From Isoetes taiwanensis (Eukaryota > Streptophyta > Lycopodiopsida > Isoetales > Isoetaceae), in NCBI GenBank assembly GCA_021234155.1, contig JAJEKV010000040.1, forward strand, positions 6,039,278 through 6,103,277: a stretch of 64,000 bases of DNA, written 5' to 3'. The notes under the pieces were generated by a model. The model was not told where the DNA came from, made no database searches, and worked only from the letters and a program-made list of their open reading frames with translations. This document shows positions 1-64,000 of this stretch, piece after piece. Made by a program: the position numbers and the translations under genes. Numbering within the stretch: position 1 is the first letter of the stretch; each line of letters starts with the position of its first letter.

Positions 1-294
1 CTTTATCATCCTTCCCAAATCTGCTCATCATCCTCCCAATTCAAATTAAGGTCAGTTTCTATATAGTTTCTGCTATGATCCATCCTACCAAAACCATTTG
101 TGCTTCTGCCAATAGACAACATGTTAACACATTTAATTGATCTTATAGTAAATTTAGTTAGAGAAATATGTTTAACATCATAAACAAACATACCGACTTA
201 CTTGCTAGATGTATGAATGTTGCCAATTTGATTTTTTTTTTTGAAAAACGTTAGTCCCATAATTTCGCCAATTAAGTCACAACTTCTTGTTAAC

Positions 295-612
295 GCAGGG
301 TAAAAATCTGTATAGAAACAGCGGCACGCGAGATGCAGAGATTTGTGTTTTCAGGAAAAGAAACACCGACACGTGTCAAAGCATTATTGGAGTTGTGGCA
401 GAATTGAAGGTAAGGATTCTTCCGGGATAGAATCAGTGGAATGGGGGGTAGAAACAGTTGAATGCAGAGCAGAGACAGCAGAATGCAGGGTAAAAATCTG
501 TATAGAAACAACGGCACGCGAGATGCAAAGATTTGTGTTTTCAGGAAAAGAAACACTGACACGTGTCAAAGCATTGTTGGACACTGTGATAGAATTGAAG
601 GTAAGGATTCTT
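295..612. repeat. Tandem duplication, 190-bp period
   Basis: A block beginning GCAGGGTAAAAATCTGTATA at 295 recurs at 485. The first copy and the start of the second run on with only scattered substitutions to a shared GGTAAGGATTCTT end near 420 and 612. Short ORFs on both strands here are by-products of the duplication. Function unknown. Confidence 0.85.
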
Positions 613-2560
613 TCCGTACACAGAATTGCACCTAAAAAGCAATTATTGAAACGTAAAGATTTGGGTAGACATGGCAGATAAAGGGTTTTTTTGGAGCGCG
701 CTCCTCTCTCTCTCTCTCTGCGCTTCATCTCGGCAGTGATGGCATTTCCAGCCGAAACATTGTCGCTGCTGTTTTAGATCCTTGCTTGGAGTTAGATATG
801 GCAGTTTAGGAGTGTCGGGATCTTTCTGGAGTTATTTTGGTAAGATCGGCCAAAAATCAGGTTCTATTTTGCAAGATCGGCTAAAGATTGTGGTTCCTTG
901 AGGTTTCTTGAGCTTTTTTTGTAAATCCGACGTGTGGAGGTGGAGAATGGCTACCTGTGAAGTTCTAATCTGATTTAAAGCGTTGCATGTTATCGGCCTT
1001 AGATTATAAAAGAAGCAGGCCCCTCTAGCAGATTCGTTGATGCAGATCCATTGATTCATGGAAGCTAGACTTGGATCTGTCGACATGGTAAGTCTCCTCA
1101 ATAAACGGCCTCTTCCATTTTTCTGTAAAAATTTCAATCGACTTCACTCTGTTTACTTCAAAGCAGACCATTCCGGCCCTTAGAACCAATCTTTGGCATA
1201 GATCTGGATCTCCAGAATGAAGGAAACTATGGATTTGGGATTCAAGGTGCGATCTATAGATTCCAAAGCTATTCTTATATTTAATTTTATTCTTTTGCTC
1301 CATCTAATCACTGTCGCTACTCCTTTTGCATGTCGAATCTATGACAGTCAGTCTCACAGACCTGCATGATATGGTGTTCGTAGCACAGGCCACCAGGATA
1401 TGGTTTTTGTGGCACAGGCTGGTATCTGCGGGCACTCCGGCAGATGTTTGAGATGTCATCACAAGCCGGCAATTTGTTGCACAGGCCCTGTTTTTTGTCG
1501 AGCAAATAAAGAATGCAATTAAAAAAATGTTAGAATGCAAAGAATGCACGTAATATTAAAGAATGTAACTAACACTACAATTCCGGAAAAGAATGTTGTA
1601 CACGTGGCGCTCTAGGATTGAACAATAACTCAGAATGGAAAGTACCCAATCTTTACGTAAAAATAACTCTAACTAGGGTCTGAATCGTAGTCTACATGGT
1701 TAAAGCCAACCCTCTTACCAAATTGGCTAGCTAATGTATATTTCTAGCACCTTATTTAATAAGATTGAAATCTGGCTGATAACAGGAGAGAGTATCAACC
1801 AAGCATTACAGGTTTGCGATACAGGGTTTGCATAGCGGCTTTGCGTATGCCCTAAGAGCTGTAGATTTCCTTACAAGGCTGCCACTTCTGGTAGAAAATA
1901 GCTCATGAATGAGGTGTTAGAAACCTAATGCAATAGGTCCCAAAAGCCCTATCTGCAACGGATTATTTGCATTGATTAAACCCCAGTTTGATTGCTTTCG
2001 TGATTCTGGCTCTAGCTTAGCAGAATACGCTGATTCTGGCTTTAGCTTAGCAGAATCTGCTGATTATTATTCAAGAATACGCTGATTTTGCTTACGCATG
2101 ACAATCCACAGGTTGTATGCACAAGTCGTCCCTAAGAATCATGATGAAACTGACAGTGGAAGGGGTGCAAATGCGTTCCTGGAACTCAAAATGAAGTAGA
2201 TATGGTTTCGATCCATACTGCAACCAGGTTTATTATAGTTCATTCAATATCTGATATAGAAGCTCATTTTGCTTGAGAAAAGTAGTTGAATACTTAGATT
2301 ATCTATATTATGACATGATATTATTAAGAAATACTGATAAAACGATTTGCCTTGGTAAAAGATTTGGATATTGATATATTGCAGTTTGTGAATAATATAG
2401 CTCGTAGATAGGACATCAGAATGTAACTTTGATATGGAAATACTCCATATGCTTTCTTAATAATTGGCTTATGTAGTTTAAATGGCACATTCTGCTTAAG
2501 TATGTACAGCCTGCTAATTAATAGCTGATGATATTGCAGGTTGAATATTCAATTGGTAAA
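613..2560. other. No gene recognised; CT-rich tract and a short tandem repeat
   Basis: I see no conserved coding sequence on either strand. A (CT)n tract lies at about 703-720. A 34-35-bp tandem repeat around TGATTCTGGCTTTAGCTTAG covers about 2,003-2,064. The small minus-strand ORFs here (for example 1,304-1,549) have no recognisable domain. Confidence 0.5.
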
Positions 2561-2566
2561 CTAAGA

Positions 2567-2745
2567 GTGCTTTCCCATGGGCAGAAAACCTCCAGGTTTC
2601 CTAGAGGTCTGGTTTGCTATTCCAATGTTCCCATGAAGAACCTGAGTGGATGAGGTTAAGAACCTCATTTGGAAAGTAAATCCCGACGATTACTTTTGGA
2701 CCTGGGTCTAACCTCATCCAGGTCCGTCCGTCGATGGGAAAGCAC
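2567..2745. mobile_element. Small MITE with about 12-bp terminal inverted repeats
   Basis: The segment starts GTGCTTTCCCAT and ends ATGGGAAAGCAC, a perfect 12-bp inverted repeat. CTAAGA lies directly before it (2,561-2,566) and again after it (2,747-2,752, one base beyond the terminus), which looks like a short target-site duplication. There is no coding capacity. Size and layout fit a non-autonomous DNA transposon; the superfamily is not certain. Confidence 0.65.
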
Positions 2746-2780
2746 CCTAAGATCAAGACAGTTATTTGTAGGATGGCATA

Positions 2781-2900
2781 TTCTAGACCTAGTTTTTGTA
2801 GCTCTACATTGGCAAAAAGCCACTTAATTTAGTTTGATGATTCTAGACCTAATTTCTGTAGCTCTACATTGGCAAAAAGCCACTTAATTTAGTTTGATGG
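2781..2900. repeat. 60-bp tandem duplication
   Basis: TTCTAGACCT at 2,781 starts a 60-bp unit repeated at 2,841 with very few differences. It lies between the MITE and the LINE. No coding function is seen. Confidence 0.9.
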
Positions 2901-3067
2901 ATTGAAAAGTTCAAGATCCAATTTTTTTTCTGAACGCTATATGCTAAGTGTTACCTTATGTCTGTGTTCGTTTCTTTCATTTTTCATTGGTTGACCATTG
3001 AAAAAAATAAAATATGTATTATTATAACCATTAGAACACAACAAATACAACAAATATTTTATTGTGA

Positions 3068-5400
3068 ATGGACGAGGGCGGCGAAGAAGCGGACGCGGCT
3101 GCCGGAATTCGACCTGGGTCCGACCCAGGTGTAATCAACGGGGCTCTATGGCCCCCGAAACGCCCTGCCAACGCCAGTGCAGGCTGGACATCAGCCATCT
3201 GGCAGACCTCAGGGATCTGCAAATCGTCCCCTGCCGATGGGGTTTTCAACAGTTCTGACCCAAAAATTGGGGCTTTTGCCCTGCATAAGGTAAACCATCC
3301 TGCCATTGCTTCAGATAAGAATCTAGGATCATTTGCAGCAGCCCCTGCTCCACATAGTACAAATCATTCCCCAAAGGGCAAGGGAGTAGGTAAGGCATTA
3401 GCAGGGGAAGATTTGGCCTCCAAGGCAAGTGTGAGTGCCATCAGTGCCATCCGAAAATTGAAAACTGCAATGTTAGGGGCAGGGATAGGAGATAGTGCAG
3501 GTGGGCAGAAAAAATTCACACAGTGCAACAGATCAGATTCATCCATGGTATCTTCTCCGTTGGAAGAAGCAGAAACCGAAGTAAACGAAAAAGAACTAGA
3601 TGCAAATAAAAATTTAGCAGAGACGAAGCACCAACAAGGCTCTAAGGAAACGCCCCAGGCTTACAGTTCACCAGCACCACATACCCCTAGGCATAGAGCA
3701 ATCAACGAAACTGATAAGATCATGATGGAGGCTGAAGCAGATGATAATCAGGCATTCCCAAAGGACTTAAACAGAGGTAAGAGTTTTCCCTCTACATTAG
3801 TAGATAATGTGATCTTTCAGAACCAGAAACAGGATAGTGTAGCAGACAAAGTAAGAGTAGGAGAAGACCGGGGCCCGGCTAGAGGTAATGCAAGGAGTAA
3901 TGCAAGGGAGGCTTGGAAAAACAATGACACGATAGCAAGAGTTAACAAGCCTAGATTCTCAGAGTGGATAAAGAATAAGATGCCAACAGAAACAGCCAGG
4001 AGTTTGAGAGTAGAGGCAGCACTTAAAATAGTAGAAGCAGGTTTTGCTCAAGATCTGGGCAAACTGAACAAAGGCCAACTTGAAGAAAATGAAACTGAAA
4101 GTGCTGGAAATATGGAAGTAGACGAGGAGTCTAACTATCCAATAGCAGAGATAGATCATGGTATGCACGTAAAAGTGGTGGAGAACCTGGTATCACGATC
4201 TGTCATTGGTTTCTTTACAAGAGGATTCCTGGACCTCCGAAAACTGGAATACTGGCTCTCAGCACACACCTGAAGAAATTAGGCCTACCTCAACACGAAT
4301 CGCTAAAGGCACTAGGAAGTAACTTCTTTCTCATTCTTTTTTATAGCGAAGCAGTGGTAGATAAGATGGTGTCCCGCGCAGTAGACTCATTCATGGGAGA
4401 ATACATTTTATATCAATATTACTCACCTGGCTTCTCTCCCCATCAAATCTCGGCCATCAAAATTCCGTGTTGGTTAGAGATCGAACACTTACCTCCAGAC
4501 ATGTTGGTACCTGAATTCTTAAAGGTCATTGCTAACACAGTAGGAGCATATATCTCACATTCCATCGTCAAAGGACCAAAGATTTGTGTAGCAATACCGG
4601 CAACATCAGGCATACCTAAAGGGGTGGTAGTTAAGAGTGGCAAATGCTCTTTCAAGTTCCCCCTGAAACTGACCAATAGATGGGAAATATACAGAATGTT
4701 CCCGGACATAAAGATTGAAGGACTAGAAGAGAACCCCCAAGTCAGGTCTAGAAAAGCTGGGACTTCTCAACAACAAGCTCCGACTGGCCTTAATGATCCT
4801 CCCACATCCAATGGTGCACCAGTTAGCCATCCCATCACTCAAGTAAGTATCACCCCATGCGCCCCTAGCCAGGGAGGTGAGAATCACTGCTCCAACATCG
4901 TGGGAAAGCTAGCTAATGAATCGACAATACAGCCCAGTAATCTCACAAGTTTACCAAAAGCAGATGATCAGTCATGGGAAGTGGTAGGTTCCAAACAAAA
5001 AGGGAGAACTAGGAACATTGCTCGGAGGAGCGGAGCACTCCGGTCAAAACCTCTTCCCCAGGCATCTCCGAGTACTCACATTGCTCTAGGAGTAAAAAAT
5101 CCTTTCTCTCAGTACATTCTGGAAACAACAAACACAGAGAAGGGAACACTTTCTGAAGCGGAAGGAGGGATTGGGAGAGATATAGTGGTATATGGGGAAT
5201 TGGATGAAATAGAGAGAGTCATTCTCCCAAACAAAAATAAGTGGGCGGATCTAATGGAAGAGGAGGATAAGGTGGATGAAGACCCCCCTACTCTAACAGG
5301 GAAAAAAAACAAAAAGTTAACAAGCACAAGTCTAGAAGAAGAAGGGTTGGATAGCATGAAAAGGAAAAAGGGTCCGGAAACATCTCTTTATGAATCATAA
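3068..5400 (+). pseudogene. LINE ORF1, DUF4283-like, one frameshift
   Basis: ORF1 encodes the RNA-binding, gag-like protein of the LINE. The first frame runs from ATG 3,068 to a stop at 4,271-4,273. The homologous reading resumes in another frame a few bases earlier (LKKLGLPQHESLKALG at about 4,268 onward) and continues to 5,400. The DUF4283-like core covers about 4,150-4,710, with YSPGFSP and a SHSIVKGPKICV motif. The same motifs occur in the minus-strand fragment at 61,253-61,921, which supports joining the two parts. No CCHC zinc knuckle is visible. The C-terminal third is low-complexity and acidic/lysine-rich. Confidence 0.85.
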
Positions 5401-8400
5401 AATTCTCAGTTGGAATATTAGGGGAGTAAAATCCTCTGAATACAAGAAGAGTAGGTTAGCAAGCACCATAAAGGGGATCAACCCGGATGTGATATGCTTA
5501 CAAGAACATAAGTGCAAAAAGGAAGAAATACATGAGCTGTTCAAAGTAATAGGCAATGAATACGTGGGTATTGCTGCAGTAAAGGAAACTTCTAGTGCAG
5601 GGACCCTCATCGCGTGGAAAAAAGAAGTAAAAGTATGTGAGTCACAGGTAGACAGATTTGGGAGATGGCCTTTAATCTTATGGCAACATGAAGGTAAAGT
5701 ATGGGGCTTGGTGAACGTTTACGCCCATAACAACCCCAGAGGTAGAGGAGCCCTATGGGCCACTCTTAGGCACACATTAAAAGGTTTCGGGAACAAGGTA
5801 GCTTGGCTAATGGTAGGAGATTTTAATGGTGGAGGCAGCTGAGGATAGACAAGGGGTATCATCTGCAATTGTGCATGGGTTTGAGAAAGTACAGTGGTGC
5901 AAACTGTTAGAAGATATAGGCTTCATGGAAGTCGACGGAGATAAGGGCTATACATGGTGTAACGGATGGATAGGCATGGGTAGGACTTATGCAAGACATG
6001 ATAGATGCTACATCAACGATGAGGCACTTACCATCCTTCCAAATGTGCATAGATCCAACCTTCTACAAAATGCTATCTCGGATCACAATCCACAGGTCAT
6101 ATCTACCCAGATTCGCCAGATTAGAACCTCTAAAATAGTATTCAAACTCAACACTAGATATCTGAAAGATCCAGAATTTGTGGAGGCTTGTAAAAGCATA
6201 TGGCAATCCACCTTTAGAACGGGCTCAGGGATGGAAACCATGATAACGGCCCTGGGTAATATAAAAAATTATGCCAAAAGTTGGGGTAGAGCTAAAGTGC
6301 AAAGGGAGAGGGGAGAGTTGGATAGCCTCTACAATCAGCTCCACTCACTTAGAGCATTGGGCCCGAATGATGGGATAGAGGAGAAGGGAATAATAGAACA
6401 GATAAAGGCACTAGAGGAAATCAAGATAATGGAGAACAGATGCAAAGTAGGATTGACTTGGCTAAATGAAGGTGATAAATGCACCAAGTTCTTCTTTAAG
6501 TCAGCTAAAGAAACGAAGAGGTCGTCTACTCTATCATCCATTGCATTAGGCGACGGCTCGATCCCTCAAATCCCCAGGGGATCTAAAAAGGTACTTACAC
6601 AATCATTTCCAAGGTTTTTTTGGGGAACATAACTTGCCATTCCAAGATACATATGAAGAGCTAGTGATCTCAAAAGTTTCATCTATAATGAGCTCTAGCC
6701 AAAAAGATATTCTGAGTCGCTCTCTCTCTACGGAGGATCTTGAAAAAAGCCACCCTCTTATTGGCTAAGAATAAATGTCCGGGTATGGATGGAATTCCCA
6801 TCGAATTCTACCAATGCAATTCGGGAATGGATTAAAAATGATATCTTTTCTGCATACACATACTTCTTGCAAGCTGAAAATTTAAATCCAAGATTGAATA
6901 CATGCTGCATTGCCTTGGTACCCAAGTGTAAGGAGCCAAGCACAATTAACGATTAGAGGCCTATCACACTCCTATCTGCATTTTACAAAATCATAGCCAA
7001 GGCTATGGCAGAGAAGATCAAACCAATTTTAGCGGAAGGTATCTCACAGGCTCAATCTGGCTTCTTACCGGGTAGGAGTATTCTGGGCAATGTGGCAGCA
7101 GCTTTTGAAGGGTTGCACTGGGCCAGAAAAACAGGACAAAAAGTAGCCTATCTAAAGCTAGATTTCACCAAGGCATATGACAGCATTAGATGGAGTTTTC
7201 TGCATAAAATGATGCTCAAGCTGGGTTGTGGGGATATTTTTACAGAAGGGGTAATGAAACTATTGAGATCAGCTCGAGCCTCAGTCTTATTTCAAGGTGA
7301 ATCATCTCTTATATTTGAGATTAAGAGGGGCACCAGGCAAGGTTGTCCCCTGGCTCCCTTCCTCTTCAATATAGCAGCAGAAGCTCTCTCACAGTTATTC
7401 CTGCAAGTATCTGCAGACGGTCTCATTCAGGGACTAGAAATGTGGGACGGTTCTCAACAAATCTGTAACCAGTATGCAGACGACTCATTTCTGTTTATCG
7501 AGGCAGAGGAAAACAATATGTCATGTGCAGGACAACTACTGGCCACCTTCTCAATAGCTTCAGGTTGCCTCATAAATTGGAAAAAATGCTCAGTGCAGTG
7601 GCCTTTGGAGAACATGCATCCCATATGTTTGGAAAGCTTACCATGGAAAATTATCCCAGAGGGTGAACACTCCAGCTTGTTAGGAATCCCAGTGGGCATT
7701 AACATCACTAGTGCACGAATATGGGATGAAATGCTACTAGGCCTACATAAACACCTAAATTGGTGGAAGTAGCAAATTTATCCCTTGCAGGGAGGATTAC
7801 TGTGGCAAAACATGTGCTAAGTAATACTTATGTATATATATCATCAATTCTACTTGCTCCGAGGGAGAAGGTGCAGGAGTTAGAAGGGCTGATTCGAAAC
7901 TTCATCTGGGGAGGTAATGAAGAAGGTGCAACGATCAAAATTGCTTGGTGGAAGTGCAAGAGGGACAAAGCAGGAGGGGGAATTGGTATGTTTGACATAG
8001 TCTTACAGAGCAAAGTATTAATAGCCAAATTCATATGGATGATTCTTCAGGAAAAGGTGAAGTCTCCAGGTTTGCACCTCATCAACCAAGCTCTATTATA
8101 TTCTTGTAAGCATAGTAAGCCCTCCGTCAAGGTCTCGCTTCCATGGTCTCTCTTTTTTTATCTCAAGCCATGTAAAGAAGCCTCCCCCTTCCTGAAGGGT
8201 CTTATTTCGGCTTGGAATGCCATAAAAAAACTTTTCACGCTTGATATCAGCAAATTTAAAGCAGGGACCTCCCCTCCATGGTGGGTACCAGTGGAATTGC
8301 ACAATAAACAAGGCCCATTAGGTATAGTGGCTGACGCAAGGATTGTGAAGAGATGGAAAAACTGTGGTATACATTCTTGTGCTTAGTGGTATATGGGAGA

Positions 8401-9148
8401 GCACCTGGCCAGTTGGGAAGCATTTCAAGTCTGTTTTGGTTTAAAGGAGGCAGACAAGATAATTTGGGAATGTGTGGCTTCCGTACTCCCAAACACAATA
8501 AATAGAGGAGATCAAAGTCCATGGGTCGTACATCCTTCGATACAGCCAAACAAGTTTGTGAAGTCATGCTACAGTAGTTTGAAGACTAAGGGATTTCTTT
8601 CAGTATCTCCCAAGTGGGAGCTAGTGATCACGGAGGACATCCTTAAAAACATCCGAGAAACGCTTGGCTGAAATTCCTCCCCACCTAATCAACGCCTTTC
8701 TTTGTCAAGTGATCCACGTGGTCCCAAGGGTCAATCATCTAGTCTCCAAATGGGACAATAACATGAGCCCACTTTGCCCTATGTGTGAAGAGGAAGAAGA
8801 ATCCATAGAACATTGTCTCGGTGGAATGTGGGATGCCGCATGAAGTATGGGCCTGAGTCCGGATAGGTTCGAATACCCCTTAGGAACCAAAGAATTGCTT
8901 TGCTAGAATTCTCCCTCCGTAATGGTGTCCCAAGAAGAAGATTTCTTTTCACATAGCCGGGCCCGGACAATCGGTCAATATGGAAAAGGAGGAATGCCCG
9001 AGTCTTCACCGAGAATCAGGAGGTATTCATATCATCAACTCAGCTACTTCACCTGGTACTTGAAAGACTTAAAAAATTTAGGCTAGTTTTTAAAAGTGAA
9101 GAAGAGATAAATGAAGAAATATGGGGCACCTATTTTAATCTGGTCTAG
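5390..9148 (+). pseudogene. LINE ORF2: endonuclease, reverse transcriptase, C-terminal Zn motif
   Basis: ORF2 begins at ATG 5,390 inside the end of ORF1. The AP-endonuclease starts ILSWNIRG and reaches GDFN at about 5,818-5,829, where a one-base frameshift moves it into the frame MVEAAEDRQG. The linker to about 6,600 is intact. From 6,600 to 7,000 several breaks interrupt the finger region, with the PGMDGIPIEFY motif still readable near 6,780. The reverse transcriptase (7,005-7,772) keeps FLPGRS, LDFTKAYDS, GTRQGCPLAP and YADDS. The C-terminal part is in pieces (7,760-8,386, 8,393-8,671), with CPMCEEEEESIEHCL at about 8,775, and ends WGTYFNLV plus stop at 9,146-9,148. No RNase H domain was recognised. 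Confidence 0.9.
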
Positions 9149-9272
9149 GTCGGGAAAGAGAATAGTACAAGCTGGAGATACGTAACTACCCCCATCTCAT
9201 ATTCGTGGATGGGTGCACCTCTGCCAAGTGGCTTTGTATCATTCTCTCTAAGTAAATAAAATCTTTTTTTAT

Positions 9273-9303
<31 letters not shown>

Positions 9304-9304
9304 A

Positions 9305-11032
9305 CACAAAATCCGCCATACATTTGCAATGCATGATGCATAGACAACACCGAAATTTGTAGGTACAGGAGAAGCATCATCGAAACCCCATGCCTTGGCC
9401 CATCGCTTCACAAAGCTTCGAAAAAATCATAACAAAAAATATACACCTGTTCTTCATCGAGAGCACTGCCAATAGCGGATCATAAACCAACAACGAAGTT
9501 TGAAGGTAGAATCAGCGGAAATAAACTCCAAGGAGCACAACAGATTCCTGATGCTCGACCAGAGCTTCAAGCTGATGAATCTCTTTTAAGCGGCCTTATG
9601 GCTACGACCCTACAACACATCTACGAAACAAAAACTCCCTTTCAAGTGCTGCAAATTCCTCTCAGGAAACATGTTCAAGAATGTCTTGTTCGGCCATAGC
9701 TCTTCCTTGTTCATTCAACGATGCAAGATCCAGCGACATTTGAGGTCAAGAATTCAAAGCAACCAAAAATAGAAGTCCACGTGCAATAAAACTTCCAAAA
9801 AACAAACCATTCAAAACTATTTTTAATCACCCCGCTATTTAAAACCTTCCCCATCCTTTAAAAAAAAAAAGATCTTTTGCGAACCTTATTGAGTTGGATT
9901 TTTGAGCCATAACTTGCAAACGGATCTTATTGCAAGGCTTCAACTTGTCGGATCTTTGGACAGAGCTTCTTGTTGGATCTTATTGCAAAGCACATGGTTG
10001 CAAAGCTTTTTCCTATTGCAAAGCTTCTTGCCAGATTTTGTCGCAGAGCTTCTTGCCGGATCTTATTACAGGTATGCTGGAGAGATGCTGCAACTTGATC
10101 AAAGATTAGCTTTAAGAACTCGATTCTCCAGCTTATATATTGTAAAGCAATGACATTTGGTCTGCCATTCCTTGTTTATCTGGTGGGCTCCTCAAATAGG
10201 GAAATGACATCCCCCTATACATCTCAAGTTAAAACTAACTGAGAGCAAAATGCACAATGGATGATCAGTGATAATTGAGAGTCCCAACGTATATTTTGAC
10301 CCTTGCATGTTTACCATTCTCATGCTAATTGTGTATTGAATGGCTGTAGGTACGAGACTCTCCTCTAATTGCATATGTTTTTACAAGTTTTTTCTAGCTT
10401 GAAGGAAGATGAAGGCTTTGGAGGGAAACAGGCCATAGATTTGCTTCTTGAAGTCTTTGTGCAACTTTGGATATGAGACAAGATACATTCCTGGCTCTAT
10501 TTACATGCTATGTATTTCTAGATCAAACCATTTTTTATACTCTCAATGATATATACTTTATAGTTGGTGATAAGCTTTATGATTTTTTATAGAATGCTGC
10601 AAGATGGTCTACAACCAAATATGAAGCACAAATCAATTGAAAAGATTGCTTTTGACATTATGAGCATGGTTGTTTACCTAAGACAAGAAATGCAGATTGT
10701 AAACATTACAAACTCGTATAATGAATGTTACATTCTAATACAATGGCTTGAACTTCTCATGGTATATCATGCATCAAAATGGCTTATGTGGCAATTGTTT
10801 CAATCTTCTAGGGATTTAGAGTGTAACATGCTTCAAAGGTAAAGATTGTGAGAAAATTTATGGGTTATGCTGACTGGTTTATTTAACGTGGATGGGATAT
10901 GGGGTAACATGCTAGAAGGGCTCATTCTAGTGGTCGGAAGATAAGGGATTTACCCAGGAAGATGTCTTGTCTAGTTTTTACTAGTTCAAGCCGAGCTCTT
11001 TTGGAATTGGTTAAGGGGCAGGAAAAAAGTAA
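9305..11032. other. No gene recognised; degenerate short repeat
   Basis: This stretch lies between the LINE tail and the malectin exon of the minus-strand gene. At about 9,915-10,075 there are several imperfect repeats of a GCTTCTTGCCGGATCTTATT-type unit. On the minus strand I looked for the second malectin exon, transmembrane segment and kinase expected downstream of 11,124 and saw none. Confidence 0.5.
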
Positions 11033-11071
11033 AAGAAAAAGAAAAAGAAAAAGAAAAAGAAAAAGAAAAAA
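11033..11071. repeat. (GAAAAA)n microsatellite
   Basis: About six consecutive AAAGAA/GAAAAA hexamers, directly downstream (on the minus strand) of the splice donor of the malectin exon. Confidence 0.9.
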
Positions 11072-11123
11072 CATATTTATAATGATCTTTCCAACTATTC
11101 TCTAAATTTCACACCATAAATAC

Positions 11124-11515
11124 CTGAATATAGATATCAAAAAGGCGCTTCCCAGTACTTTGCCATTTTGAATTGTTTGCACTTATTTCAATTTCTGCGA
11201 AATGTAACTCTACAGAATAGTTGCCATTCACCATGTCCAGACCAAAATATCTCAATGAGGTGGGAGAGCTCCGTGCTGTTTGATAAATAGATGGCTCAAT
11301 AGCAGACCCATTTGGAATATTAGAAACATCAATCTTATCCGTCGTCGTGCTAAGTAGATCAAATGTATCGCCATCAACATTATTAACATAGCCAGTACTA
11401 CTGATGGCCCAACGTCTACTTTGATGCATACTAACATTAGCATACTCCAAATAAGTAAGATCACCATCATAAGAACCCAGTTGTTTGCCTCCGCAATTGA
11501 TACCAATTTTAACAT
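11124..11515 (-). CDS. Malectin exon of the minus-strand receptor gene
   Basis: A 392-nt exon bounded by TACAG at its 5' side and CAG|GTATTT at its 3' side. It encodes the N-terminal two thirds of a malectin domain: INCGG, RRWAISSTGYV, SIYQTARSSPTSLRYFGL, YSVELHFAEIE, STGKRLFDIYIQ. It aligns along its length with the plus-strand exon 49,926-50,305 and ends at the same IQ codon. Malectin domains in these receptors are extracellular and are thought to bind carbohydrate-related ligands. The reading frame is open. Confidence 0.93.
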
Positions 11516-14500
11516 CTGTACATATTTCACATTGTTATGCAACAATATATATTTTTTATTTGAGTTTGTAGCCATCTCATACTTACTTTTGCCAGTAGTT
11601 GCTCTAGTGCAAGGGGACTTTGAATCAAGACAATTGAATAAGACTGCAGCAGGCCTTGAGATAAAGAAGTTATATAAAATTATTAGTTGGTTAGCAACAT
11701 TCATAAATAGTACATATTTGATAATTACCTATTCGAATTTGATGTATCAAAGAAGTTCCAGTTTAAGTTTCTGTTAATAGAAGCCAAACATTAGGCTTAC
11801 ACTTCTTAAGTATCATGAACACAAATTTAAGGATGTCTATATGCTAACAAGCCAGATGTGTTGGGCCATGTAGGAACTAATCCAGATAGCTTGTTGTATG
11901 AAATGTCTCTGTCCAAATATCAGCAAGTTAATAAATCATATGAATTCTATTACTTAAAAACACAAAGTATGATAAAAATACAGACTATACTTACATGTAC
12001 TGTAGGTTTTTAAGTTTCTTGACCTCTTCAGGGAGTTGGCCACTCAAATTATTGCTTCCCAAAAACCTAAATCACATTGCTGCAAAGTTAATAATGGAAC
12101 TACATAAATTGATAACAAGTTAAATAAGATGACATACAAAAAGATAACATACTGGAATTCTATATTGCTTGTTGGAGCTGATAATATACTGACCTAGTAC
12201 ATTTAGAGAACCTATATGACATCTCCAATGCCAAAGGTATGCTTTTGAACTGATACTCATTGGATAGGGTGGAAGAAACATTATTGCAACATTACTACCT
12301 AGGATTTAAAAAACCCCGCCCCAAAGGGTTTTTGAGGGAAAACCTTAACAATAGAAACTATTTTCAAGAGTTTGTCTTTTACTTGTACACATCAAATTGA
12401 TGATGCATATTTATTTAATGCTACTTGTTGAGAACATCCAAGATAAAGGATTATAATGCCATTACTGCAGCATGTGCAAGAGCACATGTAGCAATTGATT
12501 ATGTGCAATTAAGTCAACATATCGTGCTTGAATAACTCCAGACGTTGGAATGCGGCATTCATCTTCAATGACTCCCATTTAGCAACATTGATATATCCTG
12601 TTTTCATGCTCCTCACAACTCCATCTGCAAGCTTTATTTCTGAAGTGACATGCTCCAGTACGAATGGACGCAATTGTTGTATGCCTTTTCATGGGCAAAT
12701 GCGATAACAGGTAGTGGTGGGGGCCATGGGGAAGTGTAGGACTTTAGCTTTTGTAAGTGTGCTGCTTTGATATTTATCAAAGCACTGGCATCCCAAAGCT
12801 TACCAAGGAAACATGTCTCGGGATATTGCTTCAAGTGATTGTGATCTTCATTATTCCGCTCCTAGACATAGACATGGGTAGAAAACATTCAAAACTCAAG
12901 AAAAACGTTTCATTTATAACACCTATTATTTGATTTGTTTCTTTATCTCAAAACTATGAGAGCCCATTTCCAAAAAAATATTCTAAAGGGATGGCATTAG
13001 TTTATTTAATACCTTCCTATATTAGAGTTACCAGACAAAGAACCATTTAATAAAATATTTATATTGTTTACAGTTTGAAAATGCATTTGGGATCCACCAT
13101 AAGTCCAACTTTTCTCCTAAAAGCATTATATTAGTCGCCGCACTGTGCATTTCGAGGAAACAGTCCTCAGTTCAAGTAAAGATAGGTCTAGCTCTTTCAA
13201 AATATCTCTCAACCATATCCGATTGTGCATTGACAAGCTTAGCTGCAATGGGAAGAGTTGTAAAATTCCAGAGAGTTCCATTAAAAATATAAGTGAAACC
13301 ATCATTTGTAGCTCTGAAGCCTTTGCAACAGGCAGGCAGGTAGGCAGACAGACAGACTTACTTTTAACGTCCACATGTGTATAAAAATACCTATTAATTG
13401 GTATTTACAATGTTGCATGGTATATCTTTATTTTATGTTTATAAAGCATATCTATTCGCTCATTTAATCAAAAAATTGCTTACAATTTGTTTAAGGCGAC
13501 CAATGATCCAAATGTACTTGGTATTTCACCTGTAAAATTGTTGAAGCTCAAATCCCTAAAGGTATCAATGTCTTAGTAATCGAATTGAATTTTTATATTT
13601 CTACTTCAACCACACAAAGAATCTACATTATCTTATTGCATACAAGTAATTGAGGTTTATCAAATCTCCAATTTGAGCAGGTATCGTGCCAGTAAAGCCA
13701 CAATCACGAAATGACCTATTCCAATTTACACAATGAGAAATGTAATAAGTATTAGTGATTAGCACAATTGATTATTAGATACATACAATTCTTTTAACGC
13801 CTTCAAATGGACCAAACTTGATGGCATCGATAGGTTGGAAATGCCACTTCCATCCATATATCTGTTTCAGTTCAGAATCTTTCCCTTAAAATACCATTGA
13901 TGATAATTCATTAATTCAGCTCAATAATTCTCTCTAATATTTACACATAATCGTCGATTATGCTAAAGTAGTATGTCTTCTACCCTTAGTTCCATATAAA
14001 GAAACATAGTTTGTTGCCACATCTAATTGTTCTATGGACTCTTGATCAATAAATGTAATATTTTATTTTCTAATTTATTCTAATTTACTTCTTTTATACT
14101 TAGAAAGGCGAGCCTGTCCACTCACCCACCCGTCCATTTGCTATTGAGTTTCAAATAAGAAGGGTTACTATTTTTCAAAACAAACCAAAAGAAAACAACA
14201 ACAAACCAAGTACCTCTTGTGTCTTTGCTCAAGCGCTTGTGTACATAGCTACTACATATGTCTTTATAGGCTCACATATAGGGATTGATATGGGGCCAAG
14301 AAAGCTGCGTATTTTCCTTTGATAGTCGAAAATGCTAGATAAATCTAGATTATATGGCGTTTAGTTCTAAAATCTTTAGCTGACAATTCTTGCAGGTTCT
14401 AGACACTTTTGGTTCATGTCTCAATTCTGAGTTGTGTGCACTTGTGTGAATATATGTAATGCCTGACAACTTTTCATGATTAGCTGTATCTGTTGTCCTT

Positions 14501-17500
14501 CAACTAGAGTAGGGTTGATTTGATCTCGTTAATGAGGTGTTTTTATGCTAATGACATCCCAGAGCTTGTCTAAGGAATAAGCATCCATGTACTGCTTCAA
14601 CCAAGTAAGATCTTCATTTTCATTTCCATGAAGATATAGATTTCTAGAAAGCCCACTTCAATAGCCAAGTTTGATATTTCTCCTTTTATCAAGATTTTAG
14701 CTGTTGTTGACCTGTGGCAAGTGTGTACATCAAGATTGGCAAACATGTATCCCACATATGCATCATCTTTAAGTAGTAAAGCTTATGGTGTTCCATTTCT
14801 GCCTATTGATCTGACAAAATTCTTCCTCCTACAGGAGGATGTGATATGGAACAATAGTCTTGATCCATAGTGCTCACGAGTCAAAAAAGCTTTCAGAACA
14901 ATGTAGTATATGTTCATAGGATCCCACACCTCCACACACTATAGAAGCATTGGCTCTACTAATACACAGAACAAATGTGTCTAGTGGGACGAAGCGTAAA
15001 GCTTTGTTATTTTGCATAGTATATAGAGTCTTCCAGCATGCAATTATGTTGTTCTGCATACAATTGTCTCAATGTATATTAGTCATGAACTCAACCCTGA
15101 CATACTTCTATATTTCCAGGACCTGCATAAGCCCATTATTGTAGAGATTAAAAAACCTTGCTCGAGGTTCTTTGAGGGGAAAACCTTGGCAGTAATGAAT
15201 TTACTGTGATGAACTGTACAACCCGAGATATTGCTTCAACCGAGTTTGTGATCTTCAATGCTCTCTGCACTTATATGCATGTCTGTTTCTGCACATTCTT
15301 CTAGAGAACCAACCTATATGTTTCTCCTTCCAACATGCTTTAAGACGTTGTGGACCCATGGTCATTGCGTAAGTAAGGTTTGAAAGTTGAGTGTTTGTCT
15401 CGTTATGGACCCATGGTCATTGTGTAAGTAAGGTTTGAAAGTCGAGTGTTTGTCTCCTATATTGACCACCTCCAAATAGTAGATCATGTATCATTGTAGG
15501 CCAACATGTTAAAGAGAAATGAATCATGTCTCTTGAAGAAGAATTGGATATGGGATTGTGAACTTGAATCCAAGAGCCCAAGTCAGAAAGGCTTTTTGGA
15601 TGTGTTCCAAGTCTTCCCAAGTGGGAAGTGATATGAATGGATCCCTATACTTTCATCCCATAATAACAAAACCAATATAAAAAAACATAAAACAAGTGTG
15701 CCTGATGTGACCAATCATAAAGCTCTACATTGTGGCAATTGATCTGCATGGCGTAGAAATCCTTCCAACTTGCAGTCATTCATTGTCAGATATAGGTGGC
15801 CCAGTATGTGGTGGTTGAAATCTCCACTCCAAGGTATTTAAATGTTTGCAACACCTCTTCATTTTGTCTTTGATAGGTGAACAAAAGATTTCTGTACTGC
15901 CTAGAAGAGTATATTAGGAGAACCTTGGTCTTGGCCATGTTGACCCACATTCTAGTGTTCTGAAGAAGGTACTGAGTGCATCCAGATGCTGCTACATACT
16001 AGCAAGGATGTACGCTAAAATATACACATCATTTGCATATATTAACTGCCTAATGATGTAATAAAACAAGTCAGGTCCCTCTGACTCCATGTTGAGCAAG
16101 CCAGTCCTCGAGCTGATCAATGTATAATAGAACGCTCAAGGTTATACTAGAGATAACAATAGGCTAGAGGAAAACATTATGTAATAAGGTCTGAAGAAAG
16201 AAGCTGCTATAGGCTGGCTACAATTGTCACAAAGACTATTGATACCAATCATGGGACTATATGGAAATATGGAGGCAAGAGTGAATTGGTACAAAGATGG
16301 GATAGAATGCGACATCAGAAGATATGCATGGTTGTCCCACTACATCTAATCACTGGATTGTATGTAGATGCACTGGGGAGATTTAGAGCAAAAAAATTGA
16401 ACGCTGCAGCAAGAATGCACATGTTACAGGTGGCCACAATACTATATGCAGATGATTTGCTATTGCTAACAACAAAAACAGAAGGAATGATGTGATAATC
16501 CTTTGCAAACTACCTTCAGCTGTCTTACCCTTCACTATATCAATTTGTCTTAAGATTTCAAGCATGTTTCTATAACATTTTGGAGGTTGTCTAGAAAGGC
16601 TCCTATGTTTACCCCTTTAGCTTGGTTCTTTTTCTTCGTAGATATTTCGTAAACTACTGGGATGAATGACATGTCTATCTATCTACTAATCCATGTGAAT
16701 CTCAGACCAAAATGGATGTGCAATGCTTGTTTGTTTGTTTGTGTGAAATGTAAACTTATATTAGAAAGTCTATTTTGAAAATTCCTTTTTAACATATTAT
16801 ACCCCAAACTATTAATGGAGGAAAAAAAAATTGGGATTCCTTACTTACATGGCTTCAAGATTTGTCAAACGCCACAAAGTTGAAGGTATTTTACCTTGAA
16901 ATTTATTCCCAAAGAGTCTCCTGACATGGTTAACTAAGTTCTTCTCTAGTATAACATAACGAGCAATACAAAAATAATAACTCACAACTTGGATAAGGCT
17001 GTCATATTTCCAAAAATCTCTGGAATTGATCCATTCAAATGATTGTTGTTTCCATAACTAAAAATAACATACAACGTGTCCACATTAAAATGGAAAAACA
17101 AAAATGAAAAAATATATATCATACTATATCACATCTATATTCTTATATTTTTCACTATCTAGAACGCCGGTTCAGATCCTATGGCTCACGTCGCTTTGGG
17201 ACATATCTTACGGCCCAGATGGCTTGGGAGTTTGTATGTAACATATGTAATTGATCCTACGGTCCAGGATTGATTTGATCCGATCCGATCCTACGTTTCA
17301 GATGGCTTGACAGTTTATATATAATGCATCCTATGGTCTAGATTGATCTGATCCTGATCGTCGATCCGAGATCCTACAGCTCATGTTGCTTTAGATATAT
17401 CATACAACTCAGATGGCTTGGAAGTTTATATGTAGACGATTCTACAGTCTAGATTGTTCTTGATCTTAATCATCCATTCAAGATCCTAAGGCTCACTTGC

Positions 17501-20500
17501 TTTAGACTTATCCTATGGTCCAGATTGATCCTAATCCTTGGTTCAAAATCCTATGGCTCATATGTTACATTGCTCGAGCCTTGGTATTTTCAATTAATCT
17601 TAGGAAGAGGCTTTGAAAAGTTTTTAATGTTCTAGAAAGTTCTTTAATGTTCTAGAAAGTTCTACAATGCGTCAGAATGTTCTAGAAAATTCTAGAATGT
17701 TCTAGAACACTCTAGAATGCTGTAGAATGTTCTAGGATGTTTCAGAAAATTCTACAATGTTTAAGATTGTTCTAGAATTTTTGATAGGGATGTGATCTGA
17801 ACTGTTAGATCTGGTGGCCCATCTCATCTATCCATTTGTGCACAAATATCCCACATGCATTTATGCAAAAAAGAGGCCCATTTTCCAGCATTTAAGGGAT
17901 CCTTCCACATGAGGATGGGCATTCTGGTTCAGACTAGAATGTTCTAGAATGTTTTAGAAAGTTCTAAAATGTTCCAAATAATTTTGGAGGGTTCTAAAAC
18001 ATTCATGAGTCTTTTATATTGTTCTAGAATCTTCTGGATTATTCTAAAAAGTTCTAAAATCTTCTAGAATAATCCAGAAAGTTCTAGAATTCTAAAGAGT
18101 ATCTAGAATGTTCTAGAAGACTCCAAAAAGTTGTAGAATCTTCTAGAATCCTCTAGATTGTTCTGAAAATTTCTAGAATTTTCTTAAAAGTTCTAGAAAA
18201 GATTCTAGATAGTTCTACAACATCTTCTAATCTCATAAAATCTAGGAGAATCTAAGGGCATCTTTGAATGGCAGGCTGGGGATTCTTACAGTGCAAGGGC
18301 AACATGCATTGAACCCCCACAAAAGCTCCCTTCCATCTGAATCCTATAATACTGAAACCTTAGTGATAGCTATCAAGGATATCTAACTTATAGTGAACCA
18401 GAGGACCTCATTTTAAATAATAACTTCAATTGATGAACCATCATTAGCATGCTACATTCTTGATTAATACTGTTTTTTCTTAATAACAACACATGGTGAA
18501 CCATCATCCATAACATGCTATATCTATATTCAATATAAACAAGATGGTAGTGCAGTGCCGTAGACACCGCACTTGTTGTAATGCTTGTAGATCGTCTCAA
18601 GAATTTGTGTTCTTTTGACTAACATAATTTTTATATTGCTCTATGGCACCGTACTTGTTGTAATGCTTCTGGATTTTAGTTGAGCTTTCGAGAATTTGTA
18701 TTCTTTGTAGTGACACAATTTTCAAATTGCTTTAAATAGGAACTCTTAACATCAAATGTAAATTCCTGAAAATTAGAAGCTAAGTAGAGTATTTGTAGTA
18801 TGCACTAGTTGTTCGTTTGTCTCCTGTCATAAATGTGATAATTGAGAAGAGTACATAGCTCTTCTAAATATTAGAAAACATGATATTATATTGTAGATAA
18901 AAGTATTGAGTTGAAAGACAGGTTAAATTCTTGAATTTTACACGCACTGCAGCATTTGAAGATTTTAGAGTAGGTGCATTATTTGAATATTTTAGAGTAG
19001 GTGCCTTAGATTGAATCAACTTTTCTTAATGTTTAGCCCTTTCCTTCTAAAGGTTCAAACGAACCTAAACTTTAGACTATGCCCTACAAAGACATCTTAG
19101 ATTGCACTACAAACTGAATAATGCAAACATTGCAGGCCGGAATAATTATTGAAACCGCGGACTGAAGTAACTATTTCAGATCTTGAGCTCTTGCAAAATC
19201 GAGAACCTTCGAAAGATAAATTCAGATTAAAAAAATCTAGGATTGATGCTTTCTTTTCCTCTTTGCCAGAAGTTCGTCAGATATGAGATGTTTATCTTGG
19301 TTATAATATTTCATGCTGTCAAGACAGGTCCAATTACATCTAGTTTTAAATCCCAGTAGCAGTGGAGGCAGTGTAGAGTGTTGAGTACAAGAAGGCTTCA
19401 AGAACCCTTGGTTGAAATCTGCCTGATTATTTATAAACTTCAAGGGGCAAAGAACATGCCCCTTTAGCATCTGTATGGCAATGACGTCTGAAGCTTCTAG
19501 AAGAAGCAACAATTCAATTACACGTCATTTCAAAAAAAGAAGTGGATTTCTTACTGTGGCCACCTGCCTTTTGACCAAAATTGACCATTCGCATGTGTGC
19601 ACATCAACTCTGCATTAAAATAGGCCGATGGACTTGGGAGGCACGTGAGGACAAGATCTGTCAATGCTGCTAATAGAGCGCCATTGAGAATGAATGCCAT
19701 GCCTTCAGACCTGTCCAGCATTCGATAATATTGAGGCACAATATATCCATGCAGTTTTGCTGGGCCAGCCTTACATGTGCTATTGAGCACGACCTCCGTG
19801 GGCTTGCTAGGTTCATATCTTCAAGAGGTCATGGCTACGTAGACACAACTGGATTTTCTGGTACGGTATTGGCTTGACTTGTGTTATATTATATCATTGT
19901 ATAGTCTACGAGTATATTTATTACTGCCAAGATATTTTCCCCAAAACCCTTTGGAACAGGAGCTTTTAATCCTGATAGTAATACGCTTGCTGCTCTCTTT
20001 TGTGGGTCCCATAGGCCAATTGGTCTCTAGGGATGATAAAAGTCACCTACAATCTAGTTGGTTATTGTGTCAATCTGGGACCATCATAGGCTGCACATTT
20101 TCTAAGGCATTTATTCACCTTCTTATAATGTTATTGTTGTAGCCTAGGCTAAGATATTGATGGCTTATAACTCTTCCTCCCTCAGGGGAGAAGTGAGAGA
20201 CCATATTTGGATTCAGTATCTTTAGATTAATTCTTATCATTAGTCTCCTATGTTGGAGTAAGTACATAATGCTATAGTGTCATAATCCAAGAGCATTTTT
20301 ATGTGCTTATATAACTACATGAGATATGTACATCTTGTAACGTTTATTTTTTATCAATAAGATTTTTGTCCTTAAAAAAAAAAAAAGAAAAAAAAAGCTG
20401 TTCTATTCTATTCTATTCTAATTATTCTATTCTATTCTATTCTATTTTGTTTTGTTCTGTTCTATTCTTCCCTGTCATAAACACTTGTGATTGCAGACCC

Positions 20501-23500
20501 TCATGTTTCATGCCCTTATGTCTTGTTGTTGAGGTAAGACCCTTATGTCTTTATGATAGATTGTAGTTTGGTTAAGTTTGTGAGTGCAGGCAAGTTTTTA
20601 TCAGCATCGCCAAGGTGCATCATAACATGTTTATATAGAATAGACATATATGAGGATCGGTATCATTAGCTTTGTCCAAAACCTTGTTGTGCTCAACTTG
20701 CTATAGAACTCTATCTTGACTGGTCTTACTATTATCATTAGGGTTTTTTCTCAAAAACTCGAAAGAATGAAGTATTTTTAATCCCGGCTATAATGGTTTA
20801 AACTTTATTGTACTTTAATGTAGTTTTAGTGGAGATGCCATGGCCTTTATTTCTTCTTTAAGTTACTTACTAGTTTTGACAATTGAATTTGTCTTCACAT
20901 AACGAGTCTATCACAATTTTACTCACAAGTCACTTAAGCTTGTAAGACCACCAAATTCGCTAGGAATCTCTCCTTCAAATCCATTGTCATCGAAGTAACT
21001 GCAGAAAATTGTATCTATTACTAATTAGGTACATTGTAAATGAATCAAATAATGTAGAAATAGAACATAAAATAATTATAAAAAGAATGTAACATTGCTA
21101 TTATTGTTTGTTAGTATGTATTACTTCATTCACTAGAGAAGGTGGAAGTGCAAAAGGAGATGTGTGCATTCTTCATCATCTACTGCATTTATCCATAGCT
21201 GTCGTTGGCTTGCAATCCGCAATAGTATAGAGCTATGTCATCCATTGAACTAGGTCTGCTTGAGAAAAGTTTAAAATACCCGCATGGAATTTTAATTTTT
21301 TCCAAAACCTTTTTGGATCTGATTCTATCTGCTCAATGACTATTTTATAATGTTCTCTGAGCCATTTCCTTTTCTTTTTCATGATCAGCCTTTTATAGGC
21401 TTTTTGAGCCATAGCCTTATTAGAAGCACTATGGAAAGTGTGCTTAGGTGCTACACATTCAGCATCATATATTTTTTGGATTTATAACTCGAATTATAGC
21501 ATTTCATATATCCAAATATGTTGCATCATTAAGAACTAAGCTCTTCAAAAGCTCATCCATATCAGCAACATGGCCAATTAGCTTTCTCAGTGGCAACAAT
21601 TAGAGTTTTTTCATAGTTCTCTGCAAAGTGGTATGACATGCAAAGCTTAGAAAGAGATATACCTTTCTTGCAGGCACGTGGAATTGGTAGATTCAATTTA
21701 AGTGCAAGTTGAGCATGATCTAAATCCACATGATGACCAAGAACTTGGAAATTTGTCACTACCAATTGCATGCTTTTGGCCTGTCTAATAGATAATCAAC
21801 CACACTCATACCATTCGACTGGAAATAGGTGAAGCCACTAGATTTGGAAATAATTGCGTACCATTATAAATTATCAATTCAAATGCTTCATATAGGTTGA
21901 GAGTATGCTCACCCATATGACTTACATTGTGCACATCCTGAGATATCCATCCATATGAGGCATCAATCTCTATGTGTGACTTCTCCTGTAAGAGCAATTG
22001 CTTGTTTACCTTGTAATTTCTTGTTCATGTCTGCTATGATATACAATAATAGTATGTTCCTTTGGAAAGAAAATGGCAACCACCAGTAGATAGCGCACAA
22101 AATGGATCTTGGGGATGTAAGTCTAGGCTTTTATAAACGTATACTGGTTGCATCCCAAGAGGATCATAATATACAATTACGATATATATCTTATCCCACA
22201 AGCAAATCCACAAATATTGCTTATGTTTGCATTTCCCCACCACTTTAACTGCTTTGTAGATCACATGTATAACAATACAAGCATTGCCTCCCTATCCCTA
22301 CAGCCATCCAATTCATTCCACATAGATTCCAATAGAGTAAAGCCAGGAATATTGATTAGTCTGTTAGTCTTTTGCTCCCAAGTTTTTGATAATGCAAGGA
22401 TTTCAAATTTACTAAAGAAATCTAAATTGCTCAATAACTTTGTTTCCAAGAAACCATGAATGTTCCAAGCCAATAGTGAACTTTTAAATCACACAGAGGT
22501 TTTGTAGAAAAGAGCAATGTGCCATGCAATGGGTGATCGTCATTCCAACTCTAGAGTGGAGTATTATGGGCTCTATAAGACACATTGCTTCAAGAAATAT
22601 AGCTCCACAAGTTCAATGATAGCCCTATGATCTATACAAAAGAAGATACAGATAATTTCTTCTTAATTATCTTGTTATTTTCTTTTAAAGAATGACATCT
22701 TATTATCCAAAATAGAGAATACAAAGAACACATGTTTTTGTCTACTGGTGCAACAGGTACAAGAAGATGGAACTAGAATCTCAAGAACAAAACGAGACAA
22801 TTTTAATAATAGGAATCAATCTGAAGTAACGAAGCAAGGCACGATTTCTTGCCTCTGGCCATCAATATTCTAGCTTTGGCAATGAAATAATGCCATGAGA
22901 TTAAGCCCGTGACGTTCTCAAATCAACCACAAAAGCCAAGATTTGCTTAGCTGAGGGCCATGCATTTGGATACGATGCTAAAAGAATATATTGGATAATC
23001 CAAATCACTATATAATAAGCCACGTAATCAGGCCCATGTTACTTGGACCTCTAAATATTTGAAAGACCAAAGGGCATAAAGCAGAGATGTGCAAATCATG
23101 GCAATGGCAGAATGATTAACCGCGAGGAATCCTTATACATAAAGGGGGTATAGCATCTACGTACCCTTGAAGGTAAACCCCTTTTGTACATGCAATTTCA
23201 AACTGCAATTTGACCCCTCCCCATATAAAATATATAATAGATCACTAAATGTACATAAAGTAATGTCCCAAAAACCATCCCCTTGTGAACTGTCAAAGGT
23301 TATACGCAAATCAAATGTGATTCCTAAAGGCATCAATACATAAGCGCATGTGAATAATATGCTATGGATTGAGGCAGATAGATGGGAGCAGCCGCAATTG
23401 CGACGAGAAGCGAGATTTTGTGCATGTTCCCAGTTACGAGTTATTGAAGATGAAAACCATATCGTTTAGTGATGTCTTGCTTTTTGAGATGGTCAGGAAT

Positions 23501-26500
23501 CATTTTTTGACCTTAGTCCTACAACTTCTTGGAACACATCTGTGTATGACTTAGCATTATATATACGTGAGGTTCTAGATAAGCGTCTTCAATTGCTGAG
23601 TATGGTCTCCTTATTTTTTCTTGATTGTCTAGTATCATCATTACTGCAAAGGTTTTTCCCTTGCAAACCTTTCGAGGCAGGGGTTTTTTAATCCTAGTAG
23701 TAATGGTTTGTGGATGTTAAAAAATCTATTCTATTCTATTCTTCTCCTGTGGGATTTGTAGTTGCCATCGATTTGATACTATTGGGCATCTACTGTGAAG
23801 ACAATATGCAAATCTGGTAAAATACTTGCCACGACGGACATAGTAATTGCAAGTCCATCGAGTCCCCTTCCATAACCTCATCCTCCACTATAAGAGGCAT
23901 GTTCTCTTCCACCTTCTCCCATTGTGTCACATTTGGAGCTCAATCAAGACGTGAGGTGAATAAATCTAGATTGAGATGATAAATGTTTGATTCCACAGGT
24001 GGGAGAGTTGACACAACAGCAACCCAAACAATCAATAGCCCTCGCAAGAAAGGAAAAACTTTTGGGAATGGTTGACCATAGCTAACCCAGGTTTTAATTG
24101 TATTCTTGTCAAATGAGTTGCATTGATGAAACAAGTGCTAGAGAAGATGCAGATTGGCGAATCATCATCATTATTGAGTAGCCTTTAAATAAAATTGAAA
24201 ATTAGAATCTTCCTACGCAGCAAGAATCCATCATACTCAAACCACCTCACCACTTGGGGTAAGATACATTTGGACCAGACCACCTTCCCTCCTTTGTACT
24301 AATCCAAAAGATATTCTTGACTACTTCAATGATTTCTAGCACCTTAACCTGTAGAGCTAGCAATAAAGGAGCTAGTAGACATGGGTACTACTGAGCATAG
24401 ACTTGGCTATTGCAATGAAGCCTTCAAGAGTCAACTTAGCAGTATTCTACCATAAAAGATGTTTCTTCAAGCCTGTAAGAAACTCTTTCCATGGAGTATT
24501 AGCACTAACATGAATACCAAAAATCATCCCGAACACCTAGGTGGCTTGTCCATGTACAAGAACTCCACAAATGAGCATGCATACATGCTGGACCCAAAGA
24601 ATCTAGAGTCCAAAGAGTAGTACACTTCAAGAAGTCAACAAGAATGAGTCTAGAAGCAGTTTTACAGTACCTAAATTCTTGAGTTGGTCAATAGAAATAA
24701 AATGAGTCATTTGCATATTGATTACATATTTTGTGTGTGCCATCCTTCATAGGTAGAACTAGAAGAAGCTCCTTTATTGTTGCAACAAAAAATAACCAGG
24801 AAAGAGCCTCCTCCATGGTACTAATTAGAAGAGGAATTGGCACCTTTGACAAATACTTGACTGAGCAGCTCATAATGACAGAGAAAAGCAGCCCGAGCAA
24901 AGAAGTACGGCTTCTTATCTAGTATAATAACAAGGGAATTGCTTTTTGTATTTTTATGCATTTTTCAATACTGTTTTGCATTGTTGGTTAGTGTGTTCAA
25001 GTGGATGTACTAATATGTACATCTAGAGTGCACAAAGTATTTCCATGTCCTTCCTTGATTGTTTAATGCATTTCCCAATGGTTTACATAGATATGTAATA
25101 TTTTTATGCATGTTGTATCAGAATTATCATACTTTGTGCATGCACACGTGCTGCAACATCTTTTTAGGGTTAGTTTAGGATTGTGCCTTATCATTTTGTG
25201 GCTATTTTCATGTAAGAAAGGACAAAATTGAGAGAACAATCAGACGATGCTGGATCCCGAGCTTTAAGAGATCCTACAACCCTTTTGTTTTGGAGAAGCA
25301 TCTGGTTCCATTCTCGAGGTGGATTTCGTGGCTAACATAATTCAATATAGCAACTATCCATTCCATCCCATCAGGTATAACAACCCTCTAATCCTATTGA
25401 TCTATCCGTGAAGACAGCCCTCGAGTGGATTATGGGAAAAAACCCTCCAGGCCGACAGGTCGAGAGGGTTAATTTCATCATGGAGGGAACGGTTGGCCTC
25501 CTTAACCACAGGCCTCGAGTCAGTTGAACTTAGCCTCTCTTAGCTCGGAATGAATGCCCCGGGATGCCTATCAGTTTTCCTTGCTATTCTTCTGCAGAGC
25601 TTTTTTTCCTCTTTTTTGTTTTGAAATATTTGTTCAATGGGGTTGATTGCTTTGCCAAACCATCTCTTCTTCAATCTTTGTTCTGCTCTTGGAAGCCAAT
25701 ACTTCATCTTTAACCACAAGCCTGGAACTTGCAACTCTCTAGTTGCAAACCATATACCTTTTCAAGAGATTCTAGAACATTCCAGAACTTAGGTGCATGT
25801 GTGACACTTGGCGCGATCTCATCCATTAAAGTAGTGCGACTCTGACCCTTGGTCTAGATATGTACAGAGGAGTCTCATTCTTGTCGAACCATTTCAGTTC
25901 AATGCCAATCTTGAGCTTTCTAGCTTGTATTCTGCTCTGATTTATCAAGTATTTCCAGTGTTCCAACATATTCTTTGTGTATCACTCGTCAATTTTTCCT
26001 TGTTTTCACATAGGTTTGTGATAGCTTGAACCAGAATCTCTTACTATTTCTTGTCTGCTCTAAGTATTTCTTTGTTCATATTTGATTTTTATCCTCATGG
26101 AGGATATTTTATCCTTGTTACAGTATGTCCAGCAGCTTGCGCAAGTGTGTCAGCAGTTGCCATTAGATAATGAGGAGCTCAGGGAGGTAGCTTCTCATGA
26201 GTTAGCCTATATATAGCTCTGGATTGATGCTGTCAGAGTCTATGATCAGCTTGTTAGATTAGTTTGACGGTGAACCAAGGTTTGCAGGATTTTGTATTGG
26301 ATCCCGCCTGTGATTCAGCTCCATCCACATAGGTATCATATTGGATCAAGAACAAGTTGGACTGATTGACAGAAAATAAAACATCTTAACCCTCTTCAAA
26401 GCCACTAATAGTAGGATCTATGGCAAGTGCCACAAAGGTTACTTATGTACTAAAGTTGCAGATATGCAAAGGATTTCCCTTGAAAACCATTTGAGGCAAA

Positions 26501-29500
26501 TGTTTTTAAATCCTAGTAATAACGTACTAGCATTTTATATGGGTCTCATGAGCTATTTATTGATCTTCATGGATGTTAACAAATTTATACTATTCTATTC
26601 TATTCTTTAAATTTCTAGAGACTTTAGATATTTTTATATATATCAGATCATATTCCTTTCTTAATGGCTAATAGCCCTCTGATTATTTGCAATAAACTTA
26701 TAGATGATCATGATGCTCTAGTCGTAATGGTCGAAGAATCCAAAATTCATAGGGTTAAATGTTGGCCACTTCTCAATGTTGTATTTGATTTATATTATGA
26801 ATAATAGTAAGCGAGAACAAGTAGAAAACATGGTAATAAAGTAGTTTGTATAAAATAATGAAAGTACGAATACGATGCTCTTTTAAGTGGAACAACTTGA
26901 AATGGGCCAACACACATACTAGTGAAAGGTCAAATTTTATAATCAATCATGAATTGTAGCTTAAGCTCACAGGAAAATGGTGTGGAAGATAAGGACAGTA
27001 CATTATGAATACGAAATTAGCTAGGAGAATCTGGATAGTCTCATATAAACTAGGGAAGTGAGTAAAAGTTTAGTTGTGACGTAGAACGGAATGGGGTCAA
27101 CCATTCTTGCTTCCCCTTGACCTGTAGAATCTGGTCGCGCATCCGGGAGCGCCGTGTAGGCGTGACCGGATTCTGCAGGTCAGGGGGAAGCAAGAATGGC
27201 TGACCCCATTCCGTTACGATGTCAAGGTAAGCTTCTCACCGGATTCTACAGGTTTGCTGAACCCATTTGTCATTCTGGAGAAGAATGAATCAAGAAAATG
27301 ACGGAATGCTCATCCACTTATCTCACTAGGCCAACCTTTGCCGTCATCATATCCGTCATATATGGGCTCCAATTTAAGATTTTTATTTTTATGCCCTATT
27401 TTTTTCACCTTTTCCCTTCTATGCAGAGCTCGAGCGGATCCGAAATAGGACTCTCTATTTTTCGTTTTGAGGTTCCAGAGATCACGATTGCTCGGAAGAC
27501 AAGTTTTGTGATTCGTGATAGATTGTGCAGACATATGTTGTTGTTCTCTTAGATTCTTAAGACAAAGATTGCTGCGGCAAGCATATTTTTTCTCCCTCTG
27601 TTACTTTGAATGCCATGGCAGTGAAGCTCCAATAGCAGCTTCTTCAAAGGTGTTGGGCTCTAATTTAAGATTTTTATTTTTATGCCCTATTTTTTTCACC
27701 TTTTCCCTTTCTTAATATGCAGAGCTCGAGCGGATCCGAAATAGGGCTCTCCATTTTTCGTTTGAGGTTCCACAGATCACGATTGCTCAGAAGACAAGTT
27801 TTGTGATTCGTGGTAGATTGTGCAGACATAAGTTGTTGTTCTCTTAGATTGTTGAGGCAAAGATTGCTGCTGCAAGCATATTTTTTCTCCCTCTGTTACT
27901 TTGAATGCCATGGGCAGTGAAGCTCCAATAGCAGCTACTTCAAAGGTACGAATCTTTCATTTTTTTCAAATATCTTTTGAACTTGTGGGCAGTGGCTTAT
28001 TGGTTATAGATCAAGGATAAAATAAGACATCGATAGGGTTTTAGAACTGTCCTTATCTACCTATCAACAGTCCTTTACAATCCCTAAAACCTGGCACACC
28101 AGATTCTCGCTCCTGCTAAACATCAATTTTGCTGCAACAAATGCCATACAAATCAGTCGAAACCCTTATCTGAAGCTCCTCGTTATGAGAACTGTAAATT
28201 ACAGAAGAAATCCACTCCATTTACAAATTCCAGCTCTGTATAAAACCTTCAAAACAAGGTCTATTCGATTTGAGCTGGGAAGCCTCAAAATCCACTGTTC
28301 CCAACTATGTACAACTCTAGCAATAGATCTGCCGCTTGCAAGTTTGAGTGCCAACTACTGTTGCTATTTCATCCTATTGCTACTATTTTTGCAATTGTTG
28401 CTTTCTTTGCAGCTGCTACTATTTGATGGCCATATCCTAAACTACCATACTCAAAACTCTGGATGAAGTCATATTCGAACCATTTTATGCTACTATCCAT
28501 GTCCCCCAGCCTTAAGTTTTGTTAGTTTCATGTAGAAAAATTGAATTACTACTTTTATTCTCTCAATCTGTCTCTATCTCATGATTGCATGATTGCGCTT
28601 TTAATCTTTGGCGTGAGAAAAAGAATCGAAGAATGCTTGATTTAAATGAGCATTGATGTTGTACTTTTTTCTGAAAATTGACTATGATCATATGACTTTT
28701 ATTCATATATTTAACTTAACTATTATGTTTTAAATTCTTATGAATTAAATGATTTGCTGGAATTTAATAATTTTCATACAATCGTTATGTGTTAAATATT
28801 GCGAGTACATTTTTTACGTTTAAGTACTTAAAGGGGGCAAAAAAAAAAGGCCCGCGCATTGTTACTTTTACACTAACAATGCACATGAAAGTCTATTTTA
28901 TATTATGCCTTGCAATTTGAAAGTCTATTTTTTAGAGTGACCTTCAAAAAAAAGTAAGGGCAGCCCTTCAATTTCCAACCCTGGATGGATGCAGAACCTT
29001 TATAAGGCTTTTAACAATAAAGGAAAGCTAATGTATGCAGAACCTTTTATGACACTCTGTTAAAAATTCACTTCAAAACATACTTGTGCAATTCTATGCT
29101 CATTCTTTAAAATCTTGTGTGCTATGTGCAACTCGATGCTTATTCTTTAAAATCTTGTGTGCTAGTTTCATAGTTGGCACTGGAAATCAAGACAAGATGC
29201 TAGGGAAGCAACTCCACATGGAACTTTTTCTGAATAAAAAAGATGTAGCCGCATTAGCCTTGGATTTTTACCAAAGTGGTGAAATAGATGGCGTCCTGTA
29301 TCCAAATATCCTACCAGCTGGCAACACAAGAGTAGCACTTAAGATATTGTTGTTTAGATGTAGCAACACGGTGTTAATTATTTGAGTTTTATGGGGCTAT
29401 GAATGTGGTTCTACATGTCGAATGAATGGCTTCCCTCCTTTTTTTTTGCGTCATACAAGCTCCGAAAGGGCAGTTTTTTTTTTTTTTTTTTTTTTAAATT

Positions 29501-31956
29501 AACACAAACCATTACATTAAAATCCCCCTATTCACACGGGGGGTGACGTAGGGAGCGGGAGCCCCTAAAACCGTGTCATACATGTATAAAATCAACACCA
29601 TTTAGTACATTGCCACAAATCTTATAGTATTTTGCAAGCCTTGCTATACAGTATACCAAAACTTCTACGAGCATATCCCCAAATGAGGATCGTTATCTAC
29701 GGTCTAGATTGAGGAGTAACTTGCAAATATGCCCATCCAACAGCTCTCGATGCCCGAAGTTACCCCCCGTGTGAATATGCACCCAAACCAAAGGGGGTCT
29801 CAGGGGGATTTTAATTTAAAATGTTGAATATATAATGGTTTTTGTTAATTTAAAAACTAATACTTATCATGAGGGCATGCAATATAAAGTGAATGCGGGT
29901 AGGGTCCATATAATAGTATAATGTATGCACCTTCTAGGATATAAAAAGCACTATTTCTATTTCATTCTTTACCATTAAAGTTTGATTACTCTAAGTGAAT
30001 GTTAAAAACCTATTATTCCTACTCATAAACCGAACCTATTCTTGAATGCTAGAATAGCCAAATATGATCAGTTTATCTGGCATTTGCCCTCTAAGTTGGT
30101 TGTTCACAGTTTAAAACCAATCAAAACATTTTCCAATGCCCTTGCCTGCTGCCCTTTTGGCCTTGGGCGAGAAATTTATGCACTGCTACTCACGCTCTAC
30201 AAATGAGGACTTCCTTCATTTCCTCAACTTCAATAATCTTTATGCTAGAACTGCTCAAACTCTTGCTCTTTGAGCAATTTGGAAGCAAATGACAAGGGTA
30301 CATCATGCCCAACCTTATAGCATCAATTGGCTCAAAACCTGTTTTCACACCCTTATGGGAAAAATTGTGGCACACATAAAATCATAAAGCTCTAGTTTAT
30401 GATCAAACTTGAGACACAATTGGCAATTATTAGGGTTCGTTCCCCTTTTTTTAGGATGTCCCTTGTTAATGATGATTCTCTTCAATGATAAAGTCCGTGT
30501 GCAAATATACTATATTAGTGATTCCACCATGGTTTCCGGATCCTGCAATTTCAATTCCAAAGCCGAACTTGGTAAAATGGCCGGGTTCAATCATTGCGTC
30601 AATTGAGGCAGCTGAAGCAAGAGATGGTCATGCAAACTGCTTTGGACATTATTTTGGAGAATGATGATATTTGATGGTGGAACAATCTCAGCCCCTTCTT
30701 TGTGCAGAAGAGAGAGGTGCATTTTCAGGTTACTTTGAGCCTTATTTTGCAATTCAAGGGTAATCCATTCCATTTGGATTAGCTGACACAACTTGTAATA
30801 TTATTTAGGGTGATCCTATGGGATTCGAGGTTTGTTCCTTTTTACATGTAATATATTTTTGCCTTAACCTCTTAAAAAAAAAAGAAAAAAGAAATCTACT
30901 TTAATTTCCACCACTAAAATTTGTTTATTTGATAAAGTCGATACTTGGTTGTATTTCATGTTTTTTGAAATATGAATAAACTATTATCACTTTTAAACTT
31001 GTGAATCTTAATCTTGTATCTTATACTTGGTTTTTAACATTGACTAAGATGAAAGTTTAGAATTCTTACAATCCTTGCAAGTTCCTGAGGTTACCAATTT
31101 CTTTAGGTAGTCTACCAGTGAAGTTGTTTAGGCTTATACCCCTGTAATTACCTTAGTATTAGCAAACCATTCAAAAGATCAGCAAGGAATAAATTCAGAT
31201 CAAGGAAATACTTACATTGATTTCAAGTTAGACAAGTTGCCTATTTGAGGAGGCAAAGTACCAGAAAATTTGTTTTTTCCAAGTGAACTAGTTGTATAAT
31301 AGAAGACATAAAATGTTTATAATCAGTTTATCATGATTATAAGTAATAAATTGCTAGTAATGACACCCCTCTCACAGGTAGATCAGTGGCAATCGAGAAA
31401 TTTCCTTTGGTATGGGCCCTGTGAGCATGTTTTGTGCCAAGTTTCTGATGGAAGAAAGGATGCGAAATAAACAAACATTGAATATCCACAATGTTAAGTC
31501 TAGGTCTTACAGATCTGCAAGCTTAGTAAAATTGCCAATCTCAGGTGCTATTTGACCTGCAACATTCATGCTGACAATATATCTGCAACACAAATGGATA
31601 AGAGACGGATGAAAAAATGATGCATATATTACCATTACATCTTGGTGATATGACAAGTGTTGTTGGTGCAAGTATTGCATTCCACTCCGGCAAACTGAGA
31701 CCATAGCTGCAATTGTTTGGGGAGAGCCCATGATGAACATGGATCGCTAGTATTTGTGAAGTCCCAAAGAGCAAGGCCATTGCCCACAAGTTTGTCATGA
31801 AATACTTTCAGCAATTTCACTGTAAATGTCAAAAGCAAACATGAAATATCAAAGAATCATGAATTCCCTCTTTTGCCTTTTACCTTCAGTTTGATCAGTA
31901 ATCCCATAAACGAAGCTAGCCAGACAGAGCAACCATAGAAGAACCAAATGATCCAT
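11124..31956 (-). CDS. Malectin/LRR receptor-like kinase paralogue, 3' part missing, probably decaying
   Basis: Sixteen exons assemble on the minus strand: 31,956-31,884; 31,819-31,639; 31,582-31,511; 31,444-31,376; 31,287-31,216; 31,141-31,070; 20,998-20,927; 17,057-16,986; 16,920-16,849; 13,861-13,787; 13,715-13,644; 13,555-13,484; 12,066-11,995; 11,908-11,843; 11,654-11,587; 11,515-11,124. Joined, they give about 524 residues: signal peptide MDHLVLLWLLCLASFVYG, a Cys-rich N-cap (CNTCTNNTCHITKM), about 12 LRRs and the first malectin exon. Exon phases match the plus-strand paralogue (LRR introns phase 2, malectin exon ending phase 0). The expected second malectin exon, membrane helix and kinase are not in the window. 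Exon 14 has no GT donor. The family is the plant LRR-VIII-2 class of receptor kinases. Either the kinase lies beyond position 1, or the gene is truncated; I favour a degenerating copy. Confidence 0.85.
11820..11908 (-). pseudogene. LRR exon 14 with missing splice donor
   Basis: The exon begins after GGACAG and reads DISYNKLSGLVPTWPNTSGLLA, matching [18 protein letters not shown] in the paralogue. Where the paralogue has GT at the exon end, this copy has AT (TTAGC|ATATAG). No in-frame GT follows before a TAA at about 11,827. Read-through would give a secreted LRR-only protein ending here. The next exon (11,654-11,587) is still in the right phase. Confidence 0.7.
12305..12890 (-). mobile_element. 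LINE 3' fragment (microsatellite-tailed family)
   Basis: On the minus strand, from high to low coordinates: an EDHNHLKQY...GKLWDASALINIK-like stretch (about 12,850-12,760), a zinc-motif relic of the EDECR type near 12,560, and then the conserved 3' box (GGTTTTCCCTCAAAAACCC and GGGGTTTTTTAA) at 12,355-12,305. It lies in the intron between exons 12 and 13 of the minus-strand gene. Too broken to code. Confidence 0.65.
13126..13374 (-). other. Unrecognised coding-like stretch
   Basis: One minus-strand frame reads GFTYIFNGTLWNFTTLPIAA and continues with few stops for about 80 codons, but I do not recognise the family. It lies between receptor exons 12 and 13, next to a GGCA/GACA tetranucleotide run (about 13,328-13,355). 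Possibly part of a decayed transposon. Confidence 0.25.
14540..14650 (-). mobile_element. LINE coding relic
   Basis: The minus strand reads ENEDLTWLKQYMDAYSLDKL followed by WDVISIK, which matches the EDHNHLKQY...KLWDASALINIK relic at 12,760-12,850. It is a second, independent fragment of the same LINE type, inside the intron between receptor exons 9 and 10. Confidence 0.5.
15147..16150 (-). mobile_element. LINE reverse-transcriptase fragment with 3' end
   Basis: On the minus strand the palm motif appears as YANDVYILA near 16,030, followed by MAKTKVLLIYSSRQYR and YLGVEISTT. This is the usual order after the YADD box. The family 3' box (GGTTTTCCCCTCAAAGAACC, AAGGTTTTTTAA) closes the element at about 15,190-15,147. 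A 55-bp tandem duplication (15,351-15,460) lies inside. It sits in the intron between receptor exons 9 and 10. Many stops. Confidence 0.75.
15351..15460. repeat. 55-bp tandem duplication inside LINE relic
   Basis: TGGACCCATGGTCATTGCGT at 15,351 recurs at 15,406 as TGGACCCATGGTCATTGTGT. The two units are nearly identical through GTGTTTGTCTC, so the duplication is recent relative to the decayed LINE around it. Confidence 0.9.
16286..16495 (+). mobile_element. LINE reverse-transcriptase fragment
   Basis: The plus strand has an open frame containing ILYADDLLLL at about 16,437-16,466, the catalytic palm motif of reverse transcriptase, with about 45 codons of upstream RT-like sequence. It is opposite in orientation to the adjacent fragment at 15,147-16,150, so it is a separate insertion. 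Confidence 0.6.
17165..17590. repeat. GATCCTACGG-type tandem repeat, locus 1
   Basis: Degenerate units alternate GATCCTACGGCTCACGTTGC-like and GATCCTACGGTCCAG-like boxes. Several spacings are close to 110-112 bp (for example 17,372 to 17,482 and 17,328 to 17,440). The array runs straight into the TTCTAGAATG satellite, the same order and strand as at 36,070-38,402. It lies in the intron between exons 7 and 8 of the minus-strand gene. Confidence 0.8.
17600..18250. repeat. 10-bp TTCTAGAATG satellite (heat-shock-element array), locus 1
   Basis: A decamer with consensus TTCTAGAATG or TTCTAGAAAG repeats in 10-bp register, for example 17,630-17,777, with degenerate stretches and an interruption at about 17,780-17,930. 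Because the unit is TTCnnGAAnn, the array contains exact heat-shock-factor sites: seven alternating GAA/TTC units with 2-bp spacers at 17,675-17,707, and three-unit sites at 17,630-17,642, 17,650-17,662, 17,937-17,949 and 18,106-18,118. Confidence 0.88.
19550..20060 (+). mobile_element. LINE 3' fragment (microsatellite-tailed family)
   Basis: The plus strand reads RWTWEAREDKICQCC then AIENECHAF, a relic of the C-terminal zinc motif of LINE ORF2, at about 19,640-19,720. The conserved 3' box follows: TTTTCCCCAAAACCCTTTGG at 19,936, TTTTAATCCTGATAGTAAT at about 19,966, and GGGTCCCATAGGCCAATTGG ending GATGATAAAAG at about 20,042. It lies in the minus-strand gene's intron between exons 7 and 6. 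Confidence 0.7.
20150..20396 (+). mobile_element. Retroposon 3' end with poly(A)
   Basis: A non-coding stretch ends TCAATAAGATTTTTGTCCTT followed by an interrupted A tract at 20,374-20,396. This is the 3' end of a poly(A)-tailed LINE or SINE of a different type from its neighbour. Confidence 0.5.
20401..20470 (+). repeat. (TTCTA)n microsatellite
   Basis: About 10 tandem TTCTA units grading into TTTTG/TTCTG variants, directly after the poly(A) tract. The same pentamer forms the tail of the LINE 3' ends at 23,655, 26,470 and (reverse strand) 50,809. Confidence 0.9.
21290..22480 (-). mobile_element. LINE endonuclease and linker fragment
   Basis: On the minus strand, from 22,473 downward: an endonuclease-like start (AWNIHGFLETKLLS, ILALSKTW), then LWICLWDKIYIVIVYYDPLG, an insert with DASYGWISQD, and a linker reading ESDPKRFWKKLKFHAGILN at about 21,300. 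Order and motifs are those of the AP-endonuclease and linker of a LINE ORF2. It is split by stops and frameshifts. Located in the intron between minus-strand exons 6 and 7. Confidence 0.75.
22481..23654. other. No gene recognised
   Basis: AT-rich intron sequence with no clear coding sequence or repeat. Some of it may continue the LINE at 21,290-22,480, but I see no motif that proves it. Confidence 0.4.
23655..23745 (+). mobile_element. LINE 3' terminal box with (TTCTA)n tail
   Basis: Contains GGTTTTTCCCTTGCAAACC, GGGGTTTTTTAATCCTAGTA and TGGATGTTAA, then (TCTAT)n. It matches the 3' box at 26,470 and 49,298. No coding part is attached, so this is an extremely 5'-truncated copy. Confidence 0.75.
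23935..24905 (-). mobile_element. Decayed copy of the poly(A)-tailed LINE ORF2
   Basis: The minus strand reads EALSWLF, then MKDGTHKICNQYANDSF at about 24,700, which matches the GLEMWDGSQQICNQYADDSF block of the LINE at 3,031-9,304. Further downstream, FPFLRGLLIVW at about 24,050 matches SPFLKGLISAW of the same element. The catalytic YADD is YAND here. Stops and frameshifts throughout. Confidence 0.75.
25230..26350 (+). other. Coding-like, unidentified; one isolated heat-shock element
   Basis: The plus strand at about 26,100-26,270 reads EDILSLLQYVQQLAQVCQQL and on to ELREVASHELAYI before a stop, which could be part of a retrotransposon gag, but I cannot name it. At 25,770-25,787 the sequence TTCTAGAACATTCCAGAA is a perfect four-unit heat-shock element outside the satellites. 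Confidence 0.3.
26470..26612 (+). mobile_element. LINE 3' terminal box with (TTCTA)n tail
   Basis: GGATTTCCCTTGAAAACCAT, TTTTTAAATCCTAGTAATAA and GGATGTTAACAAATT are followed by (TTCTA)n. It is the same family end as at 23,655, including the GGATGTTAA box before the tail. No coding part. Confidence 0.75.
27086..27214. repeat. Strong 51-bp hairpin with 27-nt loop
   Basis: The left arm (27,086-27,136, starting ACGGAATGGGGTCA) and right arm (27,164-27,214, ending TGACCCCATTCCGT) are reverse complements with about four mismatches over 51 bp. A partial third copy of the arm (CCGGATTCTACAGGT) lies near 27,238. It could be a foldback element or a precursor-like hairpin. It lies in the large intron between minus-strand exons 6 and 7. 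Confidence 0.85.
27364..27946. repeat. 291-bp tandem duplication
   Basis: A unit starting GGGCTC at 27,364 is repeated from 27,655 with high identity through GCTCCAATAGCAGCT. The unit carries AGAGCTCGAGCGGATCCGAA and a TCTGTTACTTTGAATGCCAT end. The resulting ORFs have no recognisable domain. High identity indicates a recent event. Confidence 0.9.
28000..29480. other. No gene recognised
   Basis: AT-rich intron sequence. A plus-strand frame at 29,200-29,385 reads GKQLHMELFLNKKDVAALAL without a recognisable family and is probably a relic. Duplicated AATCTTGTGTGCTA segments occur near 29,111 and 29,150. Confidence 0.35.
29491..29855. mobile_element. Foldback/MITE-like inverted-repeat element
   Basis: The left end TTTAAATTAACACAAACCAT pairs with the right end ATGGTTTTTGTTAATTTAA. 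Inner pairs include TTAAAATCCCCCT with GGGGGATTTTAA, and CACACGGGGGG with CCCCCCGTGTG. The interior is non-coding. A T-tract of about 22 nt abuts the left end. I could not define a target-site duplication. Confidence 0.7.
30560..30890 (+). mobile_element. Retroposon 3' end with poly(A)
   Basis: Ends GTAATATATTTTTGCCTTAA followed by CCTCTT and an A-rich tract from 30,874. The upstream 300 bp has coding-like fragments but no clear motif. Interpreted as the 3' end of a poly(A)-tailed non-LTR element in the intron just before receptor exon 6 of the minus-strand gene. Confidence 0.45.
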
Positions 31957-32940
31957 TAGAGCCTTTTCTTCTCTACACATTGGATGGCACAAATTAGATT
32001 AAAAAGACGTGCATTTGAACAAGGACATGCTCTGTGTCAAATATAAATAAGTTGTAAGCATAAGTTGATAGTAATAGAGCAAATTATTAATCATAGTGGA
32101 CGGATTCAAACGCTTACAACCATTTCTTATTTCCACGTTTGAAAACCATATTGAATAATCGCACGGAGACAATTTAAGAATCAAAGACTTGTCACTACCT
32201 TCATGACATTTTCTAGTGGGCAAAGTTGACCCTAGGTGGAACAGTCATATTGGTTATTCCCTAGGCTAATTCCCTGATTGACTTGACTTAATAATGCTAT
32301 CGTTATTCTATAAATTAAAGAGAGAATTGGGGTGGGGGGGGGTTTCAAATGTCAAAGGTAGTGGCCCCCTATTTGATGAATGCTCTTATGAAGTGTTTAG
32401 GTAAATACAAATGCATACATGAGCGTGAGGTGGTCCGGATGACTTTCATTAAAGATTCGCGGCTAGAGGTCCACAAGATAATTTAAGGTGGTCTGAATGA
32501 CTTTCATTAAACTGTCGTGGCTAGAGGTCCACAGGATAATCTAAGATTGTAGGTTGTCTCTATAACTACCCACTCTTCAACGTGTACATGAAGGCACATA
32601 TTTGCTATACATGTAGGTTGTCTCTATAACTCTTACAAGAGAAAAAAATGTAGCATGGCCTCCTAGTCTCTTTTCTTTCTTTCTTTTTTCATGACCATAT
32701 GATCACTTTAGTTCTTTGAAATTTCAGAAGAAAGAAGCATGGGCCCTTGTCTTACTTTTTTTTTGTGGTAGGAGAAATTTCACGCCCCCTTCTTTGATCT
32801 TTTGATGTGTTGAAACAAGAGACATGGGCAATAGTTTATTTTTTCACTTTTTAGAGCTTATCCAAAACTGACTAGGTCAAGGTTTCACATGTACTGCATG
32901 AATCCGTTGGTTACAGATTATACAGAAGAAGCTCTTGGCT
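31957..32940. promoter_or_regulatory. Shared divergent intergenic region of two receptor-kinase genes
   Basis: The start codons of the two paralogues (31,956 on minus, 32,941 on plus) point away from each other across 984 bp, which must hold both promoters. The stretch contains a 58-bp tandem duplication (32,428-32,544), a repeated GTAGGTTGTCTCTATAAC box (about 32,550 and 32,613) and a G-tract near 32,331-32,342. No convincing TATA box could be assigned to either gene. Confidence 0.75.
32428..32544. repeat. 58-bp tandem duplication in the divergent promoter
   Basis: AGGTGGTCCGGATGACTTTC at 32,428 recurs as AGGTGGTCTGAATGACTTTC at 32,486. Both copies continue through GGCTAGAGGTCCACA. It lies about 400-515 bp from the plus-strand start codon and may duplicate regulatory sites. 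Confidence 0.9.
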
Positions 32941-35138
32941 ATGGCAGCTTCCACAATTTTTATCATGGTGTTTGTGTGGGTTTTGAGTATCTGCAGTGCC
33001 CAAACCAGCTGCATCACAAGCGACATTGAATGTACTAATATAACTGCAATTCTTTCAAGATTTGCCACCAAATTTGTAAATCGTAATTCCGTTCATTTTG
33101 TATTGTAGTCGAGGCCCTAAAAGCAGTCCTTCAAGCTCTGAATCCAAAAGAAAAATGGGACTTTTTCAGCAGTACAGATTTATGCACCAAGTTAAATATC
33201 ACAGATAACACTACGGTAACCCTCTCTGGCGTCATCTGCGACCAACACTGTCATATTACTACACTGTAAGTAATGATATAATAGTTCAGACTTATCTCTG
33301 TTTCTGAATTTTGATTCTCTCCATCTGATTTTCATTTTCTTATGTTTTGCCTCAGTGCATATAATAACCAAGGACTAGATGGCTATATCTCTCCAGCTAT
33401 CGGAAATCTCACATATCTCCAAACCCTGTGAGGCATCCTGCACTGAATTGTTGAATAGTATACTTTTAAAGTAAAATTTATTCTGTCATTACACTTGTAC
33501 GTACTTACCCTCTTTTGCTGAAAGGAATTTGGAACAAAATATCCTCAACGGAACCATTCCTCTCCAGATTGGAAAGCTCACCAACCTACAGAACATGTAA
33601 GTGAAATTTCCTCCCTTGTAACTTATAATAATGAGGAAATATACTAAAGACTATCTTTACACGATCTCTGTCTACTTTTACTATATTTGACATGCAACTA
33701 TATTTGTACATGGTCCTTGAATAGGACAATCAGGAGAAATAGACTAAGTGGTGGTATTCCTCATGAAATTGGCTATCTTATAGGACAATCAGGAGAAATA
33801 GACTAAGTGGTGGTATTCCTCGTGAAATTGGCTATCTTATTAGCTTGGCTGGCTTGTAAGTTTTATCCTTCCATACATTTATCCACACAATCTTATTACA
33901 ATTTTCATGTCATCAGACGGCTCGAGTCAAACGACTTTACAGGCTCTATACCTAAAGAGCTTGGAAGTTTGAGGAATTTGAGAGAGTTGTAAGATTTACA
34001 TTTGTGACATAAATAAACGTTTTAGAATTTGAAGCAACTAACTTTAGATGGTAACCATAAAAATCTTATGTCAGGGATATTGGTGCCTGCGGCCTTGCTG
34101 GAGAGATTCCTCTTGAATTAGCCAATCTTACGAGCTTAAGAATTTGGTACACTTATCACGTTCTTCCAAAAAAAAAAAAAAAAAAGAATTTGGTACTTAT
34201 CTATACATTTGGATGTTATAGACTATGCAAATGATGTTTGCAATTTCCCTCACATTCTAACTTTTAAGCATAAGTTTATGAAGGAACGGGTATGGCAACA
34301 ACTTTAATGGTTCCGTTCCTGACATATTTGCAAATATGGTTAATCTTAGACAATTGTAAGTGGTTTACTTAGATATTCTTCACAGATATTCATTTCCATA
34401 TTCATATAATAGAAACTTATTAGTATTCAATCTTTTGATGCCATCAGAAGGTTGTATGGAAATAACTTCGAAGGTCCATTGCCATCAAGCTTAGGGAATC
34501 TCAAAAATTTGGAAATTTTGTAAGTGAAAATTATCTAAGTTTATACAAAATCATGTCTTGCTTGCAATCCAAAGTGGACACTAGAGAAAATTCATCGTTA
34601 ACCAAAGCATCAAAGATAATTTTTCATCTTACTCCTTTTATATCCTTTTGATGTATTAAGTTTCATGTACCTAACAGGCGTATAGATTCTAGGTCTATGA
34701 AAATATCAAATGCTCCGATACTTGCCTACGTGGTTCATTGTAGTAGACTTCTTAATTATACATGTTATATTCAACTATGGCTAACTAGGAACATGGGAGA
34801 TATCTCAACCAACACAGAGATTCCAGCTACTTTAGCAAATCTAACGACGTTAAAGAAAATGTAAGCTAACTTACTTCTTGATATCACTTTAGGGTCTAAC
34901 ATTCATTATTTCGTTGCAATAGATCGCTACGAAATTGCCAATTAACTGGAGAAATACCTAGTTCCTTGCAAAGATTGGTAAACCTCACTTATTTGTATGT
35001 GTCAATGTGTTCAAACCATTGTCTCAATATCTTGATTTGCTAATTGATTCTAGAAACTCATTCTAGGGACTTAAGCTTCAACAATTTATCGGGGAAAATA
35101 CCAACAGCATTAGGGTCGCTTAGCAAGTTAGAGGCCTT
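32941..35138 (+). CDS. Signal peptide and LRR exons 1-12 of the plus-strand receptor kinase
   Basis: Exon 1 encodes a hydrophobic leader ([20 protein letters not shown]) and ends phase 1. Exon 2 carries the N-cap ([20 protein letters not shown]). Exons 3-12 are each exactly 72 nt and phase 2, one LRR per exon, with LxGxIPxxLGxLxxL cores such as [15 protein letters not shown] and [15 protein letters not shown]. Introns are short (66-269 bp). Exon 5 has a duplicated acceptor region and intron 7 a retroposon relic. For exon 10, an upstream acceptor at 34,677 would add 37 in-frame codons (34,678-34,788) without a stop, but the added residues are not LRR-like, so I used the 34,789 start. Confidence 0.93.
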
Positions 35139-35151
35139 GTAAGTATATCGC

Positions 35152-35235
<84 letters not shown>

Positions 35236-38200
35236 GTCCAAGGAAAGAGATAGATAGATAGGTTTTTTGACTTCCAGGGAGACCAAATTGGCCACGGGAC
35301 CCAAACAACAAAAGGAGTACGAAAGCACAAAAAGTACAAAAAAAGGGATAATGCAAAATGTTAATGGTCATTTTGTGCTACTTATAATATCTAGACATAG
35401 GCAATCCAAGGATTGGAAGGCCATTTGTCTACAATGAGTGTTACGCCTCCCCTGTACATTGCCTATTTCTTTTGCAGGCAGGCTACCTTGACCTTGCAGA
35501 GCTCTTCCTTAGGTTACACAATTGAAGAGGGGAGAGATCTTCTTTTACTGAGAAACTAGTCCCTCTAACTACCTTTGCAAACCCATATAATATGCAATGT
35601 CAGGGTCTAGACAATGATATGCTTGAGATCGTAGCTCCTTGTCCACTATGGATTCAAGAGATGTCTGTACTTCTACCTCAACATGTTCCCTTTCCAATGT
35701 CTACACTCTCGCCTCAACACAATGCTTATGTTGTGGCGATGGCTCTGAATCTAATGTCTACATTGAAGCGTCACTTGTTCCCACATACTGCCCATTTGGA
35801 TCTGGGACCAAGACATGTATTGACTGTAATAGTTGTGTCCATTTCACAACAGACACAATCATAGAAGTGGATGTCATCCCGCCCTCAAAATGAATAGTTT
35901 GTACCTGATTACGAACTGTAGGCAAAAAAACCTTGAATATGCAGGTCCAGAGCTCTTTAAGATCCTTCCCGTAATCTCTGGCATTAGCTGATGAGGACCA
36001 AAAATTCCACCAATATTAGATCTATTATTCTAGTCCAATTGTGGATCTCTGAGGACCATATCTAACATATATATGTTCTTATGCCTACGGCTCACGCGGC
36101 TTTGGGACATATCCTATATGAGTTTCTATATAGATTCTATATAGACGATCCTACGGTCAAGGTTGATTTGATCCTGATCGTCGGTCCGAGATCCTACAGC
36201 TCACGTTGCTTGGGGACACATTCTACGGTGCACATGACTTTGGAAATTATATGTAATCGATCCTACGGTCTAGGTTGTTCTTGATCCTAATCGTCGATCC
36301 GAGATCGTACGACTCACGTTGCTTGGGGACATATCCTATAGTGCACATGGATTTGGGAATTATATGTAATAGATCCTAGGGAAATTTACCAAAATAACCC
36401 TAATTGTTGACTTAATTCCCCAAAAGCCCTTCGTATTTATGAAATTCCCAAAATACCCTTCATTCTTAAGTATTTTCCCAAATAGCCCTTTGTAATTTAA
36501 AAGTCACCAAAAGCTAGAGATAAGCCTATCATTCTAATACTAGAAATGATCAAAGACAACTAACTTAATGATTTTATAAAAATCATATTGAAGGAGAAGC
36601 TTCATATGCATCTTGTGGAGAAGCTGCTTTATACCCATACAGGTTACTTGTGGAGCTCATTTTGCTATTTATATGTTGTCCATATCTATCCTCCAAATAT
36701 TGCACTTGTTGAAAATAATGAATTGCTACCTCTGCAACATGTCATCCTCCTAGCAGGCCTAAAAGCAGGGATAAGAGAAGACATGGATAGAGAAAAGCGT
36801 GTGTATAAGCGCACACGTTGTAGTAATGTCGAGCATAATGAAGGCAATTGCAGAAATTCTATTTGACATTTCTATTGCATATTTTTGCCATAATGATTTT
36901 TGAAATTTATTTTTCAAATTATTGTCATCTGTAAGCAACACTTTCTCTTAGAAAATGATCCTCTATTGTAAGTACGTGCTTTTTGGTGATTTTTAAAATA
37001 CAAAGGGCTATCTGGGAAAATACTTAAGAATTGAGGGCATTTTGGGAATTTCAAAAATACAAAGGGCCTTTTGGGAATTAAGTCAACAATTAAGGTTGTT
37101 TTGGTAAATTTCCCTAGATCCTACCGTCCAAGTTGTTTTTTATCTTAATCATCGATCCAGGATCCTACGACTCATGTTGCTTTAGATTTTTGCCACATGG
37201 CACGATCCCGACCCTTAATTGGGTCCAAAATCCTACGGCATATGTTGAATCTCGGTCCTTAAGGAGTGGCTTTTAAATTTTTTATATTACTTGGGGAATT
37301 TGAACCCTGGTCAATGCCCCCAAAGCCCCCATTCTAACAACTAGACCAAGGATGATTCATTAAAATAAAAATGTTTTAACATACTTAAGGGTAGTGACCA
37401 ATTAAGATAAAATAGAATATAATGTTCAAGATAATTCTAGAGGGTTCTAGAATGTTCTAGAAGGCTCTAGAATTCTAAGATAGTTCTAGAATGCTCGAAA
37501 AAGTTTCAAAATATTCTAGAAAGTTCAGAAACATTTTAGAATATAAGAGAATCTTGAGTGAGTCTAAGAGAATTCTTCTTGAAATTTCTAGAATGTTGTA
37601 GAAAGTTCTAGAAATTTCTAGAAAAGTTCTAGAATGCAAGGGAATCTATGGGAATGTAAGGGAACTTCCAAGAAGTTCTAAGATGTTTTCAAAATTTTAG
37701 AATGTTTCTGAAAGTCCTAAAATGCTCTAGAAAGTTCTATAATTTAAAGGAATCTAGGAAAATCTAAGGAAATCTAAGAAAATCTCATAAGATGTAAGGT
37801 ATAAAAAAACATTCATAAGTCTAAGGGGATCTCTTAAAATATAGGAGAATCTAAGGGTATCTTCATAAAGTCTAAGGAAATATAAGGGAATCTTGATAAA
37901 GAGTATCTAAGGGAATCTTCATAGAATGTATTTGAATCTCATATAATGTAAGGGAACCAAGGGCAATCTCATAAAATCTACGGGAATCTAAGGGAATTTA
38001 AAGGAATCTTCATAAATTCTTACGAAACCCAGGGGAATCTTAGTTCTAGGAAGTTTATTCTAGACTGTTCTTAATTTTTTTAGAATATTGTAGATAGTCG
38101 TGGGTAAGCACCTCAAAATAAAAAGTTCTTTTTTGAAAAATTTGTGAAAGTCAAAACAGAATGTTGTATAATGGTTTAGATAGTTCTAGAAAATTCTTTA

Positions 38201-41200
38201 ATGTTTTAGATGTGCATGAGAGCCAAAATAAAATGTTTTGGAATGTTGTAGTATGTGTAAAGAGCCAAAATAGAATCTTTTAATGTTTTACATGCTTGTG
38301 GATAAGAACCTCAATCTATAAATAGAAAGCTTTTTTTATTAAGGTGCTGTAGGATGTTCTAGAAAGTTCTATAATGTTCTAGATAGTCTTAAAATATCCT
38401 ACTAGAAAGTTATTTGGGAAAATTACAAAAATACCATTAAAGTTTGCCAAAATTACCAAAATGCCACTAAACTCAATGGTATTTTGGAAAAATTGGCAAT
38501 AACGTTTTCTTAATGATTTGAATGCAAATGTGCCCTTTAGACAAACTTTAGATTAAGATGAGATCTTTCCAACAAGCATAAGATCGTCTTGATTGGAGAC
38601 GAAAATTTCAAGTTATAATCTCTTGAGTTCTTCAGAATTTGAGAAATAAAAAATCTCATAAGTCTTAGAATTAAATAATCTTATGCTTGCTGGAAAGATC
38701 TTAGCTTAATCTACAATTCATATGAAAGGTACATTTGCATTCAGATCATTGAAAAAACGTTATTGCCAATTTTCCCAAAATACCACTGGGTTTAGTGGCA
38801 TTTTGGTAATTAACAAAGTTGGCTTGCTTTAACCAAATAGAAAGCAACTAATTTGTATTTGCCGAAGCGGTCTTGAATTCGTACATTCAACTTGCTACAA
38901 AGAATCCTAACCAGATCCTTTCATGTACTATCCAAAATAGACGCTAAAGGTTTTGTTCATGGATGTTAAGGAATAGAAAGCATGAACATTATTGATTATT
39001 AGATCGCCGCTTCAGCATAGTGTTTGTGGGCTAAATGTCTGTGTCCTATTTATCCTTATGGCAACTTGTCTTATTTTGCTTTATTTTATCTGATTTAGGC
39101 ATAATGCTTTGCTCATCGTACCGTCCCATAGCCCCTTATGGTCGATCGGTCCGTCCGTCCGTCTGCCTGCCTGCCTGTCTGTCTGTCCGTCCGTCCGTCT
39201 GTCTGCCACCTCTTCCTGTAAATTGCGACAACCCAAAATGATCGTTCTCTAAAATAAATACATCCTCCCTCTCCCGTTCCACCTCCCATTTTTTGAGACC
39301 CTAGCTTATAATCTTCATAACAAATTATTCATATACATCTAAATTTTGTACCTATTAAAATAAGAAATTAAATATTCGAGTAAGGAAAACACTATTCTCT
39401 AGCTCACCCATGGAACCACTGTGATCCTGGAAGGGGACGCTTCCCTGACCTGCCTTATCGGACCGGGGCGTCATGAACCCTGGAGTAGGCTCAGCAGGGT
39501 GATACCTCGAGCCTGCGTCTCCGGAAGGCTATAGCGAAGCCATAGCGTGAATCGACCCATCTGCAAAGTGTGCACAGGAGGGGCGGATGGAGTGGACAAC
39601 CCTAGCCGATGTTCTATGCCAGCCAACGCCAGGTTATACCTCTGTCTGCTGATCTCTTGAGGCCGAGCCGTCAGTCTATCCTCACAGGAGTCTGAACCGG
39701 GGTAGAACCTGGGGTTTGGGGTGTTTTCTTAGTTTAGATGTATATTCTTTGCCGTTGATATTTGGATGGATGCGCCACCCTTCGTGGTGGTTATTTATAT
39801 ATGATTTATGCTGTGTGCTAACATGTATTCACGCTTCCGCGACTTAGTAAGGAAAACACTATCTAGGATGTAGCCTTTTGAAATATTAAGAAAGCTATCA
39901 AAAGAAGAACTTACTATATTCGAGTGCTCCTTTATTCAAGTAGGGGAGCCTGAGTTTGTTGTATCGAGTCGCATGGTGTAATATCACTTATAATCTGAAT
40001 ATATTCTACTTATGAAACATGTTACATGATAGATTTTTAGGGAGCAATAAGTTGACGGGAGAGCTACCACAACTTGGAGACCTTCCTAATTTGCAACAAT
40101 TGTAAGTAAATACTTTAACAACAAAAGTTGCATATGCATGATTCTCATTTTCCAAGTGCTCTTGGGCTTTGGCAGCGATGCCTCTTATAATCAATTATCT
40201 GGATCCTTACCTACATGGCTCAACAAGCAGGGTTTAGAAATGTAAGCATATTTGCTAAAATGATATCAGTCATGATCATGTTATTTATCTTGTTCATGCA
40301 TGTGTTGAAACCGAATCTGAAATTGTGATAATTGATAGCTACAGAAAGTAAGGAGGAAAAAATAAAAAAGGTGAATAAAGATACAGTGAAGGATGGGGAG
40401 ATATTAAAACAATTTCCTGCTAAGGCATCCCCTTAAAATGTTTTATTTAATGTGCACAAATGACATTACTATGGCTGCATGCATCTCCTAAGGTTTTGTT
40501 TCTATTCTAGGATAGTTAGATACTACGGGGCAGATGGTCAGTGCTCAGGTACTATTGTGATAAATAGATACTATAGCACAATGAACATCCTACGTAATAT
40601 ATACGATACCCCATATACACACCCACACCCCCTTCACACACACCCCCCCCCACCCCAAACACACACACGCATACACACACGCATACACCTTTTGATTGCT
40701 ATTCCGATGGGGCTTCCCACAAAACATCATGGGATGGAACACTATGTGATCAATCAAATTCGACCCACACACACACACACCTACCTTTTGATTGCTATTC
40801 CGATGGGCTTCCCACAAACATCATGGGATGGAACACATGTGATCAATCGAATTCGACCATGGGAATATATATCTACATGCCCAATCTGCTAAATGGATCT
40901 GAATGTACCTACACATTGGCTATAAACCTCATTCAACCTTTACTTATCCTGCTTCTTTCAGAATAACATCAATTAGAGCCCGGGGGATTCAGTATTGTTT
41001 GCAGTATGGGATATGTGCATGCAATAAAGGGGTTTTTTTTTACCATTTCGTGTTTGTATACTTACCATTAGGGGTTTTTTTCACCATTATCTGTGGCAAA
41101 ATATGTACTTTAGGGATTAAATTAGCTTTCAAAGGTCAGTATACTAGGGATGTTTTTAGCCACCCTATGAATGTAGATGTCAATCCCCTTATTACTATGT

Positions 41201-44200
41201 GCATTCCCCGGGAATTAGAGCAGCTAGGCTAGGACTAAAAGTGACCAGTGCCAGGCCACAACATGCTTGTCACATCATCCAAGTGGTCATCATATGTCCC
41301 CTCAACTGGCCAACTGAAATATAACAATCTCTGGCTTAGTCGTACTCAGACATATCAAAAACCTAATCCGAAGTGCTTCAAGCATATCAATACTTGAGGA
41401 TATGTATTTGAAGATATGATTAGAAATAATAATACCCTGATAAAAATGTTCAAGTAGTGTAATTGTCACTCTTAATTACAATATATTATGGAATAGATTG
41501 ATCAGTTGGGGTAAAAACACATGTTCGAATAACATTAACAATGGAGGTAGGAAATTTATATACCCAGGCCATTTGTCATGGAACGTAAAAAAATCGTAGA
41601 TGTTGTGTAAAAAACATTACGTTTATCTAAATATCCTCAAAGAGCATAGTTAAAAAATGTGAAGATACGATCATGGTGATGACAAGTGTAACAAGTAACA
41701 GATTCATTGAATTTAGTTATGCGAGATATTCATATAGATGTTTGAGCATAGTAGTATAAGATTTCTACTAATCGATAATGAATAGATGTTTAAAATCCTT
41801 ATATGATAAGCCTTATTGAATTTCATATTCGTAATTTAGAGATCTTATACATAATGACCAAATTGTTCATAGGTTCATGACAACAAGCAACCCCTTCTGT
41901 AATGTTGAGAATCATCTCACTTCTGGCAGTGGTCTTGTTGATCACATATATTCCTCTAACGATTTTCTTATATGTATTGCTTCCATTTATAAAATTTATG
42001 GATTAGAGGATCAATTACATCATCATCGATAAATAAAATCATCAATCTTTGTAATGTTAGCTTTATGCCATTTTAGATTACATCTTGGAAGTTTCAGAAA
42101 TGTATCGAATTCAATTAGATTTAAGAGCAAGGATACCAGTGGAAATGCACAATAAACAAGGCCCTTTATGTATTGTAACTGATGCAAGAATTGTATGGAA
42201 AACATGTGGAATATATTGTTGTGCTCAACGATACAAGGGAGAGCAATTATCCAGCTGGGCAGAATTTCAAGTTCGTTTTGGTTTAAAAGAGGTAGACAAA
42301 ACAATATGAAAATGTGTGGCTATGGTAGTCCCAAACACCATAAGTAGAGGAGGTCAAAACCCATGGGTTTTGAATCCTTCCATATAGCCACACAAGTTTG
42401 TGAATTCATATTACATAAGCTTGAGGATTAAGGGGTTACTTCTAGTGTCTAATAGTTGGGTACTAGTGATTACAGAGGAAAACCTTAAAACCATCTGGAG
42501 AAGTGCTTGGCTAAAATACCTCCCGCCATGTATAGATGCCTTTATCTGGCAAGTGATCCACAGGGTTCTAAGGGTCAATCGACTAATCTCAAAATGGAAC
42601 AATAGCATCAACCCGCACTTCCCCATTCTGAAGCTGAAGTGGAGTCCATAGAACATTGCCTGGTGGAATGTGCAATATTGCAAGTAGTATGGGCATGAAG
42701 TATGGATGATATGGTCTATGGAGTATATGGTAAAGCCTTGGAAAGGTTGGGGCCCATGATTTCGATAAAAGCTTGAGGGCAAGCATCTTGAGGAAGGGGA
42801 GGAATTAATATGGTCTATGTGGTATGGGATATAGCCTTGAAAATGTTGGGGCTCATTCGATAACGATTTCCGTGAAGGATTCGCCCTTTTGGTGTGTTGG
42901 TTACCACTAGGGATGCTAGTTGTAATACTTGATCTCCTTGAATACCCTTCAAAAACCAAAGAATTGCTGTTGGGAATCCCCCCCCTGGAATGATGGTGCT
43001 CCATGAAGAAGAAGGCCTTTCATATAGCTAGGGCTTGGAAAATTTGGTCAATATGGAAAAGGATGAATGTCCTAATCTTTGATGAGGAATATTAAGAGGA
43101 ATTCATATCATCAAATCAGCTACTCTAGATGGTACTTGAAAGATTTAAAAAAATTAGCCTAGTATTTGAGAATGAAAAAGATGTAAAGATTCTGGGGCAC
43201 TTATCTAAATCTCTTTTTAGGTCGAAAAAGAGAATAGTTCAAGTTGTATCCATATAGCTATCCCCATCTTATATTCGTAGATCTTTGTACCCCTGCCATG
43301 TGGCTTTGTCTCATTATCCCAAAGTAAATAGAGTATATTTTTTTTTCCTAAAAGAAAAAAAAAAAGATACTCATTTTCAGGATAGTACTATATTTGAAAC
43401 ATTTAAAATATTCCTTATAAAGGTTGAGGAACATAACGGAATATAATGAATATTTAACGCATATGGAGACCAATAGGCCGTAGGACCAGTATATGACCGT
43501 TATAACTATGATTGAAAAACCGCAGCCCCAAAATATTTTCTAGAAAAAAAAAACATTTGCGGTAATGATGATACTACAAAATCAAAGAATTTGTAGAAAT
43601 AAGCTCCTTGTTGCACTGGTTCAATATTTGAAGACAAGCAAGCAACTCCTCAAGAATTTATGAAGCCAGATCATACATAGAAGGTGCACTGAGAGGGCGC
43701 AATGAAGTTCATAGAATCGTGCTAACAAGAGGCCTTCTCTTGTTAGACAGTATCTAATGAAGTTTCTAGCTTTTCAAACATTCGTAGTGCAATCATCTAC
43801 ATGAGCTTTGATTTAACTAGATTAATTTTTGAAAACTTTAATTCAGTTCGTATCTAATTTATATCGAAGTATTTCATTTTGTATATATTCTTCATGTTCA
43901 AAGGTTTATTCAATTCAATTCAATTCCATTCTTTGTATTCTAATGGTCTTTTAGGCAACTTACTAGATATTCTTCTTGTTTTTAAAAGCCCTCCACGCCC
44001 ACCTCCCTCTCTCTAGCCCTCTCTCCCTTGCATAGACCCCTTGATTTGCCCCCATATACGGCTTTCTCTCTCTAGGGTTTACAATCTCTCTCTGGACCCA
44101 AAACCCCCAAACCCCCAAAAGGCGCCCACCCGCCTTTCGAGCCCCCAAACCGGATTCTAAGCACCCTTGAGGACCCGAGAGACCCTCGGCTTTGGAGCCC

Positions 44201-47200
44201 TCAAAACCCCACACCGCGTAGTTGGCATGCAATATTGTGAGTGATGTTCTATTCTAATCTATGAGAAGCGGTGAGGGCGATTAGAGAAAAGGGGCATGTT
44301 AAATGGTGTCGGTGTTGTACAAAGCTTTGGAAAGACCTATGAGAAGCGTTGGCGAGGGGTCAAAGTCAAAGTCAAGGTGGTGGGCACCCCTACCCGGTAA
44401 TTTGTTGGGCTCGCTAACGCAAGACCTTAGGCCTACCCCACCACTTAGGGTTTTCGTTGACTAGCCCAAAGGTGCTCCGCCTGCCTGAGTCCCCAAATTC
44501 AATTCTAGGCACTCCTTCCGTCCTGTGCCCGTAGACCCTCAAACTTTGGGGAGTCATGGCCACGTAAGATGGCCGCCTGGAAAATCCCAAGGCGAGGGCC
44601 CGCGCGACAAACGGTCCCCGACACCATCATGGACAGGGAGAGTCATCCTCCATGAAGAAGGAGGGTTCTGCTAAGGCTAAGGCCCCTCAACAGGCCACCG
44701 CCTAAGGGATTAATTGCTCAGACCACATAGGAACTCCCCTTCTCAGAGAATTGAGCCACACCAAAGCGGAATAGAGGCTAATAAAGTACTGTAGATTGAG
44801 GTTACCAAAGGCCCGGCGGCCGGGTATGGCAGCGGAGATGGGAGTCCCGCATCCCATGTGCTCAAAAGGCAAACGGGTCGAAAGAACCGGGGATCACGCT
44901 TGGAGACCAAGAGACGTACGATGTGGGAGGATGGCCTTGGCCTTGCACAATTCGAGCAAAGAAGCCGTGCGAGGTCGCCACATGGGCCCGCCTAGACTCA
45001 GGTTCACTACCCCGACACCATGACATGGTGAGAGGGAGCGCAATGCAGACGGCGGTCACGCCTGCCCCGCCTTCTGGGCTGTAGGTAGAGGCGCCTACCA
45101 TCATGGCATTTGAGCACAGCCGCTTCTTGCGCATGCCTGCATACGCCTTCAGATCTTCGTAGTAAGATCTAACAAAGCAGCCCGCCCGACGCCTGGTGGT
45201 GGTGCCGGGCTCGGCACGCCTCGCTACCGAGCTCGGAGCTCTGTGGGTTGGCAACCATCCATGTATTGCAGCGTGGTCTCCCTTGCACGAGGGTTCATAG
45301 TCACCGCAGCAGCAGTGTGAGATGGCCAAGCAAAGAAAGAAGCCTCGTAAGAGCCGTGCCCCGACTCTCACAGTGGACGAGAACGCGGCCTGCACTGGGC
45401 TATCCCGCCTACGCCTCCACGCAAACACGCCCCCACACCCGCCCCGCCTCCACCACTCCACGCCCATCCCAGCCCACACTCCAAATACCCACGCCCATCC
45501 CGCCCACCACCACCACCCCCACAGATCTCGCCTCACCACCTTACAGCAACCTGTGGAGCGCAGCGAGAGGCTAACCGGGTGCAGTTCGAGGCATGCCGTA
45601 ATGCCAGTGGGGAGAGTCTCGCCCACAACATCCGAACACACCGGATCGGATGACATTCCCGCGGGCCAAGATGAGCAATGGCAGACATGGGGCTCGCTAC
45701 CGCCGGACCGCATTGTCATATTCATCGCTACATGCACAAAGTTGATGCCATTGCGCCAAAATGGCGTTGAAGGAATATCCTCGATTTTACCGATCTCACA
45801 CCTGCGCGTGCCAGGAGGCACGCAGAGCTTGTCAGCCGAGGCATTCGCCAAATGGGGTGCCGCAGATTTCGGTCTGAGGCGATGCACATTTTCCTCGGTC
45901 ACCGCTACCGCGGCAGGCAGCACCTTTGAGCCCAACCACAAATGTGAGACGCTGCCCCGTCAGCTCTACTACCACCGCCCTTCTCCCGCCTCCTACTCCC
46001 CGCTTCCTCGCGGCCCACGCCCTCCTCAAACACATGCCGCCTCCGCCTCCATCTACCACCCACCGCCTCCCCGTCCTCCCCGACCGCCGCATACCATCTC
46101 TCACATAATAGAATTAGGTTTCCGGTGGTCTCATGGAATTGCCGAGGGTTTCTTGGCGTATGGGACAATTAACTCCGTGGTACTCTAGAGGATCTCATCT
46201 TCCCTATGGAGACATGGGAGCATGCCTGGCACAAAGCACCGACGGCCGAGTCATCACATTCTGGCCTTCAATAATCGCACGGTGACATGGGTCATGGTGG
46301 AGTGGCTTACACACGACAACCTTGGTACATCTTACATCTCTCCGAAGATGTCAGATAGACATGAACTGTACTGGTTCGTGTATAATACCATAACCCTCTT
46401 TCCGGTCACCGTTATTCCCCCACGCAGGCAAGACCTTTCTATCGCAGCCTAAATTCCCCGATGGATAGATGGACCCAGATATGTCGATCTTATATGATGA
46501 CACACACAAAGAGCATCCAGCGCTGGTGGGTCGTCCTTCTTGGAGATTTCAATGCACGGATGTGGAGTAGAGCGCACCATGACTTGATTCCTCACGACGA
46601 CAAAACCTCGCCAGCTCATGCCCCAGGCGGGAGTTCGCCACGGGTTTGATGATGTTTCAAACACTGGCTTAAGTGCATACTGTTCTCGCTTATGTGGGCA
46701 TTTTACTTGATAATTTGCAATGGCCTTTCGACAATGGCCCGACTCCCTCGCAAGTGCACATGCGCATGTGGATAACTGTGGGGAGGGTCTATGTGGTGGA
46801 CTCATGTGCTTGTGTGTCATGCAAGATATGCATCCATCAACAAGCTTCCGGTGGCACAGACACGGGATGGAGGAGGTCGCACCTCGACCACCTCCTAATT
46901 TATTTGGATCCTGGTTTGGCGAGCCACTGAACCCCACTATGCCAAATCACTGTCCCTACTTGAGATCTGATTATGAGCCAGGGCAGAGGGATCTGCTGCC
47001 GAGCTGCTCATGGAACGCCCTCCCAAGAATTCCTCACAGTCTCCACACCAGGAGTGCCAGACATGCATCTCAGCTGACCCCCACGACACGGATGGGCTGA
47101 CAGTGTTTGAGACCCGTCACTGTGGTCAAGAACATCCCCTCAGAACCTGAGCCTGATGGATCAGAAGAACGCAAGGTTGCACCACATTCCTGATCCAGTA

Positions 47201-50200
47201 CCCGCCACACAAAGACTGCCACCCATCCGAGGCTGACCAGCCACGCCCGCAGACCCTGCCTGCCACTGATGTCTCGGTTCACTGATTAATCTTTATCCCT
47301 GAACCCGAGCAAGAGGGTTTGGCTGGGCCTCACCATTTGACATCACTAATCAAGCAGCCTCCATGACCCGCCTGACACCATACCCCACGGTGATGGCCCC
47401 ACTGTCCCTTGTGGGATTAGATGTTGAGGGAGGGCCCAGAATCTGGGCTAGCTATCGAAGGCAAAATCGGACTTTCGAGTGAGACAGCCTGAAGATTTCA
47501 TATATAGCTCACCAGCCTGGTCCCCACCAACCGTCCACCAGAGACCGCGGTGATGGCCTCCTACCAACGGACCGTTGTGAAGATTCCGATCCATATGGCT
47601 AATGATTCCACTAATCTGGTCCCACGAATGACCGGATCGACCGCGAGCTAGTCCAAGATCTAAACCATATCGGCATCCCCGGGAGCAACAGCCTGATCCA
47701 CTGGCTGATTGTAGCCCCTCATCAGTGGTTGACCACGACTAACGATTGATCTCATATTCCCATTACTGGCAGACTGACAGCATACCTCTTGACCCAATCC
47801 TCACTGACTTAGATTACTGCCTCTCTGTGGACTCCAGCTGGCTCTTTGATTAATGGTCCCCCCGGGAGTCAATAGGATCACTAACCTGGGTCTCAAAACT
47901 GCAACGCCACATACCAGCCAGGCTGTTTTGGCAGTGACGCACTGACCAACATCCACCAAAGAGACCTGGTCCCAAGGCTGCCCCTCCAACACCCTCTTTG
48001 GCCCCACATTGACTGGGCCAGAGCCCCGGCGATCGAGTATGGGGGATGGCATGGGGTTTTGCACTGTGTCATCCGGCCAAACTCATCCATGCCAGGACGA
48101 CGTCATCTCCGTCAGTCCATCAACCTTGGCCATGCGCCCCACCTCGATGCCCCACACCTTTGTCGCTGGCTGTGACATGCCATTAATCCCGCTCAAGACT
48201 GTGGTTCCCATATCCTCTTCATTGCCACCCATGCCCCCAGACCTTCACATCTAGATGCCACCGTGACCTGGCCACACGACCCACTGAGTTTCCCGCCTCC
48301 GCTGAGGCGCCCATCCGCTGGCGGTGAAAAGGGGCCGGGAGCCGCGAGGCCATGTGTGAACAACAAATACCAGAGCTATATGGATTGGGGCCATCACCAC
48401 ATCCTGTTCCGCACCTGTCGAAATTCCGTCCCTTCCCAGACGGTGGTCGAGTTCAGTCTGGCTGTCTTTGATGCACCGAATGACTGAGCATTTTAACGCA
48501 CTCTAAACCTTCCAACCCCATCGATCTGCAGTGAACCTGATCCCACTGGCCCAATGCAAGCAGCCCTTGATAGAGATGGCCACCGCCCACCTCTGTAAGT
48601 GGTGATGCTCTGGGCCTCAGTGACCTGGTATTTAAATTCGTGGCCAGCGAGTCCTAAGAAATGGGCTGAGGTCTGTTGGAGGGGTAAGAGACTGGTCTGG
48701 GCCAGATGGAACGGCAGACACAGATGACAATTACGCTAACCCGTGGACAAATCACGGAGCACCCAGATGCCTCGCTTCCTCAAGTGTCTGGGACCCCGAT
48801 TGTTCCAGAGCAAGCCTGTGCAATGGCCCATCACAAGTGATTACATCAACCCCTGCAGTTAGTCTGGGGCCCACGCCCACCCGCTGCCCCACCGCCCATA
48901 GACCATCATCGACCGCATTGTGTGCCCACCCATCTTCGTGATCGAGATCTGCAGTGGATTGGGAGCCTCCCCCTGGCCAGATGTGCCTCGCTGGTCACAA
49001 ACGGTGCCATTGAGGATGAGTCTCACACTTTCCAGAAGTTGCCCCAAATACCGGATCCGGGCCAGATACGCCCCTTTAGTACGCAAGGCCGGACGCGTTC
49101 TTTGCATTTGCCGATGAACACACCGCAAGACGCGCTCCCCGGGTCATACATCCAGAGGTAATCGACCTCGCTGAGAAATACCTTTGCCCTCACCGGGTCA
49201 TTCACGACTAGGCACTACGGGTGGTGCATGATCAGATATATTGGGATGTTTCACTTTTATATGATTAGCATGCTTTGTCGTTAGCTGATTGTCACACGGT
49301 TTTCTCTCAAAACTTTCCGGGGGGTTTTTTAACCGGCAAAAAATCACGGTCGCTAAGCTTTTTGTATTAACCTATAGACCGATTGGTCTCCGTGGACGAT
49401 AAAAGTACCTTCCTTCCTTCCTTCCTTTGTAGATGAAAACGTGTTAGTGGTTTAAGGTAAGCTGATTGCCATTTTGGGGAGAAACAGGATTGATGGTCTT
49501 GTAATTTCTATTCCCAGTTACTATATGTGGTATTTCATCTAGATGAGTCTCCCACTAGAATAATTAGTTTTCTTTGCATATCTTTTATTTTGTATGTATG
49601 TGCTATGAGATATTAAAATGGCAATTATCTAAAAGTTAGTTTTGGTTGATGTGTGCCACAGAAGCTTGATTTGGAATTTTCTCAATACAACAAATGCACG
49701 TGGAAGGTTCCAATTGTTTTTGTATTAGTTAGATGCTAGACGTGATACTAGAATTCATTCTAACAACCAAAACTTTCTCTTATTTAGGTTGTTAGCAACA
49801 GAGTTCAATTGCCTTGATGACAAACCAAATTGTACTAGAATTGCACTTGGGGAAAGCAGTAAGTGAATTTGATGGATCATCTAGAGGTGTGGACTTTCAA
49901 GTATAAGAAATAATGGTGTATGCAGATGTTAAATTCAATATCAACTGTGGTGGAGAAAATGTTACTCTATCAAATACTGCCTATGATAATGATACTGGAG
50001 ATGGAAATATAACATTTGCAAAATCTTCAAGTGGAAAATGGGCTGTTAGTACTATTAGCTATGTTTCTAGTTTTCAAGCTCTTATAGAAACATCATCACA
50101 GGAGTCAGCTATAACTTCAAATATTGCAAACCAGCAGTTATATCAAACAGCTAGGGCATCCCCTGGTTCACTAAGGTATTATGGATTAAATATGAAGAAT

Positions 50201-53200
50201 GGAAGTTACAATGTGACATTACATTTTGCAGAAATTTACCTTACACCATCCAATGAAAAAGACTGGAAAAGCACTGGAAAACGTATTTTTGATATTTATA
50301 TTCAGGTCAATTATCTGCACATTACAAATGGAAACTAAGTAACTATGTTCTAGGCTATTGAATGCAAAGCGTATTTTAATTTGCAGGGCAATAAAGTTTT
50401 CCATAATTACAATATTATAGCACGGGCTGGTGGATTGGCATATACAGCAGTGGTGGAGACAATTGAAACTTTAGTAACAAATGGAGTTTTAGAGATACAT
50501 TTACAGTGGGCAGGCAAGGGCACATGTTGTACTCCAAATGAAAATACATATGGACCTCTCATCTCAGCCATCGATGTTCTCCCTCTTGGTATGACATTTG
50601 ACATATGCTACTATTTACTTAATATTTATTTATTTTGTATTTATCCTTCCTGTGATATTTAAATACTTCTCTTTGTACACATAGAAAATTTAAAAATTGA
50701 TAATGTTCATTTAGCTTGCATCTAAGTAGTATTGCTTGCCTACATGTGCCAATACTTTAGTCTGTAATATATCTTTAATAGTAGCTCAAATGATAGATCA
50801 CTTAATAAGAATAGAATAGAATTTACTTTTATCATCCACGGAAACCATTTGGCCTATGGGACCCAAACAAAGAGAGCAATACGCGTATTATTGTCAGGAT
50901 TAAAAAACCCTTGCCCCAGAGTGTTTACGAGGGAAAGCAGTAACAAGCTGGTAGACTCTACAATCGTATAGGACAATTCAATACTGCATCGAAAGACACA
51001 GCTGAGTCCATGTATCCATAACCTTCTGAAAGTATCATCCCAATAAGTCCATGGAGATCGTGTTCAACAACATATGCAGCGGCTGGTCATGCATAAGTAA
51101 CTGAACATACCATGCCCAGATATGATCGAATCTTGGGCAGGTCTGAAGGGTATGACATTCATCCTCAATGGTATCCTGTTGGTAACATTGATAGATCATG
51201 TTCTCATGTGCCTACTTTCTCAATTGGAGGCGATTCGCATCCATGCAAATAGAAGCTATCAGTTTATGCTTCTTCATGGAATAATGGGTGTGCAAGTAGT
51301 GTTGCGGGCTTCCATACAGGAGTACTGGCTCAATTAAGGCCCTGAACAGGTGTGATTGGTGACCCCAGATATAGAACTATGCCTTGTGGCTGTTGTTCTG
51401 CCAAAGTGATCAATATAAAGGCCTTGGCGCACCCCAATATTACTAACGACAGACTGTCTTAATGGTGTGAGACGGCCTGAGCATGCCTCATATGACTAGT
51501 ATATTGCATTTTGCAAGCCGACAGGGATCCCTAGCTGTCTCAATCTGTTCCACAACTTGTCCCATGGTACAATGTCGAAAGCCTTTGCTAAATCCACAAA
51601 ACAACAGTACAGATTTTGCCGGCGATTCCTGCTATCCTCAATCAGTGTCCGCATAGTGAAAATATGGTCAATCGTGGAATGTCTGGGCGGAAGTTTGTCT
51701 GTGTCAAAGCATGACCTCTGCATCTTCTGCTCATATCATCAGCTGCTGCTCAAGGATGCTAGCCAACAATTTTGCAAAGAGGGAGCTGACCATGATTGTG
51801 CAGTAGTTGGCTCGGCAGCGAGGATTGCCTGCCTTGTATATGCTGGTCCAACTACAGGGGAAGCTTTCTTGCAATGCTCTATTGAATAATGCTATGAGGA
51901 TAGGCACCATAGGCGACCCAACCCATTTGAGAAGCTCTGCCTGCATGCCATCCAAATCTGTTGCCTTCCCATTAGCTAAGCATTATAGGCCCATTATAAT
52001 ATCTCCTTCTGTAATGACCAGTGCTAAGCCCATCTGCGGGGGCACGGCTGTCCGACTCCCCAGTGGATCATAAAGCCACTGCAAGTATTGCACCCATTGC
52101 CCTGAGATAATGTTCCCTGTAGGTTGTATAGACTTGCTCAATACCTTTCTCCAAAATGTCCTTGGATGATGATCCAGAAGATAGAACATCTGTTGCTAGT
52201 GTACTGCAAGGTATCTGGCTTTCTTGACCTTGAGGAAGGAGCGATATTGGCTGATGGCATATGGACGCAAGGTGGGGTTAGTGACTTGTCGGAGCCAGCA
52301 TTTGAACTCCCTACATTTGTCATCAAACCATCGATTGAGGGGGAAGGTGGTAGCTCAAAGGCCTCTGTGAGTGGTCTCTCTTAAACAATCTATCAGCGAC
52401 TGTTAGAAGCAACTGCCTGCTGCTACAGTGTGGAAAGCTGCAGTATTTCCTCCAGGTCGTGCTCGATCATTCGGGCACAGGTCTCTACACGGTCGTAGTC
52501 CAGGCGTAGCTCGGGCACACGGGGTGTTGAGGCCATGGATATACGGGCAGCCTGTCAATCTAGATGCAAGAGAAGAGGCTGGTAGTCTGAATCTACTTCC
52601 TTGTCTCGGTTGTTTGTTCCAATGCCAAAATGGGTAATGAGTGATGCAGATGTTGTTCCTCTGCTAGTACATAATCCACAACACTGCATCCGCCCCCCGG
52701 TTCTCCTGTCTACAAGTGCAGCAGCTGGAGGATGGCTATTGTGCTAGCCCATTGCAAATGATCAAGTCAAAGGTGTTCCATAGCGAAAACAACTGCTTGC
52801 CATAGCGTGCAACATGGTTGTCATCTGATATCCTTGGGCAAGCCACCTCTGCGGGGTTCAGCTACAACACATCCTCTGCAAAGGGTTCAAACTTCGGGAC
52901 CTGCTCGGCCCTGTGCATGCATTAAAATCTCCAAGCAACATGACCTTGCCCAATTGTTTGTGCTACTGTATGTCATTATATAGATCGACATAGGGCTTCA
53001 ATCTATCCACCTCCGAGTAAATGTTACAGAAGTTGTTTTCAGCATGTGGAAAGTAGCATGCAGCCACAAAGAGGAGGTTGCCACTGCCATGCTCCATGCG
53101 TATCCACAAGTAGCAATTGTGCTTGTCTGTCTTGATGTTAACCAAAGTGGTGACTTCTAATAACTCAAGACTAATAGAATGTTGACCATTTCGTAAACGT

Positions 53201-55344
53201 CTAATTATTCAAGGCTAAAAGATGAACCATACATAGTATGACATATTATATTGCCTGTATTGTATCCCAATAAACCATTTGATCTCAATGGGACGATAAA
53301 TTATAAGTCAATTCAATTTTGCATATTTTCTTGACCATTGCATGTTGAACATGTACTTTACATATTTCATATCACATTTGATCTTCACATGCTCCCTTTC
53401 CAAAATGGTGAATTTAGGTCGGTTAGAAAGAGTTAGGAATTTGATAGATTGTCCAGGCAATTGAATTAAAGAACAAATGTGATTCTTGAACATGCAAAAG
53501 AAAATGCAAAAATATAGCTTATTTGCGTATGATTAGCAGAGGGTGGAGAACATTCCATTTGTTGTGATAAAGCTTGATAGAAATGTTTTTGTTTATCTTT
53601 TAAATTATTGCTTGATGCATACGCCACTCTTAGCTATAGTAGGTGCATATAAATATTGAGGATCACATTAGATACATTTGGATATAGGGCAAGGTGTTCA
53701 CTAAGTGGATCCATGCTTATCCTTTGAGATTTATTTATGTCTTCGCATTTTTACTTGTGCTTGACTTGAGATTAAATAAAGACTAATATTCTTTAACAAC
53801 AAAAGGTGTTGATACATCATCCAATTCCAAGTCCAACATCAATGGAAAACTAGTTGCTTCCATAGTGTCTTCCATTATCTTGGTATTATTTGTTGGCATA
53901 TCTCTATGGTTGTGGCATAAGAAGAAAAAGGAACGATTACTCTCTTCCACTATAATGGGCGAAGGTACTGGTTGAATTAATGGTTTTCTCAAGCCCGGGA
54001 TCACTTTCTTAGAACTAAATTACCTTTTTTTAATAGAGTTTCGAAGCATGAGAAACAAGCCCACCTTGTACACTTACAATACATTAAAAATAGCAACAAA
54101 TGATTTTCATCCTACGAACAAATTGGGACAAGGTTCATTTGGTGCAGTTTATAAGGTAAAATTCTATTTTAGAAAATTGTGATGTAGTTATTAGAGCTAA
54201 TTTTGCATGTAATATTTCATAACAGGCTATTCTAAAAGATAACATAGTTGTTGCTATCAAGAAACTCTCATTACAATCAACTCGCAAGGAATTTGTAAAT
54301 GAGGTTGCTGTTATATCTTCTGTTCAACACCGTAATTTGGTGAAGTTGCTTGGTTGTTGCTTCGAAGGAGATGAAAGAATTCTTGTCTTGGAGTTTATGG
54401 AAAAGAATAATTTGCACCAGGCTTTATTTGGTAACTATATTTGTTACATGCCCAAGCCAAAGTGGTTTACTGATCAAATAGTTATGTAGGACCACTGGAA
54501 CTGAGGATTTTCTTTGATTGGCCAACACGAGTGAACATTTGTCTTGGAGTTGCTCGCGGTCTTGCATACCTTCATGAAGAAGCATCTCCACGTATCATAC
54601 ATCGAGATATAAAGTTGACAAATATACTTTTAGACAAAAATTTGAATCCCAAGATTGGAGACTTTGGATTGGCAAAACTCTTTAAAGAAGAGCAAACACA
54701 CATCAGTACTAGAGTAGCTGGAACTATGTGAGCTACAAGAATTTTAAAAACAATTCTTTATTTTTTTCAATTCAAGACATTCAATTGAATTATTGGAACA
54801 GGGGATACCTTGCACCTGAATATGCGATGCGTGGTCAGCTTACAGAGAAAGCAGACGTCTATAGTTTTGGTATATTGATATTGGAATTAATTAGTGGGAG
54901 AAATAATATGGATCGTTCATTGCCACCTAACGAGATTTATATCCTAGATCATGTAAGTTATGAACATGAGTAATTTCTTTGATATAGTGTATTTACTTAT
55001 CAAGTTTCATGCTACAGGTATGGCATCTACTTGAAATAGACTGTCTTCTCGATATTGTGGATAAACAAGTGAGAAATGAATGCTCTGAAGATGAAGCAAA
55101 GAAAATTGCCAAATTGGCACTATTTTGCACCCAAACGTCCCTAAACCAACGGCCAACAATGACACAAGTTGTTACTATACTATCCAAGCCATGTGAGATT
55201 GATGTATCGGGACTCCAACAAGAGGAGTATGGAGACTATTTACCAACCCTTACGCTATTTTCAGGACAAGAATGCAACTCAGATTCTGAAAGCCAATTAA
55301 GTTCTATGAGTATGCCAAGTTATAGATTGTCTTTGATAAGGTAA
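32941..55344 (+). CDS. Malectin/LRR receptor-like serine/threonine kinase, complete, 23 exons
   Basis: Exons: 32,941-33,031; 33,109-33,265; 33,356-33,427; 33,525-33,596; 33,784-33,855; 33,917-33,988; 34,075-34,146; 34,284-34,355; 34,448-34,519; 34,789-34,860; 34,923-34,994; 35,067-35,138; 40,033-40,101; 40,176-40,241; 49,788-49,858; 49,926-50,305; 50,387-50,588; 53,806-53,964; 54,037-54,155; 54,226-54,430; 54,490-54,727; 54,802-54,952; 55,018-55,344. The sum is 2,955 nt, exactly 985 codons with the stop and no internal stop. All introns are GT-AG and phases agree. Layout: signal peptide about 1-20, LRRs about 83-368, malectin about 392-586, transmembrane helix about 601-622, kinase about 668-918. 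This is the plant LRR-VIII-2 receptor-kinase architecture, a plasma-membrane receptor. The ligand is unknown. About 18 of the 22 kb is intron, mostly transposons. Confidence 0.95.
33721..33838 (+). repeat. 59-bp tandem duplication spanning the exon-5 splice acceptor
   Basis: ATAGGACAATCAGGAGAAAT at 33,721 recurs at 33,780. The two 59-bp copies differ at one base (CAT versus CGT). Each copy supplies an ATAG acceptor. Using the second (exon from 33,784) restores a 72-nt LRR exon. Using the first (exon from 33,725) adds 59 nt, shifts frame and meets a TAA within 30 codons. Confidence 0.95.
34138..34202 (+). mobile_element. Tiny poly(A) retroposon relic with target-site duplication in intron 7
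   Basis: AAGAATTTGGTAC at 34,138-34,150 recurs at 34,184-34,196. Both are followed by TTATC, the first after two extra bases. Between them are about 10 bp (ACGTTCTTCC) and an 18-nt A tract (34,168-34,185). This is the signature of an extremely 5'-truncated non-LTR insertion. The duplication also copied the exon-7 donor (TTTG|GTAC). Confidence 0.8.
35154..35261. repeat. (GATA)n microsatellite, likely LINE tail
   Basis: About 20 perfect GATA units at 35,154-35,235, then GAGTCCAAGGAAAGA and four more units to 35,261. The array abuts the reverse-oriented LINE 3' box that follows and starts 15 bp from the exon-12 splice donor. Confidence 0.93.
35262..35345 (-). mobile_element. LINE 3' terminal fragment, (TATC)n tail
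   Basis: The minus strand reads TTTGTTGTTTGGGTCCCGTG, GCCAATTTGGTCTCC and GGAAGTCAAAAAACC, matching the family end GGGTCCCATAGGCCAATTGG...GATGATAAAAG. The tail on this strand is (TATC)n, the microsatellite at 35,154-35,261. Extremely 5'-truncated. Confidence 0.75.
36070..37290. repeat. GATCCTACGG-type tandem repeat, locus 2, period about 113 bp
   Basis: Boxes at 36,147, 36,259 and 36,372 (GATCCTACGGTC type) and at 36,190, 36,303 and 37,161 (GATCCTACGACTCACG type) are spaced 112-113 bp once the 745-bp MITE insertion (element plus one target copy) is removed. It continues into the TTCTAGAATG satellite as at locus 1. Confidence 0.87.
36379..37114. mobile_element. Mutator-like MITE, 736 bp, 9-bp target-site duplication
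   Basis: Terminal inverted repeats of about 140 bp begin GGGAAATTTACCAAAATAAC and pair with the right end with few mismatches (for example CTTAAGTATTTTCCCA on both arms). TAGATCCTA flanks it exactly at 36,370-36,378 and 37,115-37,123. Long TIRs and 9-bp duplications are the hallmark of Mutator-like elements. The interior has only a 92-codon ORF (36,588-36,866) with no transposase motif, so it is non-autonomous. Confidence 0.93.
37380..38402. repeat. 10-bp TTCTAGAATG satellite (heat-shock-element array), locus 2
   Basis: Same decamer as locus 1. Perfect alternating GAA/TTC runs with 2-bp spacers occur at 37,445-37,462 (four units), 37,581-37,593 (three) and 37,601-37,623 (five). The second half (about 37,620-38,050) drifts to AAGGGAATCT-type units. 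Interrupted on its right by a MITE. Confidence 0.86.
38410..38837. mobile_element. Second MITE/foldback element, about 428 bp
   Basis: Long inverted arms: ACCAAAATGCCACTAAAC near the left pairs with GTTTAGTGGCATTTTGGT near the right. GGCAATAACGTTTT pairs with AAAACGTTATTGCC, and GATCTTTCCA with TGGAAAGATC further in. TAGAAAG occurs on both sides (38,403-38,409 and 38,838-38,844), a plausible target-site duplication inside the decamer satellite. Non-coding. The TAGAAAG motif is common in the satellite, so the duplication is less certain than for the 736-bp MITE. Confidence 0.8.
39141..39208. repeat. (CCGT)/(CTGC)/(CTGT) tetranucleotide repeat
   Basis: About 16 tetranucleotide units of GTCC, GCCT, GTCT and GTCC again, in blocks. 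A reverse-strand relative (GGCA/GACA) occurs near 13,328-13,355. Confidence 0.9.
39396..39845. mobile_element. Unidentified 450-bp GC-rich insertion with 17-bp direct repeats
   Basis: AGTAAGGAAAACACTAT is present at 39,379-39,395 and, exactly, at 39,846-39,862. Between them is a sequence GC-rich in its first 330 bp with no ORF, no poly(A) and no obvious inverted ends. A 17-bp target duplication is typical of target-primed (LINE/SINE) insertion. I cannot assign it: no clear tRNA-type A and B boxes were recognised. Confidence 0.75.
40033..40241 (+). CDS. LRR exons 13-14 of the plus-strand receptor kinase
   Basis: Exon 13 (40,033-40,101, 69 nt) reads [19 protein letters not shown]. Exon 14 (40,176-40,241, 66 nt) reads [18 protein letters not shown]. 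Both are phase 2. They end the LRR block before the linker to the malectin domain and are separated from the upstream exons by 4.9 kb and from the next exon by 9.5 kb of intron. Confidence 0.93.
40688..40859. repeat. 96-bp tandem duplication beside CA repeats
   Basis: CCTTTTGATTGCTATTCCGA at 40,688 recurs at 40,784. Both units continue through CATCATGGGATGGAACAC to an ATTCGACC end and are separated by (CA)n. The second has small deletions. C-rich and CA tracts precede at 40,613-40,685. Confidence 0.88.
42105..43366 (+). mobile_element. 5'-truncated copy of the poly(A)-tailed LINE
   Basis: Collinear with 8,280-9,290 of the first LINE: CCAGTGGAAATGCACAATAA at 42,138 matches 8,288, and [17 protein letters not shown] matches ASWEAFQVCFGLKEADK. 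The C-terminal IWKRMNV and the ATATTCGTAGATC 3' UTR follow to an A-rich tail at about 43,351-43,366. It has many stops. No target-site duplication was found. Confidence 0.88.
45322..46188 (+). pseudogene. Probable ORF1 of the GC-rich LINE
   Basis: A 288-codon open frame starting [16 protein letters not shown], a very basic N-terminus followed by Pro/His-rich low-complexity sequence. Its end overlaps the ORF2 endonuclease start in another frame, which is the arrangement of LINE ORF1/ORF2. No zinc knuckle or RRM was recognised. High GC content makes long chance ORFs likely here, so this is tentative. Confidence 0.45.
49298..49425 (+). mobile_element. 3' terminal box of the microsatellite-tailed LINE family
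   Basis: GGTTTTCTCTCAAAACTTTC, GGGGTTTTTTAACCGG, ACCGATTGGTCTCCGTGG and ACGATAAAAGT, then (TTCC)n at about 49,409-49,425. It gives the sense 3' end for the GC-rich LINE upstream. Confidence 0.8.
49788..50588 (+). CDS. Malectin exons 15-17 of the plus-strand receptor kinase
   Basis: Exon 15 (49,788-49,858) is a Cys-containing linker ([18 protein letters not shown]). Exon 16 (49,926-50,305) and exon 17 (50,387-50,588) encode the malectin domain: [56 protein letters not shown], then [12 protein letters not shown] and [16 protein letters not shown] ending [12 protein letters not shown]. Exon 17 has no counterpart found in the minus-strand paralogue. The domain is extracellular, next to the membrane. 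Confidence 0.95.
50809..53160 (-). mobile_element. Decayed LINE in intron 17 of the receptor gene
   Basis: On the minus strand: endonuclease relic (about 53,145-52,963, [20 protein letters not shown]), RT finger relics near 51,950 ([34 protein letters not shown]), RT palm 51,723-51,496 ([33 protein letters not shown]), a zinc-motif relic near 51,150, and the family 3' box at about 50,945-50,820 with a (TTCTA)n tail. The motif order fixes the orientation. Not functional. Confidence 0.85.
53255..53315 (+). mobile_element. Short LINE 3'-end fragment
   Basis: GTATCCCAATAAACCATTTG, ATCTCAATGGGACGATAAA and a short (AATTC) tail resemble the family end GGGTCCCATAGGCCAATTGG...GATGATAAAAG. Only about 60 bp. 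Confidence 0.45.
53806..55344 (+). CDS. Transmembrane and kinase exons 18-23 of the plus-strand receptor kinase
   Basis: Exon 18 carries the membrane helix ([20 protein letters not shown]) and a Lys-rich stop-transfer. Exons 19-23 encode the kinase: glycine loop [10 protein letters not shown] (669-678), catalytic lysine in VVAIKKL (K690), helix-C glutamate in EFVNEVA (E704), HRD loop [10 protein letters not shown] (D786), DFG (D804), GYLAPEYA and DVYSFG. Arg before the catalytic Asp makes it an RD kinase. Every invariant residue I checked is present, so activity is expected. The common KASN is KLTN here. Stop TAA at 55,342-55,344 after a Ser-rich tail. Confidence 0.96.
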
Positions 55345-56100
55345 TCAAAGTAAAAATGGTGATTCCATTTTGTTAGTTATGGACCATGTACCATCATAAA
55401 AGACAGAGATTAGTTGTAACTTAGATATCTTTATCTAGACTTCCAAACTAAGAAGGTTTGAATGTGGCTTTTATAATAATATAATGTTTGTGGGGGATTC
55501 TCTTGAATGACCTAGTGTTATACAAGCTCTCTCATCTCATTTCAATTTAATTCAATTCTCAATAGCTCATACAATTATTTACGTGCTTTACAAGTGATGC
55601 TTATATCATCGAGCTACCTAAAAAATGTAAGAATGGAACTAGCATAGGAAGCATCTATGCTACCGAATACAATTTTAAAAGGAAGAGAGGATGTACTAGA
55701 GCTTCCATGCAAAAGTTTCTCAAAAGGGCAAATGATGACAAAAGGGACACTCTGCGCCCCTTCAAATTTCTGAAAAAAAAGTCCTTTAACCTTAGTTACT
55801 GGAAAGCTCATAAAACTCTATATTAGCTATATACACAAACTAAAAAAAAGTTGATCACGTGAGCCATGCAAAAAAAAAACACTTGTGGGAGCCATTATAT
55901 TTGCACAGGTTTTTTTCAAAAATTTGGTTAGAAAAAAAAAAGTTGTAATAAAAAACTTTTTGGGTTGCCCCTAAGGGGGCAAACCCTTGTTTATGTGGGT
56001 TTGTGGCATATTATAGGTATATGCCAGTATATGCTTGAAATATGCCTATGACTGCGAAAAACCCCTTATTGGTAATATGAATGCTCTACGTTTTCGTTGT
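55345..56100 (+). other. Downstream of the receptor kinase: probable 3' UTR, then unrecognised sequence
   Basis: The first few hundred bases after the stop are AT-rich and likely hold the 3' UTR. No single polyadenylation signal stands out. The rest contains A- and T-tracts (55,860-55,960) and no gene. Confidence 0.45.
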
Positions 56101-57811
56101 TGGGCAGCCACTCTTGAAACTGGCTAGGGAGAGGCTCGCCTGGGCAACCGTGCATAAGAGTGTGGGATTTAGTATCCGGAATGGCTTCAGCAGGAAATGG
56201 GCTCTGGTCGTTGTCTCAATATTCTTCTGAATCTCTCTTCCCATCCGGTGAAGTCCCCGAAGAAGATCTGCAGAGGTAACATGCTACCCGTTTGAAATTT
56301 CTTCTTGAGCCCGGTGAAGTCCGAGAAAGCGACCGCGTTCCTGCTTCGATCACCGCTTCTCTTATCTCGTTTCCCCTTCAGGCTTCTTTACTTCTCTTCT
56401 CAAAGTCCTCGGAGGTCAAAACTTGCTTTGTGAGATTGGTTGAGGCCCCGCTATGATGAAGCCCGGGAAGAATAAAGGATGTGAAGAATATGTTCACGTA
56501 AAACGAGGGTTTTGGTTTTCTTTGTCTTCTTGGATGGCTTGCCACCATTCCGACCTTAAATTCTCCTCCAAACAAATTAATCCGGGTTTTGTGTTGATGC
56601 TAAGTTTATTATTAAATGATTTTTCCAAAATCTTTGAGACGCCCGTGTCGTGAGTCCTCTAGACATTTGCCTTTCCTTCAAAAACTTTACATAAACCCTA
56701 TTACCTTTTCCCCGTAAATTATTTCAGTGTCAGGTTGATTCTTTCAGTTCGCATAAGTAGCAAGTGTGTTAAGATCTATAGGTATGCAATGTTGTGGATT
56801 TGAAAGAAATGTGATTGATAGTATGGTGATTAGTCCATGTTTGTTTCTAGATCTTTGGAGTATCCAAGCTCGGGTTAAAGAGGCCATTTCACGATATACT
56901 TAAACCCAAAGCTTTGGTCTAGAACACATTACATGGTTCGTGGAAAGTCCTCTTTATCTTTGATGGATTTTTGTCAAAACAAAAGCATTACTCCAGATGG
57001 CTTTTTTGGATTATCTAGATTTTTGGATATCACTCAAGAATATTATTTAGAAACACCAAAGAAGAGGAGTATGAACCTAAGATTACCAATGAAGAAATAT
57101 CTCAATCGAGGATTTTGTTGCTTGTTTCGCCAGAAAGTTTATTGAGGTATTCTTAAGAATAAAGTGCAGTAGAGGTTATAAGCTAATCGGTTCATCTTAT
57201 CATTATCGTGGATCGTGGGATGCGGATCTCGATTCACTTTTTGCTTTTATTGAACAAGGCAATGATGTAGGTGGTGCAATGATGCTATTCAAATGCTACT
57301 TGGGCTTTTATGTCGGGACTTTCTTTTCGAACTTCCTTTGCCTTTTGCAAAATTGGTGGCATTCATCCGTTTGTTGGAATGCATTTAAGAGGCAAAGTTA
57401 TTGTTCCCATTTATCTCAAATGATTTATCCGATCCACCATGTTATTACGTCATCATTACTTAAGTATCTTCACATGTCAAGAAAATCTCTAAAGCAAAGA
57501 AGGCCAGAGAGTAAGGAATAAGAGAATGCTTGAAATTTTTAATTGATCAAGGACTTGATACCACAAAGCGATGTCAATGGAGTTACATAGCCCGTTTATT
57601 AAAATTGCTTCCCCACCCACCCCCTTTGTTAATGTATGGCCGTATGAGGACCTCTGTAACCACTAGTGCGGCTTGGACATTATCGCGAGTATGTCGACCT
57701 TACATTATAGGCATCGGGACACATGTTTGCAGGCCCGTGTTGGTGCGCTGGGCTCTATTCTTTGTCGTTATGTTCCACATTCTATTAAACATTAAAATTT
57801 ATTATTCCTGA
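56100..57811 (+). other. Unrecognised coding-like region, interrupted
   Basis: At 56,180 an ATG opens MASAGNGLWSLSQYSSESLF and continues to a possible GT donor (AGAG|GTAACA, about 56,276). Further on, plus-strand frames read YHYRGSWDADLDSLFAFIEQ (about 57,200) and FLIDQGLDTTKRCQWSYIAR (about 57,535) with frame changes between them. This could be a broken gene or a retrocopy; I do not recognise the family. Evidence is limited to open frames and amino-acid-like composition. Confidence 0.3.
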
Positions 57812-60545
57812 CCTCTATATGTTTTAAGGTGGACAACAATAAAACAAAGGTTAATACAAACAATCATTCAAAGAATTATCATTTTTTCCTATTTAGGTTT
57901 ATTTGTTGCATCATGTGATAGACTACCGGCACGTCATGGTGTTAGCAACAATGAAAATAAAGATGCATGGGCTAGGTAGGAGGAAAAGCATCTAGACAAA
58001 ATGGAGCTAGTCAAATATTAAACATGACCACTATGAAATAGAAATACCGAGAAAAATAGAGAAATATACTATACGAAATAGAGAATTCGACACTTGACTT
58101 TTCACTATAGCCCTAGCTCTACCATTGCTGGCATGAGAAGCAATTTACATCTCAAGTTTCACATCATAAGTTGAGCAGGGACCCCAAGTCAGTAGACGGA
58201 ATTCAAATGAAGAGAAGAAATGCAAAAACTAGATTGTTGCTTTATTTTCATAATGAATCATATAAACTTGATATCAACACCATGTTGATTGAACATGCCT
58301 GAACAGTAAGCCACTGCCCTGTGATTTTACTAGTAAGGAATGCGAATGAGTTTATGTTGTTCATTTGTTTTTAGTGGACAAAATTGACATTGGTTTCATT
58401 GATTTTGTTTTTTTTTTATTGAAGGATGGTATTATATTTATGTTTAGAAAAGAGAACAAAATTGACTACTTATATGGGGAGTGTCCACCCGGGTTAGCCC
58501 TCATACTTGAAGGCTTTTTTTAAAAAAAAACTAGATAAACCATTACCAAGGCAGAAAGTGCCATATGGTTTCATTGATTTTGGAATGATGCATTTTCTTA
58601 ATGAACTTCATGATCAGATTTTGTAAGTCTGATGACAATTAGGAGTTCAAATAAAGATAGTGGTATGGACCACCCATTTGGTAATAGGCAATGTGGATCT
58701 GCAACTTTCTATATGTTATATATCAGGTAAATTAAAATTGGCAGCAAGTTTGCAAAGTGTGGATCGTACACACATTTGAGATATCAGAAAAGGGTCTGAG
58801 ACTGATGCTCCTTTTGTCAATCTTCAAGAAATTCAAACTGTTGCTTAAGCTTTCAATCAGTCGTCTGGCATTGTTGAAGTGTACAAAGCATGTTGTCTGA
58901 TGTAGTTATTATGCCTCTGTTGTTGGATTCGCAAGTTCTCCAAGAGGAGTCCGCAGCTTATAATGTTGGGCAAGGTAAGTTCATTTATCAAATCATTTTT
59001 ACTGAGATTTCTTAGAAGGGTGAGGTTTTTTTAGCATGTCTTGATGTCAATAATGTGGTGGAAATTAGAATTGTGCTAGATCCTTGTTTTGAGGAAACAA
59101 AATGATAGAGACCCTATTATGGAGCCATATTTCTAGAAAGTTTGATTTGCAGGCTACCCATGCTTACAGGAGTATTCACACATCTTTTGGTCAATTGTTA
59201 TATAGCCACAATTTGGTGTTGCACATCCCTATGCTATTATAAGCAAATGGAAATACCGAAATAATCGTGTCGGGACAAAAAATGTTCCATTGGCATCACC
59301 TTGCCCGATTTGTATGTCCGACAGCATGTCTCCAACGAGGGGCAATCAAGTCTTTTAGTTATTTTTCCTCCACGATGTAAGCTCCATTTTCTCCCTAACT
59401 CTATACGTGGATTTAGTAACTGGGCTATTTGCTTTCGACAAATTGTAGATAAGAATGATATACTTAAAATTTTATAGGTCTTTGTGAAACTCATTGAAGT
59501 TTTAAGTTTACCTTAGGCACTCTTACCTTGATCACTTAGCATACAATCTTAGCTTGGGAATACATCTCAACTGCATGTCTTTTCAATTTAACAATTCACT
59601 TCATATTACTTGCTAAACAAGGAAACCTTAGTATAGTAGGAATTCTTGACTCATATTACTGGATCAAATGCATTTCCGTTATTAACAAGACGTATTAACT
59701 TTAGTTAAAAGCATCAAGTTAGCTACAAATTTTACATTCTAAAACACCATATCAACAAGTTTATAGACCTCTCACGCTTTTGAATATGATGAATACAACT
59801 TTCGCTTTGATAGAATGATAGTGATACAACCGATGGGAATGATATAACTTTTGAATGCACCTTTTAATTTTGATGGCTCAAAACCTAGGAGCATCAAACC
59901 TTCAAGGGTTTCTTACTCTAGAAAGTGCAAAGATAAACCATACATACTCAAAACCCCTTAAAAGATCGGTTTCTACTTTGTCAAGGGTCATGCCCCTCGC
60001 ATATATGAACAACAAAGCCCCATGACTAGAAGGAGCAAGGGCACTTCACATTAAAGATTAGATCTGGTTTCAAGATCAACACCAACATTAACTTCAATAT
60101 TGCCAAAGCATGTAAATGTATTCATTATTGAACTAAAAATGAACATAGTAGGAAAGTCGGGCTTTACAATTTTGGTTTTATGGCATTTCTACAATAAGGG
60201 CATTTGCTCTCTAAATGTAATGGACTTTTTCATTATTGTTCCATGAACACATTTGATGTAAACAAAGTTGGTGGACCGGCCTTGCACATAAGGTTAGTTT
60301 TTCTTTTCTAATGAAATTGATACATTGCATTGTGATGCCATATAAGCTTGTATTTTATCAAAAACAAGGCATTTAAAATATCATAGTAGGGAACATATAA
60401 ATCTTTTGATAGTAACAAGTTAAAATATAGATTGCTTGCCCACACACAATCTGAGAGTAAGCAATATTAATCTCAAAACTTGGAAAACATAACCATAAAA
60501 TCACACTTCGGCGCCACCGAGGGCAAACCATCGTGCAAAGACCTT
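57812..60545. other. No gene recognised
   Basis: AT-rich intergenic sequence with occasional short open frames (for example 59,237-59,494 minus) but no domain, repeat array or RNA gene that I can support. Confidence 0.45.
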
Positions 60546-61921
60546 GTTTTTTTTGAAGGACATTAGACTTTATTAATAACACTATATAATACATAATACA
60601 ATGCAGAGACAGGAATAAAAAATTCAAATGGACAATCGTGATCCAACAACTAGAGGGGCACCCATCTACATGACAATATAATGCGTTCACACTATTTTCC
60701 TCTCATACAAAGAGAATAATAATATATAATCATATTTTAAAAAGTTACTTTAACCGTGTCGAACTTCCACATCCATAGAATCATTAATAAAGAATTTGAT
60801 CCGGGCATCCCCGGTGTCTCAATGCCATTGAATCGTGAGATCCCCTGTAACAATCGTACTTCGGATATTGGAGCTACTGAGTGAACTAACGTAGATTGAG
60901 GAGCCGAAATTTTGCGACGTGCAAGTTTCTTCAGCGTGGAGTAGACCATCCTTCTTCCAATAATTTTTGCTTTCCGAGCAATGTCCTCAAGACGGTGAGT
61001 GTTGATCCTCATTAAGAGGGTCTCATCGATATAGACTCGAGACAGAGATGCAATAGAAGAAGGCGATAGTGCAAAAATAGCTAAAGAAGAAGGCACGTGG
61101 GTCGCGGTTCTTGGGCGATTAACTAGTGCAAAGGTAGATGAGGAAGAAGATGATACAACCGACATTCAAAGTGAAGTGGATGCTATGTGACATGGGATAG
61201 GAGCGATTGGGAGGTAGAGAAAAGTATGCTGGACCTATACGTGGCGAAAGCCTCAATATTGGGAAACATCTTGGCAAAGCTTCGGTCCATTAAGCGTAGT
61301 TTGTTTGTATTTGAAAAAAAGTGGGCCATTTTTTACCACTACTGACTGAGGAATAGAAACACAAGTAGAAAGAGATACACAAATTCGATGTACACAAATT
61401 CGAGGACCATTAACAATAGAATGGGCAAGATGCATACCCAATCCATTGGCAATTGTAATCATAAAATCAGACACTTGCAGTTCTAGTGGAAAATCCTCTA
61501 AGGCAAGCCAACAAGACATGTGCAATGCACCAGACTTACTTGGCAAGAATCCAGGAGAATAAACCTAATATAGAAGATAATGTCCCCAAAGAGGATCAAC
61601 ACCACGCTCCACAAGCCTGTCAACTGCAAGTGAAGAGTCAAACATGACTGGGAAGAAATTATTATCTTTATCCAAAACCTTTAGAGACGCATAATGAGGG
61701 AGACCCAGTCTCTGAAGGTGATATTTTAGCCAGCAGCCAGAATCCAACTCTCCTGAGATCCAAAAACTGTCCAGCGAAATGGAAAACAACTGCATGAGAC
61801 ACAAGGTTCTGAACACTCTGCACATGACTAGTTGATGAGGAAGGGAAGCAACTCCCACTAAGGAAGTTCCTTGAATCTGAAATCTGATAAGCTCATAATA
61901 AGGATAGTCATTTTGATCCAC
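60546..61921 (-). mobile_element. LINE ORF1 fragment without ORF2
   Basis: On the minus strand, 61,921-61,253 encodes the DUF4283-like core in two frames (WLKYHLQRLGLPHYASLKVL, LLYQVYSPGF, AHSIVNGPRICV), matching ORF1 at 4,150-4,700. A further open frame (61,165-60,737) follows, then a TTCAAAAAAAA end at about 60,546-60,556. ORF2 is absent between ORF1 and this A-tail, so this is an internally deleted or ORF1-only derivative. Confidence 0.75.
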
Positions 61922-61940
61922 ACCAAATAAAAGAGGTTCT

Positions 61941-62098
61941 TAAACACCACAAAGATGCAACATTAGCATTGCAAATATTCATATGTACAAAAAAGGAGGC
62001 ATTTAAACATCACAAAGATGCAACATTAGCATTGCAGATTTTCATATGTACAAAAAAGGAGGCTTTTAAACATCACAAAGATCCAACATTAGCATTGT
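61941..62098. repeat. 63-bp tandem repeat, 2.5 copies
   Basis: Units start TAAACACCACAAAGATGCAA at 61,941 and recur at 62,004 and 62,067. Each contains CAACATTAGCATTG, and the first two contain TTCATATGTACAAAAAAGGA. The units are highly similar. There are no unique spacers, so it is not CRISPR-like. Confidence 0.93.
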
Positions 62099-62764
62099 TT
62101 CAAAAAAGCAGCAAGGGGAGGATTATGAGCAAATGATGGCTGCTCCAATCATTCTGGAATATGCTACTGGTGGTTTGCCATGGGATTCCCTGGGCAGGAG
62201 ACTAGGGAGGCACGGGCATTGTGGGAATGAAGCCCATTGCAAGAAGGGATGAGGTTCAGCAGGCCGATCTTCTTTTCTTATTGCTTGGAAGAAGGTTCTA
62301 CCTATAGTACTACAGTAATGGAATCAGACCGAGTTAATGCGTATGAGCCTCGCCTTGGATGCTGGGATATTCTTCGGAGAATGCTTCAAGTGGTTCCTTC
62401 TTACTAAGATCTCTAGATGGCCATTCTAGAATGGGAAGTAGCAGCCTGAACCTTGCTCTTGATCATGGGCGATTGAGACAAGATTAACTTGTATCTGGTG
62501 ACCAGGTGCTTAAAATTTCTTATCGCCTTTGTAATAAGGTCTTAGACCGTTTTTTATTAAAATTTAGCCTAGGAACTGAGCCCTTCTCTCCTATAGTATC
62601 CTATGGAGAAGAAGTTGAGAGAGGCTCTAAGTACTGGGTCTAGAGTCTGGACTGCTATTCATGGATTCGAGAAGTGATAGCACCTCTGGACTCACTGTAT
62701 GTGTAAACACTCTTATCCTTTGAATACAATACAGATCATTCTTGCCTTCAAAAAAAAAAAAAAA
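62099..62764 (+). mobile_element. Retroposon 3' region with poly(A)
   Basis: A non-coding plus-strand stretch ends ATACAGATCATTCTTGCCTT then C and 15 A residues (62,750-62,764). The CCTTCA-A(n) end resembles the reverse-oriented end at 60,546. Its 5' limit is unclear. Confidence 0.5.
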
Positions 62765-63915
62765 GGCAGCATGGCTTCATACATGTACAATATGCTTTGG
62801 CATTTTGAAACGCGCAAGGAACTTTGAATAACAGAATGACGTCTCAATTACATGCAGAAATCTAAAATCAATTGTCAATGATGTTCAGCAATAATAAAAC
62901 ACTACAGAATGCAAGGGATGTTTATATGGTTTTAAGTATTGATAGCCGCCATTAAAAAAATGTGTTGTGATTTCCAATATTTAAAAATCTTAATGGTGTT
63001 AAACACAACAAAAAAAAATAGCGAAAAATAAAGTAAATAGTATACAAATGTCAATAGATTGTCAACTTATGTCAATGACAAAGCAACTTCCATCTACAAA
63101 GCAACTTCAATCTCAAAAGTGTAATTCACTTGTCTTTAATTTAAGACAAGGCAATTATGGCTTTAAAATTAGCAAAAACATCAAGATCATCAAGATTTCT
63201 ATGGTAAAGGGTCCAAAAAGATGCTCTATCTCATTGTTTGGTTGATGCAAATAACATCTTCAAATTACACAATAATATATTTATGTCATCATGCAGTTTG
63301 ACCCTTCACTGTCAATGAAGAGCGAGCATCTCTCTCATCAGTTACTTCCTTGATTTTCTTGATTTCTTGTGGTGAAGATGTAAAAACTATCATATCAAAT
63401 CTTAGATGATTTACCATGTCAAACTGGCTTGGTCAATCTGCAGAATAGCTATTGCAATAGTTAGGCTCAGTTTCTCAAAAAACTTTCATTAACTAGCAAT
63501 ACAAAGTGAATGAACCTTAGCTGCAAATATGGTAGAATTTTTCTTTCAGTACTATATGTGCCCTAACAACAGACAACTTTCCTTTACATAGGAAGTTATT
63601 GTATATGGTATTTTTGTTGATTCCAGGCACTATGCTTCTTGGTCCATCATAGAATTCAGCTCTTAAAGAAAAGACAGGATAGAAACTTACTTCAACATCC
63701 AACTTCCCATACAAAACTTAGAAAGATCATGTCAATGTTTTGAATTTATGTGCTCCACAATTATGGCTATACAACTTTTTTCTAGCGTCTGTAATTATAC
63801 TATACTATTTCCCATGCGTGCCTAAAGTTATTCCTTTATCTTGAACGGTATAATTTAAATGCCTTGGTTTTTCTCGCCTTTTTGCATACAGGCGGGAATT
63901 TTTTTATCCCCTTTT
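62765..63915. other. No gene recognised
   Basis: AT-rich, with scattered short open frames on both strands (63,048-63,245 plus; 63,517-63,714 minus) that have no recognisable domain. Confidence 0.4.
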
Positions 63916-64000
63916 TCTTTTTCTTTTTTTTTTTTTTTTTTGCGTACGCGGTTTTACTGTTTTGCGTACGCGAAAAAACTTTCACGTATGCGAAACATTG
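63916..64000. repeat. T-tract followed by GCGTACGCG repeats at the window edge
   Basis: After a C/T-rich run ending in about 19 T, GCGTACGCG occurs twice (about 63,942 and 63,964) and ACGTATGCG once (about 63,983), 19-22 bp apart. This may be the start of a longer array that continues past the window. Confidence 0.6.

Follow-up and report, generated by a model that had tools for sequence, protein, structure and literature searches.

What do tandem heat-shock elements do inside the receptor genes of a lycophyte? The window, by which we mean the whole stretch of 64,000 nucleotides of Isoetes taiwanensis analysed here (GCA_021234155.1, contig JAJEKV010000040.1, positions 6,039,278 to 6,103,277 of the forward strand), carries arrays of a 10-bp unit in which TTC and GAA modules alternate, and an original prediction, made from the letters of this stretch, had read them as an intronic satellite that might act as a heat-responsive enhancer, as a silent sink for heat-shock factors (HSFs) or as a regulator of the introns that hold it. 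Our analysis favors a different reading, to which we assign roughly four chances in five: the arrays form the tandem-repeat interior of a non-autonomous, Helitron-like element, which is dispersed through the genome and mostly passive now.

Decamer arrays in the window and their host genes

The proposal that the unit is a heat-shock-element module stands, and its core equals the tripartite motif TTCtaGAAnnTTCt given for HSFA2 and HSFA3 of Arabidopsis in the accessible part of PMC10230730. Decamers of the TTCTAGAATG type form two decayed arrays, A (about 17626-18209) and B (37435-38400, the more decayed of the two), in agreement with the number foreseen; TRF resolves them into four period-10 stretches (17626-17778, 17934-18198, 37435-37491 and 37576-37634), and counts against 100 dinucleotide shuffles of the 64 kb bear them out (Table 1). 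Thus, TTCTAGAA occurs 31 times in the window (shuffled mean 1.80), three-module sites 26 times (shuffled mean 0.92) and four-module sites, TTCnnGAAnnTTCnnGAA or GAAnnTTCnnGAAnnTTC, nine times (shuffled mean 0.02, maximum 1), with 14, 13 and 4 of these, respectively, in region A (17600-18260) and 8, 8 and 4 in region B as counted (37400-38050). The module runs of B start at 37445, 37514, 37576, 37601, 38184 and 38357, and isolated four- and three-module sites lie outside both arrays at 25770-25787 and 19490-19502. We call both arrays decayed because the exact decamer is rare there, with two occurrences in A and four in the B region over both strands; the array expected at 17600-18250 is real, although decayed and split by a linker. 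Runs of three to seven modules in the window, and of three to six in five copies of the element described below, nevertheless reach the at least three contiguous alternating nGAAn/nTTCn modules that make a heat-shock element. The further claim that the 10-bp period puts every site on one face of the helix holds for modules of the same orientation, which recur every 10 bp, but not for the inverted ones, which in a 10-bp repeat lie half a helical turn away. Rfam gave nine matches over the arrays, all far below gathering scores, on which account a reading as tandem-array RNA was dropped; these matches probably follow from the self-complementary unit.

Table 1. Coordinates of the features recognised in the window (positions within the 64,000 nucleotides).
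Feature	Position	Strand	Basis or remark
LRR motifs at one side of array A (host receptor gene)	16857-16901, 16994-17038	-	regular-expression scan
5' part of copy A: degenerate 5' end and start of ~113-bp repeats	17127-17434	+	69.9% identity to first 356 bp of intact L033 element
~111-bp tandem repeat block, copy A	17298-17506	+	TRF
Decamer (heat-shock-element) array A1	17626-17778	+	TRF period 10, 15.3 copies
Seven alternating GAA/TTC modules, unbroken; longest run in window	17675-17707		
Non-repeated linker A1/A2, ~155 bp	17779-17933	+	also in other copies of copy A's subfamily
Decamer array A2	17934-18209	+	TRF 17934-18198 and sequence
LRR motif, other side of array A	20935-20979	-	regular-expression scan
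Copy B, 5' end TCTAACATATATATGTTCTTATG after A, at 36061	36061-38021	+	exact 5' end
Later insertion inside copy B	36382-37160		gap between aligned parts; apparently inverted ends, by eye
Decamer array B	37435-37635	+	TRF; scattered units on to about 38400
Five alternating GAA/TTC modules, B run	37601-37623		

As had been suggested, the arrays probably sit in receptor introns, those of two LRR genes that lie next to each other and whose putative models come from a regular-expression scan for LRR and malectin-type motifs. Array A lies between minus-strand LRR motifs in a putative gene that also has a malectin-type motif, and array B is flanked on the plus strand by LRR and malectin-kinase motifs: before it comes an LRR motif at 35086-35130, the last one found on that strand, and after it, at 49940, one of malectin type, and these are probably parts of one receptor gene. 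The LRR motifs at 31078-31268 and 33544-35130 would belong to two receptor genes with very large introns, apparently arranged head to head. By eye, open frames at 3068-8386 resemble a LINE-type retrotransposon (endonuclease, reverse-transcriptase-like).

The arrays are part of a dispersed element

When positions 17100-18350 were compared with the genome, the best 40 of 2696 first-look candidates yielded 132 matches, the best-scoring of which span the decamer module and the linker (query positions 527-1164), the ~113-bp repeats being covered by separate matches. A shared 5' terminus was found by comparing the left ends of matched copies, and twelve loci were fetched, picked since this terminus precedes a perfect decamer dimer in them. 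Four of these copies (L033, L036, L039 and L040) are 92.0-93.8% identical in pairs over about 1.4 kb and differ in their flanks. The intact copies examined measure about 1.40-1.46 kb and follow a fixed order, namely the 5' end TCTAACATATATATGTTCTTATG, the ~113-bp repeats, the heat-shock-element decamer block, decamers of the AATCTAAGGG type and a 3' end closing on GGACGCATTAAATTTCTTG; several clusters of three to six modules are found in each of five copies examined. Genome-wide (G000), the exact 22-bp 5' end CTAACATATATATGTTCTTATG occurs 289 times and the exact 20-bp 3' end GGACGCATTAAATTTCTTGT, a pattern that includes the flanking T, 674 times, the reversed control being absent in both cases. 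Five copies, one with nested sequence, have no long open frame (stop to stop, 79-155 aa). By eye, a tRNA A/B-box-like sequence is seen on the reverse strand at about 491-550 of the L033 element and about 37265-37340 of the window; ARAGORN and Rfam returned nothing for these boxes at four loci.

The termini are constant and point to a Helitron-like insertion. TCTAAC preceded by A opens all twelve copies, which had been selected on CTAAC and onward with the preceding AT left free, and TTTCTTG (in some, TTCTTG) followed by T closes ten of the twelve, L031 and L037 having no comparable 3' end; an A thus precedes the 5' end in 12/12 and a T follows CTTG in 10/10, placing insertion between A and T. 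The 5' TC of Helitrons is accordingly present in every copy, while the CTRR of their 3' end is replaced by CTTG in all ten copies with a comparable 3' end; CTTG appears as an alternative end in some Helraiser-mutant insertions and in maize Helitrons, to judge from the part of PMC4778049 at hand. The 3' hairpin is weak: Helitrons typically carry one of 16-20 bp some 11 nt from their 3' end, and here a 4-bp stem whose loop is interrupted precedes the end by 11 nt (fold energy -2.5 to -3.0 kcal/mol). Terminal inverted repeats score 12, no better than the shuffle means of 11.0-11.7, in 5/5 copies.

A comparison with empty sites concerns one filled locus, L039. With its joined flanks as query, the best 40 of 3583 candidates all cross the junction, and in nine of the 12 that were aligned there is no change of length at this point; L049 has two extra bases at the junction, L046 and L050 have two a few letters further on, and several sites differ by single mismatches. 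At L039, set against 12 of 40 paralogous empty sites, there is no target-site duplication, although the target is a TA run, in which a shift in run length could hide one of 2 bp, so that the comparison is less sharp than one at a unique target would be. The three other pairs of joined flanks had no match among those listed. Taken together, the 5' TC, the insertion between A and T without duplication and the lack of inverted ends form the signature of a Helitron-like insertion. We say Helitron-like rather than Helitron because CTRR is missing and no RepHel partner could be linked: the RepHel domain PF14214 is abundant in the genome (best 150 of 1813 candidates scored), and none of these 150 was linked to the ends of the family, 100 of the 674 3' ends having been seen. 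One candidate for an autonomous partner, a RepHel match on C908 amid perfect decamer dimers, was found to be unrelated; in the surrounding 25 kb no end of the family turned up, even with 4 errors allowed, and nothing matched the L033 element, while three places there adjoin AG-rich simple repeats.

A foldback transposon, suggested by the two inverted arms of the L026 region (67-69% alike), was rejected as the basic form, since independent copies are single-armed with constant, non-inverted ends and loci of this type resemble tail-to-tail pairs. At L026-L028 such tail-to-tail inverted arms, again 67-69% alike, lie within larger duplicated segments, and the right arm of L026 seems, by eye, to be broken by copia-like sequence.

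Both window copies are old and incomplete, with no 3' end of the element recognised in either of them. The L033 element aligns to parts of the A arrays in addition to the 5' part of copy A, and to copy B at 84% (36084-36378) and 76% (37161-38021). The insertion that separates these two aligned parts, with apparently long inverted ends, is possibly a MITE. A and B differ in subfamily and in their orientation relative to the gene. As both are transposon copies, their position in introns is explained by insertion, and the idea of an intronic satellite has to be given up: in place of independent long tandem arrays, the decamer is found inside a dispersed element to which both arrays align. The element would have inserted between A and T without target duplication, as judged from one locus against 12 empty sites, and two copies, now old and incomplete, would have landed in the probable introns of neighbouring LRR receptor genes.

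Heat-shock-element chains across the genome

The comparison of genome-wide density with a control, which had been recommended together with the prediction, reveals a great excess of intact modules, the six-module pattern TTCnnGAAnnTTCnnGAAnnTTCnnGAA having 2017 sites against 5 for its reversed control in the 1.66-Gb genome (overlapping windows counted separately). The 50 sites listed (contigs C1-C102) fall into about 30 clusters; 18 of the sites are followed, 574-1072 bp downstream and in the right orientation, by an exact 3' end of the element, and in 17 of these 18 paired sites the distance is 574-748 bp. Of ten other six-module sites, picked by hand from those lacking such an end, seven have flanks that match the family strongly (E at most 1.4e-55), whereas three (L077, L080 and L081) have short weak ones only. 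Perfect decamer dimers, moreover, follow a 5' end within 1.5 kb in 29 pairings, all 29 on the same strand and none on the opposite one (100 listed of 281 dimers and 100 of 289 5' ends); 16 of the pairings come from a single tandem array on C423, leaving 13 independent of it. We infer that most, perhaps not all, of the six-module excess is made up by this Helitron-like family.

The C423 array (104344-114415, L086) consists of head-to-tail units of ~634 bp, 86-94% alike among the six examined. In each unit, which opens with the 5' end of the element, element sequence that includes a single four-module heat-shock element is joined to other sequence, and shortly before the following unit comes a hairpin whose stem measures 9 bp. 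The array has the appearance of a satellite, or of a rolling-circle concatemer, born from part of the element. On C908 (15.730-15.755 Mb, L053-L055), a seemingly different repeat has AGAACCTTCTAGAATGTTCTAGAATG directly before long AG-rich simple repeats, and may represent another family that carries a heat-shock element.

So many sites invite the view that they form a sink, in which HSFs are titrated by the arrays, and 2017 six-module sites in one genome, even with overlapping windows counted separately, speak for it. Transposon copies are, however, usually methylated and closed, and we regard titration, a reading made from the letters of the genome, as very improbable.

Decay of the modules

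Whether the modules are maintained was asked of 691 complete units in 49 arrays, the columns being shuffled within each array so as to give the expectation under independent decay. Intact TTC was observed 435 times against 439.0 after permutation (ratio 0.991, z -0.9) and intact GAA 411 times against 413.2 (ratio 0.995, z -0.4). The excess of intact modules over the decayed-decamer expectation, whose absence was to count against the prediction at the sequence level, is therefore not there, and the modules are not conserved above background. In the same units, TAG and AAT occur slightly more often than expected (ratios 1.045 and 1.054, z 3.9 and 2.9) and ATG less often (0.853, z -4.4).

Retention of single letters leads to the same view. 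Over the 691 units, G6 is the lowest core letter (0.771), T1, A8 and C3 are retained at 0.815-0.818, the spacer letters T4 and A5 at 0.874 and 0.897, and T2 and A7 at 0.948 and 0.945. In a relaxed set (n=570) the losses at C3 (0.219), G6 (0.239) and A8 (0.261) exceed those at T4 (0.132) and A5 (0.139), whereas in 36 distinct strings few positions fare better than C3 and G6 (3 and 4 losses), with 7 losses each at T1, T2 and A8 and 6 and 5 in the spacer; for units between intact neighbours (n=48) loss is 0.170 at module positions and 0.177 in the spacer. The ranking of positions thus shifts with the sample, but the absence of a module advantage does not. A hint of constraint may be seen in the C423 array, where seven blocks are invariant and the longest of them, of 63 bp, contains the four-module site, identical in 6/6 units; but it is a weak hint, since 99 of 642 18-column windows are invariant there. 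The result as a whole is drawn from decaying resident copies, and selection may have acted in the past on source elements.

It is against these figures that a functional role in the receptor genes has to be weighed. An intronic enhancer that binds HSFs in heat, regulates the receptors and has been kept for that purpose could draw on the runs of seven and five modules that survive in the window copies, on a core equal to TTCtaGAAnnTTCt (PMC10230730, as far as its text was at hand) and on the Caenorhabditis case, in which HSF-1 binds heat-shock elements within Helitrons that the title of the paper credits with diversifying the heat shock response (PMC6927752, seen in excerpt). Yet intact module triplets are as frequent as independent decay would have them, losses are much the same in modules and spacer, no core letter is kept less well than G6 over the 691 units, transposon insertion explains the location, and A and B belong to different subfamilies and are oriented differently relative to the gene, all of which makes a maintained enhancer scarcely credible. 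For the two receptor genes of the window, the finding is an ordinary one of old insertions, with family modules that show no constraint.

The decamer is, nonetheless, TTCTAGAA-nn in tandem, so that in a well-preserved copy three to six intact modules stand together at several places, to which HSFs should bind. Binding of the arrays is hence plausible on the strength of their letters, and would occur at well-preserved clusters once the chromatin is open. As the modules decay without detectable constraint in the sampled resident copies, most copies are likely passive; those of the window and most others would be bound by HSFs only now and then, in heat, and the receptor genes would hardly be affected.

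Origin of the match to the heat-shock element

Passivity of the resident copies is the more likely reading, and the way in which a transposon came to hold heat-shock elements is a separate matter, for which two explanations can be set out. According to the first, the tandem block of a Helitron-like element happens to match the heat-shock element and HSF binding plays no role. Tandem blocks also occur in rice Mothra, a non-autonomous Helitron of two tandem-repeat blocs (PMC4683698, from the portion available), and no module constraint is seen over the 691 units. A random decamer of uniform bases fits TTCnnGAAnn in some phase roughly 1 time in 400 by simple arithmetic, a figure that can be turned either way: chance could supply the match, but the prior is only about 1 in 400 per decamer. 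Chance also has to account for the TA spacer, which matches that of the plant motif as well, and for the module chain of the apparently unrelated C908 repeat in the same genome. On balance, we see the odds of coincidence as about even.

The second explanation holds that source elements tied their transcription or mobilisation to heat through the arrays, as ONSEN does, the present copies being debris. The several three-to-six-module clusters in each of five copies fit such a past, and so do two plant precedents: some wheat Feng Helitrons carry predicted nTTCnnGAAn sites in a family mobilised by heat plus reduced methylation (excerpts of PMC13286980), and ONSEN has a heat-responsive element in its LTR (the section of PMC3907296 at hand). 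On the other side, a promoter in an element with no long open frame (79-155 aa) would have nothing to drive in cis, the 150 scored PF14214 candidates included no autonomous partner carrying the arrays, and the array, 574-748 bp away from the 3' end in 17/18 cases, does not occupy a known promoter position. That heat drove the mobilisation of source elements we consider rather unlikely.

HSP20 genes of the same genome, taken as a source of native heat-shock elements, provide little by way of comparison: three-module sites were found in 0/10 of their upstream stretches, with a start codon found for 4/10 and the gene starts uncertain, and among 12 upstream regions, whose gene starts are likewise uncertain, L073 was the only one in which a four-module match came down to two mismatches (shuffle P 0.05).

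The boldest construction combines these threads. A plant Helitron-like family would have turned into a heat-linked transposon and seeded most of the about two thousand six-module sites of the 1.66-Gb genome, convergently with the Helitrons of Caenorhabditis, its active copies being mobilised by heat and some landing sites rewired to HSF; we think this improbable. The more sober significance is that most of the very strong heat-shock-element chains sampled in the genome come from one transposon family, whose hundreds of sequence-defined copies provide the means to ask whether transposon-supplied HSF sites are bound, silenced or used.

Comparison with known systems

No report of plant Helitrons with heat-shock-element arrays was recognised in the open-licence literature, surveyed mostly by titles and the starts of abstracts, and the matches listed for TTCTAGAATG deal with other subjects only. 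The related systems below are described as their accessible parts present them. The HSFA2/HSFA3 sites of Arabidopsis share with the decamer both the core and the TA spacer; they lie near transcription starts and their binding was measured, whereas the sites described here are predicted ones in intronic transposon copies (PMC10230730). ONSEN/ATCOPIA78 is likewise a plant mobile element that uses HSF sites, but it is an LTR retrotransposon with the element in its LTR promoter, for which HSFA2 binding in vitro and HSF dependence were shown (PMC3907296).

Among plant Helitrons, rice Mothra resembles the present family in being high-copy and non-autonomous (1252-2741 bp), in its two tandem-repeat blocs, in its 5' TC and in its A/T insertion without target duplication; in contrast, it ends in CTAG with a 16-bp hairpin, and a heat-shock-element array is not described in the part of PMC4683698 that was available. 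The wheat Xuan-Feng Helitrons are linked to heat, have predicted nTTCnnGAAn in the promoter regions of Feng3-6 and Feng8 and insert at AT, but they possess canonical ends (TC, CTAG, 17-nt hairpin) and a known autonomous partner, and what could be seen of PMC13286980 describes no array.

The closest counterpart is that of Caenorhabditis, a Helitron-type element with dense heat-shock-element clusters, whose motifs are noted in the paper as consistent with tandem overlapping elements; HSF-1 binding was seen there, unlike the predicted sites of a 10-bp tandem decamer in a plant (PMC6927752). That paper, in its accessible part, confines Helitron heat-shock-element enrichment to Caenorhabditis among the genomes tested, in a tree that the legend calls metazoan. 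A plant case placed beside this Caenorhabditis-only survey would suggest that the association between Helitrons and heat-shock elements arose more than once. Hence, Helitron-borne heat-shock-element clusters are known from Caenorhabditis and a Helitron with tandem blocs is known from rice, and what is new is a plant Helitron-like family in which heat-shock elements come as arrays.
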